Shown here: positions 1-47,378 of the stretch, one piece after another
Layout: each line of letters begins with the position of its first letter
How positions within the stretch are numbered: position 1 is the stretch's first letter
IMG/VR virus record: IMGVR_UViG_3300027963_000110
Span: 1 to 47,378 of that record
Reading direction: 5' to 3' (one strand)
Source of the DNA: a virus
DNA: 47,378 nucleotides
Made by a program: the position numbers and the translations under genes
Notes under the pieces: generated by a model
The model's database searches: none
Seen by the model: only the letters and a program-made list of their open reading frames with translations
What the model was told of the DNA's origin: nothing

Positions 1-2414
1 TGTCTGGTTTGAAAGGCACTGGAAAAACACTGCTGAAAGTGGATGGCTTATCAGGACCTGCAGTGATTGCTGGTCAAACCATCACTTACAAAGATGTGGA
101 CAATGTTACAGTTTTGGGCACAGGCACCATTGCCACAGTGGATGGAACAAAAATTTATCTCACAGGCAAAGTTGTAGGATTTGAAAATGCCACAGACCGT
201 CCAGGTAAAACTGTCACATCTCATGGCAATGCACAATTGAGCACAGCTCAAATTAAATATGGCAGCAGTAGTTTATTATTGGATGGTGTAGGCGATTATT
301 TGAGCATTGCCACGCAGGCAGACTTTGGCTATGCATCTGGAAATTTTACCATTGAGTTCTGGTTAAGAATCACCAGCTTGGGCAATCAAGTGATCATCGA
401 ACAGAGATCAGCATCGGCTCTCAACAATCCAATGATCCATATTAATAGTGGAGTAATAAAATATTACGCAGCTGCCGCTAACAGAATCACAGGCTCCACT
501 ACTATTGCCATCAACACTTGGTATCATGTGGCTGTAAGCAAAAGCAGTGGCACCACCAAACTGTTCGTGAATGGCACACAGGAAGGCAGTTCTTATGTGG
601 ACGCCAACGACTATGGCAGCACATCCACTTTGATTGTGGGAGCTGACTATTTGTACGCCAATACGCTATCTGCCTATCTAGATGATTTAAGAATTGTCAA
701 AAGCGCAGCAATATACACCAGTAATTTTACAGCACCCACCACTCAGTTGACTGCTACTCCCAACACTGTGCTGTTGTTGAATTTCAACGGTATTAATGCA
801 GCTACCACTATGGAAGACTCAGTGGAAGGCGCACAATTTATAAGTTTTTCAGGCGGAGGTGTGGCCACCAGTTTTGTTAATGTGGACTACACAGACTTTG
901 GCGCAGAAGTGAGAAGCATAGCATCTGCTTCTATCTATGGCAATTACGGAGCATACGGTTCTGGAGCAGGAGTATTGATGTATTTGATTGGACACAATTT
1001 TGCCTACATTGGTTTAGGCAAAGAAGTGGACAATGATCCATCCACGGCCATACAGGTCAACGAAGTGATAGAATTATCCAACGCAAGAATATTTTACAGT
1101 TCAGTGGATCACAAAGGTGATTTCCGAGTGGGAGATTTATTCTATGTGAATCAAGCAGACGGTACAGTAACGTTCACTTCTGCTTTCACCAACATTGCTT
1201 CCAGCAGCACATTAACTTTCACTTCTGGTGGACATACCACTATCATTGATGGATCTTATATTCAACAAGACAATGTGAAATTGAGCGGCAACACCATTGA
1301 AAGTACCACAGGAGCATTGAATTTGGATGCAGACAATGGACAGATCAATCTATTGGACAATGTGAGCATCTCAGGCGACTTGGATGTCACAGGAGATGTC
1401 AGCATTGGTGGAAATATTACCATTGGTGATCAAACCACTGACACTTTGAGCATTGTGGCAGCTATTACCAGCGACATCATTCCACAAACCACTAACACAT
1501 ACAATTTGGGCAGTGCAGCTAAAAATTGGAACACAGTGTACAGTTCCACCATCAATGTGGATGGCAACATCAGAATTGAAAACAATTTGATCACCACACA
1601 GACCACCAATTCAAATCTACAATTGAGTGGTGCTGGCACAGGCAGTGTGGAGATAGAAAATTTTAGAATCAACGACAACACCATCACCAATACCACTGGT
1701 GATATGACCTTTACTCCGGCCACAGGTGTCACGGTGTTCACAGGCACAGGCAGTGTGAGATTGCCAGCAGGTGGTAACGCTGCCAGACCTGCCATACCCA
1801 CTGCGGGCATGATCAGATACAACACTGATTCCAATCTATTTGAAGGTTATGATGGCAGTTGGACTGTGCTGCAAGGTGTGTATGATTTGGATCGCAACAC
1901 CTACATCACTCCAGAATTAACTCCTGGAGCCAATGACAACACCATAAGATTTTACAGCAACAACACTTTGGTGGCAGATGTCAACAGCACTCGTTTTGAT
2001 GTGAACACATTACAAGTGGACAGCATCACCATATCAGGCAACACATTGACCACCACAGGTACTAACCAAGATTTGATATTGAATGCCAACGGCACAGGCA
2101 TCATCAGAATTGAAAATTTAAATTTTCAAACCAACACCATTACCAATTATGTGACAAATGCTCCCATCATATTTGAAACCACCGGTGATGGTTATGTGGA
2201 TTTGAGTCAGGCAGGCGGAGTGCGTATACCTTATGGATTGTCTGCACAGAAACCCTCTGCTCCTGTGATAGGATTGATGAGATACAATCAAGATGATTTG
2301 TATGTGGAAATTTATGACGGGTCAAACTGGGTGTCTGTGGCAGGATCAGGCGGTGCTGTAACACTCACACAAGCAGAGCAATTTGCAATAGAATATGCAC
2401 TTACTTTAGGATAA
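1..2414 (+). CDS. LamG-domain virion/tail fibre protein, 5' end cut by window
   Basis: Open reading frame running off the left edge. The first in-frame start candidate is a TTG at 9, but the frame is open to base 3, so the true start lies upstream. Residues (counted from base 9) about 84-262 look like a LamG/concanavalin-type jelly roll: DGVGDYLSI, FTIEFWLR, WYHVAVSKS, LFVNGTQ and YLDDLRIVK occur in order. After it comes RIFYSSVDHKGDFRVGDLF, a motif shared with the two giant proteins downstream. Then follow beta-repeat segments and two copies of a short C-terminal module, GMIRYNTDSNLFEGYDGSW (about 599-618) and GLMRYNQDDLYVEIYDGSNW (about 755-774). Such modules are common in marine T4-like fibre and baseplate-periphery proteins. 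Role: probably glycan or surface binding on the tail. No enzymatic motif is seen. The family function is inference. Confidence 0.75.
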   Translation, partial: SGLKGTGKTLLKVDGLSGPAVIAGQTITYKDVDNVTVLGTGTIATVDGTKIYLTGKVVGFENATDRPGKTVTSHGNAQLSTAQIKYGSSSLLLDGVGDYLSIATQADFGYASGNFTIEFWLRITSLGNQVIIEQRSASALNNPMIHINSGVIKYYAAAANRITGSTTIAINTWYHVAVSKSSGTTKLFVNGTQEGSSYVDANDYGSTSTLIVGADYLYANTLSAYLDDLRIVKSAAIYTSNFTAPTTQLTATPNTVLLLNFNGINAATTMEDSVEGAQFISFSGGGVATSFVNVDYTDFGAEVRSIASASIYGNYGAYGSGAGVLMYLIGHNFAYIGLGKEVDNDPSTAIQVNEVIELSNARIFYSSVDHKGDFRVGDLFYVNQADGTVTFTSAFTNIASSSTLTFTSGGHTTIIDGSYIQQDNVKLSGNTIESTTGALNLDADNGQINLLDNVSISGDLDVTGDVSIGGNITIGDQTTDTLSIVAAITSDIIPQTTNTYNLGSAAKNWNTVYSSTINVDGNIRIENNLITTQTTNSNLQLSGAGTGSVEIENFRINDNTITNTTGDMTFTPATGVTVFTGTGSVRLPAGGNAARPAIPTAGMIRYNTDSNLFEGYDGSWTVLQGVYDLDRNTYITPELTPGANDNTIRFYSNNTLVADVNSTRFDVNTLQVDSITISGNTLTTTGTNQDLILNANGTGIIRIENLNFQTNTITNYVTNAPIIFETTGDGYVDLSQAGGVRIPYGLSAQKPSAPVIGLMRYNQDDLYVEIYDGSNWVSVAGSGGAVTLTQAEQFAIEYALTLG

Positions 2415-2431
2415 AACATATGACACAAACG

Positions 2432-2439
2432 GTTAAATA
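2432..2439 (+). promoter_or_regulatory. T4-type late promoter element (GTTAAATA)
   Basis: Near match to the T4 late -10 element TATAAATA, 25 nt upstream of the ATG at 2465. It shares the TAAATA core found before most structural genes here and is followed by CACAC. Confidence 0.5.
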
Positions 2440-2464
2440 CACACAGAAATAGGACACAAATCAC

Positions 2465-2794
2465 ATGGCAACAGCGTTCAAAAACAAGATTATCAGTGCA
2501 GTAGGCACCAGTCCTGTGAAGATATATGAAGGTCCTGTGGGAGTGGAAACCACTGTGATTGGGCTCAGTTTGGCCAATATTTCTGCAGGCATAATCACTG
2601 TCAGTGTGTTTGTGCAGGACGACACCAGTGCTCAAGCATTTTACATAAAAAACGCACAGATATCACCAGCATCATCATTGAGAGTGGTGGTGAGCGGAGA
2701 AAAATTAATCATACCAGCTGAATATGATCTGTTTGTGGAGAGCAACACAGCAGCAGCAGTGGATGTGGTAATGAGCTATGTGGAGATAACATAA
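2465..2794 (+). CDS. Small virion structural protein (hypothetical)
   Basis: 109 aa, predicted all-beta, no Cys, no membrane segment or catalytic motif. The pattern (VKIYEGPVGVETTVIGLSLAN, then alternating beta strands ending VDVVMSYVEIT) resembles small decoration or fibre-associated proteins that accompany giant fibres in marine T4-like phages. It sits between the LamG protein and the 158-aa protein, one base from the latter, behind a late promoter-like element. A virion role is inferred from context. I do not recognise a named family. Confidence 0.65.
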   Translation: MATAFKNKIISAVGTSPVKIYEGPVGVETTVIGLSLANISAGIITVSVFVQDDTSAQAFYIKNAQISPASSLRVVVSGEKLIIPAEYDLFVESNTAAAVDVVMSYVEIT

Positions 2795-2795
2795 T

Positions 2796-3272
2796 ATGCA
2801 ATACATCGGTCAAACAATTGCCAACACCATTAAAAGTCACAAGGATAGATATTTCTATGGCCTGCGTAGAACTGATGCAGGTGAACTGTATCTGGCCAAG
2901 GTGGATCAAACAGAACTAGGTGACAGTGTGACCATCAACAACCCAGGATTGGCATCTGCCAACTATGAGGAATGGGCTGAAGGACAGGATTTTTTTGATG
3001 GTAGAGATGTGAATCACGATAAAATTTATACCAATTTAAAATATGAACAGTACAGATGGGATGATGTCAACTTGTATTACTATATCAATTCCGAAGGTGA
3101 ATTGGTGGTGCGAATCAATCATCCTATTGATATGGAAAATCCAGGAGCAGCAGCCAGCGCTTACACCTATCCCAATGTGAGCGAAATACCTCTGTTCACA
3201 GGAGCTTCTATCAAATGGGATCAAGACACCATCACTTTTGACAACAATGAATCTTCATGGGACAGAACTTAA
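2796..3272 (+). CDS. Small structural protein, YFYGLRRTDAGELYL family, copy 1
   Basis: 158 aa. It is a paralogue of the 119-aa product at 4630. Both carry RYFYGLRRTDAGELYL near residue 20, DFFxGRDVxHxKIYxNLxYEQ in the middle, and YYIxSEGxLVxRxNxP near the end. This copy has an extra C-terminal tail of about 40 residues (VSEIPLFTGASIKWDQDTI) after the TYP motif where the shorter copy stops. The start is one base after the preceding stop, suggesting translational coupling. The family is seen in marine T4-like virions but its function is unknown to me. Location among fibre genes suggests a small fibre or baseplate connector. Confidence 0.65.
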   Translation: MQYIGQTIANTIKSHKDRYFYGLRRTDAGELYLAKVDQTELGDSVTINNPGLASANYEEWAEGQDFFDGRDVNHDKIYTNLKYEQYRWDDVNLYYYINSEGELVVRINHPIDMENPGAAASAYTYPNVSEIPLFTGASIKWDQDTITFDNNESSWDRT

Positions 3273-3290
3273 AAGGTATATTTGTATTAT

Positions 3291-3298
3291 GGTAAATA
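3291..3298 (+). promoter_or_regulatory. T4-type late promoter element (GGTAAATA)
   Basis: TAAATA-core element in the 51-base gap between 3272 and the ATG at 3324. An AAGGA ribosome site follows at about 3313. Confidence 0.5.
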
Positions 3299-3323
3299 TT
3301 AACAAACACAATCAAGGACACAC

Positions 3324-4625
3324 ATGGTAAAACAGATAATCAATGATGGCGTAACACCCAATGATGGTCAGGGAGATAATCTAAGAGCCGGAGCTATCAA
3401 AATCAATTCAAATTTTGACGAAATTTACTCAGCCTTGGGCAATGGAGTCAGTCTGACTGTGATCAACAACAATCTGATCACTGCCACAGGTCAAAATAAA
3501 ATCACTTTCAAATACAACAATTTGGCAGGTTTGCCCAATGCTACCACCTACAGTGGCATGTTTGGTTTCACCAGTGACACTGACAAGGCTTATGTGGCTG
3601 TGGATGGCACATGGACAGAATTATTAACCACTGCTTCCAGCATCAACTCTCTGAGTGATGTGAACACCACAGCAGTGCCTGCAGATGGACAAGCTCTATT
3701 ATGGAACGCAGCCACTTCCAATTGGATTCCTGGCACAGTCAGCGGAGGAGGCGGAGGCGCAGCAGCCACTACTTTTTTAGCTCTCACAGACACTCCAGCC
3801 AACTACACAGCAGCCGGCAGTAGATTTGTCAAAGTCAACAGTGGAGCAACTGGATTAGAATTTGTGGCAGGCATTCAAAGTTCTGATGTCAGTGCCATAT
3901 CAATCAATTCACTGTCAGATGTGGACACAGCCACAACATTGCCTTCAGTGGGACAGGTTTTAAAATGGAATGGCACCAATTGGGTACCAGCAGCAGATGC
4001 CACGTCAGGTGGTGGTGGAACCAATGCTGACACACTGGATGGATTTGACAGCACATATTTCTTAAATTATCAGAATTTGACCAACCAGCCCACCATACCA
4101 ACCACTTTTTTAGCTCTCACAGACACTCCAGCCAACTACACATCAGCAGGTGGCAGATTTGTCAAAGTGAACGCAGGAGCCACTGCACTGGAATTTACCA
4201 GCGTGAGTATTCCTGCCACATTGGATGATCTCACAGATGTGGTGATATCTGCACCCACAGTGGGAGACATGCTGTACTACAATGGCACCAACTGGGTCAA
4301 ACAGAATGGTCCCATAATCAGATGGAGTTTGTCTGCCAGTGGCAGTGCTGATTACGTGTACACTGGTCCAGGTTTTTATGCATCCACCAATGATCCCACT
4401 CTGTATCTGCACAGAGGAACCACATACATTTTCAGCAACACTGTGCATGCCACTCATCCTTTGGAAATCAGAGTGAGCAATGGAGGTGCTGCATACACCA
4501 ATGGAATATCTGGTGCTGGCACTGACACTGTAACTTTCACAGTGCCCATGGATGCTCCCGGCACACTGTATTATCAATGCACAGTGCATTCAAGCATGGG
4601 CAATACCATCAACATTGTAACTTAA
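3324..4625 (+). CDS. Fibre protein with C-terminal cupredoxin-like domain
   Basis: 433 aa. The N-terminus (GDNLRAGAIKINSNFDEIY) is of the kind that anchors marine phage fibres. The middle has two near-identical modules (FLALTDTPANYT..RFVKVN.GAT.LEF) and three GQ.L.WN...NW-type turns, with Gly/Ala linkers. Residues about 342-433 form a plastocyanin-like beta sandwich. They keep a full potential type-1 copper ligand set: His378 (THPLEI), Cys419, His422 and Met425 in YYQCTVHSSM. Blue-copper proteins use His, Cys, His and Met in this order, with CxxH near the end. Whether copper is bound is inference. The domain may serve only as a stable adhesin fold. The start follows an AAGGA ribosome site. 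Confidence 0.7.
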   Translation: MVKQIINDGVTPNDGQGDNLRAGAIKINSNFDEIYSALGNGVSLTVINNNLITATGQNKITFKYNNLAGLPNATTYSGMFGFTSDTDKAYVAVDGTWTELLTTASSINSLSDVNTTAVPADGQALLWNAATSNWIPGTVSGGGGGAAATTFLALTDTPANYTAAGSRFVKVNSGATGLEFVAGIQSSDVSAISINSLSDVDTATTLPSVGQVLKWNGTNWVPAADATSGGGGTNADTLDGFDSTYFLNYQNLTNQPTIPTTFLALTDTPANYTSAGGRFVKVNAGATALEFTSVSIPATLDDLTDVVISAPTVGDMLYYNGTNWVKQNGPIIRWSLSASGSADYVYTGPGFYASTNDPTLYLHRGTTYIFSNTVHATHPLEIRVSNGGAAYTNGISGAGTDTVTFTVPMDAPGTLYYQCTVHSSMGNTINIVT

Positions 4626-4629
4626 AAAT

Positions 4630-4989
4630 ATGAACAACGAACAACACATTGAACAGATAGAAGAAACACTGGGATCCAGCAGATATTTCTATGGCCTGCG
4701 CAGAACTGATGCAGGTGAATTGTATCTGGGCAAGGTGGATCTCATGAGTGCCAACAGCACAGATGCATTGCAGATCAATCTGCCAGGCAATCCCACTGAA
4801 AATCTACCCAGCTTTGCCAGAGGAGTGGATTTTTTTGAAGGCAGAGATGTGGAGCACACTAAAATTTATGATAATTTAAACTATGAACAATTTCGTTGGG
4901 ACAGCAGAAATATTTTGTATTACATTGATTCTGAAGGACAACTGGTTCTCAGAGTGAATGAACCATACACTTACCCTGTAGGAATATAA
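4630..4989 (+). CDS. Small structural protein, YFYGLRRTDAGELYL family, copy 2
   Basis: 119 aa. Second copy of the family at 2796, with the same order of motifs: RYFYGLRRTDAGELYL, DFFEGRDVEHTKIY, YEQFRWDSRN, YYIDSEGQLVLRVNEPYTYP. It starts 4 bases after the upstream stop and ends 1 base before the giant fibre gene, so the three are probably translated together. It is truncated relative to copy 1, ending right after the TYP motif. Function unknown. Pairing of a small copy with each large fibre suggests a fibre-specific adaptor or assembly partner, which is inference. Confidence 0.65.
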   Translation: MNNEQHIEQIEETLGSSRYFYGLRRTDAGELYLGKVDLMSANSTDALQINLPGNPTENLPSFARGVDFFEGRDVEHTKIYDNLNYEQFRWDSRNILYYIDSEGQLVLRVNEPYTYPVGI

Positions 4990-4990
4990 C

Positions 4991-7900
4991 ATGCCAGAAT
5001 TTAAAATTGAACGCATACGTTTTAGATGGAGAGACTCTTGGTCTGCCACCACAGTGTACATCAAAGATGATGTGGTGCGTTTCGGAGCCAAAGTGTATGT
5101 GTGCTTGATAGCTCACACTGCCAATGCAAATTTTTACACAGATTTTGACAATGCCTCTCCCAAATGGAGTCAGATGTTGGATGGACAAAGCTGGACTGGT
5201 GATTGGACTCCCAGCACTTTCTACAAGATCAATGACATAGCCAAACTGGGTTCCACATTGTGGATCTGTTTGGAACCACACACCTCCAATGCAGATGCAG
5301 AAGATGCATTATCAGGTGATGAAGCCAAATGGACTGTGTTTGCAGAAGGTGAAAACTGGCGCGGTGATTGGACTCCCAGCACTGCATACATCAAAGGTGA
5401 TTTGATTCGTTATGGTGGAAGATTATATCTCTGCGCATTGTATCATGTGAGTGCCACAGCGTTGGAAGGATTGGAATTGGATCTACCCAACTGGACCTTG
5501 TACACAAGAAATTTAGATTACAAACTGGAATGGAATGTCAACACCAGATACCGATCAGATGAGTTGGTCAAGTATGGTGGCATAGTGTACAGAGTGATCA
5601 CAGGACATCAAAGTGCTGTGAGCAATGTGTATGTGAATCCCAACTTCACCACAGACAGTGTGGCTGGCATGGGTGCTGCTTTCAAAGTTTTTAGAGTGGG
5701 TGCTGTGTATCACGTGCAGTTCACCAACACTGGAATGGATTTCAGTGCGTCTGATCAGATCACTGTATTGGGCACACAGTTGGGTGGATTTGCACCCAGC
5801 AACAATCTCATAATCACTGCATTGTCAGTGGAGACAGATGGAGCCATCATAAATTATTCTGTCACAGGCACAGCAGAAATCACTGCAGATGGATTGGAAG
5901 CTGATTTTGGAAAATTTGAAACAGTGATTGACGGCATAGAATACAAAGGCGATTACACTCAATACACCAGATACAAAAAAAATGATATTGTGAAGTATGG
6001 TGGATCCAGTCTTTGGATCTGTATGGATGCAACGAATGTAGGTGTATTTGCTGACAGCGCAGTGCTGGATGAAAGCAAATGGGATATCTGGTTGCCTGGT
6101 TTGGGATTTGAAGCACTATGGAGTGCAACCACTTATTATCAACAGGGTGATGTGGTGATGTATGGCGGATACAGCTATGTGTGTTTGTTGAGCAACATAA
6201 ATGTACTGCCCACTGTGGCAGTTGACAGCAGCAGTGCTTGGGAATTAATGGTACCAGGTTATAACTTGAGAGGTGACTGGCAGGATGATGACAGCACAGC
6301 AACCACTCAGTACAAAACTGGTGACGTGGTGCGCAGCGGAGGTAATTTATACATTGCTGTGCGAGACAATGCAGGTGATCTACCACTGGAAGAAACTGCT
6401 TATGATCCTGGCACTGATTCACCTTATCCTTGGCAATTGTTGGTCACAGGTAAAAGATGGAGAGGACCTTGGTACGAGGTTGATCCCGTAACTCAACAGA
6501 ATAGATTTTATTATCCTGGTGACGTGGTCACTGTGGCAGGCACCACTTTTGCCTGTGTGGAATATCATGAAGCTGACATATCAGCTGCCAAACCCACTCT
6601 GGATTTGGAGAGTGAAGCTGTAGGACCTTTGTGGGTCAAATTAGCTCAAGGTGGCGTGGCCAATGTGTTGGAACATGTGGGAGATATCAAAACCATAGGT
6701 GACGACAGTGTGACCTTTGCTCTCAACATAGGAACTTCAGGAGAATCACTACAGATCACCAACAGCATACCAGACTGGAAACCACAAGATGTGATCACCA
6801 ACGTTTTCTATGTGTCCACAGAAGGTGTGAATGCACTGAACAGAGGAACCACATTGCAGACTGCATTTAGAACTGTGAAATATGCCTGTGATTTTGTGAA
6901 TGCTGACAAATTATCTCGAACACCGGCCACAATTTTTATCAAGACAGGAATTTATGAAGAAATATTGCCCATCAACGTGCCCTATGACACAGCATTAGTG
7001 GGAGATGAATTAAGAAGCACCAGCATCAGACCAGCTGAAGGTTATGAAGGATCCAACATGTTTTATGTGAACAATGGATCAGGCATAAGAAACATGAGTC
7101 TACAAGGACTGTATGGCACACTTGGAGCAAATAATCAATATCTAACCAAGAGACCCAGTGGTGGAGCATTTGTTTCTCTTAACCCTGGAAATTCTCCATC
7201 AGATACCACTGCATGGATCACTACTAAATCACCCTATGTGCAAAATGTCAGTACCTTTGGCACAGGTTGTGTGGGATTAAAAGTGGATGGAGATCTACAC
7301 AATGGTGGCAACAAATCAGTGGTGGCCAATGACTTCACACAGATTATTTCAGACGGTATAGGATTTTGGGTCAAAGGTGAAGGAAAATCAGAATTAGTTT
7401 CTGTGTTTACATACTACTGTCACATAGGATACTTGGCAGAAGACGGCGGCAAAGTGCGTGGAACCAACGGCAACAATTCATATGGTGCATATGGTGCTGT
7501 GGCAGAAGGTTTTTCTTTGGCAGAAACTCCCATCACTGCTGAAATAGACAATCAATCTGGAGAAGCATTGATCAACAGTGTGTACAACGATGAAAATCAG
7601 ATATTTTGTTTTGGATATTCACACACAGGTCAAGATTACACCAGCGCCACAGTGACCATCACAGGTTCAGGTGCAGGAGCAGCTGCCTTCATAGGTTATG
7701 ACAACACACGCTATCAGTCCATCAGCGAAGTGAGATTGACAGATCCTTTGGACAGCGGAATTACAGGAGGATTAGGTTACACCAACATACTGGGCAATGC
7801 TCAAGGTGGTGATGATAACAGCATACTGTTGGCTGCACAATATGAACCACAATATGAAAAACTTTTCACAGCCACCAGCGGAAACCCAGCCAACACCATC

Positions 7901-10375
7901 ACTGTGCAAAACATCACAGAAATGAATGTGAATGATGCAATTATTTTTCCAAGTTCGGCTTTTGGCAACATAGTGCCAGACACTGTGTACTATGTGAAAG
8001 AATTAGTGAATGCTGCCACCATAAGAATAAGTGAAACTCCTGGTGGTGCAGTGTTTGTGCTCACAGGAGCCACTGGTGTAGGATATTTTGTAGCGGGTAG
8101 AATAATAGGACAAAGAGTGCAAATCATAGAAGGCACAGGCAGAGGTCAGTACGGAGTGATATCCTACTATGACCATCCCAACAAAAGTATCAGCGTGGTG
8201 AGACAGTTTGATGGATTACCTGGTTTTGAACATCTTTTGGGAGGGTTGGCCATTGAACCTGTGTTGGATGGATCCACCAAATACAGCATTGAACCTTTGG
8301 CATCTTTTTCAGATCCCACATATTCTGTCAGCAACACCACACTGCCCATCAGTGCCACATGGGGAGTGGTAGGATCAGCGCGATTCGGCAGCACCAATGT
8401 CACTGTGGTACTCAGTGCCAGCGGTGGATATTTTACCACCAACGGCAGCACTTGGACAGCCTGCACAGGATTGGCTCCAGTGAATTATCTTTATACAGCT
8501 CGCAGCAGCACTCATTTATTGGCCATATCTACCAATGCTATATCCGGCACCACCACAGGATCCACTTGGACAGGATTAACCACTCCAGGAGGTTATGGTT
8601 CATTCACCAGCATCTCATGTGAACAGGATATTTTTATTATTACCACCAATCAGGGTTTTGTATTGAGATCCGCAGACAATGGAGTATCGTGGACTGCAGC
8701 AGAAGTAGCGCCTTATGATGGATCCACACCAGCGCTCACACATTCAGCCGGTGGATCAGGTCTGTTTATTGTGTGTGATGATCTGGGACAAACTTATGAA
8801 AGTCCCAATCTAGGTGTGAGTTGGTATCAAGGACCTGACATAGGCAGCACAGGAATAAATGTGAAGGACATTGTGTATGGCAACAATAGATTTGTGGCAG
8901 CTTGCAATGATAATCCCAATGACTCCAGCACATTGAGCAACAGATTTTATTACACACTGGCCAACCAGAGCACTGTGGCAGCATCTAACATCACTGTGTG
9001 GCAGCCCAGTGAATTACCACCAGAGTCAGATCAATATGTGATCAGTTACAGTCAAGGATGTTTTGTGGCTGTCACTGAATCAGGAGATCTTGCAGAAAGT
9101 ATTGACGGTAAGCATTGGAAAGTTTTAGGCACTCAGTTGCCCATCGGAGGTCCTGGAATTTTTGTACAAATCACTGGTGGATCAGTGAATGGTCCATGTT
9201 TTATTCCTTTGACTGATACAAGTACCAATCAGATCAAGGTGATCAGATATGGAGCAAGAGCTTTGGGTAGAATAAGAACTAATGCTGGAAGAATCAGTCA
9301 GATTGAATTGATAGAACCAGGCAGTGGATATTCAATCGCACCTACCATCACAGTGGTGGATAATGAAAATGTTATTGATGCTCTTTATTCCGTGAGAACC
9401 AACAATGGTACCATAAGTCAACCCACATTTACCAACAGAGGCACAGGATTTTTAAACGTGAGTGCCACAGTTAGCGGCGATGGATTGGCTGACAAATATC
9501 AAACAGGAAAATTTTTAACAATTAAAAATTTATCTAGATTGCCCAGCCCAGGTGACAATGTGGAATTTGCTAACATTCCCAACTCACTGTTTAAATTGGG
9601 TAATTTTGTTCAATTGGGTGGTGTAGAACCTAATATTTTCGGCACATTAAGAGTGAGTCCAGGAGTGGATGCTTTCTTGTCACCAGGTCATAATGAGTCA
9701 ATCACCATCAGACAAAATTACAGTCAGGTTAGATTGACAGGTCATGATTTTTTAGACATCGGCACAGGTAATAAATTCACAACCAATTATCCAGATCTTT
9801 ACAAAACAGGATTCACTGCAGGTTATGAACCTGCACAATTCAATGAAGTGGTTGAGTCAGGTGGAGGACGTGTGTTCTACACCAGCACAGATCAAAATGG
9901 TAACTTCCGAGTGGGAGAACAATTCAGAGTGGAACAGAACACTGGTATTGTGACATTAAGTGCAGATTTCTTCACACTGGATGGTCTGACTGAATTGGCT
10001 CTGGGTGGAGTGGTATTGGGTGGATCAGGAGCAGTGATACGTGAATTCAGCATAGATGCCACCATGGCAGCCAACAGTGACAACATAGTACCCACACAGA
10101 AAGCAATCATAGCTTACATACAAAGTAGAATTTCAGGTGGTGGATCCTCTTTGAACGTGTCTATTCTAAGGGCAGGTGCCATACAGATACAAAATGACTT
10201 CATATTTAATGTGGGTGGAGAGCCTATACAGATAAATTCACCGGTGAATTTCAAGGCAGGAATCAAAGGATCCATGCTGGCATTGAATTATTTCTTGGGT
10301 GGAGTAGCTTCCACAGAGCTCAACGAAGGTGATGCTGTGAGTGGGATAGACACCAGCAATGGATATGGTAGTTAG
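4991..10375 (+). CDS. Giant tail fibre/tailspike-like protein, CBM repeats plus beta-helix (1794 aa)
   Basis: Modular virion protein. Residues about 10-560 hold eight repeats of the W....Y..(G/N)D.V.YGG..Y.C...H type, resembling CBM5/12 carbohydrate-binding modules, with one beta module (GAAFKVFRVGAVY...) inserted near residue 220. Residues about 600-850 look like a pectate-lyase-type parallel beta-helix (TAFRTVKYA, IFIKTGIYEEILPI, VGDELRSTSIRP, GLKVDGDLHNGGN). About 1115-1390 carry Asp-box/BNR-like turns (NGSTWTA, ADNGVSWTA, SPNLGVSWY). The C-terminus has ESGGGRVFYTSTDQNGNFRVG and NSDNIVPTQKAI, a block shared with the 2006-aa neighbour. Likely role: receptor or surface-glycan binding. Depolymerase activity is possible, but no catalytic residues can be assigned. 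The start lies 1 base after the previous stop. Confidence 0.75.
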   Translation: MPEFKIERIRFRWRDSWSATTVYIKDDVVRFGAKVYVCLIAHTANANFYTDFDNASPKWSQMLDGQSWTGDWTPSTFYKINDIAKLGSTLWICLEPHTSNADAEDALSGDEAKWTVFAEGENWRGDWTPSTAYIKGDLIRYGGRLYLCALYHVSATALEGLELDLPNWTLYTRNLDYKLEWNVNTRYRSDELVKYGGIVYRVITGHQSAVSNVYVNPNFTTDSVAGMGAAFKVFRVGAVYHVQFTNTGMDFSASDQITVLGTQLGGFAPSNNLIITALSVETDGAIINYSVTGTAEITADGLEADFGKFETVIDGIEYKGDYTQYTRYKKNDIVKYGGSSLWICMDATNVGVFADSAVLDESKWDIWLPGLGFEALWSATTYYQQGDVVMYGGYSYVCLLSNINVLPTVAVDSSSAWELMVPGYNLRGDWQDDDSTATTQYKTGDVVRSGGNLYIAVRDNAGDLPLEETAYDPGTDSPYPWQLLVTGKRWRGPWYEVDPVTQQNRFYYPGDVVTVAGTTFACVEYHEADISAAKPTLDLESEAVGPLWVKLAQGGVANVLEHVGDIKTIGDDSVTFALNIGTSGESLQITNSIPDWKPQDVITNVFYVSTEGVNALNRGTTLQTAFRTVKYACDFVNADKLSRTPATIFIKTGIYEEILPINVPYDTALVGDELRSTSIRPAEGYEGSNMFYVNNGSGIRNMSLQGLYGTLGANNQYLTKRPSGGAFVSLNPGNSPSDTTAWITTKSPYVQNVSTFGTGCVGLKVDGDLHNGGNKSVVANDFTQIISDGIGFWVKGEGKSELVSVFTYYCHIGYLAEDGGKVRGTNGNNSYGAYGAVAEGFSLAETPITAEIDNQSGEALINSVYNDENQIFCFGYSHTGQDYTSATVTITGSGAGAAAFIGYDNTRYQSISEVRLTDPLDSGITGGLGYTNILGNAQGGDDNSILLAAQYEPQYEKLFTATSGNPANTITVQNITEMNVNDAIIFPSSAFGNIVPDTVYYVKELVNAATIRISETPGGAVFVLTGATGVGYFVAGRIIGQRVQIIEGTGRGQYGVISYYDHPNKSISVVRQFDGLPGFEHLLGGLAIEPVLDGSTKYSIEPLASFSDPTYSVSNTTLPISATWGVVGSARFGSTNVTVVLSASGGYFTTNGSTWTACTGLAPVNYLYTARSSTHLLAISTNAISGTTTGSTWTGLTTPGGYGSFTSISCEQDIFIITTNQGFVLRSADNGVSWTAAEVAPYDGSTPALTHSAGGSGLFIVCDDLGQTYESPNLGVSWYQGPDIGSTGINVKDIVYGNNRFVAACNDNPNDSSTLSNRFYYTLANQSTVAASNITVWQPSELPPESDQYVISYSQGCFVAVTESGDLAESIDGKHWKVLGTQLPIGGPGIFVQITGGSVNGPCFIPLTDTSTNQIKVIRYGARALGRIRTNAGRISQIELIEPGSGYSIAPTITVVDNENVIDALYSVRTNNGTISQPTFTNRGTGFLNVSATVSGDGLADKYQTGKFLTIKNLSRLPSPGDNVEFANIPNSLFKLGNFVQLGGVEPNIFGTLRVSPGVDAFLSPGHNESITIRQNYSQVRLTGHDFLDIGTGNKFTTNYPDLYKTGFTAGYEPAQFNEVVESGGGRVFYTSTDQNGNFRVGEQFRVEQNTGIVTLSADFFTLDGLTELALGGVVLGGSGAVIREFSIDATMAANSDNIVPTQKAIIAYIQSRISGGGSSLNVSILRAGAIQIQNDFIFNVGGEPIQINSPVNFKAGIKGSMLALNYFLGGVASTELNEGDAVSGIDTSNGYGS
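5015..6640 (+). repeat. Eight CBM5/12-like coding repeats in the 1794-aa protein
   Basis: Eight units with the core W/Y-x-x-x-T-x-Y-x-x-x-D-x-V-x-x-G-G. Examples are WSATTVYIKDDVVRFGAKVY, WTPSTAYIKGDLIRYGGRLY and WSATTYYQQGDVVMYGGYSY. Spacing is uneven because one different beta module is inserted between units 4 and 5. Confidence 0.7.
7226..7470 (+). repeat. Dispersed DNA-level repeat shared by the two giant proteins, copy 1
   Basis: This stretch of the beta-helix region is closely similar at base level to 13791-14040. Both encode KSPYVQNVSTFGTGCVGLKVDG, ANDFTQI, SDGIGFWV and HIGYLAE. It indicates gene duplication or exchange between the giant genes. Confidence 0.7.
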
Positions 10376-10378
10376 TAT

Positions 10379-10386
10379 GATAAATA
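10379..10386 (+). promoter_or_regulatory. T4-type late promoter element (GATAAATA)
   Basis: TAAATA-core element just after the stop of the 1794-aa gene, 25 nt before the ATG at 10412. An AAGGA ribosome site lies between. Confidence 0.6.
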
Positions 10387-10411
10387 ACAACACAACAAGG
10401 AAATCATAACA

Positions 10412-13400
10412 ATGGCTGAGTTTAAATTAGGTAGGATTAGGTTCATTTGGAAAGGTGCCTGGATCACTGCCGTTGAGTATTTTATCGATGATGTGATAAG
10501 ATATGGTGGCCGTACCTATATCTGCGTGGTGGGACACACCAGCGGTACTTTTCAAACAGATTTAACTGCTGCAAAATGGAACCTGATGAGTGATGGTCAG
10601 GAGTGGAAAGCCAACTGGTCTTTGAACACCACATATAAACCCAATGACATTGTGAAATATGGTGGGTATTTGTACATTGCCAACGAAGGACACACTTCAG
10701 CTGCCACAACCACTTTGGGATTGGAAGCAGATCAATCCAAATGGGATTTATTTTCAGAAGGATTTGATTACAAATCAGATTGGGCAATCAGTACCAGATA
10801 CAAAGTAAATGATTTAGTCAAGTACGGTGCATACATCTACACCTGTATCACTGCACACACATCAGCTGCCACCACCACTTTAGGTTTGGAAAATGATATT
10901 GGCAACTGGGAAGTTTTCTCCAAAGGATTCAATTGGTTGAATGCTTGGGCTACCACTACCAGATACAAATTGGGAGACGTGGTCAGATACGGTGGACAAC
11001 TGTACGTGGCCAACCTAGGACACACTTCAAATGCATCAGCCACACTGTTGGGTGGTGGATTGGAAGCGGATCAAGCCAAGTGGGATTATCTACACAAAGG
11101 TATTGAATATAAATCAGATTGGGCAGGTACCACCAGATACAAAATCAATGATGTGGTCAAGTGGGGACCAAGTCTTTGGATCTGTACCACTTATCACGTT
11201 TCTACTGCCACACTCACTGCAGATCAAGCCAACTGGGCTGTGTTTGTACCAGGATTAGAATTTGAAGATTCATGGAGTTCCGCAACCAACTATCAGATAG
11301 GTGACTTTGTGACCTATGGTGGTTATGGTTACGTGGCCAAGACCAATAGTTTGAATAAAAACCCCAACACCTATGCAGGTGTGGATTGGGATCTATTTGT
11401 AACAGGATTCCGTCTAAGAGGTGATTACAACAACGGCACTGCATATCTCAATGGTGATGTGGTACGCTTGGGAGGATTCACTTATATCTGTATTGAAGAC
11501 AGCACAGGCAACAGACCACCCAATGTGACCTACTGGGACAAACTCAACGAAGGAATCTATTGGAAAGGCAACTGGGCCAATGCCACTCTGTATGACAAAG
11601 GTGATGTGGTACGAGGAATTATTAATACCAACAATTCATATATTTGTATACTGGCTCACACTTCCAACAACGTGGGACCTGCCACAATCACACAACCAGA
11701 TTATGCACCAGGAGCTGGAGTGGACACTGGCACATATTGGCAACTATTATCGGGAGGTGCAGAAAGCACAGCACTGACCACACAAGGAGATTTATTATTG
11801 TACGGACCATCAGGTCCTACTAGATTACCAATTGGACTTTCAGGTCAAACATTATTGGTGAACTCTGCAGGCACGCTGCCTGAATGGGGTTACTTTGGAA
11901 AGATTGACAATGTATGGTACGTGGCTCTATCAGGTGTGGATGCACCAGCTCCAGACTACGGTGCCACATTGAACCAACCTTGGAGAACCATTCAATATGC
12001 TCTTAAAGAAATAGACAAAGGACCGTTGTATCCTAAAGCAAAAAATTTATTAGTGAGAAACAAAGCATTCATACAGAGAGAAACTGTGGCCTACATAAAT
12101 GCCACGTTCCAAGCCACTTGTACCAACACCACCACAAGCACCAATCTAATCACCTGCAACAGCACTGTGAATCTTAGAGTGGGCATGAGAGTGGAATTCA
12201 CTGGCACCACATTTGGCGGAGTAAGCACTGTGACTGAATATTATATCATCACTAAAACATCTACGCAGATCAGTGTGAGTCTCACACCCACAGGTTCAGC
12301 AGTTGCACTCAGCACCGCTGCAGGAACTATGGTGGTAAAATTAAAATATGACAGTGCCAAATGTCTAAGAGATATAGGACAAATCATTGATGCTGTGCAA
12401 TGGGATTTGAGTCATGGTGGCAATGAGAAATCAAGATTGGCTGCTATTTCTTATTACACAGGCAGCGGATCATATGTGTATGGTCAGGAAACAGAGACCA
12501 GTGCTGCTATTGAATTTGCCAAGACCGTGATTGATGCTGCCATTTCCAATGACGCAGCTTATGTAGAATTGCAAGCGGTTGTGTCACAAGTGATTGACAA
12601 CGATATTATGGAAGAACCTCAAGCACAAGGTTTGATAGAATCATTAATGGACATCATCATAGATGCAATCACAGCAGGCGATGTAGATGATGTGCCAGCT
12701 GAGATTATTGCCGGCAACACTGTGAATGTGAAGACAGGAATATTTTATGAAGTATTGCCCATACGTGTGCGCGAAAGCACAGCCATTGTGGGAGATGAGT
12801 TGAGAAGCACCAACATCAGACCTGCTCCCAGCTATGTAAATATTTCAGACACTCCATACACATTGCTAGGCATTGACAGATTAGAAAATATCATTGATGA
12901 TATTATTACCAACACTCCTGTATCAGCCACAGCAGCTGGATATGTCACATCAGTGTCCACACCAGTACAAGATGTCAACAGAACTTCTGGAGTATACACC
13001 AACAGAACAGTGACTGGTGGAACAGGCAGTGGCGCAACATTTAATGTCACTGTGAATGCCACAGGTTTCGTAACTCTAATCACTGTGAACACTTCAGGCA
13101 CAGGCTACACAGTGGGCAACACTCTTACCATAGCATCAGGACAATTGGGAGTCAGCAGTTTGGCTGCCACTTTCACTGTGAGCACTGTGGGCGCCGGCAA
13201 CACTATTACACAAAATGTGAGTGCTCCAGCAGGATCTGCTCCAGCAGCAGCCGCAGCAGTGAGCATTGTGGAAGACATTTATGATTATATCAACTACAAT
13301 GTGATTGGTGACAGTTCCAGTCCCGAGCCCACTGTGAGTGGTTCTAATCTGCCTCAGACTGCAATTGGTTACACAGATGCTGTGTTGAGATTGATTGAAA

Positions 13401-16400
13401 ATAGAGAATTTTTAGCCACTGAAGTGGTGGAATACACCAAAAAAACCAATCCTGGTGCTTTCCTTACATATTTCACAGCAGACAACGAGTTGTCTTGCAA
13501 AAGAGATGTGAGAGAATATGTGGATGCAGTGGCCCATGATTTGATCTACACCGGCAATTACAAAGCCATCGTGGCTGCCAAGTATTATGAAACTGCTGTG
13601 ACCGGCAGTGTGGCTTCGGACATGTTCTACATGAGAAACGGCACAGGATTAAGAAACTGCACACTGCAAGGATTGACAGGCTCATTGGGTGCTGCTAACG
13701 CCTACGGCACACAGAGACCCACTGCTGGAGCCTACGTATCATTGGATGCAGGTTGGGGACCATCACATGAAGATGTGTGGATCACTAACAAATCACCCTA
13801 TGTGCAAAACGTATCCACATTCGGCACAGGTTGTGTGGGATTAAAAGTGGATGGCGCACTGCACAACGGTGGAAATGATTCAGTGGTGGCCAATGACTTC
13901 ACACAAATTTTATCAGATGGTATCGGATTCTGGGTGACCAACCTAGGTAGATCAGAATTAGTTTCTGTGTTCAGTTACTACAATCACATTGGATACCTAG
14001 CTGAAAATGGTGGCAAAGTGCGTGCTACCAACGGTAATAACTCATATGGAAAATTTGGATCAGTGTCTGAAGGTGGAGATGCTTCAGAAGTTCCAGTCAC
14101 ATGCGTGGTCAACAACAAAAGCACAGATGCCACAGTGGGAAATACTTTCACAGATGGTGATAGAATATTGGCTTTGGAGTATACCAATGCTGGAACCAAT
14201 TACACCACAGCAGCCACACTGACCATATCAGGAGATGGTTTTGGTCTTGCTGGTACCACTGCCACAGTGCGCAACGGTGCTGTGTATGAAATTAGATTAG
14301 ATGAAACTGTCACATCACCTGAGAGCAACTATGGTGGTGATGGATATATCACAGCCAGCAACGTGTCTCAAAACGGCACTGATAAAACTATCACTATTTC
14401 CAACACTGACACATCATTGGCCAGTCAGTTGACCGGATTATCCATATACATCACTGAAGGATTAGGAGCAGGACAGTATGCTTACGTGGTGGGATTCAAT
14501 GCAGGTACCAAGGTTGTCAAAGTGGCCCGACCTTCATTCACATCATTCACAGTCACAGCTGCCACAGCGTCAAATGATAGATTCACTTGTGCTAGCAGCA
14601 GCACATTAGACATTAACATGCCCATCATGTTCAGCGGCACAGCATTTGGTGGAGTGACCACCACTGCTACCAATCCAACCATTTACTATGTGTTGAGCAA
14701 GCCCACTGGAACCACATTCACTATCAGTACCACACCAGGTGGATCAACTTTTGATGTCTCGGCTGATGCTGTAGGCACCATGACCATACACAAAGCAGGT
14801 TGGGATCATTTGGTTAACACCACTTGTACCAACACCACAGTGAGCACAGATGTGATCACCTGTGCATCCACTGCAGGATTGTATGTGGGTGCAGCAGTGC
14901 AGTTTGATGGCACCACATTTGGTGGCATAAATCCATACACTCAATACTATGTGATCAGCACAGGATTCACAGCAACACAATTCAAAGTCAGCACTTCTTT
15001 GGGCGGCGCAGCAGTCACGCTCAGCACTGCTGCAGGCACCATGAGTGTGAGATTGGTAGAAGTTATATTAGACGGTACCACCAAGTATGACTATGCTCCA
15101 CGCATTATTGTGAGTGCTCCTCCTTCAGGTATCACAACCATTGCCAGAGCAGTGGTCACAGCAGAAAAAATATCTGCCATTAGAATTATTGAACCAGGTT
15201 CAGGCTATGTGACGGCTCCTACAGTGACCATAGTGGATCCCAGCAACACAGTGGAAGCACCTGTGGAAGTTTTCATTGGCAATGGAGCTTTGGGTCAACC
15301 CACATTCACCAACAGAGGATTATCATTTTTGACAGCCGTAACCACAGTGACCGAAACAGGCGTGGTACGCACTGTGAGTGGCATCACCAATGCCAACCCA
15401 GGAGTGGTCACAACTTCAACCAACCACACTTACACCAGTGGACAAAAAGTTATTTTTGCAAACGTGGCTGGCATGTTCCAAATCAACAGCGGAGTGTACT
15501 ACTATGTGAATGTGTTGACTCCAACCACTTTTTCATTGTATGTGGATTCAGCACTGACTGTGCCTTTGAACACCACTGACTACGGAGTTTACATTGCTTC
15601 ATTGGGCACTGTGACAGAATTTGGCGGATTTAGAAACAGTCTACAGAATGGCAAATTCATACAAGTGGAAGGATTGACGCAAATTCCACAGGCAGGAGCC
15701 AATGTAGAATTTGCTTCATTGCCAGGCAACTATTACAAACTGGTAACTGTGCAGAATCTATTGGGCACACAGTATCCATTCACTGCACTGTTGCAAGTGA
15801 GCCCACAGATAGAAGTGTCAGAAGCACCACCGCATGGTGATCCTGTCACAATTAAAATTAGATATTCGCAAATCAGATTAACAGGTCACGATTTCTTAGA
15901 CATAGGTACAGGTGGTTTTACTAGCACAAACTATCCTGGCATACCTTTAACTCCTGCTGATCCAGACAACGAGACTGTGGAATCAGGTGGAGGACGTGTG
16001 TTCTTTACCAGCACAGATCAAGACGGTAACTTCCGAGTGGGAGATTTATTCTCAGTGGAGCAGAGCACAGGTGTGGCCACATTGAATGCTGATGCGTTCA
16101 ATATTTCAGGATTACAAGAACTTCAGTTGGGTGAATTAGTATTGGGAGGCAGCAGTGCTTCTATCAATGAATTCTCCACAGATGGTACAATGGCAGCCAA
16201 CAGTGACCAAATTGTGCCCACACAGAGAGCGATTAGAACATATATAGCTAGTCAAATCGGTGGTGGAGCCAGCAGTTTGAACGTGAACCAAATCACAGCA
16301 GGTTTGATCACAATATTTGCTTCAACCATTGAGACCACCACTGGAGTGACAATAAACTTTGAATCCCCTGTGAATTTCACAGCAGGAGTTAACGGAGCGC

Positions 16401-16432
16401 CCGTAGCAATGGGGCTTTTCCTACAAGGATAA
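10412..16432 (+). CDS. Giant tail fibre/tailspike-like protein, paralogue (2006 aa)
   Basis: Paralogue of the preceding giant, starting with the same motif (EFKLGRIRF against EFKIERIRF). Residues about 10-450 hold eight CBM5/12-like repeats. About 510-800 and again 1000-1070 contain a helical module, (K)CxRD....DAV..DL..GGN, also seen at the N-terminus of the 2146-aa protein. Beta-helix motifs follow (GDELRSTNIRPAP near 794, GLKVDGALHNGGN near 1142, TNGNNSYG). Three copies of a beta module with FxG(T)xFGG are inserted near 575, 1385 and 1475. The C-terminus, from about 1856, repeats ESGGGRVFFTSTDQDGNFRVG and NSDQIVPTQRAI. It is probably a second surface-binding fibre or an alternative receptor binder. 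The start is supported by a late promoter element and an AAGGA site. Confidence 0.75.
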   Translation: MAEFKLGRIRFIWKGAWITAVEYFIDDVIRYGGRTYICVVGHTSGTFQTDLTAAKWNLMSDGQEWKANWSLNTTYKPNDIVKYGGYLYIANEGHTSAATTTLGLEADQSKWDLFSEGFDYKSDWAISTRYKVNDLVKYGAYIYTCITAHTSAATTTLGLENDIGNWEVFSKGFNWLNAWATTTRYKLGDVVRYGGQLYVANLGHTSNASATLLGGGLEADQAKWDYLHKGIEYKSDWAGTTRYKINDVVKWGPSLWICTTYHVSTATLTADQANWAVFVPGLEFEDSWSSATNYQIGDFVTYGGYGYVAKTNSLNKNPNTYAGVDWDLFVTGFRLRGDYNNGTAYLNGDVVRLGGFTYICIEDSTGNRPPNVTYWDKLNEGIYWKGNWANATLYDKGDVVRGIINTNNSYICILAHTSNNVGPATITQPDYAPGAGVDTGTYWQLLSGGAESTALTTQGDLLLYGPSGPTRLPIGLSGQTLLVNSAGTLPEWGYFGKIDNVWYVALSGVDAPAPDYGATLNQPWRTIQYALKEIDKGPLYPKAKNLLVRNKAFIQRETVAYINATFQATCTNTTTSTNLITCNSTVNLRVGMRVEFTGTTFGGVSTVTEYYIITKTSTQISVSLTPTGSAVALSTAAGTMVVKLKYDSAKCLRDIGQIIDAVQWDLSHGGNEKSRLAAISYYTGSGSYVYGQETETSAAIEFAKTVIDAAISNDAAYVELQAVVSQVIDNDIMEEPQAQGLIESLMDIIIDAITAGDVDDVPAEIIAGNTVNVKTGIFYEVLPIRVRESTAIVGDELRSTNIRPAPSYVNISDTPYTLLGIDRLENIIDDIITNTPVSATAAGYVTSVSTPVQDVNRTSGVYTNRTVTGGTGSGATFNVTVNATGFVTLITVNTSGTGYTVGNTLTIASGQLGVSSLAATFTVSTVGAGNTITQNVSAPAGSAPAAAAAVSIVEDIYDYINYNVIGDSSSPEPTVSGSNLPQTAIGYTDAVLRLIENREFLATEVVEYTKKTNPGAFLTYFTADNELSCKRDVREYVDAVAHDLIYTGNYKAIVAAKYYETAVTGSVASDMFYMRNGTGLRNCTLQGLTGSLGAANAYGTQRPTAGAYVSLDAGWGPSHEDVWITNKSPYVQNVSTFGTGCVGLKVDGALHNGGNDSVVANDFTQILSDGIGFWVTNLGRSELVSVFSYYNHIGYLAENGGKVRATNGNNSYGKFGSVSEGGDASEVPVTCVVNNKSTDATVGNTFTDGDRILALEYTNAGTNYTTAATLTISGDGFGLAGTTATVRNGAVYEIRLDETVTSPESNYGGDGYITASNVSQNGTDKTITISNTDTSLASQLTGLSIYITEGLGAGQYAYVVGFNAGTKVVKVARPSFTSFTVTAATASNDRFTCASSSTLDINMPIMFSGTAFGGVTTTATNPTIYYVLSKPTGTTFTISTTPGGSTFDVSADAVGTMTIHKAGWDHLVNTTCTNTTVSTDVITCASTAGLYVGAAVQFDGTTFGGINPYTQYYVISTGFTATQFKVSTSLGGAAVTLSTAAGTMSVRLVEVILDGTTKYDYAPRIIVSAPPSGITTIARAVVTAEKISAIRIIEPGSGYVTAPTVTIVDPSNTVEAPVEVFIGNGALGQPTFTNRGLSFLTAVTTVTETGVVRTVSGITNANPGVVTTSTNHTYTSGQKVIFANVAGMFQINSGVYYYVNVLTPTTFSLYVDSALTVPLNTTDYGVYIASLGTVTEFGGFRNSLQNGKFIQVEGLTQIPQAGANVEFASLPGNYYKLVTVQNLLGTQYPFTALLQVSPQIEVSEAPPHGDPVTIKIRYSQIRLTGHDFLDIGTGGFTSTNYPGIPLTPADPDNETVESGGGRVFFTSTDQDGNFRVGDLFSVEQSTGVATLNADAFNISGLQELQLGELVLGGSSASINEFSTDGTMAANSDQIVPTQRAIRTYIASQIGGGASSLNVNQITAGLITIFASTIETTTGVTINFESPVNFTAGVNGAPVAMGLFLQG
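10440..11700 (+). repeat. Eight CBM5/12-like coding repeats in the 2006-aa protein
   Basis: Eight units such as WSLNTTYKPNDIVKYGGYLY, WATTTRYKLGDVVRYGGQLY and WANATLYDKGDVVR, most followed by xxGHTS or xxAHTS. They are more regular than in the 1794-aa paralogue, suggesting recent unit duplication. Confidence 0.75.
13791..14040 (+). repeat. Dispersed DNA-level repeat shared by the two giant proteins, copy 2
   Basis: Partner of 7226-7470. It has the same reading frame and mostly third-position differences. Confidence 0.7.
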
Positions 16433-16460
16433 CAAGAGTACAACAAAAGGAGAACAGTAA

Positions 16461-16781
16461 ATGGCAACAGGAAGATTGGGAGCGTCGGATTTAACCGCAG
16501 CTGCCTTAACAACAGTATATACCTGTCCAGCTGATACGTTTGCAATAGTTGCTGTAAACTTCCTAAATCGAGGCAATCAAGCTCAAACTTTTAGATTGGC
16601 TGTGGCTACCACAGCTACTCCTACAGTGGGTGAGTACATTGAATACGATGTGGAAGTGCTGTCCAAAGGAGTTCTAGAAAGAACTGGTTTGGTATTGGCA
16701 GCAACACAAAGATTAGTGGCATACGCATCGGGTGGCAACGCTAGCGTGGTGGTTTACGGCATTGAAACATCAACTGCATAA
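16461..16781 (+). CDS. Small virion protein of the VYTCPADTFAIVAVNFLNRG type
   Basis: 106 aa, all-beta. The pattern LTTVYTCPADTFAIVAVNFLNRGNQAQTFRLAV matches small phage virion proteins in which a T.VYTVP...A.VNV...NRG....RLA pattern recurs. It has a good ribosome site (AAGGAG, about 10 nt upstream) but no TAAATA element, so it is probably co-transcribed with the 2006-aa gene. Likely a small fibre-tip or decoration subunit. Exact role unknown. Confidence 0.65.
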   Translation: MATGRLGASDLTAAALTTVYTCPADTFAIVAVNFLNRGNQAQTFRLAVATTATPTVGEYIEYDVEVLSKGVLERTGLVLAATQRLVAYASGGNASVVVYGIETSTA

Positions 16782-16794
16782 ATCACGGCAATAG

Positions 16795-16802
16795 CATAAA
16801 TA
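16795..16802 (+). promoter_or_regulatory. T4-type late promoter element (CATAAATA)
   Basis: Element 23 nt before the ATG at 16826. A TAAGGA ribosome site follows. Confidence 0.55.
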
Positions 16803-16825
16803 CAAGCAAACATAAGGACTAAAAC

Positions 16826-17158
16826 ATGGGAAGATACATATCAACAACCGGAACCGCTGGTATAGTTATACGTGAAGTTAGTACAACGTATCAAGCAGTT
16901 GTGAATGATAGAATTTTGGCTAACTCTGCAGCAGCAGCCTTCACTATCACTTTGCCACTGAGCACTGGACTGTTGAACAATGACACCATTCAAATCATAG
17001 ACGTTGGCAACTTAGCAGGAACCAACAACATCACTGTGGCTAGAAACGGTGCACTGATCAACGGAGCAGCTGACAATTTAACAATTGACTTGAATCAAGC
17101 AATTGTGACTTTGATTTATACAGGCGTAACTTATGGTTGGATTGTTGCCGCAGTGTAA
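16826..17158 (+). CDS. Small beta-module fibre protein
   Basis: 110 aa. The pattern NSAAAAFTITLPLSTGLLNNDTI, then NNITVARNGALINGAADNLT, and a closing LIYTGVTYGWIV is the well-known small beta module found at the ends of many phage tail fibres. Here it is a stand-alone protein. Probably a trimeric fibre or tip subunit. A late element and a TAAGGA site precede it. No enzymatic motif. Confidence 0.65.
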   Translation: MGRYISTTGTAGIVIREVSTTYQAVVNDRILANSAAAAFTITLPLSTGLLNNDTIQIIDVGNLAGTNNITVARNGALINGAADNLTIDLNQAIVTLIYTGVTYGWIVAAV

Positions 17159-17207
17159 TTGATTTTAATAATCACACAGCATCACAATCTACAAAAGAAT
17201 TAATAGT

Positions 17208-18179
17208 ATGGCAAGTTTGAAAAACCTTACGGCAACCAAGAACAACAACTTTCCACAAGTGACGGAAACCAATGTGGAATCTGGTCAGATATATAATTTT
17301 CAAGCCAACAATTTTGAATCACTGCACGCAGGCATTTGTTTTCATCCCTGTCAATCAGGCACAGCAATAATTGAGATATGGGGCGCAGGTGGCTCTGGAG
17401 CCAAAATGTGCTGTTGTGGATTTGGTACTCCTGGTAACCCAGGCGCATACAGTAAAAAAACAGTCACTCTCACATGCTGCGGATATATCACAGGATCACC
17501 AGGCATAGCCTGCGGCAATGATGCACTGTGTTTCAGAGGCTGTTCAGATGCCACTGGAGTGACCATTTATGCCAATGGCAGCAGCACAGGTTGTATGTGT
17601 GCTCAAGGTGGCCGAGGCGGAATTTCTTATTGCAGCACAGGCACAGATGCCTACTGTTGTTTCACAGCAGGCGGTTTTTATACCACTTTGGGAGTGAACG
17701 GCAACTGCGGCATAGTGTGCAACAAATGTTGTTCAGGTGGATGGTGCGCACTGGCATATGGTGGAGACTTCAACTGTCCAGGCGGATTCAGTTGTGTGAG
17801 TTTCCTAGGAGCTTCAGGATCATCTTGTCCATGCAGCACACATTTTCACATGCAAGGACCAGCAGGATATTTTTCCAAATGCGGAGTGGTGGTGAGTTTC
17901 AATTCAGATGACGGCAATGGTTTTGCCAACTGGTCAGGACAAGGCCGAAGTCAATATTCTCAAGCACTGGCAGGAGCCAGCAGATGGCCTCAGATGGGAT
18001 CACATTTTGCTACCTGTTGGGGATTTTCAGGAGCTTGTGGATGTTATGAAAATGAAGGCTGCATGAATCTATTGCCTCCAGGATTTCCGTCGGCAGGACC
18101 ACATCCATGTCCAGGTGTGAGAGATCATGCCAGCAAAGGTGGCAATGGTGCCATCAGAATTAAATTTATAGCAGGATAA
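17208..18179 (+). CDS. Cysteine-rich glycine-rich virion protein, copy 1
   Basis: 323 aa with 30 cysteines by direct count, including CCC (residues about 68-70), GCMC, CPC and CGC clusters. Its WGAGGSGAKMCCCGFG start resembles the Gly-rich (VxVWGAGGGG) domain of phage tail proteins, but with Cys patterned through it. The C-terminus HPCPGVRDHxxxGGxGAIRIKF is conserved in all three tandem copies. There is no signal peptide or membrane segment. The spacing could support either extensive disulfides outside the cell or bound metal. The flanking fibre genes suggest an adhesin. It is the first of three tightly packed genes. I recognise no named family. Confidence 0.7.
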   Translation: MASLKNLTATKNNNFPQVTETNVESGQIYNFQANNFESLHAGICFHPCQSGTAIIEIWGAGGSGAKMCCCGFGTPGNPGAYSKKTVTLTCCGYITGSPGIACGNDALCFRGCSDATGVTIYANGSSTGCMCAQGGRGGISYCSTGTDAYCCFTAGGFYTTLGVNGNCGIVCNKCCSGGWCALAYGGDFNCPGGFSCVSFLGASGSSCPCSTHFHMQGPAGYFSKCGVVVSFNSDDGNGFANWSGQGRSQYSQALAGASRWPQMGSHFATCWGFSGACGCYENEGCMNLLPPGFPSAGPHPCPGVRDHASKGGNGAIRIKFIAG

Positions 18180-18184
18180 ACATT

Positions 18185-19186
18185 ATGGCCACACTGAGAT
18201 CATTATTAGAAACCAAACTGTCGTTCCAGTTGAACGGTTTAGAAAGCAACACTGAAGAAGGTAGAATTTGGGCCTACACTCCAGGCACCACAGTGGGCAC
18301 CAACTTCTGTTGTGGTGTGTGTTGGATATCACCAGGCACAGGCACAGCCACCATTGAGATATGGGGTGCAGGTGGTTCTGGAGCCAAAATGTGCTGCTGC
18401 GGATTCGGATTGCCTGGCAATCCAGGTGCTTATTCTTCAAGAACAGTCAACGTCACCATAGGCTGTTGTATCAGAGGCAACGTGGGATTATCCTGCGGTA
18501 ACTCAGACGATTTATGTTACAGAGGTAGATCAGAAAGCACAGGAGTGTGCTGGCAGGGCAATGGCACCAATGGTTGTATGTGTGCAGAAGGTGGTCAAGG
18601 TGGCTACAGCTATTGTTCTACCACTCCATCAGCCTATTGCTGCTTTGGAGCCAACGGATTTTGCAACACCAAAACCGCTGGTGAAAACTGCGGAATAATT
18701 TGCAACTACAGAGGCGCAGGTTGTGCTGTGCATGAAGCTCAAGGATACGGCGGCACCTGCAACATGGCAGCTGGATTCAGTTGTGTGAGTTTCTTTGGAT
18801 GCTTGCCATCATGTCCATGTTCATTTTGGTATCACACCAGAACACCACCCAAGATGTATGCAGACTGTGGAGCATGGATCACCTACACCAATGATGTGGA
18901 CAATGGAGCCTACAACTGGAGCGGTGGCGCTCAGTATGGTTACATACACACATTAGGACTTACTTCGCGCAATCCCACCATGGGCGGTCACTATACATCC
19001 TGTTGGAGTGGTGGTCATAGATATTGCGGTTGCTACAACATGAATGGTTGCATAGCATTTGTGCCACCAGGTCATGCAGGAGCACCACCACATCCATGTC
19101 CAGATGTGAGAGATCATGCCTACCGAGGTGGACATGGTATAATTAGGATTAAATACGTGGGAACAGGATATTTGGGGTTAAACTAA
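18185..19186 (+). CDS. Cysteine-rich glycine-rich virion protein, copy 2
   Basis: 333 aa with 31 cysteines by direct count. It aligns along its length with copy 1: EIWGAGGSGAKMCCCGFGLP, LCYRG, GCMCAEGGQGGYSYCST, NCGIICN, CVSFFG...CPC, CGCYNMNGC, HPCPDVRDH. The N-terminal 40 residues are divergent and there is a short extra C-terminal tail (GTGYLGLN). It starts 5 bases after the previous stop, and its TAA overlaps the next ATG (TAATG at 19184-19188), so the copies are translationally coupled. An adhesin role is inferred. Confidence 0.7.
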   Translation: MATLRSLLETKLSFQLNGLESNTEEGRIWAYTPGTTVGTNFCCGVCWISPGTGTATIEIWGAGGSGAKMCCCGFGLPGNPGAYSSRTVNVTIGCCIRGNVGLSCGNSDDLCYRGRSESTGVCWQGNGTNGCMCAEGGQGGYSYCSTTPSAYCCFGANGFCNTKTAGENCGIICNYRGAGCAVHEAQGYGGTCNMAAGFSCVSFFGCLPSCPCSFWYHTRTPPKMYADCGAWITYTNDVDNGAYNWSGGAQYGYIHTLGLTSRNPTMGGHYTSCWSGGHRYCGCYNMNGCIAFVPPGHAGAPPHPCPDVRDHAYRGGHGIIRIKYVGTGYLGLN

Positions 19187-20148
19187 TGGCTGGATTAAAA
19201 AGTATATTATCATCAAAAGTATCATACACAATAACTGAGAACAACCTTGAACAGGGTGTGATCTATGCATTCTCACCCGGCACATTCTACACCAATTACT
19301 GCAACGGCTTCTGTTGGAAACCACCAGCCACAGGTTGTGCCATTGTGGAGATATGGGGTGCTGGTGGCTCAGGATCTCGTATGTGTTGTTGTGGTGGAGG
19401 ACTGCCCGGCAATGCAGGTGGATATTCAAGAAAAAGCATAGCAGTGACCACTGCCAACTTTGTGTGTGGCTGTGTGGGCTTTCCCAGATATTCTCATGAT
19501 TTATGTTTTTCAGGTTGCGGTGATCCCAGCACAGTGTGTTGGACCAGCACTTCTTCCAATGGTTGCTTGTGTGCCAGAGGTGGCCGAGGTGGCACCAGTT
19601 TCTGCAGCACTGGTACCAGCATGTTCTGTTGCTACAGAGCCAACGGATTTTGTAGTTTTGGACCCATCAACGACAACTGCGGCATTGTGTGCAATCATTG
19701 TTCAGGTGGTTGGGAATCACTGGCATACGGTGGTGACATCAACTGCTGCGGCACCATAGGTTGTACATCATTTTTAGGTTGCTATCCCACATGTCCTTGT
19801 CAAACACATCATCATGCTCCTCTGCCAGCCTACATATTTGCAGAAAAAGGCGCTAGAGTGAGTTTTCAAACATCAGACGGACAAGCCAACACAAGTGGTA
19901 TGTCAGGCAGTCAGCTGCCTGCTTATCTACAATCACTGGCAGCACTCAGCAAACAGCCTACCAGAGGCACTTTCAACTCCTATTGTTGGGTATCAAACAG
20001 ATCCTGCGGATGTTATGAGATGCAAGGATGTTCACCATTTTTACCCATAGGCGCAGGTGGTCTACCTCCACAACCTTGTCCAGATGTGAGAGATCATGGA
20101 ATCAGAGGCGGCTGGGGTGGCATGCGTATCAGATTTATAGCAAGTTAA
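19186..20148 (+). CDS. Cysteine-rich glycine-rich virion protein, copy 3
   Basis: 320 aa with 31 cysteines by direct count. It has the same scaffold as copies 1 and 2 (EIWGAGGSGSRMCCCGGGLP, GCLCARGGRGGTSFCST, NCGIVCN, CPCQTHHH, CGCYEMQGC, PQPCPDVRDHG, GGMRIRFIA). Copies differ mainly in the first 40 residues and in a central variable stretch (about 210-265), as expected if those parts face partners or receptors. A His cluster (THHHA) after CPC could add metal ligands. A tail adhesin function is inferred from position. Confidence 0.7.
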   Translation: MAGLKSILSSKVSYTITENNLEQGVIYAFSPGTFYTNYCNGFCWKPPATGCAIVEIWGAGGSGSRMCCCGGGLPGNAGGYSRKSIAVTTANFVCGCVGFPRYSHDLCFSGCGDPSTVCWTSTSSNGCLCARGGRGGTSFCSTGTSMFCCYRANGFCSFGPINDNCGIVCNHCSGGWESLAYGGDINCCGTIGCTSFLGCYPTCPCQTHHHAPLPAYIFAEKGARVSFQTSDGQANTSGMSGSQLPAYLQSLAALSKQPTRGTFNSYCWVSNRSCGCYEMQGCSPFLPIGAGGLPPQPCPDVRDHGIRGGWGGMRIRFIAS

Positions 20149-20159
20149 TATAATATGTT

Positions 20160-20167
20160 GATAAATA
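20160..20167 (+). promoter_or_regulatory. T4-type late promoter element (GATAAATA)
   Basis: Followed by CACT. It lies 26 nt before the ATG at 20194, with an AGAGGA ribosome site between. Confidence 0.6.
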
Positions 20168-20193
20168 CACTAAATAGCACAGAGGAATAAAAT

Positions 20194-20847
20194 ATGATAA
20201 ACAAAAATTTCACAATACCTTTGGCAGATGAGCCATATCTAGATACCACCACACAGAATAAAACATACCCTGCCACCTACACAGGCCCAAGATATTTAAA
20301 AGTGTGTGTGGATAAAGAAACCAAAATAGTGGAAAGATATGTGGCTGGTGCTGACACCATGGATGGCCTAAGTGCAATCATCGCTATTGAAGAAGCTGAA
20401 AAAATGTATCAAATTTTAAATGCAGAAACACACACATTTGAAGCTGCTTATCTCACAGGCATGTACACCACCGGACCAGTGGAGAATTATACAGAAACAC
20501 TGCCAACCAAAGATGCTGAAGGAGTGGATGAAACTTTTGAATATGTTTGGAACGACAACACAGGAATGATTTCACAACAGTATTACAACATAGATTTAAA
20601 ATTTGTAAACGGAGCATATGTAAGACCTAGATTTAGAACTCATGCACTGACCAGAGCAAGTTTTTTAGCCAGTTTGGTTGTGCAGGCCACAGCAATTGAA
20701 GCTGCCATTGAAAGCAACGAAACACTGTCTGATGCAGACATTGCCCAACTGGAAACCTATGTGACCTGGTTGAGAAATGTACCTACCAAATATGCAAATG
20801 TCAAGCATTGGAAAATTCCATTCAAAATCACAGTACCAATTTACTAG
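20194..20847 (+). CDS. Conserved fibre-region protein, possible fibre assembly factor
   Basis: 217 aa, mixed alpha/beta, no transmembrane segment. The C-terminal third is helical (LASLVVQATAIEAAIESNE, then DADIAQLETYVTWLRNVPTKY), like the Y..WLR.... ending of many tail-fibre assembly chaperones. The N-terminal half has strands such as YLKVCVDKETKIVERYV. It sits directly after the three Cys-rich proteins and has its own late element, so it may help fold or attach them. The chaperone idea rests on weak pattern resemblance only. It could equally be a structural subunit. Confidence 0.6.
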   Translation: MINKNFTIPLADEPYLDTTTQNKTYPATYTGPRYLKVCVDKETKIVERYVAGADTMDGLSAIIAIEEAEKMYQILNAETHTFEAAYLTGMYTTGPVENYTETLPTKDAEGVDETFEYVWNDNTGMISQQYYNIDLKFVNGAYVRPRFRTHALTRASFLASLVVQATAIEAAIESNETLSDADIAQLETYVTWLRNVPTKYANVKHWKIPFKITVPIY

Positions 20848-20857
20848 TCAAGAATAA

Positions 20858-20887
20858 TTCACAACAAAATCACTGTTGATATATAAT
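20858..20887 (+). promoter_or_regulatory. Sigma70-like promoter of the glycan operon
   Basis: TTCACA (20858-20863, 5 of 6 to TTGACA), 18-base spacer, TATAAT (20882-20887, 6 of 6). It lies in the 71-base gap before the first glycosyltransferase. No TAAATA late element occurs here, so this operon may be expressed early. Confidence 0.55.
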
Positions 20888-20913
20888 ACTGTGTGTAAAT
20901 TCGCACAGTATTA
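20884..20913 (+). promoter_or_regulatory. Perfect 10-bp palindrome over promoter/start region
   Basis: TAATACTGTG (20884-20893) and CACAGTATTA (20904-20913) are exact reverse complements separated by 10 bases. The left arm overlaps the TATAAT and the right arm ends 5 bases before the ATG at 20919. No T-run follows, so it is not a typical terminator. It could be a repressor operator, or an mRNA hairpin if transcription starts further upstream. Confidence 0.5.
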
Positions 20914-20918
20914 CATAT

Positions 20919-21863
20919 ATGAATAGATCCAAAGCATTTTTTTTAAACGGAGGTATTGGCCGAATTTTGTGTGCTATTCCTGCACTGGAAAAATACGCAG
21001 AAGAATCGGGCGATAAAGATTTTTTAGTCATTTGCGAAGGAGCTGTGGACATACTCAAAGGTCATCCCATACTGGATCAAAAAACCTACGATATTTTTCA
21101 TAAAAATTTATTTCATTCTAAATTACAATCCAGAGAAATAGTAAGTTTGGAGCCTTATAGAGTTTGGGAATATTACAATCAAAAATGCAATCTATCTCAG
21201 GCTTTTGATATATTGATCAACGCCAAAGGAGTGAGGTCATTGCCCAAACCCACCATCCATCTCAGCAAGGAAGAAACTGCTCAAGGACAAAAATTGATGG
21301 AAGAAATCAAAGCAAAAATTAAAAAAGATAAAGCCATTGTGTTTCAACCATTTGGCAGAGGCGTAGAGCACATGGATAAAACTCTTTTGGATAAAACTGG
21401 ACGCAGTTTTGAATACAAAGATGTTAAGAACTTGATACGAAAACTACAAAAAGAAAACTTTGCAGTGATACTGATGTCAGAATTTGGCATGGATCTTAAG
21501 GATCAAAAATACACAGATGATGTGGCCATGCCCGAAGGATTGAATCTAAGAGTGTGGACAGCACTGATCAAACAAGCTGATCATTTCTTAGGCTGTGACA
21601 GTGTGGGTCAGCACTTGGCCTACATAGTAGGCACCACTTCCACTGTGGTATTGGGACCTACCTATCCCGTCAATACCACTTATCCCGATTGTGACTATTT
21701 TAACATAATGGATATGGGAGAAATAGATAGGGAGTATGATCCAATTAGAATCACCATGGACGAAAGAATTGCTAGAAAAAATGAAATATTGATGTCTATG
21801 AACGAAGAGATTGAAGACTATGTGATCAACGGAGTAATGAGAAGAAATCAAGATGACAAGTAA
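20919..21863 (+). CDS. GT9 (heptosyltransferase-like) glycosyltransferase, copy 1
   Basis: 314 aa, GT-B-like layout. An N-terminal Rossmann start (AFFLNGGIGRILCAIPALE) is followed by FLVICEG and KGHP. The C-terminal half has IVFQPFGRG (about 140-148) and HFLGCDSVGQHLAYIVG near 221-237, followed by TTSTVVLGPTYP. The last block matches the donor-site pattern of GT9 heptosyltransferases (a Ser/Asp region, HLA, then GPT near ADP-heptose). It is paralogous along its full length to the gene at 23669. It overlaps the carbamoyltransferase gene by 11 bases, so they are one operon. Acceptor unknown. Donor ADP-heptose is suggested by the HldE/HldD genes elsewhere in the window. No strong ribosome site is visible. 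Confidence 0.65.
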   Translation: MNRSKAFFLNGGIGRILCAIPALEKYAEESGDKDFLVICEGAVDILKGHPILDQKTYDIFHKNLFHSKLQSREIVSLEPYRVWEYYNQKCNLSQAFDILINAKGVRSLPKPTIHLSKEETAQGQKLMEEIKAKIKKDKAIVFQPFGRGVEHMDKTLLDKTGRSFEYKDVKNLIRKLQKENFAVILMSEFGMDLKDQKYTDDVAMPEGLNLRVWTALIKQADHFLGCDSVGQHLAYIVGTTSTVVLGPTYPVNTTYPDCDYFNIMDMGEIDREYDPIRITMDERIARKNEILMSMNEEIEDYVINGVMRRNQDDK

Positions 21864-23667
21864 GCCTTCAGGTTATATTGCTGCCATTGCTAGAGGACAC
21901 AATGCCGGAGTGTGTTTGTTAAAAGATGGCAACGTTGTTTTTTCCATAGAAGAAGAAAGATTAAGTAGACAAAAATATGATGGCGGACCTTATGCCAGCA
22001 TGATGGAAATATTAAAATACACTGACAAAATAGATTATTTGATTGTGGCTCACACACAAAAACTCAAAGACACAGCAGGCAAAGTGGATTTTACAGGTGA
22101 TGACGTGTACACTGGACTGGCACGTAAAATGGGATTGATTGATAGAACAGCTGATCCTCACAACCATCCTCAAGTGATTGATCTCAGTCACATACATCAC
22201 AAATTACATGCTGCATGTGCTTTTTACAGATCTGGTTGGGAAAGTGCTGTGTCGGTGATTGTAGATGGTGCTGGAACATTCATTGGCATTAATAATAATA
22301 TTCAAGGACAGACCACTGTTTGGGAAGTGGAATCAATTATAAATTGTGCATATCCTTCAAACTTTCATTCATTGTACAAACATTATGCCACTCGTGATGC
22401 TATGATTGGTGCAATATTAAAAAATTTTCCTTCGGACATTACTGACGAAGCTGGTAAAACTCACGAAGCAATATTCAGTGACAGAGCCGGCATAGTAAAA
22501 GTATACGAAGCTGTGACACAATATTGTGGATTCCAAGCAATTGAAGCAGGCAAAACCATGGGATTATTTCCCTATGGCAAACCCAATGATAAAATTCCGC
22601 AATTATTTGAAACTGAAGGAAAATCACCTTTGTCCAATAGAAATTTAATTGTACCAACCTACCCTAGTGCAGCGTTAGTGAACGCTCTTATTTTTGATTA
22701 TCTGGAAGATGAAATAGGAAAATCTCATGATGATGTAACATTATTACAAAATCGTAGAGATTTGGCTTATGCTTGCCAAACACAAACTCAAGAACAAGTT
22801 TTAAAATTAATTCGTAAAGCAGTGTCCATGAGCAACAATAAGAGAGTGGTGTTGTCAGGAGGATATGGATTAAATTGTGTGGCCAACTATTATTATTTAG
22901 AACATTTGAAAGAAGAAGGAATTGAACTGTATGTGGAACCAACTTCCAACGATGCTGGCACAGCAATGGGTGCAGCATTGATGTTCTATCATCAGATATT
23001 TGCTGACAAAACTCCAAAAGTGCATAACACATTATACTTGGGTCCTATAAGAGAATACACATTGGCAGACATTGAAAAAAGAGCCAGCATCAGTGAAAAT
23101 AAAAATGTTAAAATAACAGATGCCACACACAAAGATATAGTAAAACTTTTAAAATCAAAAAATATAGTGGCCATGTTCCAAGGTAGATCAGAAAACGGTC
23201 CTAGAGCATTGGGCAATAGATCCATATTGTTTGACCCAACATTCAAAGATGGCAAAGATTTTGTAAATCTAGTTAAAAAGAGAGAATACTTCCGTCCATT
23301 TGCTGGAACTATATTGCAAGATGATGTGCATGAATGGTTTGATTTGCGTGGCATGAAAGATTCTCCGTTTATGATGTATGCTGTGAATTGTCAACCAGGT
23401 GTTGAAGAAAAAATTCCTGCAATTATTCATGTGGATGGCACTTGTAGAATACAAACAGTTACTGAAGAACAAAATAAACATTATTATGATTTAATTAAAA
23501 CATTCAAAGATGAAACAGGTATACCTATATTATTCAATACTTCATTTAATTTGGGTGGTGAACCTTTGGTTGAAACTTTGGATGATGCATTTAGAACTCT
23601 AGAAAATTCCAAAATTGAATATCTATACTTGCCCGAGCATAAAAAATTAATACACATGCCGAATTAA
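21853..23667 (+). CDS. Carbamoyltransferase, NodU/CmcH/TobZ family
   Basis: 604 aa, full length for the family. The N-terminal Kae1-like domain starts with ARGHNAGVCLLKDG and has EEERLSRQKYDGG. Metal-type histidines lie in HIHHKLHAA (H113, H115, H116, H119), with VDGAGT, then EAGKTMGLFPYG and LSGGYGLNCVANY. The C-terminal carbamoyl-phosphate domain has RSENGPRALGNRSIL (GPRALGNRS at 449-457), YFRPFAGTIL and LFNTSFNLGGEPLV. Family members move a carbamoyl group from carbamoyl phosphate through carbamoyl-AMP to a hydroxyl, usually of a sugar. A phage branch is reported to act on 5-hydroxymethylcytosine. Its place between two glycosyltransferases favours a sugar substrate. All key motifs look intact. 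Confidence 0.85.
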   Translation: MTSKPSGYIAAIARGHNAGVCLLKDGNVVFSIEEERLSRQKYDGGPYASMMEILKYTDKIDYLIVAHTQKLKDTAGKVDFTGDDVYTGLARKMGLIDRTADPHNHPQVIDLSHIHHKLHAACAFYRSGWESAVSVIVDGAGTFIGINNNIQGQTTVWEVESIINCAYPSNFHSLYKHYATRDAMIGAILKNFPSDITDEAGKTHEAIFSDRAGIVKVYEAVTQYCGFQAIEAGKTMGLFPYGKPNDKIPQLFETEGKSPLSNRNLIVPTYPSAALVNALIFDYLEDEIGKSHDDVTLLQNRRDLAYACQTQTQEQVLKLIRKAVSMSNNKRVVLSGGYGLNCVANYYYLEHLKEEGIELYVEPTSNDAGTAMGAALMFYHQIFADKTPKVHNTLYLGPIREYTLADIEKRASISENKNVKITDATHKDIVKLLKSKNIVAMFQGRSENGPRALGNRSILFDPTFKDGKDFVNLVKKREYFRPFAGTILQDDVHEWFDLRGMKDSPFMMYAVNCQPGVEEKIPAIIHVDGTCRIQTVTEEQNKHYYDLIKTFKDETGIPILFNTSFNLGGEPLVETLDDAFRTLENSKIEYLYLPEHKKLIHMPN

Positions 23668-23668
23668 T

Positions 23669-24619
23669 ATGAACAAAGCATTTTTTATTAACGGAGGAGC
23701 AGGTAGAACATTGTGTTCAGTGCCAGCACTAGAAAATTATGCCAACGATAATCCCAATGATGATTTTATTATTGTGTGTGAAGGTGGCACTGATTTCTAC
23801 AAAGGACATCCTAAATTACATTTTAGAGCGTATGATGTTTGGCACAAGAATCTATTCAATGAATACTTAAAAGATAGACAACTGATAACTCCTGAACCAT
23901 ACAGGGTTTGGGAATACTACAATCAAAAATGTAATATTGCACAAGCATATGACATAGAGATTAATGGCAAAGGACTACGCACATTAGAAAAACCCAAAAT
24001 TTATCTTTCCAAAGAAGAACTGATCATGGCAAGACAGATGATTAAAGAAATAAAAGAAACCACTAAAAAAGAAAAAATAGTAGTGTTTCAACCTTTTGGT
24101 AGAGTATCTAAAAAAGACAACGATAGTTTTATAGATGTGAGTGGTAGAAGTTTTGAATTGGAAAACATTATCAATCTAATTAGACAGTTGGGCAAACAAT
24201 ATGCTGTGATGGTGATGTCAGAATTTCCCATAGATTTTAGTAAACATCAGATAAATTTTCCAGTGGCTGTGCCTCAGAATATACATATAAGAATTTGGAG
24301 TGCTGTGATAAAAATGTGTGATCATTTCTTAGGCTGTGACAGTTTGGGCCAACATCTTGCACATGCTTTTGACAAAACAGCCACAGTGGTATTTGGTTCA
24401 ACATTTCCCAATAATGTTTCTTATCCAGACAATAATAAATTTGATATCATTGACATGAACAAAGACAGTAGAATTTACAGTCCTATACGCATAACCATGG
24501 ATGAATATGCTGACAGAGCCAATGAAGATGCTATGAAAATGGACAAAGAAGTGGAAAATAGAATTATGCAATCTGTCAACAGCATGATCAAACACGGCTA
24601 CAAAAAGAATAAAAAATAA
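23669..24619 (+). CDS. GT9 (heptosyltransferase-like) glycosyltransferase, copy 2
   Basis: 316 aa, paralogue of the gene at 20919. Shared blocks are AFFINGGAGRTLCSVPALE, FIIVCEGG, YRVWEYYNQKCN, VVFQPFGR, DVSGRSFE and DHFLGCDSLGQHLAH, then a GSTFP turn and RITMDE near the C-terminus. It starts 1 base after the carbamoyltransferase stop. It differs from copy 1 in the donor-loop residues (VFGSTFPNN against VLGPTYPVN), so the two may use different acceptors or donors. The Lys-rich C-terminus (KHGYKKNKK) is unusual. The GT9 assignment is by motif pattern. Confidence 0.65.
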   Translation: MNKAFFINGGAGRTLCSVPALENYANDNPNDDFIIVCEGGTDFYKGHPKLHFRAYDVWHKNLFNEYLKDRQLITPEPYRVWEYYNQKCNIAQAYDIEINGKGLRTLEKPKIYLSKEELIMARQMIKEIKETTKKEKIVVFQPFGRVSKKDNDSFIDVSGRSFELENIINLIRQLGKQYAVMVMSEFPIDFSKHQINFPVAVPQNIHIRIWSAVIKMCDHFLGCDSLGQHLAHAFDKTATVVFGSTFPNNVSYPDNNKFDIIDMNKDSRIYSPIRITMDEYADRANEDAMKMDKEVENRIMQSVNSMIKHGYKKNKK

Positions 24620-24630
24620 AATTATTTTAA

Positions 24631-24638
24631 GGTAAATA
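24631..24638 (+). promoter_or_regulatory. T4-type late promoter element (GGTAAATA), predicts leaderless mRNA
   Basis: The element ends exactly 5 bases before the ATG at 24644. In T4 late promoters the 8-mer spans about -13 to -6, which would put +1 on the A of the ATG. Confidence 0.55.
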
Positions 24639-24643
24639 CACAC

Positions 24644-25060
24644 ATGTTCAATGTAAACAACTTGTTTGGCAAGGGTGTAAAGAATACTCTACTGTTAAAA
24701 AATGGTTTAAATTTTTCAGTGGGAGGTCCTTTTACCAGTGTGCAAACAGACACATTAATAGATAGATGGCAATTCACATCTGTATCAGCTGCTGAGTACA
24801 CCATGATGGTGGACTATGATACCAACAACAAAGAAATTATAAGATGTTTGCTGGTGGGTGGACCAAACGCTGCCACAGTGACCATATATGGTCGTGGAAA
24901 TCTTGGCAATGAATTAATCACCCTTACTGCCACTGTAAACGATTCATATGTGGAGTTACGAGCCACTGCTGCACAAGGTGCTGACAGCACCATATACTAT
25001 GGTTCTAAATGCATCTTCCAAGCCACCTATTTCGAAACTCTTAATCCTATCACACGTTAA
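24644..25060 (+). CDS. Small virion structural protein of marine T4-like type
   Basis: 138 aa, beta-rich. The stretch AEYTMMVDYDTNNKEIIRC, then ATVTIYGRGNLGNELITLTA, then IFQATYFETLNPI matches small proteins found beside fibre genes in marine T4-like phages. No enzymatic motif. It has no ribosome binding site, but a late promoter element lies 5 bases upstream of its ATG, suggesting leaderless translation. Exact virion position unknown. Confidence 0.65.
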   Translation: MFNVNNLFGKGVKNTLLLKNGLNFSVGGPFTSVQTDTLIDRWQFTSVSAAEYTMMVDYDTNNKEIIRCLLVGGPNAATVTIYGRGNLGNELITLTATVNDSYVELRATAAQGADSTIYYGSKCIFQATYFETLNPITR

Positions 25061-25077
25061 AATAGCAGCTGGTTTTA

Positions 25078-25085
25078 GATAAATA
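25078..25085 (+). promoter_or_regulatory. T4-type late promoter element (GATAAATA)
   Basis: Lies 19 nt before the ATG at 25105. Followed by CACT, as at 20160. Confidence 0.55.
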
Positions 25086-25104
25086 CACTAAAAACTAGAC
25101 ATTT

Positions 25105-25815
25105 ATGCCAGTAGTTAATAATCCATTAAAATCGTTGTATGGCTTTCAAAGTCCATCATTCAGCGTGAATGCTGCAGGCAATCTTGTGGCCAACAACATT
25201 ACCACCAACAATATCACAGCCAACAGTATATCAGTGATTGATATTGACTCCACAGGCACCAGCACTCTTACAGATTTATTGGTCACAGGTTCTACAGAAT
25301 TGCAAAACACTTTGGCAGTGGATGGTGATTCCATTTTTAATTCCACAGTATCCATCACAGATTCAACTGCTGCCACTTCACTGGTAGCGGCTGCTTTGAT
25401 TGTGACCGGAGGAGTGGCCATACAAAGCAATTTGAGAGTCAACAGCGATATCAACATAGGTCAAAATTTATTAGCACAGAACAATGTGCAAGCCAACAAT
25501 TCTTTGGTGTCCAACAGTATCACCACTGTGGATGATGGCAGCACTTTGAGCGATCTCACCATTGAACCTTTGGGTGATGTGATTTTTAGAACTGCCAGTC
25601 AAAGTGTGGAAGTGGGCAGAATAGATGCCACAGGATCCAACTTGCCTGTGCAAAACACCACCATCAACAATACCACCATAGGATTAACTGTGGCCAGCAC
25701 TGCTGCTTTTGTCAGCGGCACTGTGGTGAATACTCCCACCAATGCAGCCAATATCACCAGAAAAGACTACGTGGATCGTACTGCTGTGGCTTTTGCTGTG
25801 GCTTTGGGAGCATAG
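25105..25815 (+). CDS. Repetitive tail fibre protein
   Basis: 236 aa, rich in Asn, Thr, Val and Ile, with short beta repeats (NITTNNITANSI, GSTELQNTLAVDGDSIF, SNLRVNSDINIG, NNVQANNSLVSNSI) typical of slender trimeric fibre shafts. The C-terminus has ITRKDYVDRTAVAFAVALGA, close to the TRKDYVD segment that ends or begins many phage fibre heads. The N-terminus (NPLKSLYGFQSPSFSVN) may be an attachment tip. Behind a late element. Role as a thin fibre is inferred. Confidence 0.65.
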   Translation: MPVVNNPLKSLYGFQSPSFSVNAAGNLVANNITTNNITANSISVIDIDSTGTSTLTDLLVTGSTELQNTLAVDGDSIFNSTVSITDSTAATSLVAAALIVTGGVAIQSNLRVNSDINIGQNLLAQNNVQANNSLVSNSITTVDDGSTLSDLTIEPLGDVIFRTASQSVEVGRIDATGSNLPVQNTTINNTTIGLTVASTAAFVSGTVVNTPTNAANITRKDYVDRTAVAFAVALGA

Positions 25816-25822
25816 GTAAATA
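25815..25822 (+). promoter_or_regulatory. T4-type late promoter element (GGTAAATA)
   Basis: Overlaps the stop of the fibre gene. Lies 27 nt before the ATG of the 2146-aa gene. Confidence 0.5.
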
Positions 25823-25849
25823 CAATGTCTAAACACAACTCTGTAAAAA

Positions 25850-28800
25850 ATGGCTAAAAAACAGTTAAAAAATTTTATATTTGAACCAGGTATTGGCAAG
25901 GATGATGGTCTATATCCCAATGCTGCCACACTGGTACTGGCCAACAAAGCATTTTTACAACAACAGGTTGTAGCATACATCAACTACAACATCGCCAACA
26001 GCATTGCACCTTATGTGGGATATACCTACGCTTCACAAAAATGTATCAGAGACGTGGGGTATTTCATAGACGCAGTCACACACGATTTAAGATATGGTGG
26101 CAATGTTAAATGTCGTCAGGTGGCAGATTATTTTTGGATAGACGGAGAACCTCAGATCCGAGGTGATGTCACACCAGAGACCACTGGACAGGCCTATCTG
26201 CGTGATATTATCAATCAATTCATACTGACCAAAACACCAGTCACTCCCACCTACGGCAATACCACACCTCAGGTATTCACTGCAGGCATCAGCACAGAGA
26301 GTGATGCTGCCACTGCCAACATAGTGTTGTGGAATATTTTCAGCACAGTGATCACCAACGGTCCCAGTGCAATGCCAGCCAAGGTACCAGGTGTGTCTTC
26401 CATCAGAGTGATTGGACAGATTGATCCCGCCAGCATATTATTGATTACTGATGTGGATTCAGGAAATATCTTATACAGTTTTGCTGATCCTGCCAATAGT
26501 ATTTCTGTGACCTATAAACAAGGACGCAGCAGCGGCGACGGCAATTTATTAAGTGATTTGGATTGGCCCACTTGGTGGCAGACCAGTGATTCAATCACCA
26601 CCATAGACTTGAGTGCTGATACCAGCACACTCACTGTGGATTCTAATATACAATTTTTTGTGGAAGAAGCTGCACAAACAATCAGACCTTGGGAATTCGG
26701 CACAGATGCCATTGAACGTATGCGTGTGGCAGCGCCTCAGGCCATGTTGGATGCTGACTTTGAATATGGATTACAACCAACCAAATGGCAGGCTCTGGGC
26801 ACTTTGAGAATGTATCCTTCCACATATGAAGTACCTGGCAGCGATCTGACTGTGTTGAGTTGTGTTACTGATGCATCAGTGAACACTGGATTTTTTGGTA
26901 GTTCATTGATCACTGTGACCACTTCAGGAGTGCATGGATTCACAGTGGGTCAACCCATTTCTGTGAAAGGATTAAACAGCACTGTGTCAGGATTTGCCAG
27001 AGCAGAAGGATCTTTTTTAGTGTACAGTGTGCCTAGTTCTGTGAGTTTCACTTACTATGCCAGTGCTAGAGTAGGCACCAGCAACGAACAAAGTTTGTTG
27101 ACTTCATTCATACAGATACGTCAAGCACAATTTTTCACAGGTGCTTCCATAGGTCAGCCCAGTTTTTCAGTGTTCACCAATGGTACCACACTCAGCATAG
27201 TCACTGCATTATTGGCCACCACAGGAGCCACGTCATTTGTTTACATCGGATCAGCACCTACTGTGGGTTCACCCATAACAGGTCCTGCAGAAATTCCAGT
27301 GGGCACCAGTGTGTCAGGCACAGTGGGCGCTGCTTCTGTGACCACCAATGTGTTATTGAACACTCTGGTCACTGACACTCAAATTAGTTTGACCAATCTC
27401 ACTGGCATACAAACCAGCATGGCTTTGGACGTGGGCGGCACAGCATCCACCATCAACACCATAGTGGGCAGTGCATTATCATTGAGCAATCAATTGGGCG
27501 TGGCATACAAAGGTAGAGATGGTGTCAACAATGCTGTGACTGGCACTCTCACTGCTCCAGTAGGAGTAGGTGCACAATTTAATGTGACTCGCAGTGCTGG
27601 AGTATACACTTTGGTTCAAACTCCAGGAGCATCACCCACACCATTCAACTATCAAAAAGGTGACAGATTAAAAATATTAGGCACCAGTTTGGGTGGCGCT
27701 ACACCAGCCAATGACGTTAATATTTTAATCACTGCCGCAGGCACTGGTGGTGACATAGACTCATTCACATTCACAGGCACTTCCATCTTGGGCGGTGCCA
27801 CTTACCTCAACATAGGACACACCGGTTACACCGGCAGCACAGGCAGTGGATTTCAAATCAATGTCACCAGAACAGGTGGCACAGGCACATATTCTATCAG
27901 CTCAGTAGCAGCAGGCACTGGTTATGTTGTGACTGAACAGGTCACATTTGCAGGCACTCTTTTTGGTGGCACATCACCAGCCAATGACATTGTGTTGGAA
28001 ATAGCTTCTGTGACTGGCACAGGCGATGTATTAACTTTCACACCAGTGGGCTCACCAGTGGGGTCATCAGGAGATGTCACTTATTCAGGCACACCAGCTC
28101 CCAACGTGTCACACTTGGGCAATGGAGCAGAATTTAACATAACCAGAAGCAATGGAGCATATTCAGTCACACTGAACAATGCAGGCACATTGTATGAAGA
28201 AGGCAACACAGTTGCAGTATCGGGCACCACACTGAATGGTGCTACTCCAACCAACGATGCCACCATTGAAATCACAGGAGTCACAGGAGGAGTCATAGAC
28301 ACAATCACCATCAGTGGAGTGGGTTATGCAGGTGATTCCATCACAGTGTATCCTACAGTGAGCATCAGTGAACCCATCACTGGCAACATCGCTGCTGGCA
28401 CAGCTCTAAACGTGGGAGCCATTGCCACTGTACAAGTGGATTTTCAAGCTCCACACGGATTGGTTCCAGGCACCACCATATTGAGTCAGGTCACTTCGCA
28501 ACCTGCACCAGAATTAGCATCCACAGCTAGAACCATCACAGGCAGCGGCACATGGTCTGTGGCTGCTCTGGGTGGAACTTTTGTGGCAGTGAGATCCGGT
28601 GCCACAGCCACACAGAGATCCACCAACGGACAAACTTGGGCAGCAGGCGGAGCATTGGATTCAACAGCTTCATGGATTTCCGTGGCAGCTGGCAGAGTGA
28701 GTGGCGTTGATTATTTTGTGGTTATAGCTTCTGGCAGCACTTCTGCTGCTTGGTCTGTGAACAGTGGACAGAGTTGGACTGCTGCTGCTCTACCCAGCGG

Positions 28801-31800
28801 CGCCAACTGGAGCAAAGTGGCCTATGGTGACGGTGTATTTGTGGCTGTGTCCACAGGTGGCACTGCTGCTGCCTACAGCACTGATGGTGGAGCCAATTGG
28901 TCAGCCAGCACACTGCCCAGCAGCGGCACATGGACCGGCGTAGCCTCAGGTTTGATAGGAACTTCCACATATTTTGTAGCAGTGGCTTCAGGCGGCACGG
29001 TGGCTGCATATTCACCAGACTATGGAGTCAACTGGATTGCCACAGGAGCACTGCCAGCCTCAGCCACATGGAGTGCTGTGAGTTACGGCAACAACAGGTT
29101 TGTGGCCATCAGCTCCGGCAGTACCAATGCAGCATTTTCCACCAATGGAACCACTTGGACACTGAGCACTCTGCCCAGCAGCACCACATGGAATGAAATA
29201 ATTTACGGCGATGACGTATTTTTAATCACTGCCACAGGCACCACATCAGCTCTCACTTCATTCACTGGTGAAACAGGATCATTCACTGCAAGAACTTTGG
29301 CCACTTCATCCACTTGGGATTCTTTGGCTTACACTTATTACACTGGTCAAGGATTTGGAAGATTTGTGCTCACTGATCAATCAACCACTGCATTGGAAAT
29401 CAATCTCACTTCAGCCAATCACCAGTTGGGCACAGGACCACACGTGGTATCTTCAGTGCCCAGCCCAGCTACCATAAGATTTGTGGCCAGAACCACAGGC
29501 ATCATCAATATCTCCGGCAGTTCTATCACAGGAGTGGTGTATGCCAGACCAGACAGTTTCTTTGTGCATAGACCATTTGATGGTGGAGTACAGTTGGGCA
29601 CAGGTAACCCCAGCCATGGTGCACAGGCCATCAGACAGAGCAAGAAATATATCAGATATCAATCAGGCAAAGGCATCATGTACACCACTGGAGGATTATT
29701 TGCTCCCAGTTACAATTTGTCAGGAGCCACAGCATCTGGCACAGCAGTGAACAGTTTGATCACATTCACAGCAGATGACACAGATCACGGAGTGCAGGCA
29801 GGCTGTGTGATAGAAACCATAGGATTTGTGAGTTTTGAATACAATGGAGAATTCACTGTGGAGAGTGTGATAGATGCACGCAGTTTCACTGCCAGATCAG
29901 CAGTGGTATTGAGCACCACCACAGCACTGTTGGGCACTGAATGCAAAATGCTTATCAAATATTGGCATGGTTCAACTGTGCGTATAGGTGCATTTGATGA
30001 ACAGAACGGAATATTCTATCAGTATGATGGCGAAGAGATGGCAGTGGTGCGCAGAAGCAGCACCAATCAATTGACAGGTACCATTGCTGTGAACACAGAC
30101 AGCAATCAAATCACTGGCACAGGCACAAGATTTCAAGATCAATTAAAAGTAGGAGATAAGATTGTAATCAGAGGCATGAGTCATTTGGTGACTCAATTGA
30201 ATTCTCAAACAGCCATGACAGTGGCTCCAGACTGGCGAGGTGCCAACAGTATTGTGGGAGCCCGAGTGTGTATCACTGAAGAATTATATGTGCCACAGAG
30301 TCAATGGAATTTGGACAAATTGGATGGCACAGGACCCAGCGGATATAATCTACTACCATGGCGCATGCAGATGTTGGGCATGCAGTATTCATGGTATGCA
30401 GCAGGATTCATTGAATGGATGCTGCGAGGAGCTGACGGAAAATTTGTGTTCTTACACAAGATAAGAAATTCCAATACCAACACCGAAGCTTACATGCGTA
30501 CTGCCAACTTGCCTGTGAGATATGAAGTGGAAAATCGTTCAGCATTGAGTGAATTATACTCTGCAGTGAATTCTTCTCAAACCACCATAGAATTAGTTGA
30601 TGCTCGTAGATTTCCTGACAATGGTGTAATTTACGTAGGCAATGAATTGATATCATACAATGGAAAATCAGGCAGATCTTTGACTGGATGTACCCGATCA
30701 GCTTCATTTGGTTCATTCACTTCTGGAATCAACAGAGTATACACAGGTGGCACAGCATCATCATATTCCGTGGGCACTGGAGTCACATTGGTCAGTTGCA
30801 CAGCCACTCCCACTATCAGTCACTGGGGGTCAGCGTTGCTCACTGATGGTTTATTTGATGAAGACCGAGGATACATTTTTAACTATGCTGCCACAGGATT
30901 GAGTGTGAGCACTGCCAAACAGACTGCCTTTATGATCAGATTGGCTCCATCTGTTTCCAATGCATTGGTGGGAGATTTGGGTGAAAGAGATTTATTAAAC
31001 AGAGCACAATTGTTATTGAATGAAGTGGCAGTGACCACTGACACAGGCTCAGGCACTGTGGTTATAGAAGGAGTATTGAATCCAAGAAATTATCCTGCCA
31101 ATCCATCCAACATCACTTGGACAGGTCTGGCCAGCTCTGCTGCAGGAGGTCAACCAAGTTTTGCGCAGATAGCACTGGGGGGTTCTATCAACTGGGGAGG
31201 TGTGCCACTGACCACCACCACTGCTACCATACAAGGAGCACTGACCACCACTGTGAATGCTAGAGGATTCTCCACTGTCACACAGAACTTGACAGCCATT
31301 GCCAACTCAGGATTTAGAACTCGTTCGTTTCAAACCACCTCCAATGATTTTTATATCACCAACACAGCTTATGATGCATTAACCAGTACTCCTTTGAGAG
31401 TGGGTGACAGACTGTCAGAGGGTACTTTTGTCACTGCAGGACAGAGTATTTCCAATATTACTCGTGCATATTTGGGGAGTATATACACCAGAATTGAAAT
31501 GAGTTCTGCTGCCAACGGCAACAGTACTATTGGTGTCAACGTGACCATCAGTGTGCAGAACAGTATCTCAACCAACTATGCCAGCGCCTATGTGAATGGC
31601 AGAACAGATTTTTTAATCACTAACGCAGAAGCAACATCTTCCAACATCACAGTGGGTGATGTATTGCTGGTCTCCACTTTTGTGATCAGCAGTCAGACAG
31701 TGGCCACCATCACCAGTTCATATGCCACGGTCAGCGGAGTAGCTTACACACGCATAGTGATGAGCAGTGCAGCCAATGCCACTCAGGCAGTGAACACCGC

Positions 31801-32290
31801 CACTGCTACCACAGTCACAGCTGCCGGCACAGGAGCAACTTACACAGGTAACTTCATATTCTTCACACAGGCCACTTGGAACAACTCGGGCGCTTCCAAT
31901 GGTACCAGAGTGGCCACTTCATTCACACAATTTCCAGCCAACACTTCTGTGAGTGCTGTGAGCAATAGAAGATTGGGCAGCACCACTGTGATCAGAGCCA
32001 CGTTCACACAGACACTGGCCACTTTGGTGTCAGCTGCAGGCACAGTGACCTTCCAGTTTGGCGATCCACAGTTTGCACTGCCAGGTGAACAGGTGTTTTC
32101 ATTCTTGTTGCAACCAGGAGCATTGGCTGCTTTGAGTTTGAAAGAATTAAAAGAGTTAACCACCACTGCCATAGGTGGCAGAGGCACGTTCCCCAATGGT
32201 CCAGACGTGTTGGCCATCAATATCTACAAGATATCAGGCTCAGCAGTGAATGGATCTGTTATTTTGCGATGGGGTGAAGCTCAGGCGTAA
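25850..32290 (+). CDS. Giant structural protein with beta modules and propeller repeats (2146 aa)
   Basis: Largest product in the window. The N-terminus has the helical module KCIRDVGYFIDAVTHDLRYGGN (also in the 2006-aa protein). Residues about 565-835 hold three copies of a roughly 80-residue beta module (GAxFNVTR...Y...GD......GTxLGGATPxND). About 893-1153 hold BNR/Asp-box-like blades (STNGQTWAA, STDGGANWSAS, SPDYGVNW, STNGTTW). From about 1236 the sequence changes to DSFFVHRPFDGGVQLGTG, RQSKKYIRYQSGKG, GAFDEQNGIFYQYDG and VIRGMSHLVT, a core conserved in marine T4-like virion proteins of baseplate or fibre type. The C-terminus ends in INIYKISGSAVNGSVILRWGEAQA. Its last 32 bases overlap the antisense cupin gene. 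Role: probably a baseplate-anchored fibre. I cannot name a T4 homologue. Confidence 0.7.
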   Translation: MAKKQLKNFIFEPGIGKDDGLYPNAATLVLANKAFLQQQVVAYINYNIANSIAPYVGYTYASQKCIRDVGYFIDAVTHDLRYGGNVKCRQVADYFWIDGEPQIRGDVTPETTGQAYLRDIINQFILTKTPVTPTYGNTTPQVFTAGISTESDAATANIVLWNIFSTVITNGPSAMPAKVPGVSSIRVIGQIDPASILLITDVDSGNILYSFADPANSISVTYKQGRSSGDGNLLSDLDWPTWWQTSDSITTIDLSADTSTLTVDSNIQFFVEEAAQTIRPWEFGTDAIERMRVAAPQAMLDADFEYGLQPTKWQALGTLRMYPSTYEVPGSDLTVLSCVTDASVNTGFFGSSLITVTTSGVHGFTVGQPISVKGLNSTVSGFARAEGSFLVYSVPSSVSFTYYASARVGTSNEQSLLTSFIQIRQAQFFTGASIGQPSFSVFTNGTTLSIVTALLATTGATSFVYIGSAPTVGSPITGPAEIPVGTSVSGTVGAASVTTNVLLNTLVTDTQISLTNLTGIQTSMALDVGGTASTINTIVGSALSLSNQLGVAYKGRDGVNNAVTGTLTAPVGVGAQFNVTRSAGVYTLVQTPGASPTPFNYQKGDRLKILGTSLGGATPANDVNILITAAGTGGDIDSFTFTGTSILGGATYLNIGHTGYTGSTGSGFQINVTRTGGTGTYSISSVAAGTGYVVTEQVTFAGTLFGGTSPANDIVLEIASVTGTGDVLTFTPVGSPVGSSGDVTYSGTPAPNVSHLGNGAEFNITRSNGAYSVTLNNAGTLYEEGNTVAVSGTTLNGATPTNDATIEITGVTGGVIDTITISGVGYAGDSITVYPTVSISEPITGNIAAGTALNVGAIATVQVDFQAPHGLVPGTTILSQVTSQPAPELASTARTITGSGTWSVAALGGTFVAVRSGATATQRSTNGQTWAAGGALDSTASWISVAAGRVSGVDYFVVIASGSTSAAWSVNSGQSWTAAALPSGANWSKVAYGDGVFVAVSTGGTAAAYSTDGGANWSASTLPSSGTWTGVASGLIGTSTYFVAVASGGTVAAYSPDYGVNWIATGALPASATWSAVSYGNNRFVAISSGSTNAAFSTNGTTWTLSTLPSSTTWNEIIYGDDVFLITATGTTSALTSFTGETGSFTARTLATSSTWDSLAYTYYTGQGFGRFVLTDQSTTALEINLTSANHQLGTGPHVVSSVPSPATIRFVARTTGIINISGSSITGVVYARPDSFFVHRPFDGGVQLGTGNPSHGAQAIRQSKKYIRYQSGKGIMYTTGGLFAPSYNLSGATASGTAVNSLITFTADDTDHGVQAGCVIETIGFVSFEYNGEFTVESVIDARSFTARSAVVLSTTTALLGTECKMLIKYWHGSTVRIGAFDEQNGIFYQYDGEEMAVVRRSSTNQLTGTIAVNTDSNQITGTGTRFQDQLKVGDKIVIRGMSHLVTQLNSQTAMTVAPDWRGANSIVGARVCITEELYVPQSQWNLDKLDGTGPSGYNLLPWRMQMLGMQYSWYAAGFIEWMLRGADGKFVFLHKIRNSNTNTEAYMRTANLPVRYEVENRSALSELYSAVNSSQTTIELVDARRFPDNGVIYVGNELISYNGKSGRSLTGCTRSASFGSFTSGINRVYTGGTASSYSVGTGVTLVSCTATPTISHWGSALLTDGLFDEDRGYIFNYAATGLSVSTAKQTAFMIRLAPSVSNALVGDLGERDLLNRAQLLLNEVAVTTDTGSGTVVIEGVLNPRNYPANPSNITWTGLASSAAGGQPSFAQIALGGSINWGGVPLTTTTATIQGALTTTVNARGFSTVTQNLTAIANSGFRTRSFQTTSNDFYITNTAYDALTSTPLRVGDRLSEGTFVTAGQSISNITRAYLGSIYTRIEMSSAANGNSTIGVNVTISVQNSISTNYASAYVNGRTDFLITNAEATSSNITVGDVLLVSTFVISSQTVATITSSYATVSGVAYTRIVMSSAANATQAVNTATATTVTAAGTGATYTGNFIFFTQATWNNSGASNGTRVATSFTQFPANTSVSAVSNRRLGSTTVIRATFTQTLATLVSAAGTVTFQFGDPQFALPGEQVFSFLLQPGALAALSLKELKELTTTAIGGRGTFPNGPDVLAINIYKISGSAVNGSVILRWGEAQA
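27546..28350 (+). repeat. Three coding repeats of an 80-residue beta module
   Basis: Units begin GAQFNVTRSAG, SGFQINVTRTGG and GAEFNITRSNG. Each then has a G-T-x-L/F-x-G-x-(T/S)-P-x-N-D turn. A fourth related unit lies in the 1794-aa protein near 5660-5870. Confidence 0.7.
28530..29310 (+). repeat. Asp-box/BNR-like repeats (predicted beta-propeller)
   Basis: Six or so units with S-x-(N/D)-x-G-x-(T/N/S)-W followed by a hydrophobic V/A-x-Y/S-G strand, as in sialidase-type propellers. No sialidase catalytic Arg triad can be assigned. Confidence 0.6.
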
Positions 32291-32663
32291 CAGTTTTTTG
32301 ACTGTCACCAGGCACTATTCTATAATTGTCTTCCACGCTGTCTGCAGTGGAAACTTCTGTGATTGAACTGTTGTCCAACACAGCTTCCAATTGATGAGGT
32401 TGTAGAGGAGGATTGTGCCAAGTTTGACCTTCGCTTAATTCCTTCTGATATATTTTAGCATCCTTGGTGTCTATCCAACGCACTAAAAATTTTCCAGAAT
32501 TCACAAACCAAGTTTCCTCTTTGTGTTTGTGAAAATGCAGTGAACACTTGTTGCCTGCTTTGGTAAACACTAAAATTTTTCCACAGTAATTGTCATTGGT
32601 GGCCCATATTAATTCATAACCCCAACCTTTGTCTATTTTGCCTTCTTGTCTATTCACGGTCAT
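32259..32663 (-). CDS. Cupin, phosphomannose-isomerase type II-like sugar enzyme
   Basis: 134 aa, a single cupin barrel. Motif 1 is intact: G37-x5-H43-x-H45-x4-E50-x6-G57 (LHFHKHKEETWFVNSG). Motif 2 has NPPLQPHQ with H90. The opening DKGWGYELIW is like the K-P-W-G-Y-E start of type II mannose-6-phosphate isomerase cupins. The likely role is isomerising or epimerising a sugar phosphate or nucleotide sugar. Its start overlaps the end of the HldD-like gene by 14 bases, so it is the last gene of the minus operon. The substrate is unknown, and a metal-binding role in sugar synthesis is inferred from neighbours. Confidence 0.7.
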   Translation of the reverse strand: MTVNRQEGKIDKGWGYELIWATNDNYCGKILVFTKAGNKCSLHFHKHKEETWFVNSGKFLVRWIDTKDAKIYQKELSEGQTWHNPPLQPHQLEAVLDNSSITEVSTADSVEDNYRIVPGDSQKTVTPELHPIAK

Positions 32664-33477
32664 TGCGAATATATTCCTCTATGGTTTTGTATTGGATGTT
32701 CACATGAGTATTTAAAAGAGTTGTGTCAGCACAGGTATAAGTTTGATACTGTGCTTTTAATTGTGTTGGCATGGGCACTAATTCTATACGAGCATTGTAT
32801 TTTTTGGCAATTATTTCTGCTACTTCAGCAAAACTTGTGGGTGTTCCTGTGCCCACATTAAAAATACCACTCACATCTTTGGTCAACATTTGTTCATGCA
32901 CATCACAAACATCATCCACGCACACAAAATCTCTCAGATATTTTTCACTATTTTCAAAAAGTTTAATTACTCCTGCTTGTTGAGCTTGTTGAATAAATTT
33001 TGAAATGGGCGATGCTTGGTTGCCTTTGTGTTCTTCATGTGCTCCATACACATTAAAATATCTAAATCCTTGCACTGATATGTTGTATTCACTGTAAGGA
33101 ACAGATTTAATCATTCTATCAAACAAAAATTTACTCCAAGCATAAGCACTCAATGGAGACATGGCAGCATCTTCTTTGAAATTTTTTGTTAGACCATACA
33201 CACTGGCTGAGCTGGCGTATTGAAAATTAATACCCATCATATCACACAGGTACAATAATTTACAACTGAAATCAAAATTTTGAATCATTATTTTTTCCAC
33301 ATCTGTTTCTGTGGTGCTGCTGATAGCACCCAAGTGTATCACTTGATCGTGTTTGGTTACATCTGGCATCACATCAGGAATATAATCATATCCTTCCACT
33401 GTGTGTCCTTTGTTCACAAGATGTTTGAATAGATTTTGACCGATAAATCCTTTGTGTCCTGTGATTAATATTCTCAT
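32650..33477 (-). CDS. hldD: HldD-like ADP-heptose 6-epimerase / NAD-dependent epimerase
   Basis: 275 aa extended short-chain dehydrogenase. The NAD(P) site is TGHKGFIGQ (G7, G10, G13). Active-site residues are Ser89/Ser90 in YASSASVYG and the Tyr112-x3-Lys116 pair in YAWSK. HLGAISSTTETD, FRYFNVYGAHEEHKG, ASPISKF and DFVCVDDV match HldD (ADP-L-glycero-D-manno-heptose 6-epimerase) better than generic UDP-sugar epimerases. It is shorter than the roughly 310-residue bacterial enzyme. It overlaps the upstream hldE-like stop by 4 bases (ATGA). Family known reaction: ADP-D-glycero-manno-heptose to the L-glycero form. Use of that substrate here is inferred from the adjacent HldE. Confidence 0.75.
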   Translation of the reverse strand: MRILITGHKGFIGQNLFKHLVNKGHTVEGYDYIPDVMPDVTKHDQVIHLGAISSTTETDVEKIMIQNFDFSCKLLYLCDMMGINFQYASSASVYGLTKNFKEDAAMSPLSAYAWSKFLFDRMIKSVPYSEYNISVQGFRYFNVYGAHEEHKGNQASPISKFIQQAQQAGVIKLFENSEKYLRDFVCVDDVCDVHEQMLTKDVSGIFNVGTGTPTSFAEVAEIIAKKYNARIELVPMPTQLKAQYQTYTCADTTLLNTHVNIQYKTIEEYIRNDRE

Positions 33478-34724
33478 GATTGTAATCTATCTATAATTTT
33501 TGTGGTGGAAAATCCTTCCACGGTGGGAAATATAATCACTCGTGCCAACTCATTGCCTACTGTGGTGGACACTGTGTAATCTCCACCTTTGACAATAATG
33601 TCTGGTTTAATTTCTTCTATGATTCTTTGTGGAGTATCTTCTGTGAATAGCACTACTTCGTCCACCCAAGGCAACATTTCCAATTGACGTTTTCTTGTGG
33701 CATAATCATTCACTGGTCTGCCTTCACCTTTTAATCTACGCACACTGGCATCATCGTTGATGCCTACTATTAACTTTTTACCTTGATTCCTAGCAAACTT
33801 TAATAATTCCAAATGTCCTGTGTGTAATATATCAAACACTCCATTGGTCCATACTGTGCCTTTGTTCAAATCTTCTTTGGTGACAGGCACAACACCAAAC
33901 TTTTCCACATTTCTTGCTGCAGCATAGCATGCCAATTCACAAGCACGTGGCACAGTCATGCCTTGTTTGATACCATATGCTATCACGGCCAACACAGTAT
34001 CACCTGCTCCGGTGACATCTGCCACTTCTCTCACGGGTTCTTTCACATGTGAGTACGATCCTTCTTTGGAAATGATATGAATACCTTTAGCTCCATCAGT
34101 GATTATAAGCCATGTCCAACTGTGTGTTTGAGCAAATTTCACAGCTGAATCCACATCAAAAGTGCCATTCCATGATTCATATTCTTTCATGTTGGGCTTA
34201 ACTAAAAATGCTCCATCATAATAATCAGCAGATTGTTTGGGATCTACCAACACCCATTGAGTTTTTTCTAAAATGTTTTTTACTGTGTGAGATTTAATAA
34301 CTCCTTTGGCATAATCACTGATTAATACCATACTTTTTTCTGTGAGAGAAAATAACAGTTGAGATAAACAACTATCTTTGATGTATTGTTTTTCTCTATC
34401 CCAACGCAGTATGTGTTGCCCTCTTTGTTCAACCAATCTTATTTTTGTTGTGGTAATAGGAGCATCTTCTGCTATGGATAAAAATACATTGCTGTTTTTT
34501 AATAAGTTTACTAAACTGTAACCGTCTGTGTCTTTGCCCACTGCTCCATACAATTGTACATCATTGTGAATGGCAGCCATATTCACTGCTAAATTAGCAG
34601 CACCACCTGGAGAAACTTTTTGATTTTGTTCTAATAAAATAGGAATGGGTGCTTCAGGTGACATGCGATCAGCAGTGCCCACGATCCAACGATCCAGCAT
34701 GATATCACCAAGTATTTTGATCAT
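33474..34724 (-). CDS. hldE: HldE-like bifunctional heptose-7-P kinase / heptose-1-P adenylyltransferase
   Basis: 416 aa with both domains in the usual order. The PfkB-type kinase (about 1-280) has GDIMLDRWIVG, SPGGAANLAVN (G40-G41) and the catalytic anion hole VTGAGDTV (GAGD at 239-242). The nucleotidyltransferase (about 289-416) has TNGVFDILHTGHLELL (HTGH at 301-304), RLKGEGRPV and IIVKGGDYT. The last residues (GFSTTKIIDRLQS) match the HldE end. It is shorter than E. coli HldE (about 477). Its ATG overlaps the Nudix stop by one base (TAATG), and hldD follows with a 4-base overlap. Known role: two steps of ADP-heptose synthesis. The isomerase GmhA and phosphatase GmhB are not in this window. 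Confidence 0.85.
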   Translation of the reverse strand: MIKILGDIMLDRWIVGTADRMSPEAPIPILLEQNQKVSPGGAANLAVNMAAIHNDVQLYGAVGKDTDGYSLVNLLKNSNVFLSIAEDAPITTTKIRLVEQRGQHILRWDREKQYIKDSCLSQLLFSLTEKSMVLISDYAKGVIKSHTVKNILEKTQWVLVDPKQSADYYDGAFLVKPNMKEYESWNGTFDVDSAVKFAQTHSWTWLIITDGAKGIHIISKEGSYSHVKEPVREVADVTGAGDTVLAVIAYGIKQGMTVPRACELACYAAARNVEKFGVVPVTKEDLNKGTVWTNGVFDILHTGHLELLKFARNQGKKLIVGINDDASVRRLKGEGRPVNDYATRKRQLEMLPWVDEVVLFTEDTPQRIIEEIKPDIIVKGGDYTVSTTVGNELARVIIFPTVEGFSTTKIIDRLQS

Positions 34725-35158
34725 TATAGAAATTTTAACATCTTAAAAACTGTTTCCAGTTTTATTTGATTATTTTTGTTTTGTAATGTATTTCTCAATC
34801 CTTGATGTAAAGGTTTGGGCCATTTGCCAAATATTACCCAAGCGTAGCCATCGTGTTCTTCATTTAATTTAGGGATAAACTCATTTTTTACCACACACAG
34901 ATAGGTATGATATAAAAAGTTTTCATCATTGCTCACAAACGTTTCTAAAGGTATAGTTTTGGTAATATTTACAGAACCAATTTCTTCACTGATTTCTCTT
35001 TTGAGCGATTCCCAAGGTGTTTCGCTTGCAATATTCTTGCCGCCCACTAATCCCCACACGTTGGATTGTTTGCTTTGAGTTCTGTGTAAAAACAAAAATC
35101 TTTTGGTGTCTAGATTATAGAACAAGGCTCCGCAGCCAATTATTTTCTTATTGGTCAT
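34724..35158 (-). CDS. Nudix hydrolase (GDP-mannose mannosyl hydrolase-like size)
   Basis: 144 aa. A perfect Nudix box runs from Gly40: G-x5-E46-x7-R54-E55-I-S-E58-E59-I-G61, binding Mg and cleaving nucleoside diphosphate-X bonds. The preceding LFLHRTQSK...WGLVGGK is the usual substrate strand. T4-like phages carry Nudix genes with varied substrates, including ADP-ribose and nucleotide sugars. The tight linkage to hldE (one-base overlap) suggests a nucleotide-sugar or sugar-operon role rather than dNTP cleaning. The start is 13 bases after gp15. The substrate cannot be read from the sequence. Confidence 0.8.
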   Translation of the reverse strand: MTNKKIIGCGALFYNLDTKRFLFLHRTQSKQSNVWGLVGGKNIASETPWESLKREISEEIGSVNITKTIPLETFVSNDENFLYHTYLCVVKNEFIPKLNEEHDGYAWVIFGKWPKPLHQGLRNTLQNKNNQIKLETVFKMLKFL

Positions 35159-35171
35159 ACTGATAATTATG

Positions 35172-36632
35172 CTATAGACTTAGGTTCCAGGTTCCTTTGC
35201 GATATTCACCTTCAAAGCTCAATAACCATGCTGTGCCATCCCATTTGTACTGCACACCTGTGTTTAGATTGGTGATGTAGGTAAATTCAACTGCTGAATC
35301 CACAGTGTTAGCATTGGCACTGGCATCAAATAATATGTTCCATTGAGTGCCATTCCATTCTATGATGTCATTGGATTGAGCCACAAAATCACTACTGTTG
35401 GAATTCTTCCATGCATCGGCTCCGTCCACATTACTGTTTGATCCTATGTCATTTAAAATTAATAATCGTAATCCAGAAATTTTTGTTGCTGTGGGATTGA
35501 ATGTGAGTGGATCTATGATGTAATCCACAGTGCCTCTGTTGGTTACTCCATTGATAATTGTATTGGTTGGAATAGTATCAGTGTCCCAATTCACTATCAA
35601 TTGATTTTCATTCAAACTGTTGAGAGCAAACGTTCCTGAAATTGTGGAATCCATATCAGAACGTTCCAAAAGTATTCTACTGATGCCTGCTTGATAAATT
35701 CCTGGATATGCATCCAACACTTTTCTCCAATTGGTTACGCCCACAACTCCTTTGTCCACTATTTGAACTATGCTGTTCATTACCACAATATCCCAATCAC
35801 TGATAGTGGTTGCTGTCACAGAATCAGCATCTGTTCTTACCACTTTGCTGGTATCTTGAGTGCCATCAGCTGTGGTATTGATATCTGATCTAGCAGTGTC
35901 GGTGGGATCATCTGAATATGCTTTGAGTTCAGGCATGCTCATGCCCAAATCAATATTACCTGTTTGTTCGTTAAAAATACTGGTGATAATTTTTGTAATT
36001 ACTCCTAATTTTTTTACTTTGGTTGGTGCACTGATATAGATTGGAGTGGTAAATTGCAGTGTGGCAATGTCTATTTCACTTTCAGTGCCTGTGGGAATTC
36101 CTCTGGAACTAAAAGTTATTCCATTAAGATCTAACACAGTTAAACTGGTCCAATCAATGTAATTGTCAGTGGTTTGAATTTCTAAACTGGGATTGAATAA
36201 CATCAATATTTGTTCTAATATTTGTAATTTTTGATCTGTATTGGTTGACCAAATGTCCACACTCACACCCAAGGTGTAAGGAGTAGGCATTAATCTTTCC
36301 ACAGTAAAATTGGCTCCTTGAATATTCAAATACTCCTCGTTATTTTCATCAAATGCTCTTTCTCTCACATGTATTTTACTTACAAATGTAGCATCAGCTG
36401 TACGGGTACGATCCATTTCCAATGAAGTCACGTATACTGCCATTCTAGGAGCACTGGGAATTTTATTTTCACTGTTGTCTCTAATGATATGTGCCACTTG
36501 TCTAGTGATATCGCCATACATCACTGGTATGGTCTTCAATTGACCTTTGCCATCTTTATAAGAAAAATTACTCATTAATCTCACAATCTGAGTAATATAT
36601 CTGCGTATTTGTCCGTCGTAAAAAAATTCCAT
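35172..36632 (-). CDS. gp15: Tail sheath stabiliser/terminator, T4 gp15-like, C-terminally extended
   Basis: 486 aa. Residues 1-220 match the T4 gp15 pattern: FFYDGQIRRYITQIVRLMSNF, IPVMYGD, APRMAVYVTSLEMD, LMPTPYTLGVSVDIW and a paired LEQILMLFNPSLEI. Gp15 caps the contracted and extended sheath at the neck. T4 gp15 is about 272 residues, so about 200 residues are added here. The added part has IPTNTIINGVTNRGTVDYI-type strands and two W.G..W turns (EWNGTQWNILF, KWDGTAWLLSF), like glycan-binding or decoration modules. The start is 2 bases after the gp14 stop, so the two are co-translated. Confidence 0.75.
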   Translation of the reverse strand: MEFFYDGQIRRYITQIVRLMSNFSYKDGKGQLKTIPVMYGDITRQVAHIIRDNSENKIPSAPRMAVYVTSLEMDRTRTADATFVSKIHVRERAFDENNEEYLNIQGANFTVERLMPTPYTLGVSVDIWSTNTDQKLQILEQILMLFNPSLEIQTTDNYIDWTSLTVLDLNGITFSSRGIPTGTESEIDIATLQFTTPIYISAPTKVKKLGVITKIITSIFNEQTGNIDLGMSMPELKAYSDDPTDTARSDINTTADGTQDTSKVVRTDADSVTATTISDWDIVVMNSIVQIVDKGVVGVTNWRKVLDAYPGIYQAGISRILLERSDMDSTISGTFALNSLNENQLIVNWDTDTIPTNTIINGVTNRGTVDYIIDPLTFNPTATKISGLRLLILNDIGSNSNVDGADAWKNSNSSDFVAQSNDIIEWNGTQWNILFDASANANTVDSAVEFTYITNLNTGVQYKWDGTAWLLSFEGEYRKGTWNLSL

Positions 36633-36634
36633 GT

Positions 36635-37792
36635 TTAATTGTCCGCTTTGGGTTTAAGTGCTTGTGATAAACTTTGTCTTTGTGGGACAGTTTGACCTGC
36701 TACTGTGGTTGTGTTGGTGTTGTTGATAAATCCTGTTTTTTGTGTGTTTCTGGTGTCAGTGTTGGTCAACGTCATACGCACAGCATCTTCCATTTTGATC
36801 CAACGTGTGCTGTCGTATCTAAATAATCTATTGGGTAAAAAATCTGTTCTTAAAAAATAATCACCTTTGGCAGCACCCAAAGGAAATCCTATGCCGTGAC
36901 CAAACACTTCACCGTTGGGCGCAAATCCATCTCCCAATAGATAACCGTCATAACCATTTCTGTCTGGTGTTTGATTGATTCTATCTGCCATTTCATTGGC
37001 AGTGCTGGCATCCAATGTGTTGATATCTGTGGTGACCAATTCAGGCTTGCCTTGTTCATCCACTTGCAAAGTGAATAAATTTTTAGTATTGTATCCACTC
37101 TTGTTTGAGTCTGCTTCTGCTTGTGCCACAACAGCATTGTTAATTTGCATTTCTTTTTCATATGTGCTCAACACATCTCGTAGAGTGTTTTCACTGCCTT
37201 CTTCAGCAGGTAAATCCAGTATTTCTTTGAATTCTTGGCTGTCTACTATTTGTTTAAGTTTTAATCTATATAAATGAGGATACCAAGTGGGTGAAAATCC
37301 TTCTGCTGCTCTGTTTATATCCTGTATCACATAAAATCTTTTCAATGCCACTTTGTAATCATTCAGTGCGTATTGGTCTTTTAAATGTGGTAATTCTATC
37401 ACATCTCCTGACATTAATTTTCTACCAATGGTTTTGACTGAACTGTTGATATGCACAGTTAAAAATATTGTATCATTTTGCAGAAATAATCCAAATTGAC
37501 TCATGTCAAAGTCAATGTCACTCACGTTGTAAATGCCTCTGATCTGATAGATGTTGGGATCGTATTTTCTATCTCTATTTTCTAAAAATAATAGGTCTTG
37601 AATATTGGTTTCTTTCACAGCATTGTATCTGGGCTGTGTGGCTGTGGCATCTTCTTCATCAGGATTCACAGGTCCAAGGTATTTGTGTACAAACACATCA
37701 GTGCCGCCCACTGTGAACATTTCTGCGATTGTTTGATCTAAAAATGTGTAATCTTCGCCCTTTTCTGGCTTGTATAAACTGATTCTTGGCAT
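36635..37792 (-). CDS. gp14: Neck protein, T4 gp14-like
   Basis: 385 aa (T4 gp14 is 256). The core about 80-190 (DFDMSQFGLFLQNDTIFLTV, RKLMSGDVIELPHLKDQYAL, FYVIQDINRAAEGFSPTWYP) matches the gp14 pattern: F..FG...QDE.TL.I, then EGDLIYFP, then a YDPFY-like stretch. Gp14 joins head and tail with gp13. The C-terminal 130 residues are an extension with LFRYDSTRWIKMEDAVRMTL and a Thr/Asn-rich end. It is the first gene of the minus operon. A late element 5 bases before its ATG and no ribosome site suggest leaderless translation. It is divergent from the gp13-like gene, unlike T4, where 13 and 14 run together. Confidence 0.75.
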   Translation of the reverse strand: MPRISLYKPEKGEDYTFLDQTIAEMFTVGGTDVFVHKYLGPVNPDEEDATATQPRYNAVKETNIQDLLFLENRDRKYDPNIYQIRGIYNVSDIDFDMSQFGLFLQNDTIFLTVHINSSVKTIGRKLMSGDVIELPHLKDQYALNDYKVALKRFYVIQDINRAAEGFSPTWYPHLYRLKLKQIVDSQEFKEILDLPAEEGSENTLRDVLSTYEKEMQINNAVVAQAEADSNKSGYNTKNLFTLQVDEQGKPELVTTDINTLDASTANEMADRINQTPDRNGYDGYLLGDGFAPNGEVFGHGIGFPLGAAKGDYFLRTDFLPNRLFRYDSTRWIKMEDAVRMTLTNTDTRNTQKTGFINNTNTTTVAGQTVPQRQSLSQALKPKADN

Positions 37793-37797
37793 GTGTA

Positions 37798-37805
37798 TAT
37801 TTATT
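37798..37805 (-). promoter_or_regulatory. T4-type late promoter element (AATAAATA, minus), predicts leaderless mRNA
   Basis: On the minus strand it reads AATAAATA and is followed by TACAC, then the gp14 ATG at 37792: exactly 5 bases. It would drive gp14, gp15, Nudix, hldE, hldD and cupin. Confidence 0.55.
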
Positions 37806-37820
37806 CATGCTGTGTCTGGT

Positions 37821-37828
37821 GCTAAATA
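37821..37828 (+). promoter_or_regulatory. T4-type late promoter element (GCTAAATA)
   Basis: Divergent from the minus element at 37798. Lies 18 nt before the gp13-like ATG at 37847, with an AGGAAC ribosome site. Confidence 0.45.
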
Positions 37829-37846
37829 TGTTATAGGAACCTATTG

Positions 37847-38605
37847 ATGAGCGAACTACAAACACAAAGACAAGAAATATACAGTTTTGCTAAAGACATG
37901 CTGGGTGGGGGCATGGTTGAGGTTGAACTGGATCCCAATCACTATGAAACAGCACTAACCAGAGCTTTGGGTAGATATCGTCAAAGATCCGACAATTCAG
38001 TGGAGGAAAGTTATTTGTTTTTGACCACAGTGTTGGATCAAAACAGTTATACCTTGCCCAACGAAGTGATGGAAATTAGACAGATTTTTAGAAGAAGTGT
38101 TGGTTCAAGAAGTGGTGGCGGAGATGGTGGCACAGTGTTTGAACCATTCAATTTGGCCTACACCAACACCTATCTATTGGCCAGTTCCAACATGGGTGGT
38201 TTGGCCACTTACAACATGTTTTCTCAGTATCAGGAAATGGTGGGTAGAATGTTTGGTTCTTTCATAGAATTCAAATGGAACTCAGTGACCAAAGTTTTAA
38301 CGTTATTACAAAGACCCCGAGCAGAAGAAACATTGATGTTGTTTGCTTACAATTACAGACCCGAAAGCCAACTGTTGACCGATTACAAATCTAGAGAATG
38401 GATCAAAAGTTACACATTGGCCAATTGCAAATACATGTTGGGTGAAGCCAGATCCAAATTCAACACTGTGGCAGGACCACAGGGTGGAACCACACTGAAT
38501 GGTGACACTTTAAAAGCCGAAGCTCAAGCTGAAATGGATAGATTGGATGCTGAATTGGCCACACAAATGGCTGGTGGCGTGGGCTATCATTTCACAATCG
38601 GTTAA
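37847..38605 (+). CDS. gp13: Neck protein, T4 gp13-like
   Basis: 252 aa from the ATG at 37847 (a TTG at 37844 is also in frame, but the ATG has AGGAAC about 9 bases upstream). The pattern is LDPNHYETALTRALGRYRQRS, LPNEVMEIRQIFRR, FIEFKWNS, LFAYNYRPE, REWIKSYTLANCKYMLGEAR, then GPQGGTTLNGDTLKAEAQAEMDRL. The helical C-terminus with a GG..L.GD.L..EA..E...L signature fits gp13, which binds the portal side of the neck with gp14. A Gly-rich loop (SRSGGGDGG) is notable. Homologues in marine phages are often just labelled structural protein, so the gp13 name is less certain than the virion role. Confidence 0.7.
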   Translation: MSELQTQRQEIYSFAKDMLGGGMVEVELDPNHYETALTRALGRYRQRSDNSVEESYLFLTTVLDQNSYTLPNEVMEIRQIFRRSVGSRSGGGDGGTVFEPFNLAYTNTYLLASSNMGGLATYNMFSQYQEMVGRMFGSFIEFKWNSVTKVLTLLQRPRAEETLMLFAYNYRPESQLLTDYKSREWIKSYTLANCKYMLGEARSKFNTVAGPQGGTTLNGDTLKAEAQAEMDRLDAELATQMAGGVGYHFTIG

Positions 38606-38612
38606 TATTTCA

Positions 38613-38641
38613 TTGACATTATTATAAATTTAAAGTACAAT
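38613..38641 (+). promoter_or_regulatory. Consensus sigma70-like promoter before dNMP kinase
   Basis: TTGACA (38613-38618, 6 of 6), 17-base spacer, TACAAT (38636-38641, 5 of 6). It is the best host-type promoter noticed in the window and implies early expression of gp1. A late-like TATAAATT lies inside the spacer (38623-38630). Confidence 0.65.
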
Positions 38642-38652
38642 AGTGCTTTAAT

Positions 38653-39246
38653 ATGATTATCGGAATTTGCGGATTAATAGGCAGTGGCAAAGACACCATT
38701 GCTGATTGCTTGGTGGAACAACACAATTTTCAAAAAATATCTTTTGCTGACAAACTCAAAGATGCTGTGGCTCAGATGTTCGATTGGGACAGACAATTGC
38801 TGGATGGCAAAACTGATGAAAGCAGAGCTTGGAGAGAACAGCCTGATGCTTATTGGAGCAAAGAAGTAGGCAGCACGATCACTCCTAGATTGGCTCTACA
38901 AAAGTTTGGTACAGAATGCATGCGTAATGGATTTTATGATGGCATATGGGTCAGTTTGACCAAGAAAAAAATTATAGAAAATCCTCAGATCAACTGGGTT
39001 ATTCCAGATGTGCGTTTTGTGAATGAAGCTGACATGATCAAAAGTGTTGGTGGAAAAGTTTGGTGGGTTAAAAGAGGCACATTGCCACTGTGGTTTAAAA
39101 TATATCAAGATGTGGGCATAGAACCCAAAGACATACATGCCAGTGAATGGGCGTGGGCTAGATTTGCATTTGATGCTGAACTAAACAACAATAGCACCAT
39201 AGAAGCTCTTAGAAGTCAGGTACAAGGTCTCCTTGCACCCATTTGA
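38653..39246 (+). CDS. gp1: Deoxynucleoside monophosphate kinase, T4 gp1-like
   Basis: 197 aa. Walker A GLIGSGKDT (G7-T15) opens the protein, followed by FQKISFADKLKDAVAQMF, the lid-like RAWREQPDAYWSKEVG, TPRLALQKFGTECMR, and WVIPDVRFVNEADMIKSVGG (Walker B-like VIPDVRF). These match T4 gp1, which phosphorylates dNMPs to dNDPs for phage DNA synthesis in the cytoplasm. Here it has its own sigma70-like promoter although it lies between structural genes, as in T4, where gene 1 is also among morphogenesis genes. Its 3' end overlaps the antisense HNH gene by 38 bases. Confidence 0.85.
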   Translation: MIIGICGLIGSGKDTIADCLVEQHNFQKISFADKLKDAVAQMFDWDRQLLDGKTDESRAWREQPDAYWSKEVGSTITPRLALQKFGTECMRNGFYDGIWVSLTKKKIIENPQINWVIPDVRFVNEADMIKSVGGKVWWVKRGTLPLWFKIYQDVGIEPKDIHASEWAWARFAFDAELNNNSTIEALRSQVQGLLAPI

Positions 39247-39658
39247 TACCTTGTGATTGCAGCACTCGCTGACAGTTGGCACACACTGTTTTAAGATTGT
39301 TAAATCTACAGTTATTAAGATTGCCATCCACATGAAACACATTAAACTGCTGAGCATGTTTGCTTTTGTGTGAACACTTATCACACTCGTTTTTTTTCAC
39401 ATAGCCCGACTGCTGCCATTTGGGCATGCCCATGGATCTGCCTTTGTAACGCACACACTGCTCGCACTGAGATCTATAGAATACCTTGTTTGCTTTGTGA
39501 TAATTCACAGCACAGGGGCGTTGTTTGCAGGCTTTGCACAAAGGTCGCATACAGTATTTAGCTGCCCTTTTTTGGCCCTTTTTGTTGGGATTAATGAGGT
39601 GTATTTTTGAGCTATCTGAATAAATATATTCAAATAAGTCATAGATAGGAGAAAACAA
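39209..39658 (-). CDS. HNH endonuclease with Cys clusters (free-standing homing type)
   Basis: 149 aa in the longest form, which begins with TTG at 39658. The next ATG would be residue 37 and would lose a cysteine, so the true start is uncertain. Zinc-type clusters are C36-x4-C-x2-C-x4-C and C..C near 70, then CDKC. The HNH core is FHVDGNLNNCRFNNLKTVCANC: His, Asp, then N...N and the closing CxxC. Such nucleases cut DNA at specific sites and insert between genes of T4-like phages. It is antisense to its neighbours, converging on gp1 (38-base overlap) and covering the tail sheath leader and late promoter. Mobility is inferred from the family. Confidence 0.75.
   Translation of the reverse strand: MFSPIYDLFEYIYSDSSKIHLINPNKKGQKRAAKYCMRPLCKACKQRPCAVNYHKANKVFYRSQCEQCVRYKGRSMGMPKWQQSGYVKKNECDKCSHKSKHAQQFNVFHVDGNLNNCRFNNLKTVCANCQRVLQSQGIKWVQGDLVPDF
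39619..39626 (+). promoter_or_regulatory. T4-type late promoter element (AATAAATA) of tail sheath
   Basis: Lies 33 nt before the sheath ATG at 39660, with an AGGAGA ribosome site at 39647-39652. Confidence 0.6.
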
Positions 39659-39659
39659 T

Positions 39660-42600
39660 ATGGCACTAGTATCACCGGGCGTACAAGTTACAGTAATAGA
39701 CGAAAGTTTTTATACACCAGCGGAACCAGGTACGGTTCCAATGATCTTTATTGCCACTGCTCAGGACAAAGCCAATTCAGCAGGCACAGGCACAGCAGAA
39801 GGCACAAGAGCAGCCAATGCTGGTAAACCTTATCTTGTAACTTCTCAAAGAGATTTGAGTGACACATTTGGTGATGCAATTTTCTACACAGATTCAAACA
39901 ACAATCCAATTCACGGTGGTGAATTAAATGAGTACGGTTTACAAGCAGCATATTCTTTCCTAGGAGTGAGCAACAGAGCTTACGTGGTAAGAGCTAACGT
40001 AGATTTAGATCAACTTCAAGCATCAGCTGATGCACCAGCCGGAACTCCAGCAGCTGGCACATATTGGTTTGACACAGCTAATAGTTTGTTTGGTATATTT
40101 GAATGGAATTCTAATCCTGTGACTTCTACAGGAGGTCAAACATTTACTAATAAAGTTCCAACTGTGATCACAGATGTTGAACAATTAGTGGGTGAAACAG
40201 CAGGCAATGCTCCCAAAGGCGCAGTGGGCCAAATTGGAGATTATGCTATCAATGCCACCACAACTTTCAATGATTTATACTACAAAAATTATCTAGGCAC
40301 TTGGGTTCAAGTAGGATCAACTGCTTGGAAAGCCAGTCAGCCAACAGTAATAGGATCTAATCAAAACGTATTATCTACATCAGGTACTTTTACTATCAAT
40401 GGAACACCTATCACAGGAACTTCATACACTCAAGTAATTTCTAATATCAACTCAGCAAATATCGTTGGAGTCACAGCAGCCAGTATCGGCACTGCAGTGG
40501 CAATCTTTTCAACCACAAGCAATATTATTTTAGCTTCAGTTTCTGGAACTTTATTAGCAGACTTAGGATTTACAGCAGGCACAAAATACATTCCTTCAGT
40601 AGTGGTTCAACCTCACACACAAATCCCTGCGTTTAAATCTACAGATGCTAATCCAAGACCAACTGGATCTTTATGGATTAAAATTACTACTCCAAATCTT
40701 GGTGCTAGATTTAAAATTAAAAAATTCAATGGTGTGACCAATTTATTTGAAGACATTTCTGCTCCAATTTACAACAGCAATGAATCTGCACTGTACAACA
40801 TTGACAGAGCGGGTGGTGGAGCAAATATTGCTGTGGGATCACTTTATGTGAATTCCAACAATGGCAGTGATGAAGTTGATTTCATAATTCAAAGAAAAGA
40901 AAATACTGGAGCAACCATTATTAAATCCAGTGCAATCACCACTCAGTGTGTGTCTGGCACATACAGTGTGACCATGCAAGAATCAAAAATCAATCAAGAA
41001 GCATTGGGATCTAGCACAACTTTTTCTATCACAACAGTGGGACAATCTGGTGATGCTGATACAATTGCTAATGCAATCAATGCTCAAGGGTTTGTTAACA
41101 TTGAAGCCAGTGTGGACACTTTGAACAGAGTTGTGATATCACACAATATCGGCGGAGATATTAAAATTACTGATACTGGTGATTTACTTACTTTGGCAGG
41201 ATTCATAGCAGATTCTACAACCAATCTATACAACGATGATGCCACTGATGGATCAACCAATCCAGTGGTATTGAGAGCCAGCAATTGGAAAACATTATCT
41301 TACACAGCTGACAGCAATGCTCCAACCAGTTTGACTGCAGATGGTCAATTATGGTACAATTCAATTGTGGACGAAGCAGATATCATGTATCACAATGGAA
41401 CCACATGGAAGGGTTACAAAGATGCAGCAGCATTTCCAAATTCTAGTCCACTAGGACCTATCGTGTCAGCTACTAAACCAACAGTACAATCTGATGAGAC
41501 ACCGTTAGTGACTGGTGATTTATGGATTGATACCAGCGATATTGAAAACTATCCTCAGATTTACAGATACAACTCAGCAACTGTTACATGGACTTTGATT
41601 GACAATTCAGATCAAACCACAGAAGATGGTATCATATTTGCTGATGCACGTTACAACACTTCAGGAGCCAACAGCGACACACCAGGCACCATAGAAGCGT
41701 TATTAACTTCTAACTTTGTTGATTTTGATGCTCCAGATCCAACATTGTATCCAAAAGGCATGTTGTTGTTCAACACACGCAGAAGTGGATTCAACGTTAA
41801 AAAATTTGTGAGAAATTATGTTGATCTTACTGATCAAAATACAAGATTCAGTGATGAAAACATGACTGCATACTATCCTCATAGATGGGTTTTAGAATCT
41901 GGCAATCAAACCAACGGTGCTGGTAGCTTTGGTAGAAAAGCACAGAGAAAAGTTGTTATCCAAGCATTACAAGCATTGGTCAACAACAATGATGCCATCA
42001 GAGATGATGCTTCTAGAATATTCAACTTGATAGCATGTCCTGGTTATTCAGAATTGATCGGCGAAATGATTTCATTAAACTATGACAGAGGTTTAAGTGC
42101 TTTTGTTGTAGGAGATTCTCCATTTAGATTGACTCCAGATGCCACTTCATTAAACGAATGGGCAACCAACGTGAATCTAGCAGTGCAAGACAGTGACGAA
42201 GGTCTAGTTTCATTTGATGAATACATGGGCGTATTTTATCCATCAGGATTCACCAGTGATAACTTTGGCAACGACATTGTGGTGCCAGCCAGTCATATGA
42301 TATTGAGAACTATTGCATTGAGTGACCAAGTTTCTTATCCATGGTTTGCTCCAGCAGGCACAAGACGTGGTGGCATAACAAACGCATCAAGTGTGGGTTA
42401 CATCACATCAGAAGGTGAATTTGAGAGCATAGCATTGAACGAAGGTCAAAGAGACACATTGTATACTTCTAATGTGAACCCAATCACTTTCATCACAGGT
42501 GCTGGTTTAGTCAACTATGGTCAAAAAACCAGAGCAAGAAATGCTTCAGCACTGGACAGAATCAACGTTGCTAGATTGGTTATCTACTTAAGAAGTCAAT

Positions 42601-42872
42601 TGAACAGATTGGCCAAACCATATGTGTTTGAACCCAATGACAAAATTACTAGAGACGAAATTAAACAGCAAGCAGAAGGTCTACTGCTAGAGCTAGTGGG
42701 ACAAAGAGCACTATACGACTTTATCGTGGTGTGCGATGAATCCAACAATACTCCAGCCAGAATAGATCGTAATGAATTGTACTTGGACATAGCAATTGAA
42801 CCAGTTAAAGCAGTTGAGTTCATTTACATACCGTTGCGTTTGAAAAACACAGGAGAAATAAGCGGTTTATAA
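39660..42872 (+). CDS. gp18: Tail sheath protein, T4 gp18-like, oversized
   Basis: 1070 aa, against 659 in T4. The N-terminus (ALVSPGVQVTVIDESFYTP, PMIFIATAQDKAN, DTFGDAIFY, YGLQAAYSFLGVSNRAYVVRA) and the C-terminal core from about 763 (RKVVIQALQALVNNNDAIRDD, FNLIACPGY, then the 1010-1070 helix-strand end EFIYIPLRLKNTGEI) are standard contractile-sheath parts. Between about 120 and 690 a large insertion is present. It holds two segments resembling flagellar hook-IN motifs (about 242-312, TFTINGTPITG...INSANIVGVTA; about 454-520, TIANAINAQGFVNIEASVD) and several W..G.W turns. The insertion probably faces outward on the sheath. Late promoter and AGGAGA site support the start. Confidence 0.9.
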   Translation: MALVSPGVQVTVIDESFYTPAEPGTVPMIFIATAQDKANSAGTGTAEGTRAANAGKPYLVTSQRDLSDTFGDAIFYTDSNNNPIHGGELNEYGLQAAYSFLGVSNRAYVVRANVDLDQLQASADAPAGTPAAGTYWFDTANSLFGIFEWNSNPVTSTGGQTFTNKVPTVITDVEQLVGETAGNAPKGAVGQIGDYAINATTTFNDLYYKNYLGTWVQVGSTAWKASQPTVIGSNQNVLSTSGTFTINGTPITGTSYTQVISNINSANIVGVTAASIGTAVAIFSTTSNIILASVSGTLLADLGFTAGTKYIPSVVVQPHTQIPAFKSTDANPRPTGSLWIKITTPNLGARFKIKKFNGVTNLFEDISAPIYNSNESALYNIDRAGGGANIAVGSLYVNSNNGSDEVDFIIQRKENTGATIIKSSAITTQCVSGTYSVTMQESKINQEALGSSTTFSITTVGQSGDADTIANAINAQGFVNIEASVDTLNRVVISHNIGGDIKITDTGDLLTLAGFIADSTTNLYNDDATDGSTNPVVLRASNWKTLSYTADSNAPTSLTADGQLWYNSIVDEADIMYHNGTTWKGYKDAAAFPNSSPLGPIVSATKPTVQSDETPLVTGDLWIDTSDIENYPQIYRYNSATVTWTLIDNSDQTTEDGIIFADARYNTSGANSDTPGTIEALLTSNFVDFDAPDPTLYPKGMLLFNTRRSGFNVKKFVRNYVDLTDQNTRFSDENMTAYYPHRWVLESGNQTNGAGSFGRKAQRKVVIQALQALVNNNDAIRDDASRIFNLIACPGYSELIGEMISLNYDRGLSAFVVGDSPFRLTPDATSLNEWATNVNLAVQDSDEGLVSFDEYMGVFYPSGFTSDNFGNDIVVPASHMILRTIALSDQVSYPWFAPAGTRRGGITNASSVGYITSEGEFESIALNEGQRDTLYTSNVNPITFITGAGLVNYGQKTRARNASALDRINVARLVIYLRSQLNRLAKPYVFEPNDKITRDEIKQQAEGLLLELVGQRALYDFIVVCDESNNTPARIDRNELYLDIAIEPVKAVEFIYIPLRLKNTGEISGL

Positions 42873-42878
42873 TAACTT

Positions 42879-42886
42879 TATAAATA
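42879..42886 (+). promoter_or_regulatory. T4 late promoter, exact consensus TATAAATA, before tail tube
   Basis: Exact TATAAATA, 18 nt before the ATG at 42905, with AGGAGA at 42895-42900. The only perfect T4 late consensus found in front of a gene here. Confidence 0.75.
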
Positions 42887-42904
42887 CTAGCAATAGGAGA
42901 AACA

Positions 42905-43531
42905 ATGAGTATATCTACACTATCTAAATTGACAGTACCTTTGGCCAGCAACGCAAGTGCAGGCAGTCAGGGTCTGTTGATGCCAAAATTATCGTATCGT
43001 TTCAGAGTCACATTGGAAAATTTTGGTGTATCGACTCCAACCACAGAATTAACTAAACAAGTTATTGATGTTACAAGACCCAACGTAAGTTTTGAAAACA
43101 TCACATTAGATGTGTACAACTCTAAAGTTTATCTTGCTGGTAAACACACTTGGGAACCTATCACATTAAATTTAAGAGAAGATGTGAACAATAATGTACA
43201 AAAATTAGTAGGCGAACAGCTACAGAAACAATTTGACTTTTATGAACAATCTGCTGCTGCTTCAGGATCTGATTACAAATTTGTAACTAGAATTGAAGTG
43301 TTAGATGGTGGTAACGGAGCAAATGCTGCCAACATTTTAGAAACTTTCGAATTGTATGGTTGCTATGTAGATTCAGCAAACTATAACACATTGGCTTACA
43401 ACACCAACGATCCTATCAGCGTGACATTATCTATCAGATATGACAATGCTATTCAAACGCCTCAGGGTACAGGAATTGGCACCGCAATAGGTCGTACAAT
43501 TAATACTCTTGCCACAGGCGGCGGACAATAA
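42905..43531 (+). CDS. gp19: Tail tube protein, T4 gp19-like
   Basis: 208 aa (T4 gp19 is about 163). The pattern LLMPKLSYRFRVTLENFG, TKQVIDVTRPNVSFENITLDVYNSKVYLAGKHTWEPITLNLRED, then FVTRIEVLDG and LETFELYGCYVDSANYNTLAY is characteristic of the gp19 tube fold, with the GKHTWEPI strand especially conserved. It stacks into the inner tube through which DNA passes. It sits straight after the sheath gene, behind a perfect late promoter and strong ribosome site, and is followed by a strong terminator. That fits high-level late expression. Confidence 0.9.
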   Translation: MSISTLSKLTVPLASNASAGSQGLLMPKLSYRFRVTLENFGVSTPTTELTKQVIDVTRPNVSFENITLDVYNSKVYLAGKHTWEPITLNLREDVNNNVQKLVGEQLQKQFDFYEQSAAASGSDYKFVTRIEVLDGGNGANAANILETFELYGCYVDSANYNTLAYNTNDPISVTLSIRYDNAIQTPQGTGIGTAIGRTINTLATGGGQ

Positions 43532-43553
43532 TTTAAACATCTTAAATTGATTC

Positions 43554-43582
43554 AAAAAGGGGTCTAAATGGCCCCTTTTTTT
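43554..43582 (+). terminator. Rho-independent terminator after tail tube
   Basis: An 11-bp stem (AAAAAGGGGTC paired with GGCCCCTTTTT, one G-T wobble), 5-base loop TAAAT, then T-rich. It ends the gp18-gp19 unit. No other comparably strong terminator was noticed. Confidence 0.85.
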
Positions 43583-43607
43583 ATTTTAGCAGCATAGATT
43601 TACAACA

Positions 43608-43615
43608 CATAAATA
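43608..43615 (+). promoter_or_regulatory. T4-type late promoter element (CATAAATA), predicts leaderless mRNA
   Basis: Ends exactly 5 bases (TTAGC) before the ATG at 43621. It restarts transcription after the terminator. Confidence 0.55.
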
Positions 43616-43620
43616 TTAGC

Positions 43621-44739
43621 ATGCCAAACATATTAAAACCTTTTTTAGATAATCTTTTCAAAGGAGCTTTAAATCCCAAAGGCAACCTTGCTGACTATCA
43701 ACATGGACAAAGATTATTTGTGGATGACAGTTTTAGATTGGCTCCAAAACAAAAGTTTCTTTACCACGTATCATTCAATATTAACTCTCGCGCCACAGCA
43801 ATTATTCCTAATTTCAATTCCACTGTTGGCGAAGAATTAAACATGTTGGTAAAATCTGTGGATTTACCCAAATACACCATAGAAACTGTGACCAAAAATC
43901 AATACAACAAAAAAAGAAAATTACAAACTAGAATAAATTATGATCCTATTCAAGTAGTATTTCACGATGACAACTATGGCATAACCACTGCTATGTGGCA
44001 GATGTATTATCAATATTATTTTAAAGATGGAAACTATGGCAAAAAAGATCAAACTAAAACCATATCCAGCACTGTGCCTGATCAGTACAACAGAGGAAAT
44101 ACCATATCAGGAGACACGGCAAACAAATATAGATATGGAATGGATTCTGATTCTTTTGAACCTTTTTTTACCAGCATACAAATTTATCAAATGGCTAGAA
44201 AAAGATACACTTGTTACACATTGGTGAATCCATTGATAACCAATTGGCAAGGAGACACGTTATCATATGGCAGCAATGATCCAGTGGCCAACAGTATGAC
44301 CATAGAGTTTGAAACTGTATTCATGAGCAGAGGACCAGTAACTGCTGGATCAGCACCCAAAGGATTTGGTGTTAGACACTATGATAAAACCCCAAGTCCG
44401 TTGTCATTGCCTGGTGGAGGAACCACTAGTGTGTTTGGAGTGGGTGGAGTATTGAGTGGACTTTTTGGATTGGGTGGAGACAAAAGTGCTTTCAGTGATA
44501 TTGAATCGGGCGGTGCGGGATCTGGTAGTTTTTTAAAAACAGTTATAAGCAGTGCTAACAGACTTAAAAATTTAAAAAAATTAAACAAAGAAGGTTTGAG
44601 AGAAGAAGGATTCAATATAGTCAAAGAAGGAATTGGCAGAGTGGGTGGAACCAATGTGAGTGGTGTGGCCAACACACTGTTTCCTAAAAATACCCCTGTG
44701 GCTAATAACGTAACCAAAGCTGAGTTAAAAAGAAGATAA
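43621..44739 (+). CDS. Baseplate tail-tube-associated protein, T4 gp48/gp54-like
   Basis: 372 aa. KFLYHVSFNIN, MLVKSVDLPKYTIETVTKNQYNKKRKLQTRINYDPIQVVFHDD and MWQMYYQYYFKDGNY are the typical marine gp48/gp54-type blocks. The late YTLVNPLITNWQGDTL also fits. These proteins start tube polymerisation on the baseplate (gp54) or cap it (gp48), and share the tube fold, as the KSVDLPKY strand shows. The C-terminal 120 residues are Gly-rich then Lys-rich helical. It is not clear which of 48 or 54 it is. No ribosome site. A late element lies 5 bases upstream. Confidence 0.65.
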   Translation: MPNILKPFLDNLFKGALNPKGNLADYQHGQRLFVDDSFRLAPKQKFLYHVSFNINSRATAIIPNFNSTVGEELNMLVKSVDLPKYTIETVTKNQYNKKRKLQTRINYDPIQVVFHDDNYGITTAMWQMYYQYYFKDGNYGKKDQTKTISSTVPDQYNRGNTISGDTANKYRYGMDSDSFEPFFTSIQIYQMARKRYTCYTLVNPLITNWQGDTLSYGSNDPVANSMTIEFETVFMSRGPVTAGSAPKGFGVRHYDKTPSPLSLPGGGTTSVFGVGGVLSGLFGLGGDKSAFSDIESGGAGSGSFLKTVISSANRLKNLKKLNKEGLREEGFNIVKEGIGRVGGTNVSGVANTLFPKNTPVANNVTKAELKRR

Positions 44740-44742
44740 TTT

Positions 44743-45219
44743 ATGTCCAGTGAAAATATTATTAATTCTGATTTTCCTGAATTAGATGTTTCAATTCCTA
44801 ATATTAATCCTAGAGAATTGAGTGTTACTAACAAAGAAAAAATCAATACCTCAAACAATGTTCCCAGCACTGTTTCAAACACTGATAGTGCTCAGCCAGT
44901 TAAAACATTTTTTGACAAATATTTTGTTGAGCCTATCAGTATTCCAGCTGGTGAAATAGATGCTGTGATAGGATTTTTTGAAAAAAGAAATTTTGAAAAA
45001 ACTGCAGCAGTCAGTGTGTCCACAATTTTATTACAGCAGGCCAAGTTAGATAATGTGAATATTTTTCAATTGTTGGATACTTTAAAAGGATTGAGCGAAT
45101 TACAATTGAGTAGTGTTGTTGCAGAAATTTTAAATGTGAACAGATCAAAAATTTCCACACTAGGATTCAAAGTGACCAACAATCAAAACCAATTCGAAAA
45201 ACGCAACATAGTGGTATAA
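44743..45219 (+). CDS. Conserved marine T4-like protein of unknown function
   Basis: 158 aa. The N-terminal 55 residues are low-complexity (Ser/Asn/Pro/Thr). The C-terminal half is helical and conserved in feel: GEIDAVIGFFEKRNFEKTAAVSVSTILLQQAKLDNVNIFQLLDTLKGL, then VAEILNVNRSKISTLGF. This looks like a small adaptor domain. It starts 3 bases after the gp48/54-like stop and ends 4 bases before gp4, so it is likely co-expressed with baseplate and head-completion proteins. I do not recognise a named function. Confidence 0.6.
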   Translation: MSSENIINSDFPELDVSIPNINPRELSVTNKEKINTSNNVPSTVSNTDSAQPVKTFFDKYFVEPISIPAGEIDAVIGFFEKRNFEKTAAVSVSTILLQQAKLDNVNIFQLLDTLKGLSELQLSSVVAEILNVNRSKISTLGFKVTNNQNQFEKRNIVV

Positions 45220-45223
45220 TCAG

Positions 45224-45667
45224 ATGCCTCGACGTTTTGCTCAAGGTAAATTCACTTTAAAAAATCCTGAAAAATATCTAGGAACCAAAGACCCATTGTA
45301 CAGATCCAGTTGGGAATTTGCTTTTATGAAATTTTGTGATGAAAGTCCTTCCATTGCCAAATGGGCCAGTGAAGCAGTGAGAATACCTTACAGAAATCCT
45401 CTCACCGGAAGATACACCATATATGTGCCAGACTTTTTTATCAACTATGTGGACAAGGGTGGACAACCACATGCAGAGATAGTTGAAATCAAACCACAGA
45501 ATCAATCGTTGAGAGAAAAAGTGGGAAAAAATTTAAACAATCAAGCCAGTTACATTTTGAATCAAGCCAAATGGGAAGCTGCCACTGCATGGTGCCGTCA
45601 AAAAGGTTTAAAGTTCAGGGTGATCAACGAAACCGATATTTTTCACCAAGGCAGCAAGCGCCGATAA
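45224..45667 (+). CDS. gp4: Head completion protein, T4 gp4-like (nuclease-fold motif)
   Basis: 147 aa, against 150 for T4 gp4. YRSSWEFAFMKFCDESPSI and KWASEAVRIPYRNPLTGRY precede a PD-(D/E)XK-like core: Glu31, Pro69-Asp70 in VPDFFINY, and Glu88-Ile-Lys90 in EIVEIKP. T4 gp4 finishes the filled head before tail joining. The nuclease-like residues (PD...EIK) are visible and apparently intact, so it may process DNA ends or only keep the fold. It starts 4 bases after the previous stop and ends shortly before gp16. Confidence 0.8.
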   Translation: MPRRFAQGKFTLKNPEKYLGTKDPLYRSSWEFAFMKFCDESPSIAKWASEAVRIPYRNPLTGRYTIYVPDFFINYVDKGGQPHAEIVEIKPQNQSLREKVGKNLNNQASYILNQAKWEAATAWCRQKGLKFRVINETDIFHQGSKRR

Positions 45668-45670
45668 ATA
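45663..45670 (+). promoter_or_regulatory. T4-type late promoter element (GATAAATA), very short leader
   Basis: Overlaps the gp4 stop. Ends 8 bases before the gp16 ATG at 45679, so the leader would be about 3 bases. Confidence 0.45.
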
Positions 45671-45678
45671 ATACTATC

Positions 45679-46170
45679 ATGACCAAAAAATTAGAAGATC
45701 TATTGAATCTACCAGAATCCAAAGACATAGTGATGGAAGAAAAAAATAAAAAAGAACAAGAAAAATCTTTGGATGCTCAAAAAGAAACCCTGCGAGACAT
45801 TGCTGAGTTTGACAAGATCACTGCAGCACTACCCATGGTGAAAGATTTGGGCACAATGGCTGATGAAGAACTGGATGAAATAGCCAAAAAAGCCATGACT
45901 GCCTATGACGATTTGATGGACTTGGGCATGAACGTGGAGAGCAGATACAGTGGTAGAGTGTTTGAAGTGGCTGGTAACATGTTGAAAACCACACTGGAAG
46001 CCAAAGCAGCCAAAATAGACAAAAAGCTCAAAATGATAGATCTACAGATACGCAAGCAAAAGATGGACAGAGATGGTGGAATTGACGATTCTAACATGGT
46101 ACAGGGCGAAGGCTACGTGGTTACTGATCGTAACAGTTTGATTGAAAAACTTAAAAATATGGATAAATAA
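45679..46170 (+). CDS. gp16: Small terminase subunit, T4 gp16-like
   Basis: 163 aa from the ATG at 45679 (T4 gp16 is 164). A longer in-frame extension to 45571 is rejected because it overlaps gp4 by about 100 bases. The N-terminus is Lys/Glu-rich coil (LEDLLNLPESKDIVMEEK), the middle is helical (EELDEIAKKAMTAYDDLMDLG), then SRYSGRVFEVAGNMLKTTLEAKAAKIDKKLKM, which matches the gp16 R.YEV....... coiled-coil segment. Gp16 rings recognise DNA and stimulate the large terminase gp17. Gp17 is not in this window. Late element 8 bases upstream. Confidence 0.75.
   Translation: MTKKLEDLLNLPESKDIVMEEKNKKEQEKSLDAQKETLRDIAEFDKITAALPMVKDLGTMADEELDEIAKKAMTAYDDLMDLGMNVESRYSGRVFEVAGNMLKTTLEAKAAKIDKKLKMIDLQIRKQKMDRDGGIDDSNMVQGEGYVVTDRNSLIEKLKNMDK
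46162..46169 (+). promoter_or_regulatory. T4-type late promoter element (GATAAATA), very short leader
   Basis: Inside the last codons of gp16. Ends 7 bases before the ATG at 46177, predicting a leader of about 2 bases. Confidence 0.45.
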
Positions 46171-46176
46171 ACACAT

Positions 46177-46755
46177 ATGGAAACAGAATTTAAAAAAATA
46201 CTGGCAGAAAGCAAAAAAACCTACAGATTTAAATTGGGTTTAGCTGGTGAATTGTCTGAAAATATCAATGACACTTTGAAACAAGCACTTAGCAAATATG
46301 AAATAGTGAGTTTGTCCAAAGGCAAAAAAACTCCAATCACAGAAAGACCACTGGATTTCCCCAAACTACAGAACATGGAAGTCACATACTTTGATGCTGA
46401 ATTGGCCTATCCTACCACTCCAGAAATTTTAGAACAATACGTGAGTTTGATCACGAAGGTCCCAATGAGTCATGTGATAGTGAGAACAGACGTGCAGCAT
46501 ACGGATTATCCCACAGACAAAAAAGAAGAACCCTATGTAGCAAAACTTGAAACACCATTGGAGCAAGCAGATAAGAAAGCACAAGATCAAGTGGGACAAA
46601 AGAGAGTCACAGAAATTTTAAAACAGATGGAAAAAGACAGAAAAGCAATCACTTTTGCCAAAGAAGATTCAAAAAATAAAAAAGAAAAACAATTGCAGGA
46701 CAGAGAAGAGAAAGCCTCTGCATCACCTTTAACCAAAGTCAAACACGATAAATAG
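46177..46755 (+). CDS. Conserved marine T4-like protein, unknown function
   Basis: 192 aa. The alpha/beta N-terminal domain has TYRFKLGLAGELSENINDTLKQALSKYEIVSL, then TPITERPLDFPKLQNMEVTYFD, AELAYPTTPEILEQYVS and VPMSHVIVRTD. This order recurs in marine T4-like phages in the head/packaging region. The C-terminal 70 residues are a Lys/Glu-rich predicted coil (RVTEILKQMEKDRKAITFAKED). It lies after gp16, with no ribosome site and a late element 7 bases upstream. Possibly a prohead core or packaging partner, but that is only positional inference. Confidence 0.6.
   Translation: METEFKKILAESKKTYRFKLGLAGELSENINDTLKQALSKYEIVSLSKGKKTPITERPLDFPKLQNMEVTYFDAELAYPTTPEILEQYVSLITKVPMSHVIVRTDVQHTDYPTDKKEEPYVAKLETPLEQADKKAQDQVGQKRVTEILKQMEKDRKAITFAKEDSKNKKEKQLQDREEKASASPLTKVKHDK
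46747..46754 (+). promoter_or_regulatory. T4-type late promoter element (GATAAATA), predicts leaderless mRNA
   Basis: Overlaps the stop of the 192-aa gene. Ends exactly 5 bases (GAGTT) before the ATG at 46760. Confidence 0.55.
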
Positions 46756-46759
46756 AGTT

Positions 46760-47378
46760 ATGGATATCAGAGATATATTAAGCAGGATTGACAAAGTTCA
46801 AAACCCCAAAGAACTTGCCAGCGAGATTGTTAAGTCTAATCTTACAGAAGCAGCATCTATCAGTGTGAACATGTATGGAAATACACCTGACGAAGTTCAA
46901 GCCATGTATCAAATTTTTAAAAATGCAGGATTGACTCCTCCAACACCAGCAGTGGTTGGACCCGCTCCTGTAGAAGCTGAAGAAAAATCAGTGGGTGAGG
47001 ATGACAGATATCAAGCCAGCACCACTCCAGATCCTAAATATGCCACAATACCAGACACAGTGGATCCCACAGGTGATGATCTTCATAAGAAGAAAAAAAT
47101 GTATGCCAGAAGTCAACCAGGCGACAATCCAATGGCTGTGAAAGAAGATGACATTTCATTAGCAGAAAAAATCAAATCACAATTAACTCAAGACTATGCT
47201 GCTTTTAAAGAAGGTGCAGTCAAAGGTTGGTTGATGGACATGGAATCAGACGCAGCTGAAATGAACAAAGACGAATTCATCAAAAAACACGGTCAAAGAC
47301 ATGCAGATATTTGGGATAGAATAAATTCTGAAAATCCTGATTCAAATTCTGATTCTTTTGAAGATATTGAACTAGAAT
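46760..47378 (+). CDS. Conserved phage protein, 3' end cut by window
   Basis: At least 206 aa with no stop before the right edge. It begins MDIRDILSRIDKVQNP, then ISVNMYGNTPDEVQAMYQIFKNAGLTPP, a Pro/Glu-rich linker, DDRYQASTTPDPKY, and a helical part LAEKIKSQLTQDYAAFKEG followed by EFIKKHGQRHADIWDRIN. It is very acidic near the end (NSDSFEDIELE). I recognise no function. Position after gp16 and the scaffold-like composition would suit a head-assembly role, which is inference. Leaderless start predicted from the promoter spacing. Confidence 0.6.
   Translation, partial: MDIRDILSRIDKVQNPKELASEIVKSNLTEAASISVNMYGNTPDEVQAMYQIFKNAGLTPPTPAVVGPAPVEAEEKSVGEDDRYQASTTPDPKYATIPDTVDPTGDDLHKKKKMYARSQPGDNPMAVKEDDISLAEKIKSQLTQDYAAFKEGAVKGWLMDMESDAAEMNKDEFIKKHGQRHADIWDRINSENPDSNSDSFEDIELE

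Follow-up and report, generated by a model that had tools for sequence, protein, structure and literature searches.

Three tandem cysteine-rich glycine-loop proteins as probable receptor-binding tips of a T4-like tail fibre

The tail fibre of cyanophage Pam3 (gp24, PDB 7YPX) is trimeric and combines a helical N-terminus with a TNF-like domain and six glycine-rich loops; the ends of these loops vary and are proposed to recognize the host, and the fibre is folded by the chaperone gp25 (PMC9608196). In Salmonella phage S16 the adhesin tip gp38 (PDB 6F45; via PMC9608196) is likewise a glycine-rich loop bundle, which ends a T4-like long tail fibre, and an extracellular domain of glycine-rich type is present in the receptor ALK/LTK. 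Sequence families related to the proteins considered here are Gly_rich_2 of Pfam (PF21722), an ordinary representative of which is Syn9 gp38, with 2 Cys in 266 aa, and phrog_4205, a PHROG of unknown function that includes proteins of the cyanophages S-CAM1, S-CAM3, S-SSM7 and P-SSM2.

The window analyzed comprises 47,378 nucleotides, positions 1 to 47,378 of the IMG/VR virus record IMGVR_UViG_3300027963_000110. Three genes in tandem on its + strand, at 17208..18179, 18185..19186 and 19186..20148, encode proteins of 323, 333 and 320 aa with 30, 31 and 31 Cys, respectively (hereafter tips 1, 2 and 3); re-counting gave the same lengths and Cys numbers as a first-pass annotation of this DNA. Cysteine accounts for 9.3–9.7% of their residues, by direct count about 15-fold more than in the remaining genes of the window. 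Since the latter, when pooled, contain 83 Cys in 13,910 residues (0.60%), about 2 would be expected in a protein of this size, and the excess per tip corresponds to a binomial P of 1e-25 to 1e-27. Alignment of tips 1–3 showed the WGAGGSG start, the CCC, CxC and CC clusters and the PCPxVRDHxxxGG end at the same aligned places, as had been described. Tips 2 and 3 are 48–50% identical to tip 1, and identity between the copies is lowest at residues 1–40 (28–49%), 81–120 (33–50%) and 201–240 (33–41%), in rough agreement with the first-pass annotation, which had placed the divergence mainly in the N-terminal 40 residues and in a central segment. The gap between the genes of tips 1 and 2 is 5 bases, and the reported overlap of copies 2 and 3 was confirmed, the stop of tip 2 and the start of tip 3 sharing TAATG at 19184-19188.

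The three proteins matched phrog_4205 over most of their length (E 3e-11, 5e-6 and 2e-9 for tips 1, 2 and 3), as did 43 of the 43 diverse members of set A2. A direct search of the window tips against Pfam gave no match at E<=1, Gly_rich_2 included. The curated cut-off of this family (24.3 bits) was passed by copy 3 of S-CAM1 (40.4 bits), copy 3 of S-CAM3 (33.9 bits) and tip 1 of S-SSM7 (24.9 bits), in matches spanning nearly the whole model; an iterated profile joined all members from cultured phages to the window tips with E below 1e-25, and Syn9 gp38 aligned to the tip-family profile over the first glycine loops. The link of the window tips to Gly_rich_2 depends on these intermediates and on the predicted fold. 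The framework in common with the family runs from the strand EIWGAGG as far as GxxRI, the C-terminal strand, but in the tips the Gly runs are interrupted by Cys-rich segments, and the window proteins fall below detection. With the cyanophage proteins of phrog_4205 they have in common the sequence family, a Cys content of 8–12%, size, gene order and, usually, three tandem copies, whereas identity to the window tips is only about 19–27%.

Relatives in cultured phages were reached through tip 2 and the neighbouring genes, tblastn of tip 1 in phage records having given no match. The carriers, S-CAM1, S-CAM3, S-SSM7/S-SSM6a, Sf-FS3 and P-SSM2/P-SSM5, are all T4-like cyanophages; their copies contain 24–36 Cys each, and in the records examined they are annotated as hypothetical. 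Among viral contigs, 22 loci were detected with tip 1 as a query; an alignment query then matched at 252 places, from which 79 loci were retained, and a search with an S-CAM3 protein added 25. An alignment of the full family was also tried as a locus query and dropped as too diverse.

AlphaFold models were obtained for tip 1 (27 homologues; pLDDT 71.9) and tip 3 (85 homologues; pLDDT 81.5, pTM 0.80). When compared with the PDB using Foldseek, the matches that stood out for both models were the Pam3 tail fibre, the Bxb1 tail tip and the ALK/LTK glycine-rich domain. The Pam3 fibre was matched by the two models with E 6e-5 to 1e-4, probability 1.00 and TM-scores of 0.37–0.50, and was the best PDB match of tip 1 (E 6e-5); overall, TM-scores were modest (0.3–0.5), which points to the same architecture and not to a close copy. 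Among viral structure models, an S-CAM3 protein was the top match, followed by many phage proteins with glycine-rich domains and by Syn9 gp38. A profile search of PDB sequences produced no credible match. Tips 1–3 are not orphans; most likely they belong to a known adhesin fold, as a branch rich in cysteine. They resemble Pam3 gp24 in the predicted TNF-like and glycine-rich-loop fold, in having a probable chaperone gene nearby and in the probable host-binding role; unlike them, gp24 is a single homotrimer that constitutes the whole fibre, whereas the tips would be three paralogues on a long fibre, and the Pam3 paper (PMC9608196) makes no mention of Cys or disulfides. The likeness to S16 gp38 lies in a glycine-rich loop bundle ending a T4-like long fibre; no direct match between them was found, however, and the literature examined does not call S16 gp38 Cys-rich. 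The match to ALK/LTK concerns another extracellular domain, but that of an animal receptor, and is limited to architecture. Placement in a well-described family with known function, which by the first-pass annotation would count against its reading, applies by half: the fold family proved to be a known one, but the PHROG is of unknown function. As far as could be searched, the literature contained no description of Cys-rich phage tips or hetero-trimeric fibres, and to that extent the Cys-rich branch of the fold is undescribed.

The tip genes lie in a tail-fibre region, in which the genes listed between 4991 and 20847 are all on the + strand. Two large tail-fibre proteins precede them, one of 1794 aa (4991..10375; phrog_9851 tail fiber protein, E 3e-189) and one of 2006 aa directly upstream of the cassette (10412..16432; phrog_9851, E 7e-201), the latter with eight stretches of the carbohydrate-binding module CBM_5_12. 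These are followed by a small tail-fibre-associated protein of 106 aa (16461..16781; phrog_11338 tail fiber protein, E 1e-7), with counterparts of 48–52% identity at the same place in P-SSM2, S-CAM1 and S-CAM3, and by a protein of 110 aa resembling pieces of tail spikes and fibres (16826..17158; phrog_31104, phrog_4302, phrog_9648 tail protein). Downstream of tip 3 lies a gene for a protein of 217 aa (20194..20847; phrog_9740, E 4e-6). This protein itself matched no Pfam family, Phage_tail_APC (PF16778) included, yet its phrog_9740 relatives in S-SSM7 and Sf-FS3 hit Phage_tail_APC above the cut-off, with 38.4 and 42.6 bits, and it is on this account a probable tail-fibre assembly chaperone. 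In the 63 loci compared, its homologue was located 3' of tip 3, mostly within 6–54 bases, and the 106-aa protein 5' of tip 1 at a spacing wide enough for the 110-aa gene. The order in cyanophages is similar, with a long tail fibre, small proteins, Cys-rich tips and a fibre-assembly chaperone (S-CAM1, S-CAM3, P-SSM2, S-SSM7 and Sf-FS3). P-SSM2 differs in that the two tip genes have between them, and not after them, a gene for a 225-aa protein (PSSM2_305; L027:8382-9059) that matches the chaperone PHROG weakly. The record also encodes a T4-type baseplate wedge, fibre connector, gp15 sheath stabiliser and sheath C-terminus, with gp19 matched below cut-off only; judging from this gene content, it is a T4-like (contractile) virion module. 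Gene order, fold and the probable chaperone give good support to virion adhesins, as proposed in the first-pass annotation.

Conservation of the cysteines was assessed in 129 window-type homologues, which contain 28–37 Cys, mostly 30–33. Cys showed the highest mean conservation of any residue, Cys and Gly being the two most conserved, and 16 of 28 Cys-consensus columns were invariant. The variance of total Cys was 0.42 of the summed column variances, the lowest of all residues, indicating that losses are compensated. With 16 invariant positions, and a count that stays close to 31 although several other positions move, the cysteines are under selection, both in number and at most positions. Paired changes were detected at positions 158/202 (r 0.89) and 162/203 (r 0.63; tip 1 numbering), each pair depending on one or two independent events. 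Parity of the Cys count was considered as a sign of full pairing and rejected, there being no excess of even numbers: the count was even in 47% of homologues and the triplet sum in 57%. It follows from these figures that not every Cys can be in an intramolecular disulfide, so by these counts some must be free, inter-subunit or metal-bound. A phage-encoded Erv/Alr thiol oxidase gave no match, in a search whose controls were silent too, and glutaredoxin, over cut-off in 2 of 19 related records, was too inconsistent to support a dedicated redox partner.

Exactly three tandem copies were present in 57 of 73 non-redundant loci, and most of the others end at contig edges. Three copies are not obligatory, however: true deviations are the L101 and L103 type, with one copy in another genomic setting, and L102 and the P-SSM2 type, with two. 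In a tree, nearly all window-type copies 1, 2 and 3 fell into three separate clades, the copy-3 clade being weak in a smaller tree, so that each position is orthologous across phages. Triplets of the S-CAM type and of the S-SSM7 type likewise formed three clades each, apart from the window type, and a joint clade of window and S-CAM copies 1 was rejected (p-AU 6e-51; test on copy 1). On these phylogenies the triplet appears to have arisen several times or to have been homogenised within each of three lineages; separate triplications are to be read with the caveat that one old triplication followed by gene conversion is possible and that long branches are in play. Either history suggests that the three copies act together. 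Co-evolution was tight among the tips (r 0.95–0.97), less so between the tips and the chaperone or small protein (0.85–0.91), and the rates of the tips were nearly equal.

Tips 1–3 probably act as receptor-binding tip adhesins in which Cys has a structural role, and the virion-tip location together with the glycine-rich fold, as deduced from sequence, model and gene order, is held with high confidence. In a T4-like myovirus they would be the distal, receptor-binding subunits on the long tail fibre. As in the trimeric Pam3 fibre, each would begin with a short helix, continue with a beta-sandwich of TNF type and carry extended glycine-rich loops as a bundle at the distal end; the downstream 217-aa protein would assist folding. 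About 31 Cys per chain would occupy many positions in and around the loops and, on balance, are likely to form disulfides, which would join neighbouring loops covalently once the virion leaves the reducing host cytoplasm and yield a rigid, durable tip with variation confined to some segments. The disulfide cage put forward by the first-pass annotation is accordingly plausible: strong selection on Cys, the constancy of its number and the two co-changing pairs speak for it, whereas the lack of an even-count excess does not. In the simplest mechanical reading, the trimer would contain one each of tips 1, 2 and 3, which is suggested tentatively. That all of these hold at once, i.e. a hetero-trimeric receptor-binding tip made of three paralogous, heavily disulfide-cross-linked glycine-loop proteins, with several lineages having each gone from one ancestral gene to three subunits on their own, is rather unlikely.

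The three proteins could instead form independent homotrimeric tips, used as alternative or parallel adhesins for different receptors or fibres, with Cys loops that merely stiffen each of them; this is a real possibility, if not a probable one. The fibre region of the window contains three very large ORFs (1794, 2006 and 2146 aa), the copies diverge most at the three segments named above, and the single-copy relatives L101 and L103 imply that a homotrimer can work. However, a single three-gene set is flanked by one fibre gene and one chaperone gene, in an order fixed in 63 loci, while in arrays of adhesins that serve to broaden host range, free turnover of members would be expected, and the tighter mutual co-evolution of the tips also argues against separate assemblies.

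Other readings concern the cysteines themselves. The needle of T4 gp37 binds iron, and the first-pass annotation had envisaged a metal-loaded tip, in which the CxC, CC and CCC clusters and the conserved His would bind zinc, copper or iron in place of forming disulfides. The CCC, CMC, CPC and CGC clusters and the VRDH motif are indeed highly conserved, and even Cys counts are not preferred. Nevertheless, regular CxxC or HxH ligand sets are lacking: HxH occurs in copies 1 and 3 (HFH, HHH) and is absent at that place in copy 2, unlike the repeated HxH of the T4 gp37 type, and no sequence match to any metal-binding family was obtained. Moreover, cross-links account better than fixed ligand sets for a Cys number that is kept up by compensation while the positions move. 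Little positive evidence was thus found for metal loading, which is unlikely. It is improbable, too, that Cys serves mainly as a small packing side chain, replacing Gly, Ala or Ser within the loop bundle, with no cross-links. This would agree with the presumed synthesis of the tips in a reducing cytoplasm and with Cys and Gly being the most conserved residues, but should allow Ser or Ala at Cys sites, at odds with the 16 invariant columns, and the ordinary relative Syn9 gp38 manages with 2 Cys.

As receptor-binding adhesins, the tips would probably decide host entry for a common group of aquatic T4-like phages. A tip with 9–12% Cys made in a reducing cytoplasm raises the question of when and how cross-linking happens, and a hetero-trimer, if true, would depart from the usual pattern of phage fibre tips, in which the three subunits are identical, and would allow three binding surfaces to vary separately. 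Both questions are testable in the cultured carriers S-CAM1, S-CAM3 and P-SSM2. New here are the conserved three-copy state, the position-wise orthology and the apparently separate triplet origin or homogenisation in three lineages.

With regard to hosts, the psbA family gave no match in 19 related records, some of them over 350 kb, and a cyanobacterial host is on that basis unsupported for the window-type branch. Window-type triplets on two viral records without psbA-family match, of 364 and 353 kb (L088 and L108), indicate that such tips also occur in very large phages. A search of genome contigs returned one match, a 15-kb contig of a Euryarchaeota MAG (L112; PAOW01000006.1) that encodes two complete tips and part of a third, all clustering with copies from viral contigs; it is probably a phage contig binned by mistake. 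Virion proteomes have been reported or cited for S-SM1, S-PM2 and Syn9 (PMC3037559); these phages gave no tip match by tblastn, so their proteomes are silent on the tips either way.

In the syntenic slot of Marine virus AG-345-P14 (L032:5117-5962), a protein of 282 aa with 26 Cys had no match to the tip family, Pfam or PHROGs, and may be a fibre tip of other descent in which a high Cys content arose independently. The 2146-aa ORF of the window (25850-32290), which had no Pfam match, adjoins fibre and sugar genes and may be another fibre protein. The sugar genes, located near the tips at 20919-24619 and 32650-34724, encode a Nol-like carbamoyltransferase, an epimerase, two related proteins of unknown function (one matching phrog_8954) and a PfkB-cytidylyltransferase fusion resembling enzymes of heptose synthesis. 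In cyanophages, too, the tips are followed by a similar sugar island.
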